Origin: Vibrio rhizosphaerae
GTDB taxonomy: Bacteria; Pseudomonadota; Gammaproteobacteria; Enterobacterales; Vibrionaceae
Reading direction: 5' to 3'
NCBI RefSeq assembly: GCF_024347095.1
Contig: NZ_AP024903.1
Span: 806,001-870,000 of the forward strand
Length of the DNA stretch: 64,000 nt
Both the position numbers and the translations under genes were made by a program. This document shows, piece after piece, positions 1 to 64,000 of this stretch. Under the pieces are notes generated by a model. The model searched no databases and had not been told where the DNA came from. It saw only the letters and a program-made list of their open reading frames with translations. The stretch's first letter is position 1; each line of letters begins with the position of its first letter.

Positions 1-68
1 GTGTCTTGTTGATCTTTATCAAGCATAACCAACGTAGATCTTGCGATTCAACGATGGACAAAAGTGTG

Positions 69-1283
69 TTAGCGCCGGTGTTTTCTCCCCGAGGCTCCGA
101 GCGTGAGGGTTGCCAAAACCAAAGGAAAAAATGAAACCAGCAGCACGGTATGCCATCCATAGGAACTGAGAATCCCTCCGGAGGAAAATGAACCAATCGC
201 CATCAAACCGAAAATGATGAAATCGTTAAGAGATTGCACCCGATTTTTCTCTTCCGGTTGATGGCATTCTAACACCAGAGCCGATGCGCCTAAGAAGCCA
301 AAGTTCCACCCCAGCCCCAGAAGGATCAAGAGCGACCAGAAATGAAAGACATCTTCTCCAATCAGGCCAATCACGGCCGATAATCCTGTCAGTAGAATCC
401 CCAGTGCCGATATTTTCGTAGCGCCAAAACGCGCTATCAACTTACCAGTAAAAAAGCTGGGGGCGTACATCGCGATAACATGCCACTGAATACCTAAATT
501 GGACGACTCTTGACTGTGACCATGTATATGCATGGCTAATGGTGCTGCCGTCATTAAAAAATTCATAATTAAGTAAGAGGCTGCACCACAAATGACCGCA
601 CAGATAAAACGCGGCTGAAGGGCAATTTCAGACAGCGAACGTCCGCTCTGCTCTCTCTGTTTTTTCGGTGTCGGGGAATGCACGCCAAAGAGAATGAAAC
701 CTGCCAGCAGTGCGACGATAGCTTGAGCGAGGAAAGTCGCAGCAAACATTTTCTGCGGCCACAAATGCATGGTTTGCGTCACCAATTGTGGCCCGATAAT
801 TCCGGCAACAATGCCGCCGGCCATGACCAGAGACAGCGCTTGGGGACGCTTACTGACGGGTAAACCATCCGTGGCTGCAAAACGGAAAGAGAGCACGACC
901 GCTGCATAAGCACCACCCAAAAAAGTGGAAAGACAAAATAGCCAAAACCATCCCATAAACAGTGCAGCCATAGCAAATAAGCCTGTGAATATGCCCGCAC
1001 CGCTCCCAACTAAAAACGCGATTCGTCGACCATATCGCCGGGCAATTTCTCCGGCAGGAAAAACACAAGCCGCCATCCCGACAACAAAAATTGAAATGGG
1101 TAATGTTGCCAATACCGGTGAAGGGCTGAGCATATTCCCGACAATAGCACCGGTTGCGTAAACCACCACGGCATTTGCCCCGGACAGTGCCTGTGCCAGA
1201 GTTAAACGCCATAAATTAGAGCGATGCGACTGCGGACTGATGTATTCGGATTCATCCACTGCGGCATGAGCTTCATTCGCCAT
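69..1283 (-). CDS. MFS family transporter, probable drug or metabolite exporter
   Basis: Polytopic inner-membrane protein of about 404 residues with roughly twelve hydrophobic segments in two halves, separated by a polar loop near residues 205-225 (a run of K, R, Q and E). The loop between the second and third segments carries the MFS motif-A-like ARRYGRR. The start is placed at the ATG at 1283, where AAGGAAC lies upstream; a GTG further upstream at 1319 would add 12 residues. It lies 5' to 3' behind a LysR gene on the same strand, 85 bp away. The overall pattern (small, 400-residue, LysR neighbour) suits proton-coupled efflux. The substrate cannot be read from the sequence. Confidence 0.8.
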   Translation of the reverse strand: MANEAHAAVDESEYISPQSHRSNLWRLTLAQALSGANAVVVYATGAIVGNMLSPSPVLATLPISIFVVGMAACVFPAGEIARRYGRRIAFLVGSGAGIFTGLFAMAALFMGWFWLFCLSTFLGGAYAAVVLSFRFAATDGLPVSKRPQALSLVMAGGIVAGIIGPQLVTQTMHLWPQKMFAATFLAQAIVALLAGFILFGVHSPTPKKQREQSGRSLSEIALQPRFICAVICGAASYLIMNFLMTAAPLAMHIHGHSQESSNLGIQWHVIAMYAPSFFTGKLIARFGATKISALGILLTGLSAVIGLIGEDVFHFWSLLILLGLGWNFGFLGASALVLECHQPEEKNRVQSLNDFIIFGLMAIGSFSSGGILSSYGWHTVLLVSFFPLVLATLTLGASGRKHRR

Positions 1284-1405
1284 TCTGTTTACGTTCCTTA
1301 TCAGGTGAAGTGCCTGCACAAAAGTGAAAAATTATCACAGCTACCGTAATCACTGAGGACAGCAACAGCAAGTGAAATGATCTTTAAAGCACACATAGAA
1401 AATCT

Positions 1406-2332
1406 TTATTGTTGTCGCTCATCCCGATTTACTTCGCTAAATAGCCAGTCTCTGAAAGCTTGCATTCTTGGTTGCTCTGCACATTCCGGGCGATAAACCA
1501 CGTAATATGCCAAAGGGGAATTAAATTGAATTTCTGGAAACAGACGGATCAAATTCCCTGATGCAAGGTCATCTCGAACCATAACACTACGTGCAAGGGC
1601 GATTCCCCTCCCGTCAATGGCGGACTGAAGGACGGCAGCCGAGTTATTGATTTGAATGTTGTGTGCTGTTTCATGGTCAGTCACACCTGCTTTTTTCAAC
1701 CATTCCGACCACGTCGGGAATCCGGTATGGTCATCCATAGATAAATCATGAATCAGCGTTTCACGGAGCAGTTCACCGGGATGATCGAAATGACGCTGTT
1801 CACGCAAGAGTCTCGGGGAGCACACAGGATAGACTTCTTCATCCATTAGCTTTTCCGACTTCAATCCTGACCAGTGACCCAACCCATAACGAACACCGAT
1901 ATCGACGCGCTGAACGGCAAAGTTGACTGGCTTTAGGTTGGTATCCAAGCGAACATCCGTTTCCGAGCAAATCTCCTGAAACCGATCCAGTCGTGGCAAT
2001 AGCCACTTGGCAGCGAATGCCGGACTCACGGTTACGGTCAGAACACCACTCACGGAACTTTCTTGTAAACGTTCTAACCCGATCATCAATTTATCAAATC
2101 CCGCGCGAATGTCGGGTAGTGCTCGTTCTGCGGTTTCAGTCGGAATCAAACGAATTTTTCCACTGTTCATCCGATGAAAAAGGGGGGCATCGAGCCATTC
2201 TTCCAATGAACGAACCAGTTGTCCCACGGCGGCGGGGGTGACATGCAATTCTGCTGCTGCCGCAGAGAAACTCTGGTGCCGGGCACTGGCCTCAAAGGCC
2301 CGCAGAGCATTAAGGTATATCGGTAGCTTCAT
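1406..2332 (-). CDS. LysR family transcriptional regulator (GcvA-like)
   Basis: 308 residues, the normal LysR length. An N-terminal winged helix-turn-helix at about residues 7-65 has the typical run ARHQSFSAAAAELHVTPAAV; the start MKLPIYLNALRAFEASARH resembles the GcvA/AmpR branch. The effector-binding domain occupies residues 90-300. It is divergent from the SDR gene that starts at 2623, and the 290-bp gap between them holds a 14-bp direct repeat, so regulation of that dehydrogenase and of the downstream MFS gene is plausible. This is inference from position. The inducer is unknown. Confidence 0.85.
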   Translation of the reverse strand: MKLPIYLNALRAFEASARHQSFSAAAAELHVTPAAVGQLVRSLEEWLDAPLFHRMNSGKIRLIPTETAERALPDIRAGFDKLMIGLERLQESSVSGVLTVTVSPAFAAKWLLPRLDRFQEICSETDVRLDTNLKPVNFAVQRVDIGVRYGLGHWSGLKSEKLMDEEVYPVCSPRLLREQRHFDHPGELLRETLIHDLSMDDHTGFPTWSEWLKKAGVTDHETAHNIQINNSAAVLQSAIDGRGIALARSVMVRDDLASGNLIRLFPEIQFNSPLAYYVVYRPECAEQPRMQAFRDWLFSEVNRDERQQ

Positions 2333-2338
2333 ATCAAT

Positions 2339-2493
2339 AAAGTTTTTCTTTAGTGTTGAAACAGATTATCTCGTTTGTGAACGGAAGTAAATCGGTGAAA
2401 AATACCTCTCAAGCCGATGGTTAAGCGCATTGCTACCCGTCTCGGTGAGTCAGTCGTTTATATCCAAAGTCATTCCTGAAAAGTTTTTCTTTA
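2339..2493. repeat. 14-bp direct repeat pair in the LysR/SDR divergent promoter
   Basis: AAAGTTTTTCTTTA occurs exactly at 2339-2352, immediately upstream of the LysR start, and again at 2480-2493. The two copies are 141 bp apart in the same orientation. An exact 14-mer repeated within a short intergenic region could be a pair of regulator sites, though its low complexity makes chance recurrence more likely than usual. Confidence 0.4.
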
Positions 2494-2622
2494 TATCAAT
2501 GCATGAAGAGAAAGGTTCTTGGGAAGCCGGATAAAAACATAAACAACAAGAGGTGAAGGTGCTACACACTTTGGCTCAACACGAACAGATTCCGCGTTGT
2601 GCGGTTTAAGAGAGATAAAGCG

Positions 2623-3396
2623 ATGAACAATCAATTTGCAGGTAAAAAACTACTGGTTATCGGTGGAACAAGCGGAATGGGCCTCGAAACGGCTCGTATG
2701 ATCCTTGCACAAGGTGGTCAAGCCGTGATCGTCGGTCACCGCGCAGAAAAAGCGGAAGCGGCACGTGCAGAGCTGTCTTCTCTGGGGCCCGTCGAAGCGC
2801 TGACCGCAGATTTGACCACAGATGAAGGCATGCAAGCATTACTAAAAGTGATTGATAACCGACATTCAGATGTTGATTTATTGGTAAATGCGGCAGGAGT
2901 GTTCTTCCCTAAACCCTTCTTAGCGCATGACGCATCGGATTACGATCAATACATGCAAATTAACCGGGCATTTTTCTTTATTACCCAAAAAGTTGCCGCC
3001 AATCTGGTGGCAGGAAACCGTCCGGGCGCTATCGTCAATGTGGGATCTATGTGGGCAAAACAGGCGATTGCTGCGACACCATCGTCCGCGTATTCAATGG
3101 CGAAAGCAGGTCTCCACTCTCTGACGCAACATCTGGCGATGGAACTGGCTGCCAGTCATATTCGAGTGAACGCGGTATCACCCGCGGTTGTACAGACCCC
3201 CATTTATGAAGGCTTCATTCCTAAAGACGAAGTTCATCAGGCACTTCAGGGCTTTAACGGCTTCCATCCGATTGGCCGCGTCGGCACGTCTCAAGACGTT
3301 GCGAATGCGATCATCTTCCTGCTTTCTGACAAAGCTGACTGGGTCACCGGTGCGGTGTGGGATGTGGACGGTGGTGTCATGGCTGGCCGCAACTAA
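2623..3396 (+). CDS. SDR family NAD(P)-dependent oxidoreductase
   Basis: About 257 residues, the classical SDR size. It shows the Rossmann motif GGTSGMG near residues 11-17, an NAAG motif in the middle, and the catalytic YSMAK. The C-terminal part [16 protein letters not shown] is the usual ending of classical SDRs. The ATG at 2623 is chosen over the GTG at 2599 because MNNQFAGKK is the normal short lead into the first strand. It is soluble, cytoplasmic and divergent from a LysR regulator. The alcohol/ketone substrate cannot be deduced. Confidence 0.85.
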
Positions 3397-3606
3397 TCTG
3401 ATCGTCAATCCCTAAAAGCGGACAACTGAGGTACGACGGTTTATCTTCGAGTCGGTGAATTTCAGAATCTTGGTCACAAAGTGTCAACGTGAATCATAAA
3501 CAGATTGCAATCACCGACTACCTTGAACGACGGAACAATCAAAGAGTAAACATGAACCTCGGATTGTGCTACCGTAAATCGATATTCAACATGATGGAGA
3601 TAAATA

Positions 3607-3855
3607 ATGAACGGCAGTTGGGCTGACTTCTTTCCGTACTTTGCTGGTGCTTTTAAGATTATTGTCTTAGGGATTGTGGCTTACTTAGCCATTAAATGGC
3701 ATTTTGATGAAGAGCGGCGGGTGAGAGAAGCAGAAGGTGCGGTATTTGATACACCAAGCGCCATGAAAAAGTTGTCAATGATATTCGCCTTTATCGCCTT
3801 TTTCGTGGTGCTGATCGTTCTGGTGGTTTATGCGACAAACTGGGTCCTTTACTGA
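3607..3855 (+). CDS. Small two-helix membrane protein, function unknown
   Basis: 82 residues with two predicted transmembrane helices, about residues 12-30 and 55-78, joined by a charged loop containing FDEERRVREAEG. GGAGATAA lies just before the ATG. No family is recognised. It stands alone between an SDR gene and a convergent AraC gene. The clear ribosome binding site and helix-loop-helix layout support a real gene rather than chance reading. Confidence 0.65.
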   Translation: MNGSWADFFPYFAGAFKIIVLGIVAYLAIKWHFDEERRVREAEGAVFDTPSAMKKLSMIFAFIAFFVVLIVLVVYATNWVLY

Positions 3856-3923
3856 CAGAGTTTGTTGACCATTCTTCTCATCAACGTATGAGCCTTTCCA
3901 TTCTCAATCAAGATAAATGTAGG

Positions 3924-4871
3924 TCAGAGTGTCGGCGACACGGCTTCAAGCTGGGTTGGTTCCATTAAAGCAAATGCGGTGCGCATATTGCGCGTCTCTT
4001 CCCCCGGACTGCGGCCAAACAGTCGTTTAAACTCGCGGTTGAACTGCGAGGCACTTTCATAGCCGACCCGGGCAGCCGCGCCGGCAGCAGTGACGTTATC
4101 CCGGATCATCATCAGTCGTGCTTGGTGAAGACGTACGGATTTGATGTACTGAATCGGTGACGTGGCTGCTACGGATTTAAAATTTGCATGGAATGCCGGC
4201 ACACTCAGGCCGGCTTCGTGTGCAAGAGTTGCCACATTCAGAGACTGAGCGTAATCAAGATGAATACGCTGCAGTGATCGTGCGATACGACCAAAATTGC
4301 CATGGCAGGCTAATGCGGCACGGATTGCACCGCCTTGTTCACCCTGCAGAACCCGAAAAATTAACTCACGTATGATCCCGGGCCCGAGCACACGGGCTTC
4401 AAGCGGAGAACACAATGCTTGCAGCAGTCGAACTGTTGTATCTGCCTGTGAGTCATCCAGTGGTGTCGATACGATCCCTGCGGGGGAGGGCAAAGTGTTC
4501 CCCGAGTGGTGATTTACAGTCATCACGAGATCTGCCACAGCCGTCATATCCAGCCGAACTGACACCGCGAGCAAAGGCTCCTCGGGGCTGGCATCGGTCT
4601 CACTCGAAAAAGGCAGCGGTACAGACAGAACCAGGTAATGCAGCGGGTCATAGTGATAAACCCGGTTGTTCAGATAGCCACGCTTGTGCCCCTGACAAAC
4701 GATAATAATGCTTGGTTCGTAAAGGACTGGGGTACGTCCTAAATTTCCGTTAGCGCGCATCAGACGCACATCATCAATCAAGGTTCGGGTATAGCCTTCA
4801 TGTGGCGCCAATTGACGAATTATTGCTGCCATTTCGGCTTGTTTAGTCATGCAAGGAGACATTTCGGACAT
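3924..4871 (-). CDS. AraC family transcriptional regulator
   Basis: 315 residues from the ATG at 4871. The N-terminal half (about residues 20-180, with LYEPSIIIVCQGHKRGYL and VYHYDPLHYLVLSVPLPF) is the AraC_N cupin-like domain typical of YqhC-like regulators. The C-terminal double helix-turn-helix (about 215-305) contains SLNVATLAHEAGLSVPAFH and ARVGYESASQFNREFKRLFG. It is divergent from an SDR dehydrogenase at 5116, the same arrangement as YqhC with its aldehyde reductase target, so it probably activates that gene. An open frame continues upstream to 5036, but the hydrophobic prefix is not part of the family. Confidence 0.85.
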   Translation of the reverse strand: MSEMSPCMTKQAEMAAIIRQLAPHEGYTRTLIDDVRLMRANGNLGRTPVLYEPSIIIVCQGHKRGYLNNRVYHYDPLHYLVLSVPLPFSSETDASPEEPLLAVSVRLDMTAVADLVMTVNHHSGNTLPSPAGIVSTPLDDSQADTTVRLLQALCSPLEARVLGPGIIRELIFRVLQGEQGGAIRAALACHGNFGRIARSLQRIHLDYAQSLNVATLAHEAGLSVPAFHANFKSVAATSPIQYIKSVRLHQARLMMIRDNVTAAGAAARVGYESASQFNREFKRLFGRSPGEETRNMRTAFALMEPTQLEAVSPTL

Positions 4872-5115
4872 ACATAAGACCTGCTTCGCTGATTGAGTCG
4901 TTATATTTTGGTTGATGGCATGCCTAAAAATCAATATGACCAATAGGATTAGGCAATCATCAAAGATTGTTAGACCTATCGCACATACAGAGCGCTCTTT
5001 AAGATCATGGTTATCCGATCTTTCCAAGATCGCCACTGCTATCTGGAACGACGGACGGAGATGACGCTTTTTATCTGATCATGTCCCTCATGTTTAACAG
5101 CCGGAGTATCTATAT

Positions 5116-5967
5116 ATGCAACAACAAACATCATCAACAGACGTCTGGTTTATTACCGGTGCTGCCCGTGGCATTGGTTTTTCACTGGCTCGCCAACTGC
5201 TGGCGCGCGGTGACATTGTCGTCGCAACGTCCCGCAATCAATCCGTTTTGCGTCAGGCGCTTGGTCATGACAATCCACAGTTGCTCACACTGGAAGTCGA
5301 CCTGATCAACGAAGAAAGCGTTCAAAACGCTATTCATGAGGCGATAGCCACTTTCGGTCGCATCAACTACGTGGTAAACAATGCCGGTTACGGTCAGCAG
5401 GGCACTATCGAAGCTTTGACCGATAGCGAATTACGGCACAATTTCGATGTGAATGTGTTCGCGCCACTGCATGTGCTACGCTACGTTTTGCCTCATATGC
5501 GTGCACAGCAAAGCGGGCATATATTTAATGTGTCATCGATTGTCGGCTTTCAGGGGGGGTATGCAGGTTGGGGCAGCTATGTTGCCAGTAAATTTGCGCT
5601 GGCCGGTCTGACGGAGACTTTGGCTGCCGAGTTGGCCGAGTTAAATATCAGAGCGACGGTTGTCTATCCTGGACCGGTGCGCACTGGTTTTCTGTCAAAG
5701 GACACACTTGTCGTCGCTCAACGCACAATCGCCGACTATACCGAAGCGCAAGCCTCGCTGGATCTCCATCTCAATGGCTTGGATGGTAAACAAGCGGGTC
5801 ACCCTGATAAGGTTGCATCCCTCATACTGGCGGCCGCGGATGCAGACGAACCTCCGGTGCATCTTTTTGCCGGTAAGATTGCCAATTCCCTTGCTGAGCA
5901 GAAAATGCAGGCCGTGAATCATGATCTTGAGTGCTGGCGAGAGGCGTCTGATGCAACAGATTATTGA
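5116..5967 (+). CDS. SDR family NAD(P)-dependent oxidoreductase
   Basis: 283 residues. The glycine-rich motif TGAARGIG is at residues 14-21, NNAGYG in the middle, and the active site spans the SSIVGF serine and the YVASK tyrosine/lysine pair. It is cytoplasmic. Divergent transcription from the AraC gene at 4871 suggests that this is the regulator's main target. Length and the C-terminal extension place it with extended classical SDRs that reduce aldehydes or ketones. The actual substrate is unknown. Confidence 0.85.
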   Translation: MQQQTSSTDVWFITGAARGIGFSLARQLLARGDIVVATSRNQSVLRQALGHDNPQLLTLEVDLINEESVQNAIHEAIATFGRINYVVNNAGYGQQGTIEALTDSELRHNFDVNVFAPLHVLRYVLPHMRAQQSGHIFNVSSIVGFQGGYAGWGSYVASKFALAGLTETLAAELAELNIRATVVYPGPVRTGFLSKDTLVVAQRTIADYTEAQASLDLHLNGLDGKQAGHPDKVASLILAAADADEPPVHLFAGKIANSLAEQKMQAVNHDLECWREASDATDY

Positions 5968-6307
5968 TCAGTCGCTGATTTCCGTTCTATCAAGGGACAT
6001 GTAAACGGAGCATATCCCGGTTTTTTTTATGGCCGATATGGGTATTGTTGAGCTGATCGAAGCCGGTTTGGTTATCGGAACGGGCACATGCATCACCGCG
6101 ATAACCGGGGGGGATGGTTTGGAAAATGGCTCGCCAAAATCCAGATTTATGGTGTCGTACCCATTGGTTTTATCGCGATGAGTCTGGAGATGTTGGTACT
6201 GGCTCACGCGACATTGTCTGGTTTTGTGATTCTCGGAAACGGCGACTGTCCGTCTTCCGTTTCCGGGAAATGTCTCTGAGCTGTTTATCTAAAGGTGCGT
6301 TTCTTTA
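5968..6307. other. Gene-free stretch of about 340 bp
   Basis: Short open frames exist on both strands but none has a convincing start site or family resemblance. On the plus strand a frame from about 6029 reads MADMGIVELIEAGLVIGTG and continues to about residue 50; it may be a fragment of a lost gene, but I cannot assign it. There is no hairpin strong enough to call a terminator. Confidence 0.4.
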
Positions 6308-6793
6308 TCACCCCCGGGCCACATAACCGATGGCATAAAGCTCTCGCCCTTGGTAGGTACTGAGCTCTGCGTCGCTCACCCATGCGACGCTCAGTGTTTG
6401 CCATTCATGGTAATTAATGCCCTGGATATCCGCTTGTTGATTGGCATTATGGGCAATGGATGCAAAGTGATGTGGCTCAGCGGGTGGGGGCGGCACCGCA
6501 TCAAGAAACCAAGTTTCAACTTTGGGCCGGCCAAATTGCTGACACAGTGCTTTGAATCCGTCACTGCTAAGAAAGGCTATCATCGCCTGATGATCTTCCC
6601 ACACATACAAGGGCGCATAGCGATTCTCGGGACTGTGATACAGCGCTGCATCCTGACGTGCATATAAGTAAGCCTTGAACACTAACCCCGGCCAGCCATC
6701 TAATAAATATCCCTTATCTTTGATCCTGCGTTCTATCAGTTCCATGTCGTAATCAGCAGGGAGTACGAATTTGTATTGCATTGCTATCATCAT
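6308..6793 (-). CDS. DUF4865 family protein
   Basis: About 161 residues from the ATG at 6793, preceded by AGGAG at the right distance. The N-terminus MIAMQYKFVLPADYDMELI and the block GWPGLVFKAYLYARQD are what I recognise of the DUF4865 family, a small cytoplasmic protein of unknown biochemistry. It is often found beside carboxymuconolactone decarboxylase and tautomerase genes under a divergent LysR regulator. That neighbourhood is present here, with the decarboxylase gene broken, so the original pathway may no longer work. A longer upstream reading to 6910 lacks a ribosome binding site. Confidence 0.7.
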   Translation of the reverse strand: MMIAMQYKFVLPADYDMELIERRIKDKGYLLDGWPGLVFKAYLYARQDAALYHSPENRYAPLYVWEDHQAMIAFLSSDGFKALCQQFGRPKVETWFLDAVPPPPAEPHHFASIAHNANQQADIQGINYHEWQTLSVAWVSDAELSTYQGRELYAIGYVARG

Positions 6794-6837
6794 TATTTCT
6801 CCTGTAAATCTGTGGCTGGAATACCACAAGTAAAAGA

Positions 6838-7159
6838 TCAGTCTGCCGTCTGATTGCATTGAGACGGGGTTGCATCTAAACGTTCGAAAGCTGAGGCGGC
6901 AACAGGCCATCCGGCATAAAAGGCTAAGTGGGTGATTGCCGCGCTAAGCTCTTCGGTACGCAAGCCATTGCTCAATGCACGGGTCAGGTGGCCGGGTAAT
7001 GAGCACCACAAGGGCGGTAACCGTGATTAAACTCCGGTCTCTTTGGCTGAGTGTGTCATCCTGCCAAACTTGCCCGAAGAGCACCTCAGAAGTGAGCTGG
7101 TGGAACTGAGGCGCGAGCCGGGCAATCATTGTCATGAGTTCTTTTTCCTGAGCAGTCAT
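6838..7159 (-). pseudogene. Carboxymuconolactone decarboxylase (CMD) family gene, frameshifted
   Basis: The first frame starts at 7159 (MTAQEKELMTMIARLAPQF, then QRDRSLITVTALVVL), the normal N-terminal half of a small CMD-like protein. Near 7000 the reading frame is lost and ends after 71 codons. The next frame continues the family pattern (LPGHLTRALSNGL, ELSAAITHLAFYAGWP) to a stop at 6838. Comparison with the usual spacing of the family suggests that about 14 bp were deleted at the junction, removing the RTEQ-type turn. The product would therefore be truncated. It is divergent from the LysR gene at 7265. Confidence 0.75.
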
Positions 7160-7206
7160 CTGTTTTCCTCGCCTGATTGAAGTGACAGGGAAATCATAAG
7201 TTGAAA

Positions 7207-7227
7207 TTTTGATTCAAAAAATCAAAA
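7207..7227. promoter_or_regulatory. Inverted repeat, candidate LysR operator
   Basis: TTTTGATT (7207-7214) and AATCAAAA (7220-7227) form perfect 8-bp arms around a 5-bp spacer. The site lies in the divergent gap between the broken CMD gene and the LysR gene, the expected place and form (T-N11-A-like dyad) of a LysR-type binding site. Confidence 0.5.
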
Positions 7228-7264
7228 CTATTGGCATTGACTATTTTGTTTTTCAGGATGATTG

Positions 7265-8137
7265 ATGATGCGTAGCCTTGATTTAGATGCTTTGCGCTGT
7301 TTTGTGTTAGGGATTGAACTGGGCAGTTTTGCGCTTGCCGCCGAGCGTCTGAGCCGTTCTGCGTCTGCTGCCAGCGCACAGTTAAAGAAGCTCGAACAGC
7401 AGTGTCAAACACAGTTAGCCGTGAAAGTGGGGCGGAATCTTGAACCGACGGAGGCCGGTGAAGTGGTGCTGGGATACGCCCGGCGAATGTTGCAGTTAAA
7501 TGATGAATTGCTGAACCGTCTGAGCGGCAGCCGATTGGCAGGCAAAGTCACTTTTGGCTTACAAGAAGATTTTAGTGATGTGCTATTACCCCAACTGTTA
7601 GGTGCATTTTCACGCAGCCATCCACAAATACAGTTACAGTCAATTGTCGGACGTCATCAAGAGCTGCTGCGTGATATTGTCTCTGGTGAGTTAGACTTCT
7701 CACTGGGATGGATGGGTGAAAAAAGTGCGCCTTACAGTGAGTTTTTAGCGGAATTACCCATGCAATGGTATGGCCCGGCCAGTAAACACCTCAGAGAATC
7801 CGTGCTGATGGCGCAGCCTTTGCCGTTAGTGATGTTGGACGGCTCATGTCTGATCCGTCAACAAGCCACCGAAGCGCTAGATCATCACGGGATCCCGTGG
7901 AAAATTAACTTTGTTGGCAGAAGCTTAAGTAATTTATGGCGTGCCGTTGAAGCCGGATTAGGGATTACCGTACGTTCCTCTTTCAGCCACCCGGAGAGCA
8001 TCACCAAACTGAGCGGTCTACCCCCGTTGGGGAAACTCAAATTGTGTCTGGACAGAAGCCAATATCAGCTCGATGACGTTCAGGCTCAGTTGTATGCAGA
8101 ATTGAAACAGCAGCTATTGCAGTATCTGGAAATGTAG
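7265..8137 (+). CDS. LysR family transcriptional regulator
   Basis: About 290 residues. The N-terminal helix-turn-helix includes LGSFALAAERLSRSASAAS and the linker ends in EAGEVVLGYARRMLQLND; the effector domain follows. Start codons at 7262 (TTG), 7265 and 7268 are possible and CAGGA precedes them. It is divergent from the broken CMD gene and DUF4865, its probable targets. The last ~250 bp of this gene plus ~60 bp downstream recur in decayed form at 13498-13822, on the far side of the deoxyribose module. Confidence 0.85.
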   Translation: MMRSLDLDALRCFVLGIELGSFALAAERLSRSASAASAQLKKLEQQCQTQLAVKVGRNLEPTEAGEVVLGYARRMLQLNDELLNRLSGSRLAGKVTFGLQEDFSDVLLPQLLGAFSRSHPQIQLQSIVGRHQELLRDIVSGELDFSLGWMGEKSAPYSEFLAELPMQWYGPASKHLRESVLMAQPLPLVMLDGSCLIRQQATEALDHHGIPWKINFVGRSLSNLWRAVEAGLGITVRSSFSHPESITKLSGLPPLGKLKLCLDRSQYQLDDVQAQLYAELKQQLLQYLEM

Positions 8138-8198
8138 GGAGAGGAGAGCCAAGCTTGCGCGCGACTCGCAAAATATCAGTTCAGTATCGTTTAGGGAG
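7887..8198 (+). repeat. Direct repeat, copy 1: 3' end of the LysR gene
   Basis: This segment (from CGGGATCCCGTGG to the bases after AGCCAAGCTTG) is repeated in the same orientation at 13498-13822. By eye the copies agree at roughly nine of ten positions over the first 115 bases. The two copies bracket the whole deoR-deoC-deoK-deoP-deoX module. Confidence 0.8.
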
Positions 8199-8314
8199 GA
8201 CGTTTCACGCTATCGGCCAAATGTCGAAAGTACCAGAAAGAGGGGCAGACACGGAAAGTCTGTGACAGACGTTATCTCGGTCGCCATGCCCTCATATCAT
8301 TGGTGGCGATCATC

Positions 8315-9151
8315 TTATGGTTTCGGCGTGAGAACGTGTAACCGAGCTTCGTTACATGCAGTCTCGAGCTTGTTGGGTAGGCTTTCATCTGAGATCAGAT
8401 AGTGAAAATCCATCAGGTCACCGATTTTATAGGTCGCAGTTTGGTTTATGGCCTTCTTTTCTACAATGAGGTAGCGCTTTAGGCTTCTCTCCATCACCAA
8501 GCTGGCAATATTAGAGACCAGCATGTCTGAACTGGTCACACCAAACTTATCGTGCACACCGGCTGATGAAATAAATACCTTCTGAAATATCATCGGCGTC
8601 AGAACATCATTTGATGCTGAAATAAATACATCATGAACCGGGTTGTAGCTGCCACCTTGTAAAATGGCTTTACAGTTTGGCTTCTGCTTGAGGGCCAGAA
8701 ATACATTCATCGATGCTGTTACCCCGGTAAACATTACATGATTGGGGATCGAACCAATAATGTCGGCATTGAGATCGCCATTGTCGAAATACACCACATC
8801 ATTCATCTCAATAAAATCAGAGACAACTGCGGAAATGTAGTTATTGACTTTGACGGGGGGGAAAGCATTTACTGCGTTACTTTGGCGATTGTCGGCATAA
8901 GGTGTTGCGGTTTCACCGATGGTTAATCCGCTATCATCGGCCCCTTCATCATGAACGATGGGATGACCACGGCGGATATAACCGCCGTAGTATTCTAAAG
9001 GAAAAGAGTGGGCAGCATTGGAGCTTAAATCTCGACGCACGGTCATTTCTGACACTTCTAAAAGACGGGCGATTTCTTTCAAATGAATCTTATCGCTGTG
9101 TCTGAGACACGCTTCAATGCGACGAAGTCTTTCTAACTGCTTGGTAACCAT
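8315..9151 (-). CDS. deoR: DeoR family repressor of deoxyribose/deoxynucleoside catabolism
   Basis: 278 residues from the ATG at 9151, which has GGAG 5 bases upstream and gives an N-terminus aligned with E. coli DeoR. The helix-turn-helix IHLKEIARLLEVSEMTVRR is at residues 23-41, followed by a GGYI motif. The sugar-phosphate sensing domain carries YFDNGDL and SSAGVHDKFGVTS, as in DeoR. Longer starts at 9205 or 9232 overlap deoC by about 10-40 bp. It is co-directional with deoC, and operators of the expected sequence lie upstream of deoC and deoK. It would correspond to DeoQ of the enteric deoQKPX cluster or to DeoR; the two are paralogues. Confidence 0.85.
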   Translation of the reverse strand: MVTKQLERLRRIEACLRHSDKIHLKEIARLLEVSEMTVRRDLSSNAAHSFPLEYYGGYIRRGHPIVHDEGADDSGLTIGETATPYADNRQSNAVNAFPPVKVNNYISAVVSDFIEMNDVVYFDNGDLNADIIGSIPNHVMFTGVTASMNVFLALKQKPNCKAILQGGSYNPVHDVFISASNDVLTPMIFQKVFISSAGVHDKFGVTSSDMLVSNIASLVMERSLKRYLIVEKKAINQTATYKIGDLMDFHYLISDESLPNKLETACNEARLHVLTPKP

Positions 9152-9194
9152 GTTTCTCCATTTCCGGCCTTTAACAGCCGAAGGCTTCTTGCTT

Positions 9195-9854
9195 TTAGTA
9201 ACCATGAGAGGCTGGGGCTTGGCCTGTGACAATACTTACACTGGCACTCGCTCCAATACGTGATGCCCCTGCATCAATCATTGCTTGGGCCGTTTCTCTG
9301 GTACGAATACCGCCAGATGCTTTCACGCCCATATTTTTGCCAACAGTATCACGCATTAACTGAATATGCTCAACCGTTGCGCCACCGGTCGAAAAACCTG
9401 TTGAGGTTTTCACAAAATCAGCACCGGCTCGCTGACAAATATTACATAGTTCAATGATTTGTTGATTGGTTAACAGACAAGTTTCAAAGATCACTTTGAG
9501 CAAGGTTTGCCCGCATGCAGCTTTGATTGCATGGATCTCTTGTTCAACTTTGTCCCAGTTTGCATCCAGTACATCACTGATGTTGACGACCATATCGATT
9601 TCATCAGCACCAAGCGCGATTGCATTCTTGGTTTCAAACACTTTGACAGTTGTCGTATTCGCCCCCAACGGGAAACCGATTACGGTACAGATCTTCACAT
9701 TGGATGTCGCCAATCGTTTGGCACAGTGCTCGACAAAAGCCGGATTAATACAGACAGAGAAAAACTGATGTTGATGTGCTTCATCACATAGTGTGTTGAT
9801 TTGTTGTGTGGTTGCATTCGCCAATAGCAGCGTGTGGTCAATCATGTGATTCAT
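9195..9854 (-). CDS. deoC: Deoxyribose-phosphate aldolase
   Basis: Class I aldolase converting 2-deoxyribose 5-phosphate to acetaldehyde and glyceraldehyde 3-phosphate in the cytoplasm. About 219 residues, the short DeoC form. It shows DEIDMVVN, the Schiff-base lysine in FVKTSTGFSTGGAT and the second lysine in GVKASGGIR. AAGGGA precedes the ATG at 9854; an ATG at 9875 lacks such a site. It is the first gene of a leftward deoC-deoR pair, and its 3' end lies beside or just beyond the repressor start. It provides the last step for the deoK-deoP-deoX operon transcribed the other way. Confidence 0.92.
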   Translation of the reverse strand: MNHMIDHTLLLANATTQQINTLCDEAHQHQFFSVCINPAFVEHCAKRLATSNVKICTVIGFPLGANTTTVKVFETKNAIALGADEIDMVVNISDVLDANWDKVEQEIHAIKAACGQTLLKVIFETCLLTNQQIIELCNICQRAGADFVKTSTGFSTGGATVEHIQLMRDTVGKNMGVKASGGIRTRETAQAMIDAGASRIGASASVSIVTGQAPASHGY

Positions 9855-9891
9855 AAGGTTCCCTTGTGTATTCATTGAGAAAAATGGTTGA

Positions 9892-9907
9892 TGTTATATT
9901 AATAACA
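9892..9907. promoter_or_regulatory. DeoR-type operator, deoC side
   Basis: TGTTATATTAATAACA is a near-perfect 16-bp dyad closely matching the E. coli DeoR operator TGTTAGAATTCTAACA. It lies 38 bp upstream of deoC. A weaker relative, TGTTATTATATTTACA, follows at 9922-9937. Confidence 0.7.
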
Positions 9908-9994
9908 CTCAAATTCATTAATGTTATTATATTTACATTGAATTGTGATCAATCCCGTATATCCTCATTTTATAACCAATATTAACATCATTAA

Positions 9995-10010
9995 GGTGAT
10001 CGGGATCGCA
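9995..10010. promoter_or_regulatory. Candidate CRP site in the deo divergent promoter
   Basis: GGTGATCGGGATCGCA resembles the TGTGA-N6-TCACA CRP dyad with GATC in both half sites. It is centrally placed between the DeoR-type operators. Catabolite control of deo genes is established in E. coli; its use here is inferred. Confidence 0.35.
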
Positions 10011-10035
10011 GTAAATGTTATCTGAGATCGATTAG

Positions 10036-10051
10036 TGTTATTTTCATAACA
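10036..10051. promoter_or_regulatory. DeoR-type operator, deoK side
   Basis: TGTTATTTTCATAACA has 6-bp TGTTAT/ATAACA arms and lies 18 bp upstream of the deoK start. Its centre is 144 bp from that of the operator at 9892, a distance compatible with DeoR-mediated DNA looping as described for E. coli. Confidence 0.65.
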
Positions 10052-10069
10052 TGAATGAGGATGTACAAA

Positions 10070-10999
10070 ATGAAAACAATTGCGGTGATCGGATCGAATA
10101 TGGTTGATCTCATTTCATACACGGAACGGATGCCAAAAGAGGGCGAGACACTCGAAGCACCGTCATTTAAAATGGGATGTGGTGGCAAAGGTGCGAACCA
10201 AGCGGTTGCAGCTGCGAAATTGGGTGCTGATGTGGTCATGGTTACCAAAGTCGGTGATGACATGTTTGCCGATAACACCATCAGGAATTTTCAGTCTTAT
10301 GGCATTAATACCCAATACGTGAGTAAAGAGCCTCAGACATCGAGCGGTGTTGCACCTATCTTTGTTAGCCCGACATCTCAGAATTCTATTTTGATCATTA
10401 AAGGTGCCAATGAGTTTTTAAAGCCGGCTGATATTGAGAAGGCGGAAAGAACGCTGGTGGAGTGCAGCCTGATTGTCCTTCAGTTAGAAGTACCGCTTGA
10501 AACGGTATATGCCGCGATCGAATTTGGTAACAAGCACAATATCCCTGTATTGCTTAATCCGGCCCCCGCTGTACCCGAACTTGATATTGAATATGCTTGT
10601 CGTTGTGATTTCTTTGTACCAAATGAAACCGAACTGGAAATCTTAGTTAACAAACCCGTTGAAACCGTCGAACAAATCAAAGCCGCAGCCACCATTCTTC
10701 TGAATAAGGGCCTGAACAACATTATTGTCACCATGGGAGCCAAAGGTGCGATTTGGTTAAGCAAAGATGGCAAAGACGTCTTTATTGAACCCACCTCGGT
10801 GAATGCGGTGGATACCAGTGGTGCCGGCGACGCGTTTATTGGTTGCTTCTCGCATTACTTTATGCAAACCCGGGATGTACAAAAATCACTGGAAAAAGCA
10901 TCGCTATTTGCCGCATTCAGTGTCACGGAAAAAGGAACACAGTTTTCTTATCCAAGTATTGAACAGTTTGAAGAGTTCGAAGCGAAACACACAAAATAA
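10070..10999 (+). CDS. deoK: Deoxyribokinase (ribokinase/PfkB family)
   Basis: 309 residues. Phosphorylates 2-deoxyribose at C5 with ATP, feeding DeoC. The PfkB N-terminal signature is present in GCGGKGANQAVAAAKLGADV, and the C-terminal signature DTSGAGDAFIG contains the catalytic Asp. Sequence alone does not separate deoxyribokinase from ribokinase; the assignment rests on the neighbours deoC, deoP and deoX, which match the enteric deoQKPX cluster. The ATG at 10070 follows GAGG with good spacing; ATGs at 10055 and 10061 are alternatives. It is first in a rightward three-gene operon behind a DeoR-type operator. Confidence 0.88.
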   Translation: MKTIAVIGSNMVDLISYTERMPKEGETLEAPSFKMGCGGKGANQAVAAAKLGADVVMVTKVGDDMFADNTIRNFQSYGINTQYVSKEPQTSSGVAPIFVSPTSQNSILIIKGANEFLKPADIEKAERTLVECSLIVLQLEVPLETVYAAIEFGNKHNIPVLLNPAPAVPELDIEYACRCDFFVPNETELEILVNKPVETVEQIKAAATILLNKGLNNIIVTMGAKGAIWLSKDGKDVFIEPTSVNAVDTSGAGDAFIGCFSHYFMQTRDVQKSLEKASLFAAFSVTEKGTQFSYPSIEQFEEFEAKHTK

Positions 11000-11085
11000 C
11001 CACCTAGTCTGAAATAACAATTAAAAAAACAGGCTCATTGAAAATAATGAGCCGCATAACCACCTGTCCTAAAAGGAACCCTACA

Positions 11086-12414
11086 ATGATTAAGAATAAT
11101 ACCATCCAAGGAACTGATGGGTACTTAGATAAAACCCCCATCTTTCAATTTATATTATTGTCCTGTTTATTTCCGTTATGGGGCTGTGCGGCTTCATTAA
11201 ATGATATTCTTATTACCCAGTTTAAATCAGTTTTTGAATTATCGAATTTTGCCAGTGCATTAGTTCAGAGTGCTTTTTATGGCGGTTACTTTTTAATTGC
11301 AATTCCCGCTTCTTTAGTCATTAAAAAGTCCTCATATAAAGTGGCGATTATGATTGGCTTGTCTCTCTATATCTTGGGGTGTGCCGCATTTTTCCCTGCG
11401 TCTCATATGGCGACTTACACCATGTTTCTGGCTGCAATTTTTGCCATTGCGGTCGGTCTGTCTTTTTTAGAGACGGCAGCCAACACCTATTCTTCGATGC
11501 TGGGGCCTAAATCTCATTCAATATTACGCCTGAATATCAGTCAAACTTTCTATCCTATCGGTGCGATTGCCGGTATTTTGCTTGGTAAATATCTTATTTT
11601 TCAGGATGGTGCGAGTCTGGAGTCACAGATGGCGGTGATGTCTCCTGAGCAGATTCATGCATTCCGGCTTGAAATGCTAGAGCATACACTGAAGCCTTAT
11701 AAATACATTATTTTCATTCTGGTCGGGGTGTTTGCTCTGTTTATGCTGACCCAATATCCGAAATGTAAAGTAACACAGAAAAGTGGTCAGAAAGCGCCTT
11801 CGATTGGTAAGACTTTAAAATATCTGGCGACCAATAGTCGTTTTAAGAAAGGTATTGTTGCGCAGTTCTTATATGTGGGAATGCAGGTCGCAGTCTGGTC
11901 GTTCACCATCCGTTTAGCGTTAGAAATGGCAGATATTAATGAACGGGCTGCATCCAATTATATGGTGTATTCGTTTGTCTGTTTCTTTATTGGTAAGTTC
12001 GTCGCCAATATATTAATGACCAAATTTTCAGCCGAGAAAGTCCTGATTGCTTATTCACTGATTGGCATGGCATTCCTGACGTATGTTTCTTTAGGTCATG
12101 ATTTTAGTGCAGTTTATATTGCAGTCGGCGTCAGCATTTTGTTTGGCCCTTGTTGGGCGACGATCTATGCGGGCACATTGGATACAGTCGATAACGAATA
12201 CACAGAAACGGCAGGGGCTGTCATCGTGATGGCAATTGTCGGAGCGGCAGTTGTACCAGCCATCCAAGGTTTAGTTGCCGATATGGTCGGAATGCAATTG
12301 TCATTCTTGGTGAATTTTATCTGTTTTGGGTATGTCGGTTATTACTTCTTTGGTGAAATGAAAAATAAAAATACCAATCCAATACAACCCCACTTAACAG
12401 AGCAAACACATTAA
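11086..12414 (+). CDS. deoP: Deoxyribose permease, FucP-type MFS sugar:H+ symporter
   Basis: About 442 residues with twelve predicted membrane segments. The N-terminal region FPLWGCAASLNDILITQFK is the FucP/GluP-type first helix and loop, and the middle contains LETAANTYSSMLG, typical of the FucP family. AAGGA precedes the ATG at 11086; an upstream in-frame ATG at 11038 lacks such context. It lies between deoK and deoX, as in the Salmonella deoxyribose operon, so the substrate is very probably 2-deoxyribose. Transport of deoxyribonucleosides would be the alternative, but no phosphorylase genes accompany it. Confidence 0.87.
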   Translation: MIKNNTIQGTDGYLDKTPIFQFILLSCLFPLWGCAASLNDILITQFKSVFELSNFASALVQSAFYGGYFLIAIPASLVIKKSSYKVAIMIGLSLYILGCAAFFPASHMATYTMFLAAIFAIAVGLSFLETAANTYSSMLGPKSHSILRLNISQTFYPIGAIAGILLGKYLIFQDGASLESQMAVMSPEQIHAFRLEMLEHTLKPYKYIIFILVGVFALFMLTQYPKCKVTQKSGQKAPSIGKTLKYLATNSRFKKGIVAQFLYVGMQVAVWSFTIRLALEMADINERAASNYMVYSFVCFFIGKFVANILMTKFSAEKVLIAYSLIGMAFLTYVSLGHDFSAVYIAVGVSILFGPCWATIYAGTLDTVDNEYTETAGAVIVMAIVGAAVVPAIQGLVADMVGMQLSFLVNFICFGYVGYYFFGEMKNKNTNPIQPHLTEQTH

Positions 12415-12463
12415 TTAAGGAAGGCCACTCAGGGAGTGGCTTTCATCTCTAGGAGATAAAATT

Positions 12464-13483
12464 ATGTATACAATGCTTTTAGGTAAACATTTATTTCATC
12501 AGCAAGAAACTATTTTAATCCAGTCCGAATGCTTTACCATCTCAGTCTTTAAATATCCGTCAGGTATTGAAGCTTTAAGAATAGAAAATTCGAAAGGTTA
12601 TTTAGTGATTCTGCCTTATATGGGGCAAATGATATGGGATGCTAAATTTCTCGGAGAAGATCTCTGTATGGAAAATATGTTCTCCGAGCCGAAACCCAGT
12701 GATCAAATTGTTGCCACATACGGATGTTTTGCTTTTCACTCGGGTTTGATTCGTAATGGTTGTCCTGCACCAGAAGATGATCATCCGCTTCATGGAGAAA
12801 TGCCATGTGCGAATATAGATAAAGCCTGGTTGGAAATCGAAGAACACAAAATCACCATCAAAGGAGAATATGAATATGTGATGGGGTTTGGTGATCACTA
12901 TCTGGCCTCACCATCGGTTGCTATTCAGCAAGATGCTTCGGTATTCGATATCCGCATGAAGGTAAAAAACCTGGCTTCTGTGCCGATGCCGCTTCAGTAT
13001 ATGTGCCATATGAATACCGCATATTTCCCTGATGCGAAAATGAAACAGAATATTCCCGACAGTGCCATAAAACTGCGTGAGTCTGTCCCCGGACATGTAA
13101 CGCCAACGGCGCAATGGCTTGCCTTTAATGACAAGCTTAAAACACAAGTAACGCCGATTGAACAGCTCTCAACGCCTGAGATGTACGACCCTGAGATCGT
13201 CTATTTTATGGATAACTTATCGTCACATACCGACAGAGCACAGTTCGAAATGGTTATTGCGAATGGTAAAACGTTAATCACACAATTTGATACATCAATG
13301 CTGAACTATGCGACCCGTTGGATTCTGTACAATGGTGACCAGAAAGTTGCAGCTTATGTTCTTCCGGCCACATGTCGCCCTGAAGGTTATCTGGCTGCGA
13401 AAAATAATGGGACACTCATTCATTTGCAGCCACAAGAAATCAGAGAATTTGCAGTGACAACTGGAATTATTGAATCTCACTGA
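12464..13483 (+). CDS. deoX: DeoX-like aldose epimerase family protein (DUF4432)
   Basis: 339 residues with a galactose-mutarotase-like beta-sandwich layout. YLVILPYMGQMIWDAKFLG is near the N-terminus and HSGLIRNGCPAPEDDHPLHG, with clustered His, near residues 90-110. It corresponds to the last gene of the deoKPX operon, whose product is thought to help deoxyribose use, probably by anomer interconversion; its exact reaction is not settled. AGGAG precedes the ATG. The stop at 13483 is only about 15 bp from the decayed LysR fragment that marks the edge of the module. Confidence 0.82.
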   Translation: MYTMLLGKHLFHQQETILIQSECFTISVFKYPSGIEALRIENSKGYLVILPYMGQMIWDAKFLGEDLCMENMFSEPKPSDQIVATYGCFAFHSGLIRNGCPAPEDDHPLHGEMPCANIDKAWLEIEEHKITIKGEYEYVMGFGDHYLASPSVAIQQDASVFDIRMKVKNLASVPMPLQYMCHMNTAYFPDAKMKQNIPDSAIKLRESVPGHVTPTAQWLAFNDKLKTQVTPIEQLSTPEMYDPEIVYFMDNLSSHTDRAQFEMVIANGKTLITQFDTSMLNYATRWILYNGDQKVAAYVLPATCRPEGYLAAKNNGTLIHLQPQEIREFAVTTGIIESH

Positions 13484-13497
13484 TTATTTGAGACGCG

Positions 13498-13822
13498 ACG
13501 GGATCCCGTGAAAAATTAACTTGATTGGCAGAAGCTTCAGTCATTTATGGCGTGTCGTTGAAGCCGGATCAGGGATTACCGTACATTCCTCTTTCAGCTA
13601 CCTGCAGAGCATAACCCAATTGAACGGTTTACCACGAACGGTTTACCACCTTTGGCGAAACTCAAACTGAGCCTGAACAGAAGCCAATATCGGCTCAATT
13701 ACGTTCAGGCTCAGTTGTATGCAGAATTGAAACAGCATCGATTGCAGTATCTGGAAATGTAGGGGGGAGAGCCAAGCTTGTGCTCTATTCTCAAAATATC
13801 GGTTCAGTATCGGTAAGGGAGA
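13498..13822 (+). pseudogene. Decayed second copy of the LysR 3' end (direct repeat, copy 2)
   Basis: Homologous to 7887-8198, covering only the last third of the LysR gene and its downstream flank. The tryptophan codon in the IPWK region has become TGA at about 13508. A perfect 14-bp tandem duplication (GAACGGTTTACCAC at 13622-13635 and 13636-13649) shifts the frame. The shared end (CAGTATCTGGAAATGTAG) and the following AGCCAAGCTTG are still recognisable. The first two thirds of the gene are absent, so this cannot encode a regulator. Confidence 0.85.
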
Positions 13823-14163
13823 GTGAATTTCGTCATCATCCGAATGATGGCAATCTCGTCATCGCCTCTATTCTAGGCGGCTGGATCATCATTCCGGTTG
13901 CGGCAAATATCCCGAATTTATCTGCTTATTCTGGATTTATTCATATTTTATTCACCTCTAAAAGCGACTTAGCATGTAAGCCATGACAACAATGATACGA
14001 AGCTAGGGAATCGCATGTCTCAACGCTATCTGACACCGGCACATCATCAGCCCGAATATGCTCTCGGCATCATTGAATGGCACTGAACAGGGTGCCACGT
14101 GACACGAAGCAAACGTAAAAAAGCTCGCATCCAAGTGAGCGATTTCATTCATTGAGGGAAGTC
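13823..14163. other. Gene-free stretch between the LysR remnant and the LysE-type gene
   Basis: About 340 bp. A 68-codon frame at 13780-13986 overlaps the repeat and contains a hydrophobic run (VIASILGGWIIIPVAA), but it has no ribosome binding site and begins inside the repeat. I see no RNA gene or convincing terminator. Confidence 0.4.
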
Positions 14164-14814
14164 ATGGATTTCACGACCGCATTATTGTCTATTTTGACCA
14201 TTCATTTAATGGCCTCCATTTCTCCGGGGCCTGACTTTGTGGTGGTTTCGCAACAAACACTCCGTCAGGGGCGAAAAGCCGGTATGGTTTGCGGAATGGG
14301 GGTTTGTGTCGGTTTATTGGTTCATATTAGCTATTCCGTTGCCGGTTTAACCACAGTATTCGGGCATTCGGATTATATGACCCGAGGGATTGGTATTTTT
14401 GGGGGAAGTTATCTGGTGTTCTTGGCATATAAATCCATCAAAGGGTCGTTTGCCAAGCCAACGCAAGAGCCGACTCAGGCTGAGGCACCGGTTCAAGCGG
14501 AAAAGAAGACTAAAGCCAAATCCGCTTTTTGGAGCGGCTTGATCGTTAATATTTTCAACCCGAAGGCCGCGATATATTTCATCTCTTTATTTTCTATTAT
14601 TATTTCTCCGACACTGGAGACAGAAAAACTCTTATTGGTCATTATCTCGATCATTGCCGTACAAATGACATGGTATCTGACATTTATTTTCATTGTGACC
14701 ATCCCGAGCGTCAGAGTAAAGTTTGACCGTAAAGTCTATTTGATTGACCGATTCTTGGCGATACTCATGGCTGCGATGGGGATTTATATGATAATCACGT
14801 ACGCTTTGATTTAG
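14164..14814 (+). CDS. LysE/RhtB family amino acid exporter
   Basis: About 216 residues with six predicted membrane helices. The N-terminus ILTIHLMASISPGPDFVVVS is the conserved LysE/RhtB first helix and SPGPD motif. A hydrophilic loop near residues 100-120 is rich in Pro, Gln and Lys. GAGGGAA precedes the ATG at 14164. These inner-membrane proteins export amino acids such as threonine, homoserine lactone or lysine; which one applies here cannot be told. It is convergent with a winged-helix regulator. Confidence 0.85.
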   Translation: MDFTTALLSILTIHLMASISPGPDFVVVSQQTLRQGRKAGMVCGMGVCVGLLVHISYSVAGLTTVFGHSDYMTRGIGIFGGSYLVFLAYKSIKGSFAKPTQEPTQAEAPVQAEKKTKAKSAFWSGLIVNIFNPKAAIYFISLFSIIISPTLETEKLLLVIISIIAVQMTWYLTFIFIVTIPSVRVKFDRKVYLIDRFLAILMAAMGIYMIITYALI

Positions 14815-14888
14815 ATAAATGGATGGATTTCGTATACCGCAATTTGAGTCGATCACTACGAACGCAATTATTCTGTGCCCTTGGTGTT

Positions 14889-15644
14889 TCACTCAAGGAA
14901 GGCTAGGGCTTGTTTTATCTGGCGGAGCAGCAGGTGAAGTTCATTTTTATAGTCTGATCTGAATTTTTCGTCACTCAGGTTATCACCGACACGCCAGTAG
15001 ATAGTATAAAGCAGCACCTTAGTGATTTTTTCTCTTAATTCAAACAGTTCGATACTATTGCCCGGGGCTGAATAGTGGCTTAAGAAGTGATGATAGCAAT
15101 CATTGATGCGCCGAAAATGGTTCAAGGCCGTCTCTTGATCCGGTTTGATGAAAGATAATCCGCTCTTATCCTGCGTGATATTGACGGACTCGCTATACGC
15201 AATGCTGTCTTCAATAATGGCTATGATTTCCTTTAAAAAGGCATGTTTATTTTGCCCATCCTCTTTATCTGCTAACAGTGGCAGCCATTTGCCGGAAACT
15301 TTATATCCCAGTCCCCGAACGGTCACAATAAAATCATCGATCATCAGATTTTTTAAAATTGACCGGACTTTAAAAACATATTTATTGGCGATGATATTGT
15401 CGGGGCAATCTTCCATGTGAAATGTTGACTTCTGTTCTCTGACAATACAGCCGATATCATGATAACTGAGCACCGCGGCTTCGTGAGTGAAAAAGTGGTG
15501 AAGAAGCACGAACACGGCTGCATCTTGTAGAAATATCTCTCGTCCGGAAGACTTCAATATTTTCAAACTGACATCGAGAGTGACAAGCTTTGCGGTTTCT
15601 ATATTTTTGAAAGTAAAGATGTTTTTGAACGTGGACTGGCTCAT
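14889..15644 (-). CDS. Winged-helix transcriptional regulator, OmpR/CadC-type DNA-binding domain
   Basis: About 251 residues from the ATG at 15644, preceded by AGGA. Residues 15-120 have the OmpR-type winged-helix pattern, ending in NKYVFKVRSILKN, then DDFIVTVRGLGYKVSG, which is the recognition helix and wing. There is no receiver domain in front and no transmembrane segment behind, unlike ToxR or CadC. The C-terminal 130 residues are helical and not recognised. A longer frame to 15752 has no ribosome binding site. The target is unknown. Confidence 0.65.
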   Translation of the reverse strand: MSQSTFKNIFTFKNIETAKLVTLDVSLKILKSSGREIFLQDAAVFVLLHHFFTHEAAVLSYHDIGCIVREQKSTFHMEDCPDNIIANKYVFKVRSILKNLMIDDFIVTVRGLGYKVSGKWLPLLADKEDGQNKHAFLKEIIAIIEDSIAYSESVNITQDKSGLSFIKPDQETALNHFRRINDCYHHFLSHYSAPGNSIELFELREKITKVLLYTIYWRVGDNLSDEKFRSDYKNELHLLLRQIKQALAFLE

Positions 15645-15978
15645 TATGATTCCTGACTGCTGTTGAGCTCCGCTATCTGTATCACCGATATTGATGCATT
15701 CCCAATACGTTGATTGCGCTGCGAATTGGAGAGCAAATTTATATCGCATCATGCTAAATGCAATTTTTTATCGATACCGTGTTTTATAAGTACGCTGTTT
15801 TACAGAGCATAACCACAACGGACGTTTTTGTGAAAGGGAAATATGGGAGATAAGTGATAACTGCCCGTTTTGATGCATTGAGGAGGAAGTCATCGGAGAA
15901 ACGGAACGTCTTTGAGTGGCGCATTCCCCGGACAGACACATAGATGAAGTCCGCCGTCCGGGATTTGCAGGTATCGCT

Positions 15979-17571
15979 TTACACACCAAACCGTTTAATT
16001 TGCAGCTTTAATGCATCAACTTGTGCTAACAATTGCTCTTTGATCGCGACGCTGGCACGGGTTAAATCTGCATTTTCACTGGCGTTACTGGCAATATTTT
16101 CGATGCGCTGATTCAAACTGAGCGAAGATTGACTTTGTTCATGGGTTTTCGCTGAAATTTCTTGGTTAGACTGACTAAAGTTATTGATTTCAGAGATAAT
16201 TTCATCAAACAGAATCATGGCACTTTGTGCCTCTGATGACACCTTATCAGTGAGTGCCTGTGAATCGCGCATCGCATTGGCAGCGCTGCTCGAGCCTTTT
16301 TGAATCCGCTCGACCACGGTTTGAATCTCAACGGTTGACGTGTGTGTCCGGTTTGCCAGATTACGCACTTCATCGGCAACCACCGCAAAGCCACGTCCTG
16401 ATTCTCCGGCCCGGGCTGCTTCAATCGCTGCATTGAGCGCTAGCAAATTGGTCTGCTCTGCAATACTGCGAATCACCTCCAGTACCGAGCCAATGTTTTG
16501 TCCGTCTTCTTCGAGTGTACTGATCACTCCGGCAGCCTGAGTCATCGAGCTGACCACTTCATCGAGAGACTTCACGGTACTTTCCAGTGTTTTCTGGCCG
16601 GTTGCCGAGCGCTCCTGTACCTGCGTTGCGCTGAGCAGTGTCTGACTGGCTGACTCGGCGACTTCATTCAGTGACAGGCTCATGTCTTGGATGGATGCAG
16701 CAACCTCATTGGTATCATGATTCTGTCTGCGTGCCCGCTCATCGATTTGTTGCAGGTTATCACCGATTGAATCAGCGAGCCGGGTGGTATTTTGCATCGT
16801 GTCACCAACCTGATTGACGATCTTGAAAACCACATCGATAAAGTGATTGATATGACCGGCTAGTTGTCCAATCTCATCGTTACTCTTCACATCGAGCTTC
16901 ATATTTAGGTTGCCGTTTGAACTCCCCAGTGAAGCAATACGCGTGATCATGAAATGGAGTGGCTTAAGCACTAATGTTTTAACGGTTGTCACCACTGCGA
17001 TTGCAATTAAAATCGCAGCGATTAAAACGGCAAGAGAGTAGGTTTTGATACTGGCGATGGTGCTTTCGAGCGCGATGGCTGTTTTCTCAACTTTTTCATC
17101 CCCGGACTCCTCCAGTTGCCCGATAAATTCTTGCATCGCATCAAACTGAGTCAGTAATGTCACTAAAGCATCAGACTGAGCATTATCATTGGCGTTGAGT
17201 AATGCGTTTTTACGGGTTTCAAACTCACTCAGGTAAACATCTAACTGTTTGGTTTTATCCGGCTCAATCAGTCCGGCCTCTTTGAGTCGCTGGAAAGATT
17301 CAGTGGTTAAAGCAGTGTGCTCGCTTAAGGCCTCTAAAGTTTTATCTTTGGAAACTTCACCGGATGCAAAACGTTGTAACTGGATCAACTGTCCCTGTAA
17401 GCCGATTGTCCCTTCCATCGCGCCATCTGCGGTTGACCACGCCGGTCCGGTGACAAACTCAATCGCATTGATTCATTTGCTGATGCCCGCATAACTGATC
17501 CAATAATTCACGACGACCAGAGAGATCAGTACACTAATACTTAGGTAGAGTTTCGCACTAATTTTCATCAT
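15979..17571 (-). pseudogene. Methyl-accepting chemotaxis protein gene with an early nonsense codon
   Basis: A complete chemoreceptor would start with ATGATG at 17571/17568 and give about 530 residues: a first membrane helix (LYLSISVLISLVVVNYWI), a periplasmic four-helix segment, a second helix ([17 protein letters not shown]), a HAMP domain and the signalling hairpin ([19 protein letters not shown]). Codon 33 is TGA (17473-17475), directly after ISYAGISK. The frame is intact before and after it. Translation could restart at the ATG at 17418, but that protein would lack its first helix and part of its sensor. Either a recent nonsense mutation or a sequencing error. Confidence 0.8.
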
Positions 17572-17679
17572 CTATTCTCAAATGCCTTCAATATTACATA
17601 ACTATAGAATTGATTATGATTTCTGCTACTCAGGGGCATCATCTATATGCGGTATTTTGGATCAAAATGTTGCAATGTT

Positions 17680-18129
17680 TTATTGACTCATCAGGTGTGG
17701 GCCTGCGCCTTTCTCGCCTAATTTATCACCGGGGTTGAGCAGTTTACATCGTTCAAGCGAAAGACAGCCGCAGCCGATACAGTCGGTCATCATGTCTCTT
17801 AATTCGGTGAGTTGGGTGATTTTTTTATCAAGCTCTTTTTGCCAGCGGGTCCCCAATGCTTCCCAGTCTTCCAGAGTGACCCGGGTCCGGTTCGGCAGCC
17901 CTTCAAGCTCAGATAAAATATCCTCCAAAGTGAAACCGGTTCGCTGTGCCACTTGGATCAGGGAGACAATCCGAATTACGTGTTTGGGATACTGTCTGTG
18001 ATTGGCGGCATTTCTCTGACTCTTGATTAAGCCTTTTTTCTCATAGAAATGTAACGCAGACACCGCCACGCCGGTTCTTTCACTCAGCACACCCACGGAG
18101 ATCCACTCAGGAATAATCTTCTTTTGCAC
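17680..18129 (-). CDS. soxR: Redox-sensitive transcriptional activator SoxR
   Basis: 149 residues, the normal SoxR length. It has the MerR-type helix-turn-helix (WISVGVLSERTGVAVSALHF), then a coiled dimerisation helix and the C-terminal [2Fe-2S] motif CIGCGCLSLERC with all four cysteines. It is a cytoplasmic sensor of superoxide and redox-cycling compounds. A textbook SoxR box lies 12 bp upstream of its start. There is no adjacent soxS; the next genes upstream and downstream are a GNAT acetyltransferase and the broken chemoreceptor. Confidence 0.95.
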   Translation of the reverse strand: MQKKIIPEWISVGVLSERTGVAVSALHFYEKKGLIKSQRNAANHRQYPKHVIRIVSLIQVAQRTGFTLEDILSELEGLPNRTRVTLEDWEALGTRWQKELDKKITQLTELRDMMTDCIGCGCLSLERCKLLNPGDKLGEKGAGPHLMSQ

Positions 18130-18136
18130 TTGTCTG

Positions 18137-18167
18137 TTGACCTCAACTTAAGTTTAGGTCGCATGAT
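18137..18167 (+). promoter_or_regulatory. SoxR box inside a rightward promoter with 19-bp spacer
   Basis: CCTCAACTTAAGTTTAGG (18141-18158) matches the SoxR operator dyad CCTCAAGTTAACTTGAGG in arms and length. On the plus strand it sits between TTGACC (18137-18142) and CATGAT (18162-18167) with the elongated 19-bp spacing typical of SoxR/MerR-activated promoters. The promoter points away from soxR, but no plus-strand gene follows before the convergent GNAT gene. Confidence 0.7.
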
Positions 18168-18286
18168 AAACATCAACCGCGCATTGCTCAAGCCTTGTTC
18201 TCTGTCACCAGCCCGGGAATGCCGTTTGATGCCAACGCATCGGTTTCTCTGAGATGATCATGCATGGCAAGCGGCGCTATCTGCGG

Positions 18287-18841
18287 TTAGTCCGCTTGCG
18301 GCGTCATGGCTTTCTCAAAGAGCAAGTATTCATACTCATATAAATCCGTCGGGCTGTAATCGCTGAGATCGGCAGGGAAGTGCGTATCCGGATAATAGCG
18401 ATTGTGAAATGCAGTAATGTGGAAGCCGCATTTATTGAGGTAGAAGCTGACGTTCCTTTTTTCAAAGTAGGGGGTTGCCGTGTGCCAAACCTGAGTTGCA
18501 GGGTAGGCTGCTTCAATGGCCTGCCATGCAGCCAGCCCCAGCCCTTGGTTATGATAGGCCAAGTCAATAAAAAACCACTCCAGCGAATGATGCTGTGTGT
18601 CCTCGTTCAGTAACAACACCGCGCCACCGACTGGTTCACCCTGATACAGAAGATGATAGATCGCGGTATTCGCGACCTGAAATGATGACCAGATATCTTC
18701 TGTTGTAGGGATCGGTTTACCATGGTGCGGGCCAAATTCTTTGGCCGCCGCATCGCTGAATGCCGATTTTAACTGATCTCTGAACGCGGGCAGAGCATCG
18801 GGGTGAACGGGCATTAATGTGATGTGTTTCTTGGGTTGCAT
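18287..18841 (-). CDS. GNAT family N-acetyltransferase
   Basis: About 184 residues from the ATG at 18841, preceded by AAGG. The acetyl-CoA binding motif A is in LEWFFIDLAYHNQGLGLAAW, and motif B follows in YFEKRNVSFYLNKCGF. The N-terminal part HPDALPAFRDQLKSAFSDAA is typical of small single-domain acetyltransferases. It is cytoplasmic; the acceptor is unknown. Its 3' end faces the rightward SoxR promoter at 18137, so a transcript from there would run antisense to this gene. Confidence 0.8.
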   Translation of the reverse strand: MQPKKHITLMPVHPDALPAFRDQLKSAFSDAAAKEFGPHHGKPIPTTEDIWSSFQVANTAIYHLLYQGEPVGGAVLLLNEDTQHHSLEWFFIDLAYHNQGLGLAAWQAIEAAYPATQVWHTATPYFEKRNVSFYLNKCGFHITAFHNRYYPDTHFPADLSDYSPTDLYEYEYLLFEKAMTPQAD

Positions 18842-19047
18842 TGCGATAACCTTGTCAGGATAGAAAGAACTTTGTCGAAATAGAAATAACCTTGTACTGA
18901 TGGAACGAACGGTTTGGTCACACCAACGATCGCGTGAAATCATGAACCGTTCGGACAAACGGCGCGCTTGTCCCTATCATGACACAGTTGCGCCGCAGAA
19001 CGTTGTATTTATTGCATCATTGATTTTGCGGTCATCGGCTCTGGCGA

Positions 19048-20457
19048 TCATGGCGCAAGCGCTGCCGATGAAGCGACCAGTCCGCCCCCGAGGGCCTGAT
19101 ACAAAAATACGGCATTTTTTAATTGTTGCTGCCTGAGTTCAAGCCATGTCTGTTTGGCATCATAGAGCTGTCGCTGGGCTTCTAACCAGACCAAGCGCCT
19201 TTCGACGCCCGCCTGATAACGGCGTTTCGACAGTTGTGCTTTGCGCGCTGTTGCGACCACCACCCGCATTTGTGCAGCCGCCTGCTGCTGATACGTTTCA
19301 CTGCCGGATAACCCGTCCGCGACCTGTTTAAATGCGAGCTGAATGGTTTTTTCGTACTGTGCGATGGCACTGGCGCGCTGAACTTTTGCCAGCTGTAAAG
19401 CTGCATCCAGTCTTCCGCCTTGAAAGATCGGCAACTCAATTTGCGGCATCAACGACCACATCGAGTGGGCTGAGCCGACCAGATTGCGGATATCCGAACT
19501 GGCATAGCCAACTGAGCTGGTCAGTGAGAGACGCGGAAAATACGCGGCCCGTGCTGCGCCGATGTCTTCGTTGGCCGCGATGAGGATTTGCTCCGCTTGC
19601 AAAATATCCGGTCGGTGCAGCAATAAATCGGAAGGTAACCCCGCCGGTAGCCGGGTGAGTACGCCTTGTTCTGCTAATTTATGCGGGACGGGGAGGTCGT
19701 CCGGTAAGCTTTGCCCCACCAACAGGCGCAGCGAATTTCTCGCTTGGTCCAATGCCCGGGTTTTGGCCGCTTGGCTGGCTTGGGCACTGGCAAGCTGTGC
19801 TTCGGCTTGGGCGACATCCAGCGCACTGTTTTGCTGGCCCCGGCGGAGCATTTGGATCAGTTCAAGCGATTGTTGCCAGTCGGTGAGAGTCTGTTTTGCC
19901 AGTGTGAGTTGTTCGTCGGCCAGACGCTCGGCAAAGTAGGCATCGGCAACCGCGCTGATCAATGTAATTTGAGCCGCCTGACGGCCATAGTCACTGGCGA
20001 GGTAGCGGGCAAAAGCGGCATCTGACATCGATCTCATGCGGCCGAACAAATCAATCTCAAACGCACTCAGCCCGAGACTGAGGCGATGCTGTTGCTGGAT
20101 CTCGGCTGCTTTGCTGTCATTGTCACTGCCTGTGCCACTCCGTTGCCGGCTGCGACTCATCGTCACATCCAGATGTGGCAGTTGTGCTGAGCGTTGAATG
20201 CCATATTGCGCCTTCACGGCTTCAACATTGAGGATCGCCAGCCGTAAATCGCGGTTGTTGACAAACGCCAGTTCGATGAGCGTTTGTAAGCGTTCATCAC
20301 GGAACATGGTTCGCCAGCCAAGGCGCGCTGACGAGAGCCCCTGCGCATGGTCATGGGGCGGATAAGTTGCCGGTATCGGCGGTACCGGTCGGGTCATTTC
20401 GGGAGTCAGAGAACAGGCAGAAAGCAAACCCGTCAGACAAACAATCAATAAACGCAT
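19048..20457 (-). CDS. RND efflux outer membrane lipoprotein (NodT/AdeC/OprM type)
   Basis: About 469 residues. The signal peptide ends in the lipobox LLSAC after MRLLIVCLTG, so it is a lipid-anchored outer membrane channel. Two OEP repeats follow with long helices (LAVEAVKAQ-type and AQAEAQLASAQASQ) and the motif FPRLSLTSSVGYASS. The ATG at 20457 is preferred because it lies 4 bp after the pump gene ends and gives a clean signal peptide. It is the last gene of an adaptor-pump-channel operon. Confidence 0.92.
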   Translation of the reverse strand: MRLLIVCLTGLLSACSLTPEMTRPVPPIPATYPPHDHAQGLSSARLGWRTMFRDERLQTLIELAFVNNRDLRLAILNVEAVKAQYGIQRSAQLPHLDVTMSRSRQRSGTGSDNDSKAAEIQQQHRLSLGLSAFEIDLFGRMRSMSDAAFARYLASDYGRQAAQITLISAVADAYFAERLADEQLTLAKQTLTDWQQSLELIQMLRRGQQNSALDVAQAEAQLASAQASQAAKTRALDQARNSLRLLVGQSLPDDLPVPHKLAEQGVLTRLPAGLPSDLLLHRPDILQAEQILIAANEDIGAARAAYFPRLSLTSSVGYASSDIRNLVGSAHSMWSLMPQIELPIFQGGRLDAALQLAKVQRASAIAQYEKTIQLAFKQVADGLSGSETYQQQAAAQMRVVVATARKAQLSKRRYQAGVERRLVWLEAQRQLYDAKQTWLELRQQQLKNAVFLYQALGGGLVASSAALAP

Positions 20458-20461
20458 GGGA

Positions 20462-23400
20462 TTAACCTTTAGTCTGATCAGCATTAGTCTGATCAACAGA
20501 TGAGGGATTCGATTGACGCCAGCGCGTGAGCCGTTCTTGCAGACCGATCACCCAGACGAAGAATGTCGGTACAAAGTAGATGGCAAGGATCGTTGCGCTG
20601 ACCATACCGCCAAATACCCCTGTTCCGATGGCATGTTGAGTCTCCTGGCTGGCACCGCTGGCCAGCATCAACGGCACGACACCGAGGCCGAAGGCCAGCG
20701 AGGTCATCAAGATCGGTCGTAAGCGTAATTGTGCGGCTTGTGTGGCTGATTCCATTAATCCGTGGCCTTGCTCGCGTAGTTGTTTGGCGAACTCGACAAT
20801 CAGAATGGCATTCTTTGCCGACAGACCAATCACGGTAATCAGGCCCACTTTAAAAAACACATCATTGGGCAGATCCCGCAAGATCACGGCTAACACCGCA
20901 CCGAGCAGTCCCAGCGGCACCACCAAAATGACCGACAGCGGAATCGACCAGCTTTCATAGAGGGCTGCCAGCACTAAAAAGACCACCAGCATGGAGAGCG
21001 CCATTAACAATGGTGCCTGAGAAGCCGATTGACGTTCTTGTAAAGATTCGCCTGTCCACGCAATGGTAAACCCGGAGGGAAGCTGTGTGGCGAGACGTTC
21101 GACTTCGTCCATTGCTTGACCACTGGAAACACCGGCGGCGGCTCTGCCAGAAATGCGTAATGCCGGATAGCCCTGAAAGCGCAGAAACTGTGGTGAGGTT
21201 TCACGCCAGCTCGGGGTAATAAATTCGGACAAGGCGACCATGCCACCGTTTTGATTGCGGACATAAAGATGCAAGACATCATCAATCTGCATCCGGGCTG
21301 AAGCATCCGCTTGCATGATGACCTGTTGCATCCGTCCGGCATTGGGGAAATCGTTGATATACAGCGATCCCAGTGCGGTCGACAGTGTGTCACTGATGGT
21401 CGGGTAGGCAACGCCGAGGGTGGCGGCCTTCTGGCGATCAATCTCTAAATGAATACTGGTACCGGTCGGCAGCCCGTCTGAGTAAAACTCAGCCAGCAGG
21501 TGACTTTTTTGCGCAAGCGCGAGCATTTTTGCTTCGGCTTGCCGGAGCGTCTGTTCACCATGCCCCCCGCGATCTTGTAAGAAAAAACTGATCCCCGAAC
21601 TGGTACCAAGTTCTTCAATGGCCGGGGGTAACATATGCGTCACACTGCCTTCCGGCACATCGGCCATCGCTTGTTGAGCCAATGCCAATTCCTGCCGGGT
21701 AGAGGTGTCGCTGCGGGTTTCCCAATCTTGCAGCGTGGTAAAGGTTTGGGCCGTGTTGGTGCCCGAGCCGGAAAAACCAAACCCGATCACCGTCATGGTG
21801 GATTTTACCGCGGGCCGGGAGAGAATATAGTCTTCAAAGCGCTTGACGATTGCCAAGGTCCGCTCAGCCGTGGCATCGGCAGGGAGCTGAATATTGGTCA
21901 TGAAATAGCCCTGATCTTCTTCAGGCAGAAACGAGGTCGGTAACTGGCGAAAAAAGATCACCAGCATCGCGGTCAGCAGCACAAAGAGCACCATCATCCG
22001 GCCCTTACGCTGGATACAGCCGCGCACATGCACTGCATAACGCTTATTGAGGTGCTCAAAGCCGCGGTTGAATCCCTGAAAGAATCTGCGTTTCTCGTGT
22101 GCCGCGCTGACAGGTTTGAGCAGCGTGGCACACAATGCGGGAGTCAGGGTCAGGGCTAAAAATGCAGAAAACAGAATCGAGACCGCCATCGAAAGGGTAA
22201 ATTGTCGGTAAATCACCCCCACCGAATCCCCGGCCAGCCCCATCGGAATAAAGACTGCGGTGAGAACCAGTGTGATACCGATAATTGCACCGGTGATCTC
22301 TTTCATCGCGACAGCGGTTGCCGCTTTGGGCGATAGACCTTTTTCAGCCATCAGCCGCTCGACATTTTCCACCACCACAATGGCATCATCGACAATGATC
22401 CCGATGGCTAACACCATGCCAAACATAGTCAGCACATTGATGGAAAAGCCGGTGATCAGCATGATGGTGAACGTACCCAGTAAGGCAATCGGGGCGACAA
22501 TCGCCGGGATGAAGGTATAGCGGATATTCTGCAAAAATAAGAACATCACGCAAAAGACCAAAATCATCGCCTCAATTAATGTCTGAATCACTTTATCGAT
22601 CGAGACTTTGACAAACGGTGCGGTGTTGAACGGGATCGAATCACTCATGCCTTTCGGCAGGCTGTGTCTTAATTCCGCCAAGCGTTTCTCAACCGCTTCT
22701 GCGGTGCGGATGGCATTGGCACCCGGTCTCAGCAGGATTGCGGCTGCGGTGGCGTTTTTACCATTTTCCCGGTTTAAGAACCCGTAGGCTTGTGAGCCGA
22801 TTTCTACCCGGGCCACATCGCCTAACACCACTGTGGCACCGTTCTGATGGGTGCGCAGAATGATATTGGCAAATTGCTCCGGCGTGGTGAGCTGGCTTTG
22901 GACCGTCAATGGCACGGTGACGCGTTGCCCCGCGATCGTCGGTGCTGCACCGACACTACCAGGGGCGATTTGACTATTTTGCTGGGTCACGGCCTGACTG
23001 ATATCCGTCATGGTCAACCCCAGCGCGTTCAGTTTGTCCGGCTCAACCCAGATCCGCATCGCTTTCTCGGCACCAAACGATTGCACCCGCCCGACGCCAT
23101 CAATACGACGCAGCTCTTCAACAAGGTGACGGGCCAGATAGTCGTTGAGGGCGATTTCATCAAAGCGGTTATCGTCGGATTTCAGGCCGACAATCATCAG
23201 AAAGTTCGAGGTAGCCGATTCGACACTTAAGCCATTCTGGCGCACCGCTTGCGGCAGACGCGACTCAATCATCTTGAGCTGGTTCTGAATATCCACCTGT
23301 GCGATGTTGGGATCCGTACCGGGTTTAAACGTTGCCGTAATCGAGGCTGACCCGGAAGTATCTGCCGAGGATTCGAAATACATCAGGTTTTTAACGCTGG

Positions 23401-23608
23401 ATAACTCCCGCTCGATCAGGCTGAGCACACCATCATTCATTGCTTTGGGCGTAGCCCCCGGATAGGTCGCCGTAATACTCACGGTCGGCGGCGCAACGGA
23501 CGGGTAACGGGCAATCGGCAATTCAGGAATTGCCAGACAGCCGAATAAGATAATGAATAGTGCAATCACCCAGGCAAATATCGGGCGTTGTATGAAAAAC
23601 TGAGCCAT
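20462..23608 (-). CDS. RND multidrug efflux pump, inner membrane subunit (AcrB/AdeB type)
   Basis: 1048 residues, full HAE1-family length. The N-terminus MAQFFIQRPIFAWVIALFI is the classic first helix. The proton-relay Asp pair is in GIIVDDAIVVVENVERLM, and the relay Lys in LSAKNAILIVEFA of the tenth helix. It works as a trimer driven by the proton gradient and exports amphiphilic drugs, dyes, detergents or bile salts. It lies 68 bp downstream of the adaptor gene and abuts the outer membrane lipoprotein gene. The nearest arrangement I know is adeABC with divergent adeRS. Confidence 0.95.
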   Translation of the reverse strand: MAQFFIQRPIFAWVIALFIILFGCLAIPELPIARYPSVAPPTVSITATYPGATPKAMNDGVLSLIERELSSVKNLMYFESSADTSGSASITATFKPGTDPNIAQVDIQNQLKMIESRLPQAVRQNGLSVESATSNFLMIVGLKSDDNRFDEIALNDYLARHLVEELRRIDGVGRVQSFGAEKAMRIWVEPDKLNALGLTMTDISQAVTQQNSQIAPGSVGAAPTIAGQRVTVPLTVQSQLTTPEQFANIILRTHQNGATVVLGDVARVEIGSQAYGFLNRENGKNATAAAILLRPGANAIRTAEAVEKRLAELRHSLPKGMSDSIPFNTAPFVKVSIDKVIQTLIEAMILVFCVMFLFLQNIRYTFIPAIVAPIALLGTFTIMLITGFSINVLTMFGMVLAIGIIVDDAIVVVENVERLMAEKGLSPKAATAVAMKEITGAIIGITLVLTAVFIPMGLAGDSVGVIYRQFTLSMAVSILFSAFLALTLTPALCATLLKPVSAAHEKRRFFQGFNRGFEHLNKRYAVHVRGCIQRKGRMMVLFVLLTAMLVIFFRQLPTSFLPEEDQGYFMTNIQLPADATAERTLAIVKRFEDYILSRPAVKSTMTVIGFGFSGSGTNTAQTFTTLQDWETRSDTSTRQELALAQQAMADVPEGSVTHMLPPAIEELGTSSGISFFLQDRGGHGEQTLRQAEAKMLALAQKSHLLAEFYSDGLPTGTSIHLEIDRQKAATLGVAYPTISDTLSTALGSLYINDFPNAGRMQQVIMQADASARMQIDDVLHLYVRNQNGGMVALSEFITPSWRETSPQFLRFQGYPALRISGRAAAGVSSGQAMDEVERLATQLPSGFTIAWTGESLQERQSASQAPLLMALSMLVVFLVLAALYESWSIPLSVILVVPLGLLGAVLAVILRDLPNDVFFKVGLITVIGLSAKNAILIVEFAKQLREQGHGLMESATQAAQLRLRPILMTSLAFGLGVVPLMLASGASQETQHAIGTGVFGGMVSATILAIYFVPTFFVWVIGLQERLTRWRQSNPSSVDQTNADQTKG

Positions 23609-23676
23609 AAAAGGACACTCTCACCTAAATCATGGATTGTGGATGTGTTGACGGTGCATACGTTGATTGTGAACGT

Positions 23677-24891
23677 TTAACGGGGCAGTGATGCTTGCCA
23701 CGGCCGCTGATGAACGGTGATGCCGTCCCGCAGTCTTTCTTTTCCTGCAACCACCACGGCATCACCGGCTTGCAGGCCCGCGGTGACATGGTATTGCCCC
23801 TTGACCAAGGCCCCGAGTTGCACCGCTTTTAACACCGCATGCTGCTCACTGTCGATGAGCCAGAGATGTGGCAACCCGCCGATATGGACGACCGCTTGCT
23901 GCGGAATTGTCAGAGCGCGGGCAAAGTGCGAATGGAGCACCCGGGCTTTGACAAACATCCCCGGCAGCAACAGACGCTGCTTGTTATCCACCAACACCCG
24001 CAATAAAACATCGCCGGTGCCGGTATCAATATTGATTCCTGAAAAGAGCAGCTGGCCTTGCAGCGGGTAAGGTTGTCCGTTGGCCCGTAGTATCTCGATC
24101 CGGCCTCGGGCATCGGACTGTTCTGTCAGGGCCGATGACGCTGTCGTCGTTGCCAGAGCCTCGCGGCTTGATGCCAGAGAAGAAGCCGGACGGCGAATAT
24201 CAACAAACACTTGATCAATCTGTTGGATGCGTGTCATCGGTGCCGTATCGGCACGACTGACCAACGCCCCCTCGGTCACCAGAGTTTGATCGATGCGGCC
24301 TGAGATCGGGGCGGTGACCCGGGTATAATTTAAATCCAATTCACGACGGAAGAGCATGGCTTCGGCTTGGGCGACGTCTGCCCGGGCCTGAGCACGCTGT
24401 AACACGGCATCATCATATTCTTGCTGGCTGATCGCATCCGCTTCAGCCAACGGTTTTAAATAGGCGGCTTTATCCCGGGCTCGTTTTAACGTTACCTGCG
24501 CTTTTTGCAATGTCGCCCGCGCTGTTGCAACATCGGCCTGAAAAGGAGCCGGATCAAGCTGATATAAGCTATCACCCGCTTTGACTTCTGTCCCTTGCTG
24601 AAAAAGGCGGTGCTGAACCATCGCACTGATCTGAGGGCGGATTTCTGCGACACGGAACGCGGTTACTCTGGCGGGCAAGTCTTCAAACACATCTAAGGGC
24701 GTCGGCTGTACCGCCAGAGTTGACACGAAAGGTTCGGCTTGGCTGGTATCCGTTTCTTCTGAGGCATCCGCCGATGCACCGACGGGGCGGGAAGATTCTT
24801 GCCGGACGGTATCCGATGGCTGACAACCCACTAAAAAGAGAACCGCCAATATATGTAAGCGACCACGGGCACATATATTTATCTTTTTCAC
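23677..24891 (-). CDS. RND efflux periplasmic adaptor (membrane fusion) lipoprotein
   Basis: 404 residues. The start is GTG at 24891 with AAGGA upstream. The lipobox LFLVGC near residue 22 indicates an inner-membrane-anchored periplasmic lipoprotein. The lipoyl half-motif EIRPQISAMVQHRLFQQGTE, an alpha-hairpin (AQARADVAQAEAML) and the second lipoyl half LNYTRVTAPISGRID follow in order, then the beta-barrel and membrane-proximal domains. It bridges the pump and the outer membrane channel. First gene of the operon, divergent from the response regulator. Confidence 0.93.
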   Translation of the reverse strand: MKKINICARGRLHILAVLFLVGCQPSDTVRQESSRPVGASADASEETDTSQAEPFVSTLAVQPTPLDVFEDLPARVTAFRVAEIRPQISAMVQHRLFQQGTEVKAGDSLYQLDPAPFQADVATARATLQKAQVTLKRARDKAAYLKPLAEADAISQQEYDDAVLQRAQARADVAQAEAMLFRRELDLNYTRVTAPISGRIDQTLVTEGALVSRADTAPMTRIQQIDQVFVDIRRPASSLASSREALATTTASSALTEQSDARGRIEILRANGQPYPLQGQLLFSGINIDTGTGDVLLRVLVDNKQRLLLPGMFVKARVLHSHFARALTIPQQAVVHIGGLPHLWLIDSEQHAVLKAVQLGALVKGQYHVTAGLQAGDAVVVAGKERLRDGITVHQRPWQASLPR

Positions 24892-24994
24892 TGATGTATC
24901 CTTTTTGCCATGATAAAAGCGCTAACCGCTGTAGAGAGAGATTGCAGTTTACCGCCCGTGTGTGGAGGTTCCGCTGAATGAATATGGAGATTTG

Positions 24995-25765
24995 ATGGAG
25001 ATGAATGATTTTCGTGTTGGCGCGCCGAAATTCAGTGCTGATGCTACGCAAAGTGCTGAGGCCAATCATCAGGCATTGATTCTGATCGCAGAAGATGAGC
25101 CAGAAATTGCCGATATACTGGCCGCTTATTTAGCACAAAGCGGGATGCGTACTGTACACGCCACTGACGGATTAAAGGCCCTCACACTGCATGCCTCGAT
25201 GAAACCGGATCTGGTGCTGCTTGATATTCAGATGCCGAAAATGGATGGCTGGCAAGTGTTGGCTGAACTGCGTCAGCACAGTAATACACCAGTGATTATG
25301 CTGACCGCGATGGATCAAGATGTCGATAAGCTGGTGGCGCTGAGAATCGGTGCCGATGATTATGTGATTAAACCGTTTAATCCGGCCGAAGTGGTGGCAA
25401 GAGTTCAGGCGGTGTTGCGGCGGACGATGGACAGCCGTCATCCCAAGGCGCAGCGCTTGTTGCGGGTCGAACCGTTCGAAGTGGATGTCGACAGCCACGA
25501 AATTGCAATCATTCAAGACGGGCAGCGTCATTTACTCTCTTTAACCCTGACCGAATTTAAATTACTGGCTCATTTTATTCGCTCGCCGAAGCGCGTGTTT
25601 AGCCGGGGCGAGTTATTAACCGCGTGCCTGCCGGAGGGCGATACACTGGAACGCACGATTGACAGCCACATCAGTAAATTGCGTAAAAAACTCGAAGGGT
25701 TTGGGGTTGACGGGATTCCCGTCGGGGTACGTGGTGTCGGATATCGTTTTCGGAGCGAGTCATGA
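24995..25765 (+). CDS. OmpR-family response regulator, AdeR/BaeR-like
   Basis: About 256 residues. The receiver domain begins with LILIAEDEPEIADIL (acidic pocket) and has the phosphoacceptor Asp in LVLLDIQMPKMDGW and the Lys in DDYVIKPFNPAEV. The winged-helix output domain ends with LRKKLEGFGVDGIP and VRGVGYRFRSE. The ATG at 24995 has GGAG upstream; an ATG at 24962 is also in frame. The sequence closely follows the pattern of Acinetobacter AdeR (for example the MLTAMDQDVDKLVALRIGAD region), and it is divergent from the efflux operon it probably controls. It overlaps the kinase gene by 4 bp. Confidence 0.9.
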   Translation: MEMNDFRVGAPKFSADATQSAEANHQALILIAEDEPEIADILAAYLAQSGMRTVHATDGLKALTLHASMKPDLVLLDIQMPKMDGWQVLAELRQHSNTPVIMLTAMDQDVDKLVALRIGADDYVIKPFNPAEVVARVQAVLRRTMDSRHPKAQRLLRVEPFEVDVDSHEIAIIQDGQRHLLSLTLTEFKLLAHFIRSPKRVFSRGELLTACLPEGDTLERTIDSHISKLRKKLEGFGVDGIPVGVRGVGYRFRSES

Positions 25766-26841
25766 AACTGGTCGGCTTGAGTCGCCAGATAGCCTTCTCG
25801 ATGATGAAAATCGCGATGGGTTCGGCATTACTCGTGATCCTCGGTTCATTTGTGTTTTATTACCTGTGGGAGAAGTATTGGCCGAATGATATCCCCAGTG
25901 AGACTGATATCACCCCCTCCTTCCCGGAGTGGATCTGGATTCTGTGTACCTTTGTGTTTGTGATTTTGTTGGCGGTACATGTGGCCGTCAAACTCTCCAG
26001 ACGTATTCTCGAGCCGCTGAATTCGGTTGCCGAAGGGATCCGCACCCTTGCCAAAGGGGAGCTGGATGTACGGGTTTCGGTGGAGGATCATTCGTTGGGC
26101 GAGGCCGCACGACTGGCAGAAGATTTCAATCGGCTCGCAGAAAAATTACACCAGATGTCTGAGGCGCAAAACTTTTGGAATGCAGCGATTGCCCATGAAT
26201 TACGAACTCCGGTGACCATCCTCAGAGGGCGGTTACAGGGACTGGCCGAAGGGGTGTTTACCGCCGATAAAGCGCAGTTCGACAAACTGTTGGTACAGGT
26301 TGAAGGCTTGTCGCACCTGATTGAAGATTTACGGGTGGTGAGTTTAATGAATAGCGGCGAGCTGCATATCAGTCCCGAAGCGGTACATCTCTCGGCAGAG
26401 ATCAAGTCGGTGACGGAGATGACAGAGAGTATGTTGCAGGCCGCAGGGCAGTCGGTCCGGCTGGCGTTACACGCTGAGCTGGTGTGGTGTGATTCGGTGC
26501 GGATCCGGCAAGCGTTGCTGGCGATACTTGAGAATACCAGCAAGTATGCCGTCGCGGGGACAGTCACCATTGGCTCAAGAGAACAAGACGGGGTTTACTT
26601 TCTGAGCGTTGCCGATCAAGGCCCGGGGATTGCCCCGGAATTATTACCCAATGTATTTACCGCTTTTCACCGCGCCAAAGATACATCTCAGCGGGGGAGT
26701 GGCTTAGGTTTAGCCGTGGTGGCTGCGATTGCCCATGCCCATCAGGGCGATGTGCGCTGCTATATCAATGACGCCGGCGGCACCACTATTGAGTTATGCT
26801 GGCCCGCCCGCGTGGCGGTATCACCCGAAGCGCATCAATAA
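25762..26841 (+). CDS. Sensor histidine kinase, AdeS/BaeS-like
   Basis: 359 residues. Two membrane helices (about 18-35 and 54-75) enclose a very short periplasmic loop containing WPNDIPSETDITPSFPEW. HAMP domain, then the H-box NAAIAHELRTPVTILRGRLQG with the phosphorylated His, an N-box (LLAILENTSKYA), and G-boxes (DQGPGI, SGLGLAVVAAIAHAH). The tiny sensor loop suggests membrane or intramembrane sensing rather than a soluble ligand. It starts within the stop of the response regulator gene (ATGA overlap), so the two are translationally coupled. Confidence 0.92.
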   Translation: MKLVGLSRQIAFSMMKIAMGSALLVILGSFVFYYLWEKYWPNDIPSETDITPSFPEWIWILCTFVFVILLAVHVAVKLSRRILEPLNSVAEGIRTLAKGELDVRVSVEDHSLGEAARLAEDFNRLAEKLHQMSEAQNFWNAAIAHELRTPVTILRGRLQGLAEGVFTADKAQFDKLLVQVEGLSHLIEDLRVVSLMNSGELHISPEAVHLSAEIKSVTEMTESMLQAAGQSVRLALHAELVWCDSVRIRQALLAILENTSKYAVAGTVTIGSREQDGVYFLSVADQGPGIAPELLPNVFTAFHRAKDTSQRGSGLGLAVVAAIAHAHQGDVRCYINDAGGTTIELCWPARVAVSPEAHQ

Positions 26842-26867
26842 AATCCAGCATCAATGATCTGCAATCA

Positions 26868-26898
26868 AAAGAAAGGGAGCTTTCAACGCTCCCTTTTG
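26868..26898. terminator. Bidirectional intrinsic terminator
   Basis: AAAGGGAGC (26872-26880) pairs with GCTCCCTTT (26888-26896) around a 7-base loop, with A residues before and T residues after. It lies between the sensor kinase and the convergent symporter gene, so it can serve both. Confidence 0.8.
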
Positions 26899-26959
26899 CA
26901 GACAATGATTTGATGCCAAGATTCGCTATCACTGTCAATGAATGGCAGATACTGACCGA

Positions 26960-28516
26960 TTATGACTCGGTTCGCTCACCGGTGAGTGGCAGGACTTCAC
27001 TGTCAGAGGTTGCGGTCGGTTTCTGACCGGTTTGACGCTCATAGCGACGCTCCCAGTAATCCGCGCCTTTGATCCCCAGCTTCACCGGATTGAAGGTATA
27101 TTGTTCAACCCCTTGTTTTTGCTGTTCTTCATAATCGCTCAGGGCAGACATGGCCGGTTTATTGAGGAAGAAAATAATCAGAATCCCGATGATATTGAGC
27201 CACGCCATCAGACCGACACCGATATCCCCCATTGCCCATGCAAGGTTAGCGGCTTTCACCGAGCCGTAGAACGTTGCACTGAGCAATACAATTTTGAGCA
27301 GGAAGGTTAATGCCTCAGAGCCGAAGCGACGGCAGAGATAGGCGACGTTGGTTTCGGCAATATAGTAGTAGGCCAGAATCGTGGTGAATGCAAAGAAGAA
27401 CAGCGCAATCGCGACGAAGGTTTTACCGACGCCCGGCATCGCTTTCTCAATCGCAATCTGAGTAAATGCCGGGCTGTTGGCTGCGACATCGGCTGCCAGA
27501 TGTTGCACGAGGAATGTGCCTTCTGCTGCGCCGTGTACATTGTAAGCACCGGTGATCAGAATCATAAACGCCGTTGCAGAACAGACCAGCAGTGTATCAA
27601 TATAAATAGAGAAAGACTGAACTAATCCTTGCTGAGCCGGGTGTTGAACGTGCGCCGCTGCCGCTGCGTGAGGTCCGGTCCCCTGACCCGCTTCATTGGA
27701 GTAAACGCCGCGTTTAACCCCCCAGCCGATCGCGGCACCGACACCTGCCATTGGCGTGAATGCATCCCCGACAATCAGGCTGAAGACCTGTGGTACCTGA
27801 CTGATATTCAGCAGGATAATCACGAAAGCGGTCATGATGTATGCCAGTGCCATAAAAGGAACGACAATCTGAGTGAAACTGGCAATACGTTTGACACCAC
27901 CGAAAATAATGAACGCCATCAGAATCGAAATGATCGTCCCGGTCAGGATTTTCGCCATACTGAATGTCCCGATGGCGGTTTCAACCATCTCGCCGCTGCC
28001 GAATGCCGATTCAATCGCATTCCCGATACTGTTTGACTGCACGCCCGGTAACAGCACGCCACACGCAATAATGGTGGCCACCGCAAAAATTATCGCATAC
28101 CATTTCTGACCCATCGCTTTTTCGATGAAATAAGCGGGACCGCCACGAAACTCGCCATTCTCTTCTTCTTTATAGATCTGAGCCAGAGTTGACTCGGCAT
28201 AAGCGGTCGCAGCACCGAGAAACGCGACCACCCACATCCAAAAGACTGCGCCAGGGCCGCCAAAACCGATTGCGGCTGCGACACCGGCAATATTCCCTGT
28301 TCCGACACGCCCAGAAAGTGAGACTGCCAAAGCCTGAAATGACGAAATCCCTTTGGTTGATGTTTTCGCTGAGAAGAGTAAGCGGCACATTTCAGCAAAG
28401 TGACGGACCTGAACAAAGCGTGTCAGGAGCGAATAGAACAGTCCGGCGCCAAGGCAGAGATAAATCAGTGCCGGGCTCCAGATGATATCATTCAAAAAAT
28501 CAACAAGTGACTGCAT
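26960..28516 (-). CDS. Sodium:alanine/glycine symporter (AGCS family)
   Basis: About 518 residues with ten or eleven membrane segments. The AGCS signature region GGPAYFIEKAMGQKWYAI is near residues 110-127, and NEAGQGTGPHAAAAAHVQHP with the substrate- and sodium-binding loop near 270-290. It imports alanine or glycine with Na+ at the inner membrane. The ATG at 28516, preceded by GGAAAAATAACC, gives the family N-terminus MQSLVDFLNDIIWSPALIYL; an upstream in-frame start to 28585 adds a charged, non-family prefix. No riboswitch was found upstream. Confidence 0.92.
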   Translation of the reverse strand: MQSLVDFLNDIIWSPALIYLCLGAGLFYSLLTRFVQVRHFAEMCRLLFSAKTSTKGISSFQALAVSLSGRVGTGNIAGVAAAIGFGGPGAVFWMWVVAFLGAATAYAESTLAQIYKEEENGEFRGGPAYFIEKAMGQKWYAIIFAVATIIACGVLLPGVQSNSIGNAIESAFGSGEMVETAIGTFSMAKILTGTIISILMAFIIFGGVKRIASFTQIVVPFMALAYIMTAFVIILLNISQVPQVFSLIVGDAFTPMAGVGAAIGWGVKRGVYSNEAGQGTGPHAAAAAHVQHPAQQGLVQSFSIYIDTLLVCSATAFMILITGAYNVHGAAEGTFLVQHLAADVAANSPAFTQIAIEKAMPGVGKTFVAIALFFFAFTTILAYYYIAETNVAYLCRRFGSEALTFLLKIVLLSATFYGSVKAANLAWAMGDIGVGLMAWLNIIGILIIFFLNKPAMSALSDYEEQQKQGVEQYTFNPVKLGIKGADYWERRYERQTGQKPTATSDSEVLPLTGERTES

Positions 28517-29004
28517 GGTTATTTTTCCTGTATTTGAGTGTTGTTGTGTGTCATTGAGGCGTTGTTGTGTTTGCAATATTTTCATCTCAATGTAAATTAA
28601 ATGTTAATATATGTAACTTTCTAATGCTATCTATTCTTGAAATGATGTTAAATATTGATATGTGCCAAATAATAAGGTTTATGTATTGGGTTTTTGGTAA
28701 ATGAATGGTTTTTAACACTGATTGGTTATTTATTTTTAGAATGATAAATAGAGAGTGTTCTGTGATTTTTTTAAGCAAGATGTGACATGTGAATGAATCT
28801 GGATGATATTTTATGCTGCACCCTGACGGTATAAAGGCATAACCCCGACAATAATGGTTAAATATTCGACATATTATGGTTGCCATGCAGATGCCAGCGT
28901 TTATGTTGCTGGTTGTACTATCTATTGGTTAAACATGCTACAGAACAGGTCGGATATCGATGACCTGTTCTGCGATGTTTGGTGACGGATAAGATGTTCG
29001 TAAA
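28517..29004. other. AT-rich gene-free stretch upstream of the symporter
   Basis: About 490 bp of AT-rich DNA holding the symporter promoter region and, at the far end, the dgt terminator-like hairpin. A 99-codon leftward frame (28587-28886) has no ribosome binding site or family features. I looked for a glycine riboswitch, which precedes such genes in some vibrios, and did not see one. Confidence 0.45.
28941..28972. terminator. Hairpin after dgt
   Basis: CAGAACAGGTC (28941-28951) and GACCTGTTCTG (28962-28972) form a perfect 11-bp stem with a 10-base loop, 33 bp past the dgt stop codon. No long T tract follows in the leftward direction, so termination may be factor-assisted. Confidence 0.6.
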
Positions 29005-30531
29005 TTACAGACTGTCAATCACACTCAACGCCCGGAACTCATCAAAAGCGAACTGATCGGTCATACCACTGATGTAATCCTGAATCAGTCGGACCCGAAA
29101 GTAATACTCCCAACTGTTCTCATCCAGTGAATACCCTCCCGGGTAATTCCCCCGCTGAATTGCTTTCAGCGCATTTTCGTAGGCTCGCAAGTGTTTGTTC
29201 GGTAATTTTTTATATAAGCGCGCAGGGAGAAGAGGCTTGTTCTCACCGCCCACGATCGCTTCAAACTGTTCTCTGCTCAGTTCTAATAACGGTTGATAGA
29301 ATTCGAGCAAGCCAGTGATGATCTGATAGCCTTGCAGCTCCCGGGCTTCCACTTCTTTATCACAGAAAGCATGTTTTTTGGCGACGTTTTTCAGCGTCTC
29401 GACCAGCACATGTTCGGTGCTGTCATCTTCAATCAGCGCACGGTCGAGATTGCCGTGGTATATGGCCTCGATATTGTGGATAAACTGCTCGGCAGCATGT
29501 TTCGGCAGGCGTTTGCTGATTTCGACCCGTAAGGTAATAAAAAAGTGGCTTACTGCGCAGTTATTGGCACGATTGGCACTCGCGAGTGCCGTCTCAACAA
29601 TGCTATCCATCGTATTCGGATCTGCATGCGGATAGTCGGCTTGCCACAGTCGCTGATATTCGGCTTTCAGTGCGGCACTGGTCTGTTCGATATCTATAAT
29701 GCCTTTCTCGACCGCATCCTCAATATCTGCAACGCCATATGAAATATCATCGGCCGCTTCCATAATATAAGAGAATGGCGCGCGATTGCCTTTTTCCAGA
29801 GAAAGAGAGCGGTACAGTTTATCGATGAAAACCTCTTCACTGAGATAGTAGCCGACCTTCTTTTTCAGATATTGCAGCTCACCGGCAGCAAATTGATGGC
29901 CTTGGGCTTGCAATGTCTTCGGGCTCAGTTCATCGCCACGCCGGGTATATTTAAGGATTGCCGAGATTTGTGTGTAAGTCAGATTGAGGCTGAGAATCGA
30001 ATGCACCAACCGAACCGCTTGCGCATTGCCTTCAAATTCGGTGAGATCTTTCTGCAATGGCTCAGGAAGCGGAATCGTTGCTGCTTTCAACGGAATATAG
30101 TGATGGAACCAGTCATTGATCGCCTGCTCACCGAAGTGACCAAAAGGTGGGTTGCCGACATCATGCATCAGGCACGCCATTTCCACGATCGATTCAAAGT
30201 GGCGTTCCAGCGATTCAAGCCCGTAGCGTTCTGCATCCGGCCCCAGCATTTTATAAATTTGCTGCACGATATGACGCCCGACTTGCTGCACTTCCATCGA
30301 GTGGGTCAGGCGACTCCGGACCGAGGAGTTGCGTTCCAGCGGAAAAACCTGCGTTTTTTGTTGCAAGCGCCGAATTGCGGCGGAATTGATGATCCGGCCG
30401 CGATCACTTTCAAAGCAGGATAACGACGGGATTTTCCCATTGTGGTTATATGGAATGATACTTTCTTCTTTGCCGTTACTTTGGTCATAAGGGCGGTTGA
30501 ATCTGAATCTGGCTCTGAAATCGATCGACAT
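29005..30531 (-). CDS. dgt: Deoxyguanosine triphosphate triphosphohydrolase (dGTPase)
   Basis: 508 residues, the length of E. coli Dgt. Cleaves dGTP to deoxyguanosine and triphosphate in the cytoplasm, controlling the dNTP pool and limiting some phages. The HD-domain metal ligands are visible in RLTHSMEVQQVGR and ACLMHDVGNPPFGHFGEQA; ADDISYGVADIEDAVEKG carries the later Asp. The start MSIDFRARFRFNRPYD fits the family. It is a single gene with a hairpin after its stop. Confidence 0.93.
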   Translation of the reverse strand: MSIDFRARFRFNRPYDQSNGKEESIIPYNHNGKIPSLSCFESDRGRIINSAAIRRLQQKTQVFPLERNSSVRSRLTHSMEVQQVGRHIVQQIYKMLGPDAERYGLESLERHFESIVEMACLMHDVGNPPFGHFGEQAINDWFHHYIPLKAATIPLPEPLQKDLTEFEGNAQAVRLVHSILSLNLTYTQISAILKYTRRGDELSPKTLQAQGHQFAAGELQYLKKKVGYYLSEEVFIDKLYRSLSLEKGNRAPFSYIMEAADDISYGVADIEDAVEKGIIDIEQTSAALKAEYQRLWQADYPHADPNTMDSIVETALASANRANNCAVSHFFITLRVEISKRLPKHAAEQFIHNIEAIYHGNLDRALIEDDSTEHVLVETLKNVAKKHAFCDKEVEARELQGYQIITGLLEFYQPLLELSREQFEAIVGGENKPLLPARLYKKLPNKHLRAYENALKAIQRGNYPGGYSLDENSWEYYFRVRLIQDYISGMTDQFAFDEFRALSVIDSL

Positions 30532-30644
30532 AACTGACGCCTTCCATCTGTGTCACACGGGTATTTGCTATTTAAAACAATTTTTTAACGAATGAAAACT
30601 GATTCTTATGATTATCGTGACTGATCTGTGTCCGCATGTGCTGT

Positions 30645-31070
30645 TTATGACCGGGTTTGAATAAATTTACTGTAGGTGCTGAGTTGTCCGTTAATATACT
30701 CGATGCCACAATGAATATTCTGTTCCGCACAACCGACGACCTGATACTCAATAATAAATTCACCACTGATCACTTTCATAAATAGGAAACCATCCACCAC
30801 CTTCCACAGCCCGCGCTGGGTTTTGTCACTGAATAAATCCTGCTCGGTCAATGTGCCGTTCGGCAACAGACACAGACTGGAAGACGCTCCCTCCACATTC
30901 ACTTTGACCCACGGCTGGTGGTGCACCTCATAAGTCAGCAGTTTGCGGCGTTGTTTGAGCCAGTGTTTGAGTTCCTGTGCCTGAGTCGGTGACAGGGGCG
31001 GTAAGTCTTCCATGTCAAGCAGGGTGTGATGCTTCTCATACCAGAAGAGTTGTAGGTGGAGTCGTTTCAT
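30645..31070 (-). CDS. Conserved-looking hypothetical protein, 141 residues
   Basis: I do not recognise the family. The protein is soluble, with a Leu/Lys/Trp-rich N-terminal helix region (MKRLHLQLFWYEKHH, then QELKHWLKQRRKLLTYEV) and a beta-rich C-terminal half (GEFIIEYQVVGCAEQNIHCG). The ATG at 31070 is chosen; an upstream reading to 31139 is less likely. It lies between dgt and the ula operon on the same strand with no overlap to either. Coding character is reasonable, function unknown. Confidence 0.55.
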   Translation of the reverse strand: MKRLHLQLFWYEKHHTLLDMEDLPPLSPTQAQELKHWLKQRRKLLTYEVHHQPWVKVNVEGASSSLCLLPNGTLTEQDLFSDKTQRGLWKVVDGFLFMKVISGEFIIEYQVVGCAEQNIHCGIEYINGQLSTYSKFIQTRS

Positions 31071-31230
31071 CAAATTGCGGGTGAGATCTGTGTTATATGC
31101 ACAAGCATTCACCTTGCGATAACCAAGGTAAGATGTCAATTTTTCCGGTTAAACTTTTTGTCCGGTGTGTTTTGAAGCGGAGTCCGGCCGAGTCAGAAAT
31201 GAACCGGTTTTATGCAGCGACAGAGAACAG

Positions 31231-31254
31231 GGACAGACACCGATGTGCCTGTCC
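31231..31254. repeat. GGACAGACAC-type hairpin after ulaE
   Basis: GGACAG (31231-31236) pairs with CTGTCC (31249-31254), with an inner CAC/GTG pair. It lies just beyond the ulaE stop in the direction of transcription, and can act as a terminator. Its GGGACAGACAC core is the same motif repeated at 42638-42850 and, in altered form, near 8246, pointing to a dispersed REP-like element. Confidence 0.5.
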
Positions 31255-31267
31255 GAATTTTAGGCGG

Positions 31268-32167
31268 TTAATGAACGGCAACTGCCGCTTGTGGAAAGAG
31301 CGGTGGCAGGTTTGCCACCATGCAGGCTTGATTGAGACGTTGCTGGGCCGTATGAATATTATCTTGCCAGTGGTCATCCCGGGCCCACATTTCGAGCACC
31401 AACGGCACCACGCAGTCGAGCTGTTTGAGGGTGCTGAAAACCGCCGAAAAATCAACGTCGCCTTCCCCGATCACCAGATCGCGGAACTGCCCCGGATACC
31501 CCGGTTTGACCGGATGGGTATCTTTGAGGTGAATCTGCGTGATGTGCGGTAAGCTCAGCGCCAGTTCCGTGCAGACGTCATAATTCCAGCCACTGATATT
31601 CCCGACGTCCGGATAAGCGGTGAAATAGGGGGAGTGCACCGCGCGATTCAGCACTTCAAATTTACTCAGCGCATTGAGATACGGCGTATCCATAATTTCT
31701 ACCGCCAGCATCACTCCGGCACGTTCGGCCAGTTTGGCTGCACGCTTCATCCCTGCCACAAAATTGGCATGAGTTTGTGCGCTGGTCGGCTCGTAATAAA
31801 CATCATATCCCGCGAGCTGAATCACCCGGATACCCAACTTGTAAGCCAGTGTAATGGCTTTTTCCAGATGCAGATCCGCTTGTTGACGAACCGCCGGATC
31901 CAGCGAACCGAATGGGAACTTTCGGTGGGCACTCAGGCACATCGAATGCAGCGGTACCTGAAGTTGCTCACACCAATGACGCAAGCCATAAATGGTATCG
32001 TTATCCCAGTCGAGCCGGCTACGCCGTTCATCCGATTCATCAATCGAAATTTCAAGAAAATCGAATCCCAGTGCGCGCGTCGTCGTGAGTTTCTCTTCCC
32101 ATGTCATGTTGGCTGGCAGGGCTTTCTCATACAGGCCGGTCCGGTGACGTTGTACATGTTGGTACAT
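31268..32167 (-). CDS. ulaE: L-xylulose/3-keto-L-gulonate pathway 5-phosphate 3-epimerase
   Basis: 299 residues with a TIM-barrel AP-endonuclease-2-like fold. Characteristic family blocks are GLYEKALPA, GFDFLEISIDESDERRSRLDW, MCLSAHRKFPFGS, IQLAGYDVYYEPTS and the metal-site Glu in MLAVEIMDTPYLN. It converts L-xylulose 5-phosphate to L-ribulose 5-phosphate in ascorbate fermentation. The neighbours ulaD and ulaF catalyse the steps before and after it. The gene starts 4 bp after the ulaD stop. Confidence 0.92.
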   Translation of the reverse strand: MYQHVQRHRTGLYEKALPANMTWEEKLTTTRALGFDFLEISIDESDERRSRLDWDNDTIYGLRHWCEQLQVPLHSMCLSAHRKFPFGSLDPAVRQQADLHLEKAITLAYKLGIRVIQLAGYDVYYEPTSAQTHANFVAGMKRAAKLAERAGVMLAVEIMDTPYLNALSKFEVLNRAVHSPYFTAYPDVGNISGWNYDVCTELALSLPHITQIHLKDTHPVKPGYPGQFRDLVIGEGDVDFSAVFSTLKQLDCVVPLVLEMWARDDHWQDNIHTAQQRLNQACMVANLPPLFPQAAVAVH

Positions 32168-32171
32168 CCGC

Positions 32172-32819
32172 TTACCCCCAGAAACGTTCTATCTGTCCTT
32201 TCAGCGCGGCTGCTGTTTCGCGGCCTTGCGCTCCGGCCAGCGCCCGGCCGGCAATAAATGCCTTTGCTTTGATTCCTTCAAACAGATAGAGATCATCCGG
32301 GACGATGCCACCGGTAATGGAGAGTTCCAGTCCTAAATCGGATAACTGACGCATCTTCTCCAGATCGTCCGGTGTCCAGCTGACACCGGCCAGCTCTGCA
32401 TCACGCGAGCGGTGATAAATAGCCTGAGTAATCCCCAGATCAACCCATGATTTGGCGTCAGCCATTGTCCAGTTGCCATAAAGTTCGATCTGAATTTCAC
32501 CGTTGAATTCGTCGGCGACTTGTTTACAGGCATCGATGGTGGCGATGTGAGCCGCAGCGGAAACCGTGATCCAGTTTGCCCCGGCCTCAAAAGCCATCCG
32601 GGCCAGAATCGCACCGCCATCGGTGGTTTTCATATCGCAGACCAGCAGGTGCTCCGGATGATTGCGACGCAGCGTTCTGACGGCATGCATGCCTTCGGCA
32701 AAAGCCAGAATTGTGCCGACCTCAATCACATCGACAAAACTTTCGACACGGCGTGCCACTTCGATGGCTGAGGTCAGGTCGGTCTGGTCTAAAGCAATTT
32801 GAATCATGGGTAGGGTCAT
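32172..32819 (-). CDS. ulaD: 3-keto-L-gulonate-6-phosphate decarboxylase
   Basis: 215 residues, orotidine-decarboxylase suprafamily barrel. The Mg-binding/catalytic motif DMKTTDGGAILARMAFEAGA corresponds to the DxK motif of KGPDC. It converts 3-keto-L-gulonate 6-phosphate to L-xylulose 5-phosphate and CO2. It sits between the HAD phosphatase gene and ulaE in the ula operon. The sequence starts MTLPMIQIALDQTDLTSAIE, the normal start. Confidence 0.93.
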   Translation of the reverse strand: MTLPMIQIALDQTDLTSAIEVARRVESFVDVIEVGTILAFAEGMHAVRTLRRNHPEHLLVCDMKTTDGGAILARMAFEAGANWITVSAAAHIATIDACKQVADEFNGEIQIELYGNWTMADAKSWVDLGITQAIYHRSRDAELAGVSWTPDDLEKMRQLSDLGLELSITGGIVPDDLYLFEGIKAKAFIAGRALAGAQGRETAAALKGQIERFWG

Positions 32820-32824
32820 GAGAT

Positions 32825-33646
32825 TTATCCTTGAATTTTCTGTCGTATCAGATGGGCAATGCCATCGCTGTTATTATCGGTTTGACAGATCTGTTGCGCG
32901 TGAGATTTGACGGTGTCGTCAGCATTGCCCATAGCCACGCCTAAGCCGGCATAGGTCAGCATTGAGATGTCATTGTGATTATCGCCGATGGCAATGACGT
33001 GATTAGCGTCATATCCCAGATTGGCGACATATTCCGCCAGTCGTTTACCTTTGCTATTGCCTTTGGCGGCAAAATCGATGCGATTTGACCAAGAGAACTC
33101 CCCGTTGAATGTCTCTTTCACCCAAGGGTGTTCTGAGAGACGTTCGACGGAACTTGGCACCCCTTCGACGACGAACTTCCACACGTGATCTGCGTGATCG
33201 ACCAATTGGTGAAATGAATCAATCCGATGAATCTGAGGACGGATGGATTCCGGGTATTGGCTGGCCCATTTTTCGAGTGCTTCCATATACACAATCGGAT
33301 TATGTTTGGCATAGTTCATCGTATCGGTGACGTACAGCACCATCTTCATCTGGTATTGCGTGGCGAGATCGATGAATTTCCGCGCATCGTCTTTGGCAAT
33401 CGCGTCGTATTGCAAGACGGTTTCGTTCTGATAGTCATAGACATAGGTACCGTTGCAGCAAATGATCGGTGTATTCAGCCCCAGTTCGAGATAATAGGGT
33501 CTTGCTGCGGTATGGTGACGACCGGTGACAATCACGACATGGCACTGTTGCTGCGCCGCGTGAATCGCCTGTTTCACTTCAGGGTGAATGGTGTGGTCGT
33601 CCGTGAGTACGGTTCCGTCTAAGTCTAATGCAAGCACTTTATACAT
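32825..33646 (-). CDS. Cof-type HAD phosphatase within the ula operon
   Basis: 273 residues. HAD motif I is LDLDGTVLTDD at the N-terminus, motif II VTGRH, and motif IV IAIGDNHNDISML near residues 215-227; the large C2-type cap between motifs places it in the Cof/YidA subfamily. These enzymes dephosphorylate sugar phosphates in the cytoplasm. It lies between ulaF and ulaD with gaps of about 6 bp, so it is surely co-transcribed. The E. coli ula operon has no such gene. A role in relieving sugar-phosphate build-up is inference. Confidence 0.85.
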   Translation of the reverse strand: MYKVLALDLDGTVLTDDHTIHPEVKQAIHAAQQQCHVVIVTGRHHTAARPYYLELGLNTPIICCNGTYVYDYQNETVLQYDAIAKDDARKFIDLATQYQMKMVLYVTDTMNYAKHNPIVYMEALEKWASQYPESIRPQIHRIDSFHQLVDHADHVWKFVVEGVPSSVERLSEHPWVKETFNGEFSWSNRIDFAAKGNSKGKRLAEYVANLGYDANHVIAIGDNHNDISMLTYAGLGVAMGNADDTVKSHAQQICQTDNNSDGIAHLIRQKIQG

Positions 33647-33652
33647 GTAAGA

Positions 33653-34363
33653 TTACCTTTGTCCGTAGTAAGCATTTACACCGTGTTTACGCAGGTAATG
33701 TTTGTCGGAGAGTTCCGGTTGGATGGTGATCCCCTGATTCAGGGAGCGTGTCGCAATCGCCATCGCCGCAACTTCTTCTAACACCACCGCGTGATGTACG
33801 GCGTCGTTTGCATCGGCCCCCCATGAAAAAGGTGCGTGTCCTGCGACAATCACACTGGGGACAGACATCGGTTCAATATGGCGCATGTGAAACGTTTCGA
33901 CAATCACCAATCCGGTATTCTTTTCATACCTATTGATGATTTCATCACCGGACAGCCGGCGAGTGCAGGGGATATCGCCGTAAAAATAATCGGCATGCGT
34001 GGTGCCGAGTGCCGGAATATCCTGCTCAGCCTGCGCCCAGATCGTGGCATGGCGTGAGTGGGTATGTACTATCCCGCCAACTTGCGGAAAAGCCTGATAA
34101 ATCTCCAGATGTGTGGCGGTATCACTCGACGGATTGAGGGAACCTTCAAGCTGATTTCCGGCTAAATCGACAATCACTATGTCATCGATGGTCATCGCTT
34201 CGTATGCCACACCGGATGGTTTGATTGCGACAACCCCGGCTGCTCGGTCAATCTGAGAGACATTGCCCCAGGTAAACGTCACCAAGCCATAGCGTGGTAA
34301 TTGCAGATTGGCGTCCAGCACTTGCTGTTTTAACGATTGGAATGCATCGGATTGTTCTGACAT
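33653..34363 (-). CDS. ulaF: L-ribulose-5-phosphate 4-epimerase
   Basis: 236 residues, class II aldolase/epimerase fold. The Zn ligands are in [16 protein letters not shown], the nucleophilic/acid residues in [13 protein letters not shown], and the third His in the GHAPFSWG block. It converts L-ribulose 5-phosphate to D-xylulose 5-phosphate, the entry to the pentose phosphate pathway. The genomic setting makes UlaF more likely than AraD. It ends 6 bp before the HAD gene and starts 9 bp after ulaC ends. Confidence 0.92.
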
Positions 34364-34372
34364 CGGGGCTCC

Positions 34373-34852
34373 TTAAGCGGATGCTTTCGCCAGTGCTGTA
34401 TCAATGACGTGCAGCACATCTTCCTGACAACGGCAACGACGGAGCTTATCGAGATCCACGCCGGTTTCGCTTTCGTCGTCATCTAATATCTGAGTGACTT
34501 CCATCAGCCCTTCCATATGTTCGTCAGAGCTACTGCCGGCCAGCGTGATCAGCACATCCACCGGTTCATCTTCTCCGGTAAAGTAGATGGGTTTTTCCAG
34601 CGTGACTAACGCAAAAGCGGTACGTACCACACCATTTTCCGGCCGGGCATGCGGCATTGCCAGCTGTGGGGCAATCACAATATAAGGGCCGAGCGTTTCG
34701 ACACTGCTGATAATGGCATCATGGTAAGACGGCAGGATCGCACCGGATGCGATCAGCAGGTCGGTGCCGATTTTGATCGCTGCACGCCAGTCTGAAGCTG
34801 ATGCCTGTAGCCGGATTGAATTGTTCTCAATCAGTGACTGTTTCAGTCCCAT
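34373..34852 (-). CDS. ulaC: Ascorbate-specific PTS enzyme IIA component
   Basis: About 159 residues from the ATG at 34852, with GGAG 8 bp upstream. It is a mannitol/fructose-type IIA domain with the phosphorylated His in APQLAMPHARPENGVV. It accepts phosphate from HPr and passes it to the IIB domain of the UlaA-UlaB fusion. A longer upstream frame to 35140 overlaps the fusion gene and does not belong to the family. The C-terminal CRCQEDV segment is unremarkable. Confidence 0.9.
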   Translation of the reverse strand: MGLKQSLIENNSIRLQASASDWRAAIKIGTDLLIASGAILPSYHDAIISSVETLGPYIVIAPQLAMPHARPENGVVRTAFALVTLEKPIYFTGEDEPVDVLITLAGSSSDEHMEGLMEVTQILDDDESETGVDLDKLRRCRCQEDVLHVIDTALAKASA

Positions 34853-34870
34853 AATCATCTCCGTGAGGGG

Positions 34871-34904
34871 CCGTCCTTTGACTGAGATCGGTGAAAAGGA
34901 CGGG
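34871..34904 (-). promoter_or_regulatory. Intercistronic hairpin between the PTS permease gene and ulaC
   Basis: CCGTCCTTT (34871-34879) and AAAGGACGG (34895-34903) pair perfectly around a 15-base loop, in the only gap over 90 bp between structural genes of this operon. Such hairpins commonly protect upstream mRNA or set the ratio of operon products; a terminator is less likely because no T tract follows. Confidence 0.55.
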
Positions 34905-34952
34905 CCTGTAGTCATAGTAAAATGTTCAATGTTTGATGTGGTCGATGTCACC

Positions 34953-36713
34953 TTACCGGTGACCGGCAAAGTTGTTATTGATGATCTCCAGCAGCTCATC
35001 ACCGAAAGAATTGGGATTGAGCATGTTCTGTACGCCAAGGACAAACTTCCCTTCTCCCGGATCCATTTCTGAGGACAGATGTCGCGATGAGACAATGATA
35101 TCGGTGGTCGCCAGTTTGGATTTGTAATCCGACACGGCACAGGAATCCATCACATGCGGAATGCCTTTTTTCTCCAGATATTTGCCGATCTTCATTTTCA
35201 TCATCATCGATGAACCCTGACCGTTACCGCACACCGCAAGAATGCTGACCGGACGCTGTCCGTCATGTGTTTTCAGGGCTTGTTCCACGGCTTCGAGAAC
35301 TTCGGGTTCTTCACTGACTTCAACCATGCCCTGAGCATCTTCTTCTGCTCGCAACCGTTTAGCCGCAAAAAACATATAGAGGGCAGCCAGTCCGATCAGC
35401 GCGAAGAAGAACAGTTTTGAGATGGACAGACCTTGCATGATTGGCGGGAAAACCAAGGCCCAGTCGGCCATGCCCATCCAGCCGTTGAATGCGACACCAT
35501 GTTGACTGAATAAGTGGATTGCCCATGCAGACCCGATCACTTCAATGATGCCCATCACAAAGCAGATCTTCATCACCGCACGCCAGCCACCGAAATGGTT
35601 GGCAAAAACCCCGATTGTGGCGTTGGAGAAAAACATCGGAATAAAGCCGGGAATAATCATGATCGGTGCATTGAAGGCGAGCATCGCCAGCACTGCGGTA
35701 AACTGACCGATCGCACCCCACATAAAGCCGAATACCATCGCATTGGGAGAAAAAGCATAGATAGCCGCACAGTCAATCGCGAGGACTGCATTGGGAATCA
35801 CGCGTTCAGAAATACCTTTAAAGGCCTCAGACAGTTCAGCGACGAACATCCGCACCCCGGCAACAATGACCTGAATGGCCACCGCGAATTTCAAACCGGT
35901 TTCGAGAATATAAATGGTCCAGTGAGTTTTTCCGGCCATCGCTTGCAGGTTATCAAGGCCGAAGGAGAGCAGGATAATGCCGAAGAAAACCGTCATGACG
36001 ATGGCTGTCGCGGCGATGCTGTCGTGAAAAATGTGGAGCCAGCCGGGCAGTTTCAAGTGATCAACACTGTCATTTTTATCCCCGAGTTTGGGGGCAACTT
36101 TGGTGGCAATCCAAGACGCGACTTGCTGTTGGTGACCAATCGAGAATCCGGCACCCCCGGTGACCGCTTCTGTCGGTTTAAACATAATATTGGATGAAAT
36201 GCCCCAGTACAGCGCCATCAATACCGCTGAACAGAGGATGGTTTCCCACATGCCCGCACCGGTAATCAGGTAAAAGACGGCGATCAGACCGGCTTGCTGG
36301 AACATAATATGCCCGGTCAGCATGATGGTACGAATACCGGTATAGCGGCGAAACAGTACCAACACAATATTAATTGCCAGCGCCAGTAAGACCGCATAAC
36401 CGACCCATGAATACCGTTCGCCCATGACCTCCATTGTGGCCATCATCGTTGTATATGGATCAATCACCGAACCTGTCAGTCCGTGGTATTCCGAGAGTTT
36501 GGCGATCACCGGCTTGAAGCCTGCGACCAGTGTCCCTGCACCGACCTGAACCAGCATAAAACCAACAATGGTTTTAATCGATCCTTTCAAAATAGTCGTT
36601 GCATCTCTTTTGAGTAACCAGTAACCGATGAGAGTAACCAAACCGAGGAGTAACGGGGCTTTGGTCATCACTTGGCTGTAAAAAATATAGAAGATGTTAT
36701 ACAAGAACTCCAT
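34953..36713 (-). CDS. ulaA: Ascorbate PTS permease, fused IIC-IIB (UlaA-UlaB)
   Basis: 586 residues. Residues 1-455 are the UlaA membrane domain (about eleven segments; [20 protein letters not shown] start, then [20 protein letters not shown]). A charged linker (about 455-480, [17 protein letters not shown]) joins the IIB domain with the phosphocysteine at about residue 495 in [12 protein letters not shown]. It takes up L-ascorbate and releases L-ascorbate 6-phosphate. In E. coli the two domains are separate proteins. First gene of the leftward operon. Confidence 0.93.
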
Positions 36714-36832
36714 ATCCTTACCCCTAGATATATTTGTATTTGTCGTTAGATGTAGGTCAGAGGGATTCCGTCATGTGATATGCAGGAATCGATGTGTTTT
36801 GCTCACGGAATAGACTTTAAAAAATCATTTAT

Positions 36833-36847
36833 AATCATTCAATGATT
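36833..36847. promoter_or_regulatory. Perfect dyad, candidate UlaR operator
   Basis: AATCATTCAATGATT is a perfect palindrome around a central C, 120 bp upstream of the permease gene in the ulaA/ulaR divergent gap. Related AATCATTT and AATGATTT half sites lie on either side, as expected for an array of repressor sites. Confidence 0.5.
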
Positions 36848-36860
36848 GTTTTTGATTAGA

Positions 36861-36874
36861 TTGATTTATATCAA
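36861..36874. promoter_or_regulatory. FNR-type box
   Basis: TTGATTTATATCAA matches the FNR consensus TTGAT-N4-ATCAA at every defined position. It is in the ula divergent promoter, 148 bp upstream of the permease start. Activation under low oxygen would suit ascorbate fermentation. CRP binding is an alternative. Confidence 0.55.
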
Positions 36875-36936
36875 TTTTGCATGGTATCCGGTGTTACAAA
36901 TGCTACGCTGATCACTTGAAATGATTTATTTAATTG

Positions 36937-36958
36937 AAAAACAATGACTTATTGTTTT
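36937..36958. promoter_or_regulatory. Inverted repeat in the ula divergent promoter
   Basis: AAAACAAT (36937-36944) and ATTGTTTT (36951-36958) form perfect 8-bp arms around 6 bp, on the ulaR side of the gap. A second regulator site, or autoregulation of ulaR, is plausible. Confidence 0.4.
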
Positions 36959-37079
36959 GTGTAATTGAGCGTTTAATTTTTCGTCTGAATCATTTGACAT
37001 CAATCGGGATGATTAATAGAATCAAAACAAATCAAATGTAATCACAAGTAATCACTTAGTGATAAATAGGATGATGCTT

Positions 37080-37835
37080 ATGAATGAAGTCCAGAGACAT
37101 CATGGCATTCTGTCTTTGTTGGAAGAGAAACAATCGATCAATGTGTCTCATATTATCGACGCCTTTCACGTTTCTCCGGCCACTGCCCGGCGCGATATCT
37201 CAAAACTTGATGAACTCGGTAAACTGAAGAAAGTGCGCAATGGTGCCGAACGGATTGTCGGTAAAAAGAAAAAGTGGACCCCGCTGAATATCGATAGTAC
37301 CGAGCACTATCGGGAGAAGTCCCTCATTGCGATACGTGCAGCCGAACTCTGCCAACCGGGGGATAGTGTCGTCATCAACTGTGGTTCGACGGCATTTATG
37401 CTGGGGCAGCAGCTATGCGGGCAGGATGTCCAGATCGTGACCAATTATTTCCCGCTGGCGAGCTATCTGATCAATGAGGATCACGAAGATGTCATCATTA
37501 TCGGTGGGCAATACAATAAAGCGCAGAATATTTTCCTCAATCCGGCACCGGATGCGCTGGGCGGTTATGCCGGTCACTGGATGTTTACCAGTGGTAAAGG
37601 CCTGACAGAAAACGGGTTATACAAGGCTGATATGTTAACCGCTGTCGCAGAGCAACAGATGCTGGAACAGATCGACAAACTGGTGGTGGTGGTTGACAGT
37701 TCCAAGGTCGGCCAACGGACCGGTATGCTGTTCTGCCCGAGCAGCAAGATCGATATTGTGATTACCGGTAAAGATGCGCCGACCCACGTTGTGAGTGCAT
37801 TAGAAGCGCAGGGGACGCAGGTTATTTTGGTCTAG
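37080..37835 (+). CDS. ulaR: DeoR-family repressor of the ascorbate operon
   Basis: About 251 residues from the ATG at 37080 (MNEVQRHHGILSLLEEKQ), which aligns with the E. coli UlaR start. The helix-turn-helix INVSHIIDAFHVSPATARRD is at residues 22-41, followed by KLKKVRNGAE as in UlaR. The ligand domain contains SVVINCGSTAFMLG, VIIIGGQYNKAQNIFL, and YAGHWMFTSGKGLTENGLYK. In E. coli UlaR senses L-ascorbate 6-phosphate. It is divergent from the transport/catabolic operon and co-directional with ulaG. Confidence 0.93.
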   Translation: MNEVQRHHGILSLLEEKQSINVSHIIDAFHVSPATARRDISKLDELGKLKKVRNGAERIVGKKKKWTPLNIDSTEHYREKSLIAIRAAELCQPGDSVVINCGSTAFMLGQQLCGQDVQIVTNYFPLASYLINEDHEDVIIIGGQYNKAQNIFLNPAPDALGGYAGHWMFTSGKGLTENGLYKADMLTAVAEQQMLEQIDKLVVVVDSSKVGQRTGMLFCPSSKIDIVITGKDAPTHVVSALEAQGTQVILV

Positions 37836-37884
37836 CCTGATACCGCGCTGCCCCGCGCTCCATTCTGAACTGATCATTTTTCAG

Positions 37885-37910
37885 GTGCCTGGACTTCGGT
37901 CCAGGCGCAC
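37885..37910 (+). terminator. UUCG-capped hairpin after ulaR
   Basis: GCCTGGAC-TTCG-GTCCAGGC (37887-37906), extended by GT/AC on the outside, forms an extra-stable tetraloop hairpin 50 bp after ulaR. There is no following T tract, so it may shape mRNA between ulaR and ulaG rather than fully terminate. Confidence 0.5.
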
Positions 37911-37960
37911 GGCTCCCTACATGCAAAATTTATAATAAATCAGAAATAAAAGGTGTTGTT

Positions 37961-39028
37961 ATGAGTAAGGTAAACGAAATTACACGCGAATCGTGGATCC
38001 TCAATACATTCCCTGAATGGGGGACTTGGCTCAATGAAGAGATTGAGCAAACCGTGATTGAACCCAATACGTTTTCAATGTGGTGGTTGGGATGTACCGG
38101 CATCTGGCTGAAAACTGAAGGCAATACCAACCTGTCGATTGATTTCTGGTGCGGCACCGGTAAACGCACCCAGAAAAATGCACTGATGAAGAATCAGCAT
38201 CAGATGATGCGTATGGGCGGTGTGCGCGAATTGCAGCCCAACCTGAGGACCTCTCCGTTTGTGCTGGATCCGTTTGCCATCAAAGACATTGATGCGGTAT
38301 TGGCTTCTCATGATCATGCCGACCATATCGATGTGAACGTGGCTGCGGCCGTGCTGCAAAATTGCGGTGAGCATGTGAAGTTTATCGGCCCGCAAGCGTG
38401 TGTGAATTTATGGATCAGCTGGGGCGTCCCGCAAGCGCGCTGTGTGGTTGCCAAAGTCGGTGATTGTATCGAGATTGGCGATGTGCGTATCAAAGTGCTG
38501 GACTCTTTTGACCGGACGGCCCTTGTCACTTTGCCGGAAGGGGTCTCATCTTATGACAAATCGATTCTTGACGGGATGGACGACCGGGCGGTGAATTACT
38601 TAATCGAAACAACCGGTGGTTCAGTTTATCACTCCGGTGATTCTCATTACTCAAACTACTATGCCAAACATGGGAACGAATACCAGATTGACGTCGCCTT
38701 ACTTTCATACGGTGAGAACCCACGCGGTGTCACCGATAAAATGACTGCGTCTGATATTTTGCGCGCCGGTGAAGCGCTGGATTGTCAGGTGGTGGTGCCA
38801 TTCCATCATGATATCTGGGCTAACTTCCAAAACGATCCGCGTGAAATTGAAGTGTTATGGCAGATGAAAAAAGAACGCTTACAGTACGGCTTTGCCCCAT
38901 TCTTCTGGCAGGTCGGCGGTCAATATACCTATCCGACGGACAAAGGCCGGATGCATTATCAGCATTTCCGGGGATTCCGCGATATTTTCACCGATGAACC
39001 CGAGTTACCGTATAAGGCATTTTTATAA
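37961..39028 (+). CDS. ulaG: L-ascorbate-6-phosphate lactonase
   Basis: 355 residues of the metallo-beta-lactamase superfamily. The metal-binding motif is in [12 protein letters not shown], and later ligands in [13 protein letters not shown] and [13 protein letters not shown]. It hydrolyses L-ascorbate 6-phosphate to 3-keto-L-gulonate 6-phosphate, the first cytoplasmic step after PTS uptake. It lies 125 bp downstream of ulaR, separated by the UUCG hairpin. In E. coli ulaG is divergent from ulaA with ulaR separate; here ulaR takes the place between them. Confidence 0.95.
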
Positions 39029-39049
39029 CGGGCTGAATGACGGTGATTG

Positions 39050-39078
39050 CCGCCCTGTAGCAGGGCGGTTGATTCTAT
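39050..39078 (+). terminator. Intrinsic terminator after ulaG
   Basis: CCGCCCTG (39050-39057) pairs with CAGGGCGG (39061-39068) around a TAG loop and is followed by a T-rich tail. It lies 21 bp after the ulaG stop. Confidence 0.75.
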
Positions 39079-39133
39079 TTCTATTTCATCAGCGGCTGTT
39101 CCTGAATGTTTACATCTGACATACGTGCCAAGA

Positions 39134-39178
39134 AATGAAGAAAATGAAGTTAATGAAGTTAATGAACCGATGAAGTTG
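39134..39178. repeat. Short ATGAAGTTA-type repeats
   Basis: ATGAAG recurs five times within 45 bp, twice extended to ATGAAGTTA. It is in the non-coding gap between ulaG and the ArgC-like gene. Slippage-prone sequence with no evident function. Confidence 0.4.
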
Positions 39179-39306
39179 AAATGTCCTTATGTTCTCTTAT
39201 ATTTAATTTTTAATGATTATTTATAGCGTGTGGTTTTGATAGCGTGTCGTTTTGATGGTCAGTCATGATTGACGTGCCCGACTACATGAAAGGGACATAG
39301 ATTAAA

Positions 39307-40344
39307 ATGGATAGGATTTATCATGCTGCGATTTTGGAAGGTAGCAGCTTTGTCGGCGGAGAATTATATCGAATACTCAGTGAACACCCCAATATAGCGG
39401 TCACTTTTATCTCTTCTGAGTCACAAGCCGGTGAATTGGTTGAACGGTATAATGACCGGTTTCGTTACCAGCGTGATCAGCCAATGCTCCGTTATTTACC
39501 TTTGGACGAGCTGAATGACGACTATGATTTGATTTTTTCCTGCCTGCCTCAGGAGCAATTATCGGCACGCCTACCTTACCTCAACCAGCATAGTACATGG
39601 ATACTGAATCTCAGCGGCGGAGACGGGTTTCAGTCGATGGACCACAATGGCATCTTTACGCGGCAGCTCGCGGCAGATTTGGCCGACAATCTTCGCTGCC
39701 AGTTTTTTATCCCGGAACTGACAACACCGGATCCATCGGTATCGATGATCCAAATCCCCGGGGGGATTGCAACGGCCGCTATCTACGCCTTATATCCGCT
39801 GATTCGTCATCGTATGATTTCAGGCGATATTGTGATTGAAGCGAAGCTCGGTTCGACGTTTAATGAAGATATTTCCGCAGCCGTATATGCAGAACGACTG
39901 AATAATTTCGGGTTACATGACGCTTTTCATCACGTGCAGTTATCGGAGATAGAAACCCTGAGACAATATACGGATGAACCGCTGAACATCATTTTTTCTG
40001 CTTTTGATCTGGATATTCTGCGTGGTGTGTATATCACGGCCTATAGCACCCTGAATGACGGGTTTACCTTCAAAGATGTCAAACGCACATATTTTTCTAC
40101 CTACAAAGACACGCCCTTTATTTATTATCTCATCAATGGCCAGACACCGATGTTAAAAACAGTGTGTGGCACGAACAATGCTGAAGTGTCTACAGTGGTA
40201 AAACAGAACAAGTGCCTCTCTGTCTGTTCTCTTGATAATCTGATCAAAGGTGCTGCCGGTCAGGCCGTTCAGGCCGCCAATCTCTATCTGGGTATCCAGT
40301 TGTCTGCCGGTTTGGATTACCTGAGTTATATGCCGTGGCCGTAA
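39307..40344 (+). CDS. ArgC-like (N-acetyl-gamma-glutamyl-phosphate reductase family) protein lacking the catalytic Cys
   Basis: 345 residues. The Rossmann start ILEGSSFVGGELYRILSEHPNI and the ending KGAAGQAVQAANLYLGI are those of ArgC (ArgC: KGASGQA-Q-N). In ArgC the nucleophile lies in NPGCYAT; here the same place reads IPGGIAT, so the Cys is Gly at about residue 153. Phosphate-ester reduction through a thioester should be impossible. The gene precedes a PTS IIB gene by about 140 bp, far from any arginine gene. A binding or regulatory role, or a changed chemistry, are the options. Start ATG at 39307. Confidence 0.7.
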   Translation: MDRIYHAAILEGSSFVGGELYRILSEHPNIAVTFISSESQAGELVERYNDRFRYQRDQPMLRYLPLDELNDDYDLIFSCLPQEQLSARLPYLNQHSTWILNLSGGDGFQSMDHNGIFTRQLAADLADNLRCQFFIPELTTPDPSVSMIQIPGGIATAAIYALYPLIRHRMISGDIVIEAKLGSTFNEDISAAVYAERLNNFGLHDAFHHVQLSEIETLRQYTDEPLNIIFSAFDLDILRGVYITAYSTLNDGFTFKDVKRTYFSTYKDTPFIYYLINGQTPMLKTVCGTNNAEVSTVVKQNKCLSVCSLDNLIKGAAGQAVQAANLYLGIQLSAGLDYLSYMPWP

Positions 40345-40480
40345 CCGCCGCTTTCCCGTATTCAGCACGCGCAAATCAATCCTACTCGGATGAGTTCTCT
40401 GTCAATTGAGTTATACTGGTCAGGAAAATATCTCAGTATTCAGTTGTAACCAATCACGATCAAATTACCAAGGAGCGATC

Positions 40481-40786
40481 ATGAAAGTGGTGGCCGTAAC
40501 CGCATGTCCGACCGGAATTGCTCATACATACATGGCAGCAGATCAGCTGCGTAAAGCGGCTAGTCAGCGTGGCTTGTCGATCAAAGTTGAGACTCAGGGC
40601 GCTATGGGCATCGAAAATGAGCTGACGGTTGCCGATATCGTTGCTGCCGATATCCGGATGATTGTCTCTGATATCGAAATTGAAGAGAAATCGCGGTTTA
40701 AAGGCTGTCAGGTCTTTCACTTTTCCATTGAAGACGTTCTGATCCATGCCGGACAGGTTTTAGAGCGCTGTCTGAAAAAAGTATGA
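40481..40786 (+). CDS. PTS fructose-family IIB component, stand-alone
   Basis: 101 residues. The phosphocysteine is Cys9 in VTACPTGIAHTYMAADQL, the fructose-type IIB signature. AAGGAG precedes the ATG at 40481; an upstream frame to 40406 is not family-like. It would receive phosphate from a IIA and pass it to a IIC permease. It overlaps the next gene by 4 bp, so it is coupled to the HPr-like/IIA protein. The IIABC fusion downstream already has its own IIB domain, so this is a second one, as in Frw-type systems. Confidence 0.88.
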   Translation: MKVVAVTACPTGIAHTYMAADQLRKAASQRGLSIKVETQGAMGIENELTVADIVAADIRMIVSDIEIEEKSRFKGCQVFHFSIEDVLIHAGQVLERCLKKV

Positions 40787-41574
40787 TTACTACTCGGATC
40801 ACGTTTCTGCTCAAGGATAAAGGGCTGCCAGCATGGCAGGCGAATGCGCTGAAACAGCTGTGCGGTTACTTTCGCTCAATTTTCGTCTTCTACAATCTGA
40901 GCCGGGGAACTCATACCCGGCTCAATCAGCCGCTCAATGTCCTGAGCCTGAACAACAGTGCTGATCAGTTGTGTCAGATCGCAATCGAGGGGCTGGATGC
41001 TGAACTGGCCTGCATGGTCTTCACCGAATACTTAAGCGAACAGACGATCTTGCTGTCAACGTCACACCGGAGAAATCATACCGCGGAGCAACTGTTTGCG
41101 GCTCATCCGGCGTTTTCTCTGCCGTTTGCGTACCGTTGGGATTATGAATGCCATACCGGTTTCACCGATAAGCGCTCGGCATTGGATTATCTTGCCGCCC
41201 GAATTGCGCCCGGGCAGACAGACAAACTACTGGCACAGTTTTGTCAGCGGGAGGATATCTCGACAACCGCACTCCCGAACCGGGTGGCATTGCCGCATGT
41301 GATGAGTGAGGTCGTCGATATACCGGTACTGATGGTGATGCCCCTGACACAACCGCTCGACTGGCAGTCTGTTTGTGCGCCGGTCTCCTTACTGATTGGT
41401 CTGGTGCTGCCTCAGTCGCTGAACCGGGATATTGTGATGGCGATGACCCGCTTAACCCGCTGGCTGATCGACGATCTCAATGCACAACTGCTGCTTGATG
41501 CCCAGCGGGAAGAAACCCTCAAAGGGATAGTGCTGCATGTGATGGCGCATGGTGATCCAACCCCCATCATCTAA
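40783..41574 (+). CDS. HPr-like plus PTS IIA-like two-domain protein
   Basis: 263 residues. Residues 1-85 look like an HPr fold (KDKGLPAWQANALKQLCGYF), but the phosphorylated His of the LHARPA motif is replaced: the block reads LPAWQA. Residues 105-255 are a divergent fructose/mannitol-type IIA with the expected His (about His172) in TTALPNRVALPHVMSE. The start overlaps the IIB stop by 4 bp. The protein probably passes phosphate from general HPr through its IIA domain to the adjacent IIB. The HPr-like part may only bind partners. The two-domain reading is from motif position and is moderately certain. Confidence 0.6.
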   Translation: MITTRITFLLKDKGLPAWQANALKQLCGYFRSIFVFYNLSRGTHTRLNQPLNVLSLNNSADQLCQIAIEGLDAELACMVFTEYLSEQTILLSTSHRRNHTAEQLFAAHPAFSLPFAYRWDYECHTGFTDKRSALDYLAARIAPGQTDKLLAQFCQREDISTTALPNRVALPHVMSEVVDIPVLMVMPLTQPLDWQSVCAPVSLLIGLVLPQSLNRDIVMAMTRLTRWLIDDLNAQLLLDAQREETLKGIVLHVMAHGDPTPII

Positions 41575-42419
41575 TCAAAGCGGGTCCGGTACTCGGAAGG
41601 CGTCATGCCGGTTTTGGTTTTAAACACCCGACAAAAATAATTCACATCCTGAAAACCGCAACGCTCGGCAACCTCGTGAAGGCGGAACTGGTATTTTTTC
41701 AGCATGAACTTCGCCCGATCAATTCTGACCCAGGCAATATAATCCGCCAGCGTCATGTGTCCCTGTTGATGAAACAGCCGGGAGAGGTGATTGGCAGAGA
41801 GACTGAAACGTGCAGCAATCGAGTCCCGGGTGATGCCGCGGTGAAAGTTTTCCTGAATATAAATACAGATCCCCTGATAAAGATCTTCACTACGGTTTTT
41901 GGCTGAGCGTTCCGGCTGACGGAGAATACTCAGCGTGTAGCTCAGCAGCGCGCAAAGCAGATGCTCATCCATCGGGGACTTTTGTGCTTCTCTGGCCAGT
42001 GCATTGAGGCTTTCCAGAATATTATCGATCGCATAACCGGTGCGCATTTGCACACTATGCTTCTGGACATCATAAAAACCGTCGGTGCCTTTACGCTTGG
42101 CGACAAAGCTGAACCCAATCTGACGGCGGCCGTACAACAGACTGATCACCGAACACTCATTTTCCCAGTCCGGCTTATTCCAGCAATTGGGGGGAATATA
42201 CAGCGCACTCCCGGCCTGAATCTCAACGGTCGTGATGCCATGCAACGCATCTTCGATCTGATTGCTGTAATCACCTTTGAGCGCAATTTCCAGACGGGGA
42301 AAGTTGACCTGATAACTGAAAGGCGGCGGCGTCTGTTGATCGCCGGCAAACCAGATGCGCTGACAACTGTCCCGTTCATCAATAATCGCTTCAATCAGAT
42401 TATGAAATACCTGACTCAT
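41571..42419 (-). CDS. AraC family regulator, YijO-like
   Basis: About 282 residues. The N-terminal cupin-like half has YQVNFPRLEIALKGDY and AGSALYIPPNCWNKPDW, as in E. coli YijO, which sits beside the frw PTS genes. The C-terminal double helix-turn-helix contains GITRDSIAARFSLSANHLSRLFHQ and EVAERCGFQDVNYFCRVFK. Start at 42419 or 42422 is preferred because AGGA lies just before and the homologue starts there; 42443 is also open. It is convergent with the HPr-IIA gene and divergent from the IIABC gene, the likely target. Confidence 0.85.
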   Translation of the reverse strand: MSQVFHNLIEAIIDERDSCQRIWFAGDQQTPPPFSYQVNFPRLEIALKGDYSNQIEDALHGITTVEIQAGSALYIPPNCWNKPDWENECSVISLLYGRRQIGFSFVAKRKGTDGFYDVQKHSVQMRTGYAIDNILESLNALAREAQKSPMDEHLLCALLSYTLSILRQPERSAKNRSEDLYQGICIYIQENFHRGITRDSIAARFSLSANHLSRLFHQQGHMTLADYIAWVRIDRAKFMLKKYQFRLHEVAERCGFQDVNYFCRVFKTKTGMTPSEYRTRFD

Positions 42420-42907
42420 CATTTCCTGCCGTGACTCACACATGCAAAATTATATGACAAGTCATGTTGTTATCCTCATGCATTTTTCTGTTCCTGAACC
42501 GTCGTATGATTTATTGATATAAATATTATTCACGATTGATACGGAGAACTTAAGTGCCACAGACCGATACAGATCACATTTGAATCATGATGATACAATC
42601 CTCCAGTAAATGCATTTTTGTTTCACTACCAACGTCCGGGGACTGTCCCCACAATATGAGTGTTACGGGCACAGACACTAAAACGTTGCAGGGAAAAACG
42701 TTGCAGGGACAGACACCCAAACGGGGACAACTACCCAAACAACGTTACGGGGACAGACGCCCAAACATGTCTGGTTGTGATGACCGTGCTGCTTATGGGG
42801 ACAGACACTTTTTGCTTATGGGGACAGTGCTTATGAGGACAGACACTTTTCGTCTTCTTCTTTCCCATCATCGCAGCGACGGCAGACAGAACGAACGGGG
42901 AACGAAA
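42420..42907. other. Non-coding region with GGGGACAGACAC repeats upstream of the IIABC gene
   Basis: About 490 bp. The proximal part should hold the AraC-type regulator's site. Between 42638 and 42850 it contains six degenerate copies of GGGGACAGACAC(TTTT), listed separately. An open frame runs through from 42587, but it is made of repeats and is not plausible protein. Confidence 0.55.
42638..42850. repeat. Cluster of GGGGACAGACAC-type repeats
   Basis: A palindrome GGGGACTGTCCCC (42638-42650) is followed by CGGGCACAGACACTA (from 42666), AGGGACAGACACCC (about 42706), CGGGGACAGACGCCC (about 42749), GGGGACAGACACTTTT (about 42798), GGGGACAG (about 42821) and GAGGACAGACACTTTT (about 42836). This motif is widespread in genomes of this group and is commonly linked to REP-associated tyrosine transposases; no transposase is present here. 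The array lies between a regulator and its probable target gene. Confidence 0.7.
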
Positions 42908-44800
42908 ATGATCACTCAACTTATCTCATCGCGATTGATTCGGCTGAATCTTTCGTCAACCACCAAAGATGACGTGCTTGCCGAGCTGGCTGAAATGCTG
43001 GCCGCGGAAGGGCGCATCACCGATCAACAACAATTTCTGGCGGATATTTATGCCCGGGAAGCGCTCGGTAATACCGGCTTTGATGATGGGGTTGCAATTC
43101 CCCATGCCAAAAGTGCCGCGGTGAGTGAGCCTGCCGTTGTGGTCGGGATCAGTCGGCAGGGCATTGATTACGGTGCCGAAGACGGACAGCCATCAAAACT
43201 CTTTTTTATGATTGCTTCTCCCGATGGCAATGCCAATCATCACGTCGAAGTACTGGCGGAGCTTTCTGCCAAACTGATTGAAGAAGGATTTATTGCGCAG
43301 TTGTTTGCCGCGCAGACTGAAGAGGATGCGTTGGCGCTGTTGCTGGCGAAGTCAGAACCGATACCGCCGTCATCCGGAGAAAACGGCTTTCTGATCGGGG
43401 TGACCGGATGCCCGACCGGGATTGCTCATACTTATCTGGCGGCTGAATCGCTGGAAAAAGGAGCCGCGGCACTGGGCTATCAGATTAAAGTCGAGACGAA
43501 TGGCTCGATCGGCGTGAAAAACAGCCCGACGGCAGAAGAGATTGCAGCGGCGGATGCGATTATTGTCGCGAGTGACAAACAGGTCTCATTGGCCCGCTTT
43601 GCCGGTAAAAAACTGATTGAAACCGGCGTTAAAGAGCCAATCCGCGATGCGCAAGGTTTAATTCACAAAGCATTGCAGGCTCCCGTATATCAGCCTGATT
43701 CTGGAGCGGAAAGTCGCGAGGCCGCACCATCCCGTAACCGTCCGGAGTTGTATCGTTATCTGATGAACGGCGTTTCGCACATGATTCCGTTTGTGGTTGC
43801 CGGAGGGCTGTTGATTGCATTGGCACTGGCAATTGGCGGAGAGCCGACGGAAGCGGGGATGGCGATTCCGCAAGGCAGTTTGTGGAATAAAGTGTTGGAT
43901 GTCGGTGTGGTCTCCTTCCAGCTGATGATTCCGATTCTGGCGGGCTATATTGCCTATGCGATCGCTGATCGTCCGGCACTGGCGCCGGGAATGATCGGCG
44001 GCTGGATTGCCAATAACGGTTCATTCTACGATGCAGCTGCCGGGACCGGCTTTATCGGTGCGATTATTGCCGGTTTGCTGGTGGGCTATTTTATCCGCTG
44101 GCTGACCAGCTTTAACTACCACAAAATGATTCAGCCGCTGGTACCGATTATGATCGCACCGATTACCGGTGCGCTGTTTATCTCCGGCCTGTTTATCTTT
44201 GTCATTGGTGCACCGATTGCCAGCCTGATGCATGGCATGACGGAGCTGCTGACCACCATGAGTACCGGTAATATGGTGTTGCTGGGCATTGTTTTGGGCG
44301 GTCTGGCCGGATTTGACATGGGCGGCCCGTTCAACAAAGTCGCGTTTCTGTTTTCGGTCGGCATGATTGCCAGCGGTCAGACGCAGTTTATGGGCGCGAT
44401 GGCTTGTGCGATTCCGGTAGCGCCGCTCGGTATGGGATTAGCGACCATACTTGGTCGTAAACTGAGCTTGTTTGAGCCATCAGAACTGGAAGCCGGTAAA
44501 GCGGCCGGCGCAATGGGGCTGGTCGGGATTTCTGAAGGGGCGATTCCGTTTGCCGCGCAGGATCCGGTGTCGGTGATTCCCGCTAATATGCTGGGCTCAA
44601 TGGTGGCTGCGGTGATGGCTTTTTCTTTCGGCATCACGGATAGCGTGGCACACGGCGGACCGGTTGTCGCTTTACTGGGGGCAATGAACAAACCATTGCT
44701 GGCTCTGTTCTGCATGGCACTTGGCGCCGTTGTTACTGCGCTCACCTGCATTGCATTGAAGAAAATGCGTCAGGCGAAATTACAGTCGGTGAGTCTCTGA
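42908..44800 (+). CDS. PTS fructose-family permease, fused IIA-IIB-IIC
   Basis: 630 residues from the ATG at 42908. IIA is at about 1-148 with the His in GFDDGVAIPHAKS. IIB is at about 158-260 with the Cys in GVTGCPTGIAHTYLAAE. IIC is at about 285-630 (LMNGVSHMIPFVVAGGLLI, FDMGGPFNKVAF, GISEGAIPFAAQDPV), with eight to ten membrane segments. It imports and phosphorylates a fructose-like hexose or a mannose-derived sugar. The gene-set (extra IIB, IIA-like protein, YijO-like regulator, no fruK) argues against ordinary fructose. Confidence 0.92.
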   Translation: MITQLISSRLIRLNLSSTTKDDVLAELAEMLAAEGRITDQQQFLADIYAREALGNTGFDDGVAIPHAKSAAVSEPAVVVGISRQGIDYGAEDGQPSKLFFMIASPDGNANHHVEVLAELSAKLIEEGFIAQLFAAQTEEDALALLLAKSEPIPPSSGENGFLIGVTGCPTGIAHTYLAAESLEKGAAALGYQIKVETNGSIGVKNSPTAEEIAAADAIIVASDKQVSLARFAGKKLIETGVKEPIRDAQGLIHKALQAPVYQPDSGAESREAAPSRNRPELYRYLMNGVSHMIPFVVAGGLLIALALAIGGEPTEAGMAIPQGSLWNKVLDVGVVSFQLMIPILAGYIAYAIADRPALAPGMIGGWIANNGSFYDAAAGTGFIGAIIAGLLVGYFIRWLTSFNYHKMIQPLVPIMIAPITGALFISGLFIFVIGAPIASLMHGMTELLTTMSTGNMVLLGIVLGGLAGFDMGGPFNKVAFLFSVGMIASGQTQFMGAMACAIPVAPLGMGLATILGRKLSLFEPSELEAGKAAGAMGLVGISEGAIPFAAQDPVSVIPANMLGSMVAAVMAFSFGITDSVAHGGPVVALLGAMNKPLLALFCMALGAVVTALTCIALKKMRQAKLQSVSL

Positions 44801-44810
44801 TATAAACGAC

Positions 44811-44839
44811 GATCCGCATCTGCTGAGTCGGTGCGGATC
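44811..44839 (+). terminator. Hairpin after the IIABC gene
   Basis: GATCCGCA (44811-44818) pairs with TGCGGATC (44832-44839) around a 13-base loop, 10 bp after the stop codon. No T tract, so a weak terminator or an mRNA 3' end structure. Confidence 0.5.
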
Positions 44840-44986
44840 ACAAATTGATAGCGATGCTATTTGTTGTTGGCTATCTCATCTGCTGATTGCTATGCCATAT
44901 GGATTTGAGAAAATGTTTTGGATTTTTTCTCTGCAATCATGGGCCCTATTTTTTGCTCAAAGATGAGCGAATGCTCGGTTTGCAGA

Positions 44987-45150
44987 CATTCATTGAACCT
45001 GTTGGCGCAGGATTTTAACGCTACAGCTCCGAACCAAAAATGGGCGGGTGATATTAGATATTCTGCCACAAGTGAAGGCTGGCTATATTGGCAGTCATTA
45101 TTGGTTTTTACTCACGTCAGGTCTATGGATACCAGAATGAAGTCACTCGG
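44987..45150 (+). mobile_element. IS3-family transposase remnant
   Basis: The reading from 44987 gives [19 protein letters not shown] then [10 protein letters not shown], the start of the rve/DDE integrase domain of IS3/IS150-type OrfB (family: NQKWxxDITYxxTxEGWLY). After LY a frameshift occurs and the next frame continues [11 protein letters not shown], the usual LAVVIDLYSRKV block. Neither upstream nor downstream parts of the transposase nor terminal repeats are evident. It marks the border between ordinary DNA and the AT-rich PKS region. Confidence 0.8.
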
Positions 45151-45392
45151 TGTAGAAAGGTGTCAGGGGGGATGATCTGGTTTTGTTAATTTGGAACAAA
45201 GGCACGTTACCAGTAGTTGTATTGTCAACAAAATTCACTTGTGCTATAACATTGTATTCATATAAATTAAAATATTGGTAACATATCATTAACCAATCTT
45301 TCGTGTATGTATCAATAGATAAATTTTATTTTTCCATGACTACAATCTTTCAAATTGTAGGATGAATTCTAATTATCCTTAAGGACAAGTAA
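45151..45392. promoter_or_regulatory. AT-rich leader of the MATE gene with an inverted repeat
   Basis: CTACAAT (45340-45346) and ATTGTAG (45354-45360) form 7-bp arms around a 7-base spacer, 32 bp before the MATE start. This could be an operator or a short leader hairpin. TAAGGACAAGTAA, with AAGGA, is the ribosome binding site. Confidence 0.4.
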
Positions 45393-46775
45393 ATGTCTAC
45401 AGCCCCGCCTCTAGCCAATACCAGCCCGAGCGCTCACAAAAGTTATTTTAAAGAAGCACTTAAACTGTCATTACCATTAGTTATTTCACAGTTTCTCATC
45501 ATGGCAAATGGATTTATTTGTAATCTAATGTTGTCTCGGGTCAGTGAATCAGCTTTTGCAGCTGGTTTATTTATTAATACGATCCAAATGATTCTTGTCA
45601 CCGTTGTTTTTGGACTGCTTTCATCTCTCAGCCCATTGATTGGTATTGTCACAGGTCAGGGAAAGCCTGAACGTGTAGGCCAGTTATTTATCGCTGGGTG
45701 CATTATTTCACTGATACTGAGTTTCTCTAGCATTGCTATATTGATCTATATTGAGCCAATTATGTTGCTGTTAGGGCAGCCTGAGAATTTGGCTCATCTC
45801 TGCGCAGAGTATTTTCGAATTTACTTATGGTCTGTACCTGCTGCTGGTTTAATTACAGTTTTTATACAGCTTTTTTTAGGAACATTTAAACAGGTTGTTG
45901 TATTTCTATATAGCATAGGAAATTTACTCTTATCATCTGTCCTCAGTTATATCCTTATATTTGGTAAATTTGGGTTTCCAGCGATGGGGTTGGAGGGGCT
46001 AGCTTGGGCTATCTCAATAACTTCTTGCGTGGCAGTGCTTAGTCTAGGTTGCTTTATATTTAGAAGCTCTGATTATAAAGATAAGAAATTAACTAATCTG
46101 AAATGGCAGTTTCTCAAACAAGATTCAGGTCGTATTATTCGACTTGGTTTCCCTATTTCGTTACATGTAGGGAATGAGATGTTTTCATTCCTATTCATTA
46201 TTATAATGGTTGGTTGGATTAGTATAGAAGCACTCAATATGCAGCAGGTTGTCACTAGATACTTAATGATGCTAGCCATCCCTATATTTGGCTTATCTCA
46301 GGCGGTTACTGTTGCAATTAGCAAGCAGTTTGGAGAGGAAAAGTTTGGTGAAGTCATAAATATAGGGCGAGCTTATATCCGAATGGGAGTTATCTATTCT
46401 TCTGTTGTTCTATTATTATTTGCAACCATTCCTGATGTGTTTATTCGAGTGTTTATTGATAACACCCCCCAAAATACAGCTATTTATAAAACTCTCTCCA
46501 TTATATTAATTTTAGTTGCAATTGGGCAGGTTTTCGATGCGATAAAAAATATTGTTACAGGGTCGCTTAGAGGGCTTCATGATACTAAATTTCCGATGCT
46601 ACTTAGTTTTATTACTGTGTGGCCGATAGGCGTGCCTCTTGCTTATTTAATGGGATTTACCTTTGAATGGGGATTGATTGGCATTACGATTGCCCATAGT
46701 TTGGCAATCGCATTTTCTTGTATCTTCTTGTATTGGCGTTGGATTCAGAAATCCAGAAATATGGCCAAAAGGTAG
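45393..46775 (+). CDS. MATE family efflux transporter
   Basis: 460 residues with twelve predicted membrane segments in two halves. The N-terminal half starts SYFKEALKLSLPLVISQFLIMANGFICNLML, the usual MATE first helix and loop; FGKFGFPAMGLEGLAWA precedes the midpoint. These Na+- or H+-coupled antiporters export cationic drugs and, in biosynthetic clusters, the product. It is the nearest transporter to the PKS operon, about 1.8 kb upstream on the same strand, so product export is plausible but unproven. Its stop is 3 bp from that of a convergent gene. Confidence 0.88.
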   Translation: MSTAPPLANTSPSAHKSYFKEALKLSLPLVISQFLIMANGFICNLMLSRVSESAFAAGLFINTIQMILVTVVFGLLSSLSPLIGIVTGQGKPERVGQLFIAGCIISLILSFSSIAILIYIEPIMLLLGQPENLAHLCAEYFRIYLWSVPAAGLITVFIQLFLGTFKQVVVFLYSIGNLLLSSVLSYILIFGKFGFPAMGLEGLAWAISITSCVAVLSLGCFIFRSSDYKDKKLTNLKWQFLKQDSGRIIRLGFPISLHVGNEMFSFLFIIIMVGWISIEALNMQQVVTRYLMMLAIPIFGLSQAVTVAISKQFGEEKFGEVINIGRAYIRMGVIYSSVVLLLFATIPDVFIRVFIDNTPQNTAIYKTLSIILILVAIGQVFDAIKNIVTGSLRGLHDTKFPMLLSFITVWPIGVPLAYLMGFTFEWGLIGITIAHSLAIAFSCIFLYWRWIQKSRNMAKR

Positions 46776-46778
46776 TAT

Positions 46779-47375
46779 TCAGCTATTTTGAACGCCCTCC
46801 CTTTGTTTTCGCGCTTGTTGTAATTTTTCTCGCAAGCGTGATTTCGCCTCTGGATCTTTCGGTTTTACCCAGTCTCGACCTATTTTTTCCCAGTCAGGAT
46901 CTTGAGGATTGAGACCTAAACCTTCAATGTGTGGTGCTTGAGCCAGAAAACATTGCCCTTTAAATTGTAGTAAGTAGAAACCCTTGTGAGTATCTAAGTA
47001 CGCCTTTGCATCATCATAAGTTGGGCACCAGACATTTAAGTTGGGCTCACTGACACCTGAACGATATAACTCAGTGGCTTCAGTATCATCAATGTGATCT
47101 TCCACTTTGATCACCTGTGCCATTGTTGACCAATCGATATATCCTGCTTCTTTTGCAAGTAGCTCCAAATACTTGTTTATGGAAAAAGTATTAAGACGCT
47201 TTAACTGTATTGATTCATCATCTGATCGGCTTTTCAAAATTCCTGATGTTTTAAATCTTTCAAGTATCGCCTTGATATCCTCTTCGACGCTCTCTTTTTC
47301 TAAGCCTAACTTGACCATTTTTCTTAGGCGATTTGCCTGAACTCTACACTTATCGATTCTACTTATAGCTTCCAT
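46779..47375 (-). CDS. Hypothetical protein, 198 residues
   Basis: Not recognised. Highly charged and soluble. The N-terminal third is helical and basic/acidic (RVQANRLRKMVKLGLEKESVEEDIKAI), the middle contains AKEAGYIDWSTMAQVIKVEDH and NVWCPTYDDAKAYLDTHKGF, and the C-terminus is an Arg/Lys/Glu helix (SRLREKLQQARKQR). It is probably co-transcribed with the GIY-YIG gene 21 bp upstream and is convergent with the MATE gene. Confidence 0.6.
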   Translation of the reverse strand: MEAISRIDKCRVQANRLRKMVKLGLEKESVEEDIKAILERFKTSGILKSRSDDESIQLKRLNTFSINKYLELLAKEAGYIDWSTMAQVIKVEDHIDDTEATELYRSGVSEPNLNVWCPTYDDAKAYLDTHKGFYLLQFKGQCFLAQAPHIEGLGLNPQDPDWEKIGRDWVKPKDPEAKSRLREKLQQARKQREGVQNS

Positions 47376-47396
47376 CTTTCATATCCTAGGTTTGAC

Positions 47397-47750
47397 TTAC
47401 TTTTTATTGTTGTAGAGTTTGTCAGGCGTATAGGCATCTTGTGCCGATATTATCTCCATGAGCTCTTCTAAATCATCGTCTGGGTTATAGTCTGGGTCGT
47501 CCAAAGGTTCGATGAGTTCAATGATTTCGAAAGTAAATGCTTCTTCGCCTAAACGGTTCCAGTCCGCCTGAATTGCTTTATTTCGATGGCTACCAAGTTT
47601 AAGTTCGGTCTTATGTCGGTTCAGTCTCGCTTGAACGTCTTTACAGGTTCCTATCAGTGATAGACGATCTTCTTGATTGTAAACCCGATAAGCACCCATC
47701 GGTCGTGGTGTTTCTTTATACTGTTTCTTTAGTTTTTTTCTTCTATCCAT
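47397..47750 (-). CDS. GIY-YIG nuclease-like protein
   Basis: About 117 residues from the ATG at 47750 (a GTG at 47762 is an alternative). The first strands read MGAYRVYNQEDRLSLIGTCKDVQARLNRH, a degenerate GIY-YIG block in which GIY becomes GAY and YIG becomes LIG. The catalytic Arg region (ARLNRHKTELKLGSH) and the downstream Glu (FEIIELIE) are present. Small single-domain members of this family are common and their DNA or RNA target is unknown. The last 25 residues are acidic. Co-transcribed with the hypothetical gene that follows. Confidence 0.7.
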   Translation of the reverse strand: MDRRKKLKKQYKETPRPMGAYRVYNQEDRLSLIGTCKDVQARLNRHKTELKLGSHRNKAIQADWNRLGEEAFTFEIIELIEPLDDPDYNPDDDLEELMEIISAQDAYTPDKLYNNKK

Positions 47751-48598
47751 CGGTTTATCCACATTAATTATTCGAAAATATATGACAGCTTGTTAAACAG
47801 TTTGGTTTAGGTTGTTGATATTGAGGTTCTTTGAACCTAATTGATCGACCCTAAAGTAGATATTTAACGAAACTCATTCTCTCTAATGAAAGTATCTCCG
47901 TCAATGACGAAGTGCATGTTCCTGATACTGTAACTATTCCTAGTCTCCTTTCATTTTTATAGCGACTTGTTTTGTATTTTTAGATGTTTCCTGAAAATAT
48001 CAATCTTTATATAAATAATACTGTCATTAATTGGGGTGGCGGTGAGTCTATTAAATGATATTTTATTTGGTAAAATTATCATTTAATAATGAGTGCAAGT
48101 AACATATACATAATAAATATACATAATAAATATACATCATGTATAAAAAGTTATTTTTGATATATAGAGAAAGGTTATTTCTATATTATCCTTGATATTC
48201 AATATATTAGGATATTCATTTTTTGATTGATGTATGTCACATAAATGGTTTTTTATAATGTTATAAATAAAATTAAAGGTTTATTTGTAAAAAATGGGTG
48301 ACAATAAATAAAAACTAGTTAATATAATGTACATATTAATGATTATTTGTTGTTTTTTTTGTTTTCTGATTAATGAGGTGTATCTTTTGACCTGTTGAGG
48401 ATGTTGTTATTTATTAAATAGCTCTCTGTTAAATAACCCTCTGCTTTATTGGGTGGTAAAAATAGAGTGTGAATTTCTATTCTCGTTTTCTGAAATTATT
48501 ATGATTTCTATGTTTATTCGTAGATTCAAATAATATTAAAATGATCGTAAATATATATTACGATTTTCGCCTATGGAATATTAAGGAGTGGCCTAGAT
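47751..48598. other. Long AT-rich region in front of the PKS operon
   Basis: About 850 bp with no credible gene on either strand. It contains two exact tandem copies of ATACATAATAAAT (48106-48118 and 48119-48131) and a partial third. TTGACC (48387-48392) with TTTATT 17 bp later (48410-48415) is a possible promoter for the operon, about 185 bp upstream of the first start codon. The length and composition suit a regulatory region bound by H-NS-like proteins, which is inference. Confidence 0.5.
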
Positions 48599-50176
48599 AT
48601 GGGACACCAACAAACGGATGTTTTAATTTTAGGTGGCGGACTGGCAGGATTAACCTTAGCACGTCAGTTGCGAATGGAAATGCCTGAGCTGGATATTATA
48701 GTTCTTGAGCGAAGTAAAAGGCCGGCTCCTGAGGCTTGTTATAAGGTTGGTGAATCGAGTGTAGAAGTTGCTGCGCATTATTTTGCAGAACGTCTAGAGT
48801 TGAGAGAACACATCGATAATGAGCAACTGCCAAAGCTTGGGTTGAGATACTTCTTTCCTCAGGGCGAGAATCGAGATGTCACGAAACGCTTTGAAATTGG
48901 ACCAAGCGAGTTTCCAGTTACTCCTAGTTATCAGTTGGATCGAGGCCGCTTTGAAAATTATCTGCATGAATTGAATGTGGATAATGGCATTGAAATTCAT
49001 ACTAAAGCAAAAGTTCAACAGGTAACGCTAAATTCTGAAGAAATGCATGAAGTAAAATATATGCATGGATCCGAGGTGAAGTCTATTCAGAGTAAGTGGT
49101 TGGTTGATGCCACCGGACGTAATCAGTTAATTAAGCGTAAACTGAATTTGGAGAAAGATAGCAACCTTCATAATGATGCCGTCTGGTTTAGATTGGACGC
49201 AGAGGTTGATATTGGCAGTTTAAGTGATGTTCCCCAATGGCAGGATCGTGCTGTTGAACCGCGTCGTTTAAGTACGAATCACTTCATGGGACCAGGTTAT
49301 TGGTTATGGTTTATTCCTTTGGGTTCAGGTGCAACCAGTGTTGGGATTGTCTTTGATAATCAAATGCATAATTTCAAAGATATGAACAACTTTGAGAAAG
49401 CTTTAAATTGGTTGTATGAACATGAACCGCAATGTGCAGAGTTAGTTGAAAGTTACCGAAGCCAAGTGATGGATTTTATTGGATATCGGAATTATTCATA
49501 TAGTTGTAAGCAAGTATTTTCAGCGGATCGCTGGTGTATTACTGGTGAATCCGGAGTATTTATCGATCCTTTCTATTCTCCTGGTAGTGATTTTATTGCT
49601 TATAGCAACGATTTTGTGACTGAACTAATTGTACAAGACTTCAAAGGTAAAGATATTAGACAATTGGCATCTTCTTTTAACGATACCTTTATGAAGTTAG
49701 CTGATGTGGTCTCAATGCTATATGAAGGCTTATATCCAAAATTTGGGAATGGTTTTGTGATGAAGCAGAAAATTCTTTGGGATAGCGTTATTTATCTCGG
49801 TGTCACATGTCTGTTGTACTTTAATCGAAAGTTTACTGATCCTGATTTTTTAGCGTTGGTTGATTCAGAGTTAGCACATTACAACTATTTATTACGTTCT
49901 GTAGCTGAACACTTTAAACGTCAACCCATTACTCATGATGTACATCTCGATGGCGAATATGTCGATTTAACTAAAACCTTTTTGTTTGGTAGAAATCTGA
50001 ACGAAGAGTTGACCATTGAATATAAAGATGACGACGCGCTGATTGAAAAACTAAGAGAGAATATCGAACTGCTCGATAAAATATCCGTAAGTATTTTCAA
50101 TAATGTTGATATTGCGTGGAATTTTCAACCTAAAAAATTAGCAGATACAAGTGAAGAGCAAGTCGTAAACAGCTAG
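48599..50176 (+). CDS. Flavin-dependent halogenase-like protein
   Basis: 525 residues. The FAD-binding motif is GGGLAGLTLA (about 12-21). VGESSVEVAAHYF follows, as in the VGE(S/A) motif of halogenases. W235-L-W-F-I-P240 matches the WxWxIP motif that distinguishes flavin-dependent halogenases from monooxygenases. GESGVFIDPFYSPGSD corresponds to the GDAxxFIDPFFSSG block. A C-terminal domain of about 130 residues follows. The enzyme would use FADH2 and O2 to chlorinate or brominate, or alternatively hydroxylate, a substrate. AAGGAGTGG precedes the ATG. First gene of the rightward operon; a partner flavin reductase is not in the window. Confidence 0.75.
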   Translation: MGHQQTDVLILGGGLAGLTLARQLRMEMPELDIIVLERSKRPAPEACYKVGESSVEVAAHYFAERLELREHIDNEQLPKLGLRYFFPQGENRDVTKRFEIGPSEFPVTPSYQLDRGRFENYLHELNVDNGIEIHTKAKVQQVTLNSEEMHEVKYMHGSEVKSIQSKWLVDATGRNQLIKRKLNLEKDSNLHNDAVWFRLDAEVDIGSLSDVPQWQDRAVEPRRLSTNHFMGPGYWLWFIPLGSGATSVGIVFDNQMHNFKDMNNFEKALNWLYEHEPQCAELVESYRSQVMDFIGYRNYSYSCKQVFSADRWCITGESGVFIDPFYSPGSDFIAYSNDFVTELIVQDFKGKDIRQLASSFNDTFMKLADVVSMLYEGLYPKFGNGFVMKQKILWDSVIYLGVTCLLYFNRKFTDPDFLALVDSELAHYNYLLRSVAEHFKRQPITHDVHLDGEYVDLTKTFLFGRNLNEELTIEYKDDDALIEKLRENIELLDKISVSIFNNVDIAWNFQPKKLADTSEEQVVNS

Positions 50177-50251
50177 GTTTTAATAACTCTGGAGCATTCA
50201 ATAGATACCGAATAAGTAAATCCAGAAATATCAAGAGTGGGAGAATTGGTT

Positions 50252-51187
50252 GTGTCACCATTTGAGCAGAATTTAGAAATTCGTAAAGCTGTGATTAAGG
50301 TAATGAAAGAAGGCGGGTATTACCAAAAAATCATGGATGGGGATTCTGAATTAGACCGTGTCAAAGAATTCTTAATTCGGATGGAGAAAGCCCAACACGG
50401 AGAACGTTTATATAAGCAGCATCCTACATTTTTACCGATTTTCCCAGGCCTCGATAATCAACCGATGCGCTCATCTAAAGGCGATCCTGTTGCTGACTAC
50501 TTACGTGAAGCAACACCAGCAATCAAAGAAGACGCGCTGCGTTTAAGAGATCGCACACTGTCTTTTACGGGGGGAATTGTGACAGATGGGGCATGGAATA
50601 TTTTCCCACTTTGGTACATGGGAGTTAATCTCCCGTTTATGTCTGCACACTGTCCCAACTTATCCCGAATTGCTGCCGAGATACCTCGTTGTGGCATGTT
50701 GCACCCATTTTCTGAAGCGCTATTGTCTTGGCAGGATCCTCACACCCATCTCGCTGCGCATTGTAGTGTTGATTCGTTGAGGCTGCGATATAGCGTTGGC
50801 ATTATTGTTGAGTCCGATTGTAGTCTACGTGTTGGTGAGGTAAGGAAGCAGTGGGAGACCGGAGAGTCAATCATATTCGAAGATTGTTTTGAACATGAAG
50901 CATGGAATGGGGATAAAAGTCGTTTAGTGTTCATCATTGATACTTGGCATCCAGACCTTACCGCCATTGAGTGTGAAGCCTTACTCGCAGGGTTTCGGAA
51001 GAAAGAAGTTCGCCATATCCTCTATGAGTACCGTATGTCGGAGGCGATGAGACCTTTCCTGCTGAACCGATTTGAAATAGAAGAAAAAGAGCCTTTGATT
51101 CAACAGTACTGGGAGCATGAAGGTGAATTATATGTTCCTAAGCCAAAAAATTGGGGGATATGGGGGACGACCCCTGTGTTTACCTGA
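50252..51187 (+). CDS. Aspartyl/asparaginyl beta-hydroxylase family protein
   Basis: About 311 residues from the GTG at 50252, which has GGGAG at good distance; the GTG at 50237 is also in frame. Residues about 160-250 match the Asp/Asn hydroxylase domain of Fe(II)/2-oxoglutarate oxygenases: the first metal His in AAHCSVDSLRLRYSVGII, then CSLRVGEVRKQWETGE, the second His in FEDCFEHEAWN and the 2-oxoglutarate Arg in DKSRLVFIIDTWHPDL. N-terminal 100 residues are not recognised. In biosynthetic clusters such enzymes hydroxylate carrier-bound substrates. It follows the halogenase gene by 75 bp. Confidence 0.8.
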   Translation: MSPFEQNLEIRKAVIKVMKEGGYYQKIMDGDSELDRVKEFLIRMEKAQHGERLYKQHPTFLPIFPGLDNQPMRSSKGDPVADYLREATPAIKEDALRLRDRTLSFTGGIVTDGAWNIFPLWYMGVNLPFMSAHCPNLSRIAAEIPRCGMLHPFSEALLSWQDPHTHLAAHCSVDSLRLRYSVGIIVESDCSLRVGEVRKQWETGESIIFEDCFEHEAWNGDKSRLVFIIDTWHPDLTAIECEALLAGFRKKEVRHILYEYRMSEAMRPFLLNRFEIEEKEPLIQQYWEHEGELYVPKPKNWGIWGTTPVFT

Positions 51188-51297
51188 GTCCCTGAACGGG
51201 CTCATATAGAGCCCTAATGACATTCGCGGTATTTTCATCACAAGGAATAATGAGAATAGCCGCTTAAAACAATCATCATGGATAAGGATATATCATT

Positions 51298-52077
51298 TTG
51301 TTCGGCGTCGATTTTGAACAATGCTTTAGCTCGCCAGTAAAGGAGCGTACTAATGCAAATGTGATATTGTTTTGTTTTCCCTACGCTGGTGCGGGGGTCT
51401 CTTCTTATCACACACTTTGTAATTTATTACCTTTGGAAGTCATTCCATTTGTTGCCAGATTACCCGGTCGTGAAACCACACATCAACAACCGCCATTTAC
51501 TGAAATGTCAGATATTGTTTCGTACTTGTCAAAGGCAATTCGCCCTGCTTTAGGAAAGTCGTCAATTTTTTTTTGGGGTCACAGTATGGGGGCTCTTCTT
51601 GCGTTTGAAATCGCGAGAATTGTGCAGAAAGATTACACCTTAGATGGTTTGATTGTTTCAGGACATGTCGCTCCTCATTTACCTGTTAAGCCAAAGCCTG
51701 TTTCAATTAAGGAAATGGATGACGCTCAGTTCCTTGAAATTGTCAGAAGCTACGGTGGTATGCCTGATGCCATTCTCCAGAATCCCGATATCCTCCAATT
51801 AGTTTTACCGCAAATCAGAGCTGATTTAACCGCGCTAGAGGGATATCAATTCGTTCAGGGAGAAAAACTTGAGAGTGATATTTTTTGTATTAATGGTCAG
51901 TCCGATCATATGGTCGATCCACATAACGTGATGCTTTGGCAAGAATTAACGTCAGCGAAATTCTCCAGTCAATGGCTACCAGGGTCGCATTTCTTCATTA
52001 ATGAACAACGCCATGGGGTGGTGAAGCGCATTAGCAATATCATTCGTCATCAACTTGTTCAAATAGATATCATCTAA
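51298..52077 (+). CDS. Type II thioesterase (alpha/beta hydrolase)
   Basis: 259 residues starting at TTG, with AAGGA upstream; no ATG or GTG is in frame nearby. The catalytic Ser is about residue 96 in FFWGHSMGALLAFE, with the Asp region GQSDHMVDP and the His in LPGSHFFINEQ. The N-terminus LFCFPYAGAGVSSYHTLCNLLP is typical of TEII proteins. It removes aberrant or stalled acyl chains from carrier proteins. It ends 16 bp before the first PKS gene. Confidence 0.9.
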   Translation: MFGVDFEQCFSSPVKERTNANVILFCFPYAGAGVSSYHTLCNLLPLEVIPFVARLPGRETTHQQPPFTEMSDIVSYLSKAIRPALGKSSIFFWGHSMGALLAFEIARIVQKDYTLDGLIVSGHVAPHLPVKPKPVSIKEMDDAQFLEIVRSYGGMPDAILQNPDILQLVLPQIRADLTALEGYQFVQGEKLESDIFCINGQSDHMVDPHNVMLWQELTSAKFSSQWLPGSHFFINEQRHGVVKRISNIIRHQLVQIDII

Positions 52078-52093
52078 CAAAAGGACACATAGC

Positions 52094-55000
52094 ATGCTGG
52101 AAGTCGTTAATACCTACCTTCATGGCTACGCAGCAATTCCGATGCTAATGGTTTGTCAAGAGACAGGTATCATGACTGCGTTGGAAAAGGGACCTGTAAG
52201 CGTACAGGAAATAACAAAAGAGCTGTCGGCCAACATTGGTTATAGCCGACTGATTTTTCGAACCCTGAATGCACTGGGTTATGTCACAACGACAGACCGG
52301 GAAAAATATACACTGAGTCCGGATACAAATCATGACTGGCGTCTACCTGACACAATGATTGAAGTTTATAAAATCGATTTCTATGATTATTTTTTGAATG
52401 GTACTCATAAAAACAAGGTGAGAGCTTGGCTCGATTTGTCAGTCGATGATTGGGGTAAAACTGATAAAGAAACGCAGCAGCTCATGGATGGCGTGATCAT
52501 GGTGCCGTTTTTATTGGCGCTCGCTGAATTAGGACTCGGTCAGGACGAAAACATCCAGTCCAGTTTACTTGAACAGTATATTCACGAAAGTATTTGGTCT
52601 GATGTACAGTATTTTCTGACTCGGAAAAACCTGTTAGAAGAAGACAAACTAGTCCTTAATCAGGCTGGTTGGCACTTATGTAATCGTGCGTTGACCATGG
52701 CTACTATGGTGTCATACCGGCCAATGTTATTGAATTTTAAAGAACTACTTTGTGGTGACCCAAAGCAAGTGTTTGACCGTGATGAATTGGGACATGAAGT
52801 CCATGTCGATCGAAGCCTTAATGTGATTGGGAGCGGCTTCCAACATGGTAAGTATTTTTTCGATTTGGCAGAGTTTATCGTTGAGATTTTCAATCGAACA
52901 CCTGTCTCAGAGCAACCTAATTATATCGTCGATATGGGGTGTGGCGATGGTGCGTTGTTAAAAACACTTTATGAGGAAATCACTAAAAATAGTTTAAGAG
53001 GACAGTATCTAGAACAATACCCTCTGCTTTTGGTTGGTGCTGATTATAACGAGAAATCCTTGCTGGAATCAGCAAAGACATTGGATGGATTCCCTCATCT
53101 GTTGTTACCTGGGGATATTGGTAAGCCTCAGGATTTGATGACAGATCTACGGTCATACGGCATTACAGATGTTGATCAAATTATACATGTACGTTCATTT
53201 TTAGATCATGATAGACCCATCAATATTGAGGCAGCACCGACAGACATGATCCCCAGAGATGATCATATTCTTGTCAATGGTAGAGGTGATTGGATTGACT
53301 CTGATACGGTGTTCAAAGACCTCTGTGAGTATTTGACACGGTGGTCAAGTATTTTGGGGAAACATGGACTAATTCTGCTCGAAGTTTTTTCTTTACCCAT
53401 TAGCTTAACGCGCGAATATTTTAATCAGACAGAGAGTTTCCATTTCGATTTCTATCACGCTATGTCCGGACAAGTTTTAGTCGATGCTGGAATGTTCCAT
53501 CAAGCACTCGCTTGTGCAGGTTTGTATCCTAACCGAGAGACATTGTCGAGATATCCCAAAACAACACCTTTTTCTCGTATTGTATTGCAGCAGCTCTTGC
53601 CTAAGCAGGTCATTGTAAGGCCTTTTGTCTTAGATGATATGCCGGCTGTGCTCGCCATTGATCGGGCTTGTTGGCCTGAGCACATGAGACTTTCAACAAC
53701 CGAGATTGAGCGACGTCATCGCACCTTTCCTAAAGGTCAACTCGTCGTGGAATATGAAGGGCGTGTTGTTAGTGTACTTTATTCTCAACGCATTGACGAA
53801 ATCGAGCCGATATTTTCTCTGGGTTATGCAAATTATTTGAATGCTCATAATAATGATGGTCGATATTGGCAACTCTTGGGGCTTAGTTCAGATCCTGATT
53901 ATCAATTTTTGTCGCTGGGGGATCATCTTTTAGAGCATACGCTTGATTTAGCGTCACTCACCCCGAAAGTCGAAGCAGTGTATGGGGTAACACGGTGCGT
54001 GGCATATGCTCAACAATCTGTGCCATTGGAAGAATACATTTTTAAGAAAGATGCTCAGGGTTATCCAATTGAACCGTTATTGCGCTTTCATTTTAGCCAT
54101 GGGGCTTCGATAGAGGGTTTAGTGCCTGAGACACGTCCAGAGGATGAAGAGAATGAAGGTGCAGGGGTTCTGATCCGCTATGACCTGAGCAAACGTTTTC
54201 AAAGACCAAATCAAACTCAACCGAGAGCAACAAGAGATATAGAGCGGGCAATTACTATCGTGTCAGATTGTATTCGCCAGATAATGAAAACACCAAGTGA
54301 TTTTCGAGATGATTTGCCGTTAAAGGAGCTAGGGTTGGATTCCATGGGATTGATGGAACTCCGTCTTTTACTTAATCGTGCATTTGGTATTGAGTTTGAA
54401 CCTGCGTATTTCTTCAATTATCCAACGGCAGTCGCGATCGCTGACTACATCGATAAATTAAACAAATCTTACGTACAGCCTGAAGCAGAGCTGAGTCATG
54501 CATCGCTTGTGGGACGACAGGCAGTGCCTAACCGCGTGTCTGTATCTGATGTCGGACGCTCTGACTCCGAAGTTCAATCGTCGCAAGAGACTGACGTTGC
54601 CATTGTTGGCATGTCATTACGTTTCCCTCAAGGGATTGAAACACTTGAGGAATTCTGGTCGGTCTTAACACAAGGAGAGTGCGTAATTAGTGAGCGTCCG
54701 GAGACCCGATGGCGAGAATTTCAATCCGAATTGGAGACATTAGATACACGTTGGCAACACATCCATCGTGGCGGTTTTTTGAAAGACATAGATAAGTTTG
54801 ATGCGGAATTTTTTCATATTACCCCTGCGGAAGCCGCATCCTTAGACCCACAACAACGTATCTTGCTAGAGCTTGCTTGGGAAGCTTTTGAAAATGCCGG
54901 TATGGATGTTGAACAATTTGCAAGTCACCCAGTCGGTATTTTTTTAGGCGCTTATACACAAGATTATCAAACGCTGACCTTACGACAAGGTGTTGATGCG

Positions 55001-58000
55001 GTGGATGCCTATTTTGGTGGTAGTAATGCTTTATCGACAGCAGCAGGACGGTTGGCGTACTTTTTTGACTTCCGTGGGCCAACGCTCACACTTGATACCG
55101 CATGTTCTTCTTCGAGTAGTGCGATTTATACAGCATGTCAGAATCTTCTTGAAGGCAACGCAGAAATAGCACTGGCAGGCGCGATCAATACGATGATTTC
55201 CCCAAATTTGAGTTTAGCTTATGCAAAAGCAGGAATGTTGTCTGTCGATGGGCTTTGTAAAACGTTTGATGCTGAGGCCAATGGTTATGTGCGAAGTGAA
55301 GGTGGGGCTTTCCTACTGTTAAAAAGAAAAGCCGATGCAATCCGGGATGGGGATTTTATTCACGCAGTGATTAAATCGGCCGCATTGATGCAGGATGGAC
55401 GCACCAATGGTCTTACGGCACCGAATGGCCTCGCTCAGGAAGATGTGATTCGTCGAGCTGTGCAGTTGTCCGGATACAAAGCTGAGGATGTCAGTTATAT
55501 CGAAGCGCATGGGACGGGGACTTATCTAGGGGATCCTGTAGAGATGCAGGCACTCAGACAGGTTTTCTGTGATGGTACGGCACGTCGGAACACATTAAAA
55601 GTTGGTTCAGTGAAAACCAATTTAGGCCATACAGAAGCGGCTTCAGGGATGGCTGGTATCATCAAAGTCGCTTTATCGATGCAACATCAATGGATTCCAC
55701 CACATCTGCATCTTCAAAATATGAATACATTGATGAATATTGCGCAGGCTGACATTGATGTACCGACGCAAGGTGAGTTCTGGGAAGTGACCGAAGGCCA
55801 ACCAAGATTGGCTGGGATTAGCTCTTTTGGTTTCAGCGGTAGTAACACTCATATTGTACTAGAAGAGTTTCACATGCCTGACTCTGAGCAGTGGCATGGA
55901 CGTAGCCCATTACCCGCTGTTATCTCTGCCAAATCGATTCAATCGTTACGGCAGAATATCCTTGCTTTGCTGACGTATATCGATCAGCACGGGGCAACAC
56001 TCAATCTTGCTGCACTATCGAAAACACTGACACAAGGACGTACGCAGCATTGTTACCGAATCTCTTTTCCTTTTGATTCGCTTGAGACACTGAAAACGTC
56101 TCTGCAAGCGCAGTTAAAAAATTTATCCTCAGAGAATCCGCCTGTTACTTCATCGGTTCAACCCAGAATCGCATTTATGTTTACTGGTCAGGGGGCTCAG
56201 TATAAGGGGATGGCTTCTCGCCTGGATCGTTTTAGTCCGGTTTTCCATCAACACCTGTCAGAGTGTGCCGCTTTCGTTCAGACGTATGGTGAATTTGATT
56301 TATTTGAGCTTCTTTGGGGGAATGATGAGACTCTGATCCACCAACCTCGCTATACTCAAGTCGCGTTATTTTGTATCGAATATAGTCTCTCTGAAATGTT
56401 ACGGGAGTCAGGGATTGAAGCTGAAGCGGTTCTTGGACATAGCGTCGGAGAGTATGCGGCAGCTTGTTATACCAAAGTCATTAGCCTCGAAACCGCGATC
56501 CAATTGCTCTTTTATCGCGGTAAGTTGATGGATGAACAAACTGCAATGGGTAAGATGGTTGCAGTTCTTGCACCATTGAGCGATGTTGAGTGCTTAGTTG
56601 AAGGCTATGAACTTGTCTCTATTGCAGCGAAGAATGGGCCTTCAAATCAGGTAATATCGGGGGATCCAGAACAGATCGAGCGCATTGTTCAAAATGCTGA
56701 ACAACTGAAGATGAAAACATTTCCACTCACCGTGGAAAGAGCTTTCCATTCTCCGCTGATGGCCCCTATTCTCGAACCATTCAAAGCGATAGCGGAACCA
56801 CTGACTTATCAGGCACCACAGTCAGATCTTTTTTCAAACTTAACTGGTGATCGATATACCGAGGTGATGGATAGCCAATATTGGACTGATCATATCAGCT
56901 CACCCGTGAACTTTGAGCAATCTGTACGAAGTCTTCTGAAGCATGGGGTCGATATGGTGGTCGAAATTGGCCCCCGTCCGATTCTGACGAATATGGGTTT
57001 ACTGATTGATGCAGATAAAAATACGCTTTGGCTTTCTACTCTTGTCGATGCTGAGAACCATAATCTAGCGAGTCTCTTTACTCGGTTGAGTCAGTCTGGT
57101 GTAGACATTGATTGGCGTTTTTATCCTCATGAAAGCGTGACGAGACTCTCTGACGTACCACTTTATCAGTTTGATCGAAGCAAATACTGGCTCACTGAGT
57201 CTTCGAAAGAGCACGCTCTTACATCTGTCTCCGTCGATGATAGCGCAGAACAGGATACAAGGCGCGATATAGACAAAGAGACCGAATCACAACCGCAGTC
57301 TGCTACGCCTAACTTAGTTGGTATCTTTCCGAACCGTATCGAACCAAAGCGTGACCGTGATATATGGGCGCATGCGATTGGCAGCGAGAGTCTATTTCCT
57401 GCCAGTGGTTACATTGGGTTGGCGTTAGAGGCTGGGATGTGTTGTTTGAAGCGAGACGGTTACGTAGAGCTTAGAGATATGCATCTCGAACAGATGTTGA
57501 CACTGTCTGATGAACAAGAAACCTATATTCAAGTGAGAGTTTCAGAAGGTGATTCGGGCAATATGCTTTCTATACAATTAGAAGCATGGCAGGCGGATCA
57601 GAAGGCTCCCCGATCCTTGTATGCAAGAACAGCAATGAAAGCACTGACGTTTGGTCCGGAGGATGCTTGGGAAAAGGAAGTCACAACTGTTGATCTGCCA
57701 TTAACCAGTGACGCTGTCATGCAGGGAGAAACGTTCTATAAACGAATTTCAGCATTAGGCTATGCCTATCGGCCTCCGTTCCAAGGGATTCGGAATGTTC
57801 GGCGCGCTGGAAATACTTTGGTCACGACACTCAGATTTTCTAATACAACGCCAAATGCAGGCTATGCAGCGACGCCATGGAGTCTGGATGGGTGTTTCCA
57901 AACCATTCTCGCTGTCGTCATCGATGATTTAGAAGCTAACCATGACCAACTTTTACTCCCAGTCATTATTGAGCAGTTTACTTGGTTGTCGTCACTTCCG

Positions 58001-60052
58001 TCTGAAGTGAATGTCGCATGTGTGTGTCAGTCGACGACCCGTGGCATATCAGCCAACATGTCAATTTATGACATTGCAGGTCAATTATTAGTTAATATTG
58101 TTGGGTTGAACTGCGTGTGGGTGAATCGCCAAAGTCTAGGTTTGCAAGCCATTCCGAGCAGTACACCGGAGATTTATCGTCCCGATTGGATGGCATCTGA
58201 GGTATCAGCTGAGCTTTTATCACTTGTCTCACTCAAAGAACAAATCCCTGCTTGGTTGGTACTTACTGATGATAATGGTCAGGGGCAGGCAATTATCGAT
58301 GTGCTGACCTCGGCAGGGATGCGAGTTGAAGTGCTGCAATGGGAGAAGGCTCAGAAGCCATCCATATTTACCAGACAGTTAATGAATTTCTCGACATCAC
58401 AAGAGACACCATTTGGACTCGTTCATAGTTGGTGGTTAACTCAACCGACTAATGGTGCTCATGCTAGGGGGCGGTATGAACTTGATTTAGCTGTGGCTCA
58501 GTTTGTAGCCTCAACAGATACAGAGCGTTTATCGCGGGCTATTTTCCTAACATCACATGCCTATCCGGTTTTGAAAACTGACGAGATGGATGTTGACCAA
58601 GGTGCGGGGCTTTGGGGGTTGGTGAATACACTACGAGCCGAAGTCGCTACGCATGAACTCACCCTTGTTGATGTTGCACCGACACAAACTGAGGAAGAAG
58701 CACGTCGTCAGGCTGAGCAAATTTTGCTGACGTCTAATGCGACACTCAAGGCTACAGAAGCCACGGATTGGCCTGAACATTTTGCGTTACGACAGGGCGC
58801 TTTATTTCAACGTGTGCTTCAACCAGTAACAAGCTCGACTGAATCTATCAGAATCTCGGGTGATGCCAGCTATATTGTCACCGGTGGGCTCGGGGGAATT
58901 GGGCAATACATTACTACATTTCTTCATAAAGAAGGCGCAGGGCAGATTGTACTGTTGGGACGGTCATTTCCTGAAGAATTACCCATTTGGGTGCAACACC
59001 TTAATCAAAAACGTCAAGCGATTATTCTGCTTCGCTGTGATGTGACAGAGCCGCACGATATTACCAATGTGATGAAGCAGTTAGAGCAAGGTCCCACGGT
59101 CCGAGGACTGATTCACGCAGCCGGAGTTGTGGAAGATGCGTTGCTCGTCAATCAGACTCAGGAAATGCTTTCTCGGGTTTATGCCCCTAAGGTTGAGGGG
59201 ACGAAACATCTTGTGGATGCGTTTGCAACAGAGTCTCTTGATTTCGTTTGGTTATTCTCTTCTATCGTCGGTATTTTGGGGGCTGTAGGGCAGGCGAATT
59301 ATGCAACAGCCAATGCGGTGATGGACAGTTATGCGCATTATCTACGGCAACAAGGTATTAGGGCAACATCGATTAACTGGGGCCCCTGGAAAGAGACGGG
59401 AATGCTGTCTGATTTGTCTCAGATGGCGCTAGAGCGTGCGAGTTATTTTATGACGGGGATTGATCCGAGCGCTTGTAGTGATGATTTGTTTACTGCTTTG
59501 CTCAATTCGGATGAAGCACAATGTTGTGTTGTTCAGTGGCATATTGAACACATCAATCAGGAAAAATATCTGCCGCAAATTTTGTCTTCATTGCGTACCC
59601 AACCGATACAAGAGCAGGTCTCTGTCTCGTTGGCATCGGTTTTAGAAGGGGCATTAGGTGAAGAACAGGTGTTACGTACCCGTCGTTTTGTGGCAGAAAA
59701 AATCGCCCAATTAACGGGTCTATCTCCCGACGTGATTGAACCGTCCAAACCGTTCTCTGATTATGGTGTTACTTCCATTGTTAGTGTTGAACTCAGTTCA
59801 ATGTTAACCACCAGTGTCGGTGCAACTTTTGCGACGACCATGATGTTTGACTATCCAACGCTCAGTTTGTTGGCGGAATACGTATTGGAACGGAGTGCGT
59901 TGAGAGACCAGAGCAATGATAGTGTTCCCATCAATGATGACAGTTTGTCCCATGAATCTTTCTTTGAGATAGACAAGGATTTAGATGAAATCGAGAATCT
60001 TGATGACGAACTACTTACTGCTTTATTGAGTGAGGAGATAGATGATGAGTGA
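52094..60052 (+). CDS. Type I PKS: methyltransferase-GNAT-ACP loading module plus KS-AT-DH-KR-ACP
   Basis: 2652 residues. 1-490: AprA/GphF-like methyltransferase region with a winged-helix N-terminus and the SAM motif DMGCGDG at 280-286. 505-665: GNAT-like domain (RPFVLDDMPAVLAIDRACWP). ACP1 at about 715-785 with Ser750. KS at 835-1260 with Cys1004, His1139 and His1179. AT at about 1358-1650 with Ser1450 in GHSVGE and AFHS, which indicates malonyl-CoA. DH at about 1750-2010 with His1760 and Asp1932 in DGCFQ; its H-x3-G-x4-P motif has Ser for Gly. Reductive KR at about 2256-2435 (TGGLGGIG, Ser2390, Tyr2403, Asp2348, predicted B-type). ACP2 at about 2530-2602 with Ser2561. An acidic tail (2603-2652) is a likely docking segment. 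The loading module would form a methylated, decarboxylated short acyl starter. Confidence 0.9.
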   Translation: MLEVVNTYLHGYAAIPMLMVCQETGIMTALEKGPVSVQEITKELSANIGYSRLIFRTLNALGYVTTTDREKYTLSPDTNHDWRLPDTMIEVYKIDFYDYFLNGTHKNKVRAWLDLSVDDWGKTDKETQQLMDGVIMVPFLLALAELGLGQDENIQSSLLEQYIHESIWSDVQYFLTRKNLLEEDKLVLNQAGWHLCNRALTMATMVSYRPMLLNFKELLCGDPKQVFDRDELGHEVHVDRSLNVIGSGFQHGKYFFDLAEFIVEIFNRTPVSEQPNYIVDMGCGDGALLKTLYEEITKNSLRGQYLEQYPLLLVGADYNEKSLLESAKTLDGFPHLLLPGDIGKPQDLMTDLRSYGITDVDQIIHVRSFLDHDRPINIEAAPTDMIPRDDHILVNGRGDWIDSDTVFKDLCEYLTRWSSILGKHGLILLEVFSLPISLTREYFNQTESFHFDFYHAMSGQVLVDAGMFHQALACAGLYPNRETLSRYPKTTPFSRIVLQQLLPKQVIVRPFVLDDMPAVLAIDRACWPEHMRLSTTEIERRHRTFPKGQLVVEYEGRVVSVLYSQRIDEIEPIFSLGYANYLNAHNNDGRYWQLLGLSSDPDYQFLSLGDHLLEHTLDLASLTPKVEAVYGVTRCVAYAQQSVPLEEYIFKKDAQGYPIEPLLRFHFSHGASIEGLVPETRPEDEENEGAGVLIRYDLSKRFQRPNQTQPRATRDIERAITIVSDCIRQIMKTPSDFRDDLPLKELGLDSMGLMELRLLLNRAFGIEFEPAYFFNYPTAVAIADYIDKLNKSYVQPEAELSHASLVGRQAVPNRVSVSDVGRSDSEVQSSQETDVAIVGMSLRFPQGIETLEEFWSVLTQGECVISERPETRWREFQSELETLDTRWQHIHRGGFLKDIDKFDAEFFHITPAEAASLDPQQRILLELAWEAFENAGMDVEQFASHPVGIFLGAYTQDYQTLTLRQGVDAVDAYFGGSNALSTAAGRLAYFFDFRGPTLTLDTACSSSSSAIYTACQNLLEGNAEIALAGAINTMISPNLSLAYAKAGMLSVDGLCKTFDAEANGYVRSEGGAFLLLKRKADAIRDGDFIHAVIKSAALMQDGRTNGLTAPNGLAQEDVIRRAVQLSGYKAEDVSYIEAHGTGTYLGDPVEMQALRQVFCDGTARRNTLKVGSVKTNLGHTEAASGMAGIIKVALSMQHQWIPPHLHLQNMNTLMNIAQADIDVPTQGEFWEVTEGQPRLAGISSFGFSGSNTHIVLEEFHMPDSEQWHGRSPLPAVISAKSIQSLRQNILALLTYIDQHGATLNLAALSKTLTQGRTQHCYRISFPFDSLETLKTSLQAQLKNLSSENPPVTSSVQPRIAFMFTGQGAQYKGMASRLDRFSPVFHQHLSECAAFVQTYGEFDLFELLWGNDETLIHQPRYTQVALFCIEYSLSEMLRESGIEAEAVLGHSVGEYAAACYTKVISLETAIQLLFYRGKLMDEQTAMGKMVAVLAPLSDVECLVEGYELVSIAAKNGPSNQVISGDPEQIERIVQNAEQLKMKTFPLTVERAFHSPLMAPILEPFKAIAEPLTYQAPQSDLFSNLTGDRYTEVMDSQYWTDHISSPVNFEQSVRSLLKHGVDMVVEIGPRPILTNMGLLIDADKNTLWLSTLVDAENHNLASLFTRLSQSGVDIDWRFYPHESVTRLSDVPLYQFDRSKYWLTESSKEHALTSVSVDDSAEQDTRRDIDKETESQPQSATPNLVGIFPNRIEPKRDRDIWAHAIGSESLFPASGYIGLALEAGMCCLKRDGYVELRDMHLEQMLTLSDEQETYIQVRVSEGDSGNMLSIQLEAWQADQKAPRSLYARTAMKALTFGPEDAWEKEVTTVDLPLTSDAVMQGETFYKRISALGYAYRPPFQGIRNVRRAGNTLVTTLRFSNTTPNAGYAATPWSLDGCFQTILAVVIDDLEANHDQLLLPVIIEQFTWLSSLPSEVNVACVCQSTTRGISANMSIYDIAGQLLVNIVGLNCVWVNRQSLGLQAIPSSTPEIYRPDWMASEVSAELLSLVSLKEQIPAWLVLTDDNGQGQAIIDVLTSAGMRVEVLQWEKAQKPSIFTRQLMNFSTSQETPFGLVHSWWLTQPTNGAHARGRYELDLAVAQFVASTDTERLSRAIFLTSHAYPVLKTDEMDVDQGAGLWGLVNTLRAEVATHELTLVDVAPTQTEEEARRQAEQILLTSNATLKATEATDWPEHFALRQGALFQRVLQPVTSSTESIRISGDASYIVTGGLGGIGQYITTFLHKEGAGQIVLLGRSFPEELPIWVQHLNQKRQAIILLRCDVTEPHDITNVMKQLEQGPTVRGLIHAAGVVEDALLVNQTQEMLSRVYAPKVEGTKHLVDAFATESLDFVWLFSSIVGILGAVGQANYATANAVMDSYAHYLRQQGIRATSINWGPWKETGMLSDLSQMALERASYFMTGIDPSACSDDLFTALLNSDEAQCCVVQWHIEHINQEKYLPQILSSLRTQPIQEQVSVSLASVLEGALGEEQVLRTRRFVAEKIAQLTGLSPDVIEPSKPFSDYGVTSIVSVELSSMLTTSVGATFATTMMFDYPTLSLLAEYVLERSALRDQSNDSVPINDDSLSHESFFEIDKDLDEIENLDDELLTALLSEEIDDE

Positions 60053-63000
60053 ATCCAGTTCGTGGAAAGGGAGTTACCTAAAAAGACTGAATCAGTTGTC
60101 AAAAAATCAGTTGTTAGCTCTGGCACTTCGGCAGAGAGAACAACTACTTGATGTCAATCAGCAGGTTATGCAACCGGATGACACAGTTGCGATAGTTGGT
60201 ATTGGATGTCGATTTCCTGGCGGTGTGGTGGACACCGATAGCTATTGGAAACTCTTGTGTTCATCGGAAAGTGCAATCACTCAGATGACTGATGAACGAT
60301 GGCACATGCAGGGGATTTATGATCCCAATCCTGAGGTGGCTGGGAAAATTCATACACGTTCTGTCGGTTTGTTGGATCAGGTGGATAAGTTTGATGCGAG
60401 CTTCTTTTCTATTACGCCGCGTGAAGCTGAATCTATGGATCCACAGCAACGACTTTTGTTAGAGGTGACATGGGAAGCCATTGAAAATAGTGGTCATGCC
60501 TGTTCAGAATTTGAAGGAAAATCGGTTGGTTTGTTCATCGGGATGATGAATAAAGATTATCTTCACTTGAATGCGCCAGACATGATGGGTGTCAATGCAA
60601 AGCATTCCCCTTATTACGCATCTGGTGAAGCATTTAGTATTGGTGCTGGTCGGTTAGCATACATTCTAGGACTTCGCGGGCCGTGTATGACGTTGGATAC
60701 GGCGTGTTCTTCTTCTCTAGTGGGGGTGCATCTGGCGTGTCAAAGCTTGCTCAAGGATGAATGTGATTATGCAATCGCTGGTGGTAGTTCACTTATCCTT
60801 TCTCCAGAAGCGTCTATCGTCAGTTCTAATGCTCGTATGTTATCGCCAACAGGTCAATGCTGGACCTTTGATGAGAAAGCAGATGGTTATGTGCGCAGTG
60901 AAGGGTGTGCCGTTGTCGCACTCAAACGTTTGTCTGATGCCCTGGCAGATGGTGATCCAGTGGTGGCCACAATTGCAGCTACAGCTGTCAATCATAATGG
61001 GCGGAGTCAGGGATTAACTGCACCTAGTTCAACGGCACAAGCTGAGTTGATGCAAACTGCCCTCAAAAAAGCGCGGATTCAACCATCGCAAGTTCGTTTC
61101 ATTGAGGCGCATGGGACCGGTACGCCATTGGGTGATCCGATTGAGATGAATTCAATCCAGTCTGTTTATGGTCAGGAGCGGAGTGAAGATAATTCATTGA
61201 AAATTGGATCAGTGAAAGCATTGATTGGACATACCGAGGCGAGTGCGGGTGTTGCGGGGCTTATTAAACTGGCTTTATGTGTGTCAAAAAACAGAATCAT
61301 TCCACAGCGTAATTTCACTCGTTTAAATCCTCATATCCGATTACTGGATGGCGTAGAAATCGCGACAGAAACACAGTCATTTTCCCCTTCAGAATCCGAG
61401 TCTGAACCATTCCAATTGCACTATGGCGCTGTGAATTCTTTTGGTTTCAGTGGATCAAATGCGCACGCAATTGTGAGCAATGTACAGCTCACATCACCAA
61501 TAGTGACATGGCGAAGTCCACAACTGTTAACCATTTCCGCCGAAACTCCCAAAGCGCTGTTGGATTTGATGCTGCGTTATCGTGATTATATTTCCGATGA
61601 GAGCCTAGATTTACAGGCGTTAGCCTATACCAGTCAAGTGGGACGAGATCATTTCCCGGTACGGATCGCTTTGGATGGAGAGGCGCTAAGTACGCTAAGA
61701 GAATCTTTAGATAGGGCGATTTCCAGCTTTTCTCATGATAGATATGCGCCCAAAGTCGATCATGATGGTATTGTGTTGATTTTGAGTGATTTAGGGGAAG
61801 ATGCACAGAGACTACAACAGAAATTTTCTAAATCTAGCTCAGTTTTTGCTCAGCATTTCAAAACAATATTTGAAGCATCGTTTGCTGATACCCACGTTGA
61901 TTTACACGGTCTAATTGATTTAGATAAATATGCGCTAGGTAAAGAAGAAGCTTCTTATCTTGTGCTATGTGCCCTCTGCCAAACATTACGGACAGCGGGT
62001 GTTGCATTTACTGCGATTACTGGGACTGATTTGTGTAGTAAATTGGCTGCTGCCAGTGCTGTTGGCATGATTCAGCATCAGGATGGTTTGCGTTATCTCA
62101 GAGTATGTCTGCACAAAGAAGCAATGATAGGTTGGCAACTTGGCATCCCATCGGTTTCTCTGATTGATATATGGCATGGTGGGAACTGTTCAGCACTTTA
62201 TCAGGACATCGAAAGCTTCAGGGGTTGGTTAGAAGAGCCAAATCAAGGAACGCTGTTAAATAGCGGCGTAGATAGAAAAACGCTGTTTCTCAGTGTTACG
62301 GATGGTTTTCAAACAGCAGAAGGCTCATCAGTGCTTCCCCTATTGGGCGAGCATGAGGATGCAAAAGATTGGGACACTATTTGGGCTACCTTGTATGAAG
62401 CGGGTCTAAAACTTCATTGGGAAGGGCTATATAGTGGTACTCGTCCCCGACGTCTCGTGCTGCCCAATTATGTTTTTCAACGTCGCCATTATTGGCCTGA
62501 GAATGCCAAAACGAAACAATTACATGAAGTCAGTCCTGAAGATTGCCATCGATTTAAGGTGTTATGGCAAGAGGAAACAGTAACGCTGGCAGCCGTGTCT
62601 GACATTAAACCGTGTGTTATTCTGATTGAAGGGCCGATAGATGACTTACCGATGGAGAACTTACCATCAGAGGTAACGTTGGGGGTTCTGCCCAAAGGGT
62701 GGCAAGAAAGAGCTGTGATCGACACGGTATTGACTGAATACCATCTTGATCGTTCCACGCCTGTAGAGCTACTCGTCTGGTTTAGACCTCATGATAGCTT
62801 TTCTACGGGATGGCATAGTGACAGTCAGTCCCATGAAACCATCGTGACCGCGGTTGAACAACGTGCTAAAGCGTTATTAAACCTGACACAGGCGCTTCTA
62901 GAACGCACAAATTATAGTCAGTTCCGGTTTGGGGTTGTTACCGAAGGGGTTGAAAGTATTTCTGAGCGGACTGCAGTGAATGTGGTTGATGGGCTGGTCA

Positions 63001-64000
63001 ATGGATTTATACAGACGTTGTGCATGGAACAACCGCAGTTGCGTCCAAGGTGTATCGATCTGGATCCTAATAGCTTAGCGGCCGATAAATTCGCTCAGAT
63101 TGTGACTGTATTATACTCGAAGGATGATGAAAATCATTTGGCATTTCGTCAGGGACGCAGATATATTCATCGCTTGGCAAAAGCTGACCGAGTGCTCTCA
63201 AAATCGGTGACCGTACGTCATGATCGAGCCTACTTAATTACAGGGGGATTGGGTGGCATCGGGCTCTCGGTAGCGAGATGGTTATCCCGTGCCGGGGCTG
63301 GTCAAATATTGCTTGTGTCACGTCGAGGAAGTGAAGCGCCCGATGTCGCAGAGAGATTGGCGACGCTCAAACGGGAAAGAATGTCCGTGACACTGGTTCA
63401 GGCTGATGTGCAAGATTATGATGCCTTACGTGGTGCCGTTGAATCGTCAGCCAATTTTCCCTTAGCTGGTTTTATTCATAGTGCTGGTCAACTAGCCGAT
63501 GCATCATTACAGAATCTGACTCATACACAATTTCAACAAGTTTTTCAGTCAAAGGTTGTAGGGGCTTTGAATCTACATCGTCTCTCGCAAGAGATGGTGT
63601 CTGGCACTGATGTGGATTTATTCCTTTTATTTTCATCGATAGCCAGTTTGGTAGGGTCGGCAGGGCAGGCCAACTATACCAGTGCGAATGGGTTTACCGC
63701 TGCATTGGGGCGTTCGCGTCGTGCCGTCGGATTGCCCGCTACGGTCATACATTGGGGACCCTGGTCAGATGTTGGGATGGCAAGTGATGAACGATTAAAC
63801 CATAAGATCGAGCGCTCTGGTTTGGTTCTAATTGACCCCGATTTAGCGTTGTCCTCTATGCTAGATGCGTTGACCGAGCATCAGACAGAGTCAGTCATTG
63901 CTCAATTTAATTGGCCGCGTATCAATGCTTATTTGGCGGAACGAGTGCCACTGCCTCTATTATCTCAATTCACACAAACGACGCTTGAGGCTTCGCAGTC
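60045..64000 (+). CDS. Second type I PKS, KS-degenerate AT-KR, continuing beyond the window
   Basis: At least 1318 codons; no stop before the window end. The ATG at 60045 overlaps the upstream PKS stop by 8 bp, so the two are coupled. 1-45: helical docking segment (LKRLNQLSKNQLLALALRQR). KS at 48-475 with Cys221, His356 and His396 intact. About 490-805: an AT-derived region in which GHSxGE is replaced by GTDLCSK (Asp662 for the catalytic Ser) and the GQGxQ motif is lost. It ends at the normal post-AT linker (NYVFQRRHYWPE, about 807-818). About 825-1060: structural KR half. KR at 1062-1230 with TGGLGGIG and FSSIASLVGSAGQANY. No DH. An ACP is expected beyond 64000. Confidence 0.88.
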   Translation, partial: MSESSSWKGSYLKRLNQLSKNQLLALALRQREQLLDVNQQVMQPDDTVAIVGIGCRFPGGVVDTDSYWKLLCSSESAITQMTDERWHMQGIYDPNPEVAGKIHTRSVGLLDQVDKFDASFFSITPREAESMDPQQRLLLEVTWEAIENSGHACSEFEGKSVGLFIGMMNKDYLHLNAPDMMGVNAKHSPYYASGEAFSIGAGRLAYILGLRGPCMTLDTACSSSLVGVHLACQSLLKDECDYAIAGGSSLILSPEASIVSSNARMLSPTGQCWTFDEKADGYVRSEGCAVVALKRLSDALADGDPVVATIAATAVNHNGRSQGLTAPSSTAQAELMQTALKKARIQPSQVRFIEAHGTGTPLGDPIEMNSIQSVYGQERSEDNSLKIGSVKALIGHTEASAGVAGLIKLALCVSKNRIIPQRNFTRLNPHIRLLDGVEIATETQSFSPSESESEPFQLHYGAVNSFGFSGSNAHAIVSNVQLTSPIVTWRSPQLLTISAETPKALLDLMLRYRDYISDESLDLQALAYTSQVGRDHFPVRIALDGEALSTLRESLDRAISSFSHDRYAPKVDHDGIVLILSDLGEDAQRLQQKFSKSSSVFAQHFKTIFEASFADTHVDLHGLIDLDKYALGKEEASYLVLCALCQTLRTAGVAFTAITGTDLCSKLAAASAVGMIQHQDGLRYLRVCLHKEAMIGWQLGIPSVSLIDIWHGGNCSALYQDIESFRGWLEEPNQGTLLNSGVDRKTLFLSVTDGFQTAEGSSVLPLLGEHEDAKDWDTIWATLYEAGLKLHWEGLYSGTRPRRLVLPNYVFQRRHYWPENAKTKQLHEVSPEDCHRFKVLWQEETVTLAAVSDIKPCVILIEGPIDDLPMENLPSEVTLGVLPKGWQERAVIDTVLTEYHLDRSTPVELLVWFRPHDSFSTGWHSDSQSHETIVTAVEQRAKALLNLTQALLERTNYSQFRFGVVTEGVESISERTAVNVVDGLVNGFIQTLCMEQPQLRPRCIDLDPNSLAADKFAQIVTVLYSKDDENHLAFRQGRRYIHRLAKADRVLSKSVTVRHDRAYLITGGLGGIGLSVARWLSRAGAGQILLVSRRGSEAPDVAERLATLKRERMSVTLVQADVQDYDALRGAVESSANFPLAGFIHSAGQLADASLQNLTHTQFQQVFQSKVVGALNLHRLSQEMVSGTDVDLFLLFSSIASLVGSAGQANYTSANGFTAALGRSRRAVGLPATVIHWGPWSDVGMASDERLNHKIERSGLVLIDPDLALSSMLDALTEHQTESVIAQFNWPRINAYLAERVPLPLLSQFTQTTLEASQ

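What the first reader, a model, noticed from the sequence alone, without database searches (positions are those of the whole stretch)
48599..64000. Unfamiliar PKS operon with halogenase, Asp/Asn hydroxylase, TEII and a GNAT-type loading module
Seen: five tightly spaced rightward genes with clear motifs for a WxWxIP flavin halogenase-like protein, an Fe(II)/2OG hydroxylase, a type II thioesterase and two PKS proteins. Known: methyltransferase-GNAT-ACP loading modules occur in apratoxin, saxitoxin and gephyronic acid pathways, mostly from cyanobacteria and myxobacteria. I know of no named vibrio product with this combination. Inference: a short branched or propionyl-type starter, a reduced polyketide, and halogen or hydroxyl tailoring.
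Basis: partly seen in the sequence, partly recalled or inferred. Interest (0 to 1): 0.9.

Follow-up and report, generated by a model that had tools for sequence, protein, structure and literature searches.

The report
Vibrio cluster for an enacyloxin-type antibiotic
The genes are real, but they are the front end of a cluster for an antibiotic of the known enacyloxin family (inhibitors of bacterial protein synthesis), found here in what is probably a Vibrio and missing three finishing genes that the compared Burkholderia and Aquabacterium clusters have, so it probably makes a new, simpler relative.

Summary
Observation confirmed: halogenase-like flavoprotein, Asp/Asn-hydroxylase fold, type II thioesterase and two PKS proteins, the first with an AprA-type methyltransferase-GNAT-ACP loading module. 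The reading "unfamiliar cluster" does not hold. Followed past the window end (to C1:920509; window = C1:806001-870000), this is an enacyloxin-type cluster. All 20 cluster genes have homologues in Burkholderia ubonensis LMG 20358 and Aquabacterium sp. A7-Y. The 11 ketosynthases match one to one in order (62-77% to counterparts, at most 51.4% to any other). The release condensation protein matches PDB 6CGO, Bamb_5915 of enacyloxin IIa, over its full length (E 5.5e-160). The terminal KS lacks its HGTGT histidine, and the carrier tail motif is shared. New, modestly: the probable Vibrio host, an inverted six-gene block, tandem ACPs, and the absence of a carbamoyltransferase, a PQQ dehydrogenase and a cupin/JmjC protein that both relatives carry; MATE and the next gene abut. 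I predict a chlorinated polyenyl ester without carbamate and 15-ketone. No product was measured. New variant of a known kind.

The parts
45393..46775 (+). MATE-family exporter of the cluster (likely product export and self-protection)
   Evidence: TIGR00797 188.9 bits, above cut-off 147.4; homologues beside the clusters of B. ubonensis (52%) and Aquabacterium (56%)
46779..47375 (-). 198-aa cluster-conserved protein of unknown function; abuts MATE where both relatives carry three extra genes
   Evidence: no Pfam or NCBIfam hit at E<=0.001; 55/56% to homologues in both relatives
47397..47762 (-). 121-aa GIY-YIG-like small protein, cluster-associated
   Evidence: PF01541 22.8 bits against cut-off 22.6; 56/58% to homologues in both relatives
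48599..50176 (+). flavin-dependent halogenase-like protein, presumed chlorinase of the pathway
   Evidence: PF04820; 68/70% to cluster homologues; GGGLAG, W(L/V)WFIP and FIDPFYSPG motifs in all three
50237..51187 (+). Asp/Asn beta-hydroxylase-fold Fe(II)/2OG enzyme, presumed hydroxylase
   Evidence: PF05118 102 bits; 71/73% to cluster homologues; both iron-ligand histidines (recalled from AspH) lie in conserved THLxAH and CFEHEAW
51298..52077 (+). type II thioesterase (counterpart of bamb_5926)
   Evidence: PF00975 122 bits; 47/51%; bamb_5926 named as the enacyloxin TEII
52094..60052 (+). PKS1: MT-GNAT-ACP loading module plus KS-AT-DH-KR-ACP (counterpart of Bamb_5925 by position, inferred)
52796..53590 (+). 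PKS1 AprA-type loading methyltransferase
   Evidence: PF23525 322 bits; DMGCGDG and FDFYHA.S.Q motifs conserved in all three clusters
53606..54193 (+). PKS1 GNAT-fold decarboxylase/loading domain
   Evidence: aligned to CurA 2ree; GphF 6mfc also hit; W, T, H and R positions recalled from CurA are present
54245..54463 (+). PKS1 loading ACP
   Evidence: GLDSM
54581..55873 (+). PKS1 KS (elongating)
   Evidence: DTACSS, EAHGTGT, GHT present
56159..57013 (+). PKS1 AT, one of only two full AT domains in the cluster
   Evidence: GHSVGE
57350..58147 (+). PKS1 DH
58844..59425 (+). PKS1 KR
59675..59896 (+). PKS1 second ACP
60042..64000 (+). PKS2 (cut by window end; full 2229 aa to equivalent 66731): KS-[no AT]-KR-ACP-KS
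60171..61487 (+). PKS2 first KS
61776..62117 (+). possible AT relic without the catalytic Ser (approximate limits)
   Evidence: hhalign probability 86%, E 4.6e-6; GTD/GSD where GHSxG would be expected, by eye; AlphaFold model of 61719-62621 too poor to use
63204..63800 (+). PKS2 KR

Best explanation
This is the 5' end of an enacyloxin-type biosynthetic cluster (C1:851393-920509; window 45393 to about 114509 in extended coordinates) in a probable Vibrio. Malonyl on the loading ACP is methylated by the AprA-type MT and decarboxylated by the GNAT to a propionyl starter. Ten elongating KS on seven PKS proteins extend it with malonyl units; only two modules have a full AT of their own, so the others must be loaded by an AT acting in trans (those two, or FabD). 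Two cMT domains add two methyl branches. A terminal non-elongating KS hands the chain to a separate KS-like/PCP protein, whose C-terminal tail docks on the beta-hairpin domain of a free-standing condensation enzyme, which esterifies it with a shikimate-derived dihydroxycyclohexane carboxylic acid made by the adjacent dehydrogenases, dehydratase-like protein and CoA-transferase. The halogenase chlorinates; the AspH-fold enzyme hydroxylates; TEII edits; MATE exports. Because carbamoyltransferase, PQQ dehydrogenase and cupin/JmjC protein are missing, the product should be an enacyloxin congener lacking the carbamate and the ketone made by the quinoprotein, aimed at EF-Tu. Shown: gene and domain content, one-to-one homology, motif losses, gene absence. 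Inferred: every chemical step, product and target.
For: 20 of 20 cluster genes have a homologue in both B. ubonensis LMG 20358 and Aquabacterium A7-Y. 11 of 11 KS domains pair by position: 62-75% to B, 68-77% to A, against at most 51.4% to any non-equivalent KS. Same domain maps, full AT in the same two places, two cMT. Release C protein: 6CGO, 536 bits, residues 3-502 of 502; 6CGO is Bamb_5915. The B. ubonensis C protein gives 951 bits to 6CGO, which makes that cluster the enacyloxin reference here. A halogenase homologue, 68%, is a 53-member group named B. gladioli, a species reported to make enacyloxin IIa (passages). PCP matches 5mti, E 4.2e-27 (that 5mti is Bamb_5917 is recalled). Terminal KS EAAANGA in place of EAHGTGT, Cys kept. 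C-terminal YEEGFIV/YEEGFIR/YEEGIIL tails. Three tailoring genes present in both relatives, 66, 77 and 80% alike, not found here: PQQ 0 and cupin 0 matches at E<=1e-5 in the whole genome, carbamoyltransferase only a 39% paralogue on contig 2; no remnant in 80 kb around the cluster (best E 0.039, 18 residues).
Against: No product measured. The B. ambifaria cluster was not compared and its primary papers were not held; B. ubonensis stands in for it. The contig-2 carbamoyltransferase could act in trans. MT1 could methylate twice (isobutyryl starter): its YHA.S.Q motif, shared by B. ubonensis and Aquabacterium, is more like AprA than 7uci (that AprA dimethylates is recalled). The halogenase family is large (7120 of 7997 scored at E<=1e-40) and of the 120 listed most bear no specific name, so chlorination is inferred; its NCBIfam hits all lie far below the curated cut-offs among the 25 shown of 32. 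The KS-like/PCP protein is only 38%/30% alike. PKS1 and several other B. ubonensis matches are partial alignments (e.g. 1717 of 2652 residues). Both EF-Tu copies are identical with unchanged residues at four recalled resistance sites, so target-site self-resistance is not evident.
Confidence: 0.85

Rival explanations
1. The cluster makes enacyloxin IIa itself, with carbamoylation and oxidation supplied by genes elsewhere in the genome.
For: A carbamoyltransferase-family gene exists on contig 2 (match 496982-498016).
Against: It is only 39% alike over residues 140-573 of 604, no nearer than B. ubonensis's own non-cluster paralogues (39%, 37%); it sits beside a GDSL and an MBOAT gene. No match to the cluster PQQ dehydrogenase or cupin protein at E<=1e-5 anywhere in the genome.
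Confidence: 0.08
2. The cluster is decaying or silent and makes no finished product.
For: Tailoring genes lost; no LuxR-type regulator among the neighbouring genes that I examined (some small ORFs were not examined), whereas Bamb_5911 is a LuxR-type gene of the B. ambifaria cluster; the halogenase was found in no other genome of the order sampled (1 of 394, the own one).
Against: All seven PKS frames are open with lengths like their homologues; every one of the 11 KS has its Cys and the 10 elongating KS have both His; both full ATs have GHSxGE. The MATE/198-aa junction shows no gene debris by tblastn.
Confidence: 0.07
3. An unrelated new polyketide that only shares parts with enacyloxin.
For: No report of such a cluster in Vibrio was found in the searches made.
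Against: One-to-one order of 11 KS, with homologues of all release and cyclohexane-unit genes.
Confidence: 0.02

Closest known systems
Enacyloxin IIa cluster of Burkholderia ambifaria (gene numbers 5911, 5915, 5917, 5919/5920, 5924/5925 and 5926 seen, the rest recalled), represented here by B. ubonensis LMG 20358
   Same: 20 homologous genes; 11 KS one to one; full AT domains in the same two modules; MT-GNAT loading; terminal non-elongating KS, PCP with docking tail, and beta-hairpin-C release enzyme
   Different: Vibrio cluster lacks carbamoyltransferase, PQQ dehydrogenase and cupin/JmjC gene; six-gene block DSD-SDH-ADH-C-CoAT-KS/PCP inverted; tandem ACPs at end of PKS6; 44-71% protein identity (KS-like/PCP 38%)
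Homologous cluster of Aquabacterium sp. A7-Y (L020, L029-L032; product not known to me)
   Same: same gene set and module order, slightly closer to the Vibrio cluster in most genes
   Different: carries the three missing tailoring genes; PKS6 split into a lone KS and the rest; exporter block at the other end
AprA/GphF/CurA-type MT-GNAT loading modules (7uci, 6b39, 2ree, 6mfc)
   Same: same domains by sequence; recalled GNAT residues kept
   Different: feeds an enacyloxin-type assembly line; methylation extent unknown

Membership tests
enacyloxin-type assembly line and release system | MT-GNAT-ACP loading module followed by ten elongating KS on seven PKS proteins in the order of the B. ubonensis reference | tested here: met
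enacyloxin-type assembly line and release system | mixed AT supply (stated for enacyloxins in a review passage): full cis AT in only two modules, no discrete AT in the cluster | tested here: met
   a partial AT-like hit of 19-24 bits in PKS7 of all three clusters
enacyloxin-type assembly line and release system | terminal non-elongating KS, PCP with docking tail, free-standing beta-hairpin-docked C domain | tested here: met
   by sequence:
enacyloxin-type assembly line and release system | genes for the dihydroxycyclohexane carboxylic acid unit | tested here: met
   homologues of the SDH, DSD-like, ADH, CoA-transferase and OYE genes of both relatives present; their role in that unit is recalled and inferred, not tested
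enacyloxin-type assembly line and release system | flavin halogenase | tested here: met
   68/70% homologue; activity not tested
complete enacyloxin IIa cluster | carbamoyltransferase, PQQ dehydrogenase and cupin/JmjC gene in the cluster (as in both relatives) | tested here: not met
complete enacyloxin IIa cluster | enacyloxin IIa as product | not testable with these tools
   no metabolite data
AprA/GphF-type MT-GNAT loading module | AprA N-terminal, winged-helix and MT domains plus GNAT with its decarboxylase residues | tested here: met
   the residue list is partly recalled (Arg and Thr from a passage)
AprA/GphF-type MT-GNAT loading module | measured starter unit | not testable with these tools
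   needs purified protein and mass spectrometry

The most novel reading that the evidence does not exclude
A Vibrio lineage acquired the enacyloxin pathway and dropped, as one block, the carbamoylation and late oxidation steps, so that it makes a previously undescribed, carbamate-free, 15-hydroxy EF-Tu inhibitor: a natural test of which decorations of the molecule matter.
Probability: 0.55. Interest if true: 0.55.

Novelty: new variant of a known kind. Interest (0 to 1): 0.42.

Why it matters
Enacyloxin IIa is an EF-Tu antibiotic active on Gram-negative and Gram-positive bacteria (passages). A version in a Vibrio widens the hosts that I saw named for it (Burkholderia, Frateuria). The block loss predicts a specific new congener that mass spectrometry can confirm or reject at once, and a three-way comparison at mostly 45-75% identity shows which parts of an unusual mixed cis/trans-AT assembly line and its release system are kept (catalytic motifs, docking tail, possible AT relics).

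Tried and rejected
Rejected: an unfamiliar cluster. Rejected: self-resistance through a variant EF-Tu copy; two identical copies, four recalled resistance sites unchanged. Inconclusive: AlphaFold of the putative AT relic in PKS2, mean pLDDT 34.9, so no fold search was made. The relic claim rests on hhalign alone: 4 of 10 stretches without a full AT gave 76-96% probability (PKS2 first module, PKS2 second KS tail, PKS6 second module, PKS7 first module), one gave 25% (PKS6 first module, Aquabacterium left out) and five gave under 1%; the positive control gave 100%, but it holds sequences that are in the profile itself. Promoter scan: 15 found against 16.7 expected, uninformative. Insertion-site comparison dropped: in the 12 same-genus genomes examined the flanking PTS gene was found at 76-78% identity in six, on various contigs. 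Only 2 loci came from the genome-contig scan, which used two peptide patterns. The halogenase appeared in no genome but the own one at the set cut-offs among 196 relatives and 394 genomes of the order, samples that overlap.
Full report
Where it is. The window is C1:806001-870000 of a 4.56-Mb genome in two contigs, 3.51 and 1.05 Mb. Among the 120 listed relatives of the fructose PTS protein next to the cluster, the best named ones are Vibrio (V. fluvialis and V. furnissii, 81-82%); the one nearer hit (94%) is unnamed. I therefore take the host as a Vibrio, species unknown.

What is there. Residues 1-699 of PKS1 match solved methyltransferase-GNAT loading modules (7uci 521 bits over 1-699; AprA 6b39 396 bits over 2-569; CurA 2ree 128 bits and GphF 6mfc 113 bits for the GNAT part). 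The GNAT residues that I recall from CurA (W, T, H, R) are present, and the methyltransferase SAM and metal motifs are conserved in two further clusters. Arginine and threonine as the residues needed for GNAT decarboxylation are stated in a paper of which I read passages (PMC10100342).

Beyond the window. The operon continues as PKS2 (C1:866042-872731), PKS3 (872732-877966), PKS4 (877963-884112), PKS5 (884112-892964), PKS6 (892977-904637), PKS7 (904627-911967), an OYE-family reductase (911988-913109), a dehydroshikimate-dehydratase-like TIM barrel (913150-913980) and a shikimate dehydrogenase (913971-914876). On the other strand follow a zinc alcohol dehydrogenase (914997-916007), a condensation protein with a TubC_N docking domain (916049-917557), a family III CoA-transferase (917578-918807) and a KS-like/carrier protein (918836-920509). 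The genome has three acyltransferase (PF00698) matches at E<=0.001: PKS1, PKS5 and a 310-aa frame at C1:2245485-2246369 that I take for FabD.

Identification. The condensation protein matches 6CGO over residues 3-502 of 502, E 5.5e-160. A paper read in passages names 6CGO as Bamb_5915, an enacyloxin IIa chain-release enzyme, Bamb_5917 as its PCP partner and bamb_5926 as the TEII (PMC13324335); another names the PKS junctions Bamb_5925/5924 and 5920/5919 (PMC9113145). The PCP end of the KS-like protein matches 5mti, E 4.2e-27. Only 12 proteins, the query's own included, reached E<=1e-40 for the condensation protein among the 7994 candidates scored. A scan of genome contigs gave two loci, Aquabacterium sp. 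A7-Y and Burkholderia ubonensis LMG 20358. The latter's condensation protein scores 951 bits to 6CGO, so I use its cluster as the enacyloxin reference. The best named relatives of the halogenase include Shewanella sp. VB17 (75%), Aquabacterium (70%), B. gladioli (68%) and Janthinobacterium (63%); B. gladioli is reported to make enacyloxin IIa (passages of PMC8115902).

Comparison. Twenty of twenty genes (MATE, 198-aa, 121-aa, halogenase, AspH, TEII, seven PKS, OYE, DSD-like, SDH, ADH, C, CoA-transferase, KS-like/PCP) have homologues in both clusters. Identities to B. ubonensis / Aquabacterium: halogenase 68/70, AspH 71/73, TEII 47/51, PKS 44-55/49-58, OYE 71/74, DSD-like 60/63, SDH 54/54, ADH 58/61, C 50/54, CoA-transferase 69/68, KS-like/PCP 38/30. 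These are best local alignments; in several B. ubonensis PKS cases they cover only part of the protein. Domain maps agree module by module: 11 KS each, full AT only in PKS1 and PKS5, cMT in PKS4 and PKS6, with a partial AT-like hit of 19-24 bits in PKS7 of all three. Each KS is nearer its positional counterpart (62-77%) than any other (at most 51.4%). The last KS keeps Cys (DTMCSS) but has EAAANGA for EAHGTGT in the Vibrio and Aquabacterium, EAAANGT in B. ubonensis; all 10 other KS in each cluster keep HGTGT. The carrier protein tails read YEEGFIV, YEEGIIL and YEEGFIR, fitting a docking tail for the beta-hairpin domain.

Differences. (a) In both relatives, MATE is followed by a PQQ dehydrogenase, a cupin/JmjC protein and a carbamoyltransferase, then the 198-aa gene (Pfam was run on the Aquabacterium three). 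Here MATE ends at 46775 and the 198-aa gene begins at 46779. A whole-genome search found none of the first two at E<=1e-5 and for the third only a 39% paralogue on contig 2 next to GDSL and MBOAT genes; tblastn over 80 kb found no remnant (best E 0.039 over 18 residues). (b) The block DSD-SDH-ADH-C-CoAT-KS/PCP is inverted. (c) PKS6 ends in two ACPs, both with GMDSI. (d) B. ubonensis shows no KR in its last PKS6 module, and Aquabacterium has PKS6 split.

How it likely works. Loading: malonyl, methylation, decarboxylation to propionyl. With 10 elongations this gives C23 plus two methyls, which fits the enacyloxin acid as I recall it (not from any call). Modules without AT need one in trans; no further AT was found in the genome, so the two integrated ATs or FabD must serve, which is inference. 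Four of ten stretches tested look like AT relics by hhalign (its positive control contains profile members), with GHSxG changed by eye in the stretches inspected; a structure model was too poor to help. Release by double transfer (terminal KS to PCP to C domain) onto the dihydroxycyclohexane acid follows the published enacyloxin mechanism (titles and passages; the primary papers were not held). Without carbamoyltransferase and quinoprotein the free hydroxyls should remain; the roles of those two genes in enacyloxin are recalled, not tested.

Self-protection. Both tuf genes encode identical proteins with Q124, G316, Q329 and A375 unchanged (sites recalled). Export by MATE is the likelier protection, untested.

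Distribution and print. The halogenase homologue at E<=1e-100 was found in 1 of 196 relatives and at E<=1e-120 in 1 of 394 genomes of the order, the own genome both times; the samples overlap. Thirteen papers in the held library contain both 'enacyloxin' and 'Vibrio'. I saw passages of five (PMC3633348, PMC4307249, PMC4557003, PMC5872303, PMC10882806), and none of the passages shown links the two; the other eight I saw only in the listing. The listings of searches (several capped at 20 or fewer rows) show no such report either. Most subscription papers are not in that library, so this is not proof of absence.

Verdict. Observation confirmed; 'unfamiliar' refuted; a new variant of a known cluster with a testable predicted congener.

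Noticed in passing
window 61719-62621; equivalents in PKS2 second KS tail, PKS6 and PKS7: Possible decayed acyltransferase stretches after KS domains without AT (hhalign 76-96% in 4 of 10 stretches), on alignments of three lineages, as if cis ATs were lost before these clusters diverged.
   Followed up: partly
L012:11783-18562 (C1:921783-928562): Right of the cluster: HipA-like protein, HEPN/nucleotidyltransferase-like protein, Vsr endonuclease and a C5 cytosine methylase, a mobile-island-like neighbourhood.
   Followed up: no
window 47397-47762: Small GIY-YIG-like gene with homologues beside both other clusters; role unknown.
   Followed up: no
window 46779-47375: 198-aa protein without a Pfam or NCBIfam match but with homologues beside both other clusters; could be a resistance or regulatory factor.
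   Followed up: no
P0016 (Shewanella sp. VB17): Halogenase 75% identical to this one, in an organism not named among the 12 release C-domain proteins (most of those are unnamed): perhaps a related cluster with another ending.
   Followed up: no
L034:10868-12811 (C2:496868-498811): NodU/CmcH-type carbamoyltransferase beside GDSL and MBOAT genes on the second contig.
   Followed up: partly
window 48001-52000: GC falls to 38% around the halogenase and AspH genes, against 44-46% in the window's PKS part and 41-54% in the other 4-kb blocks.
   Followed up: no
L027:8034-17006 (B. ubonensis PKS6): The last module of PKS6 in B. ubonensis LMG 20358 shows no KR domain, unlike the other two clusters.
   Followed up: no
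C1:2863702-2864442 and C1:1741988-1743766: Further ketosynthase matches in large frames elsewhere in the genome (1041 and 800 aa), not examined.
   Followed up: no
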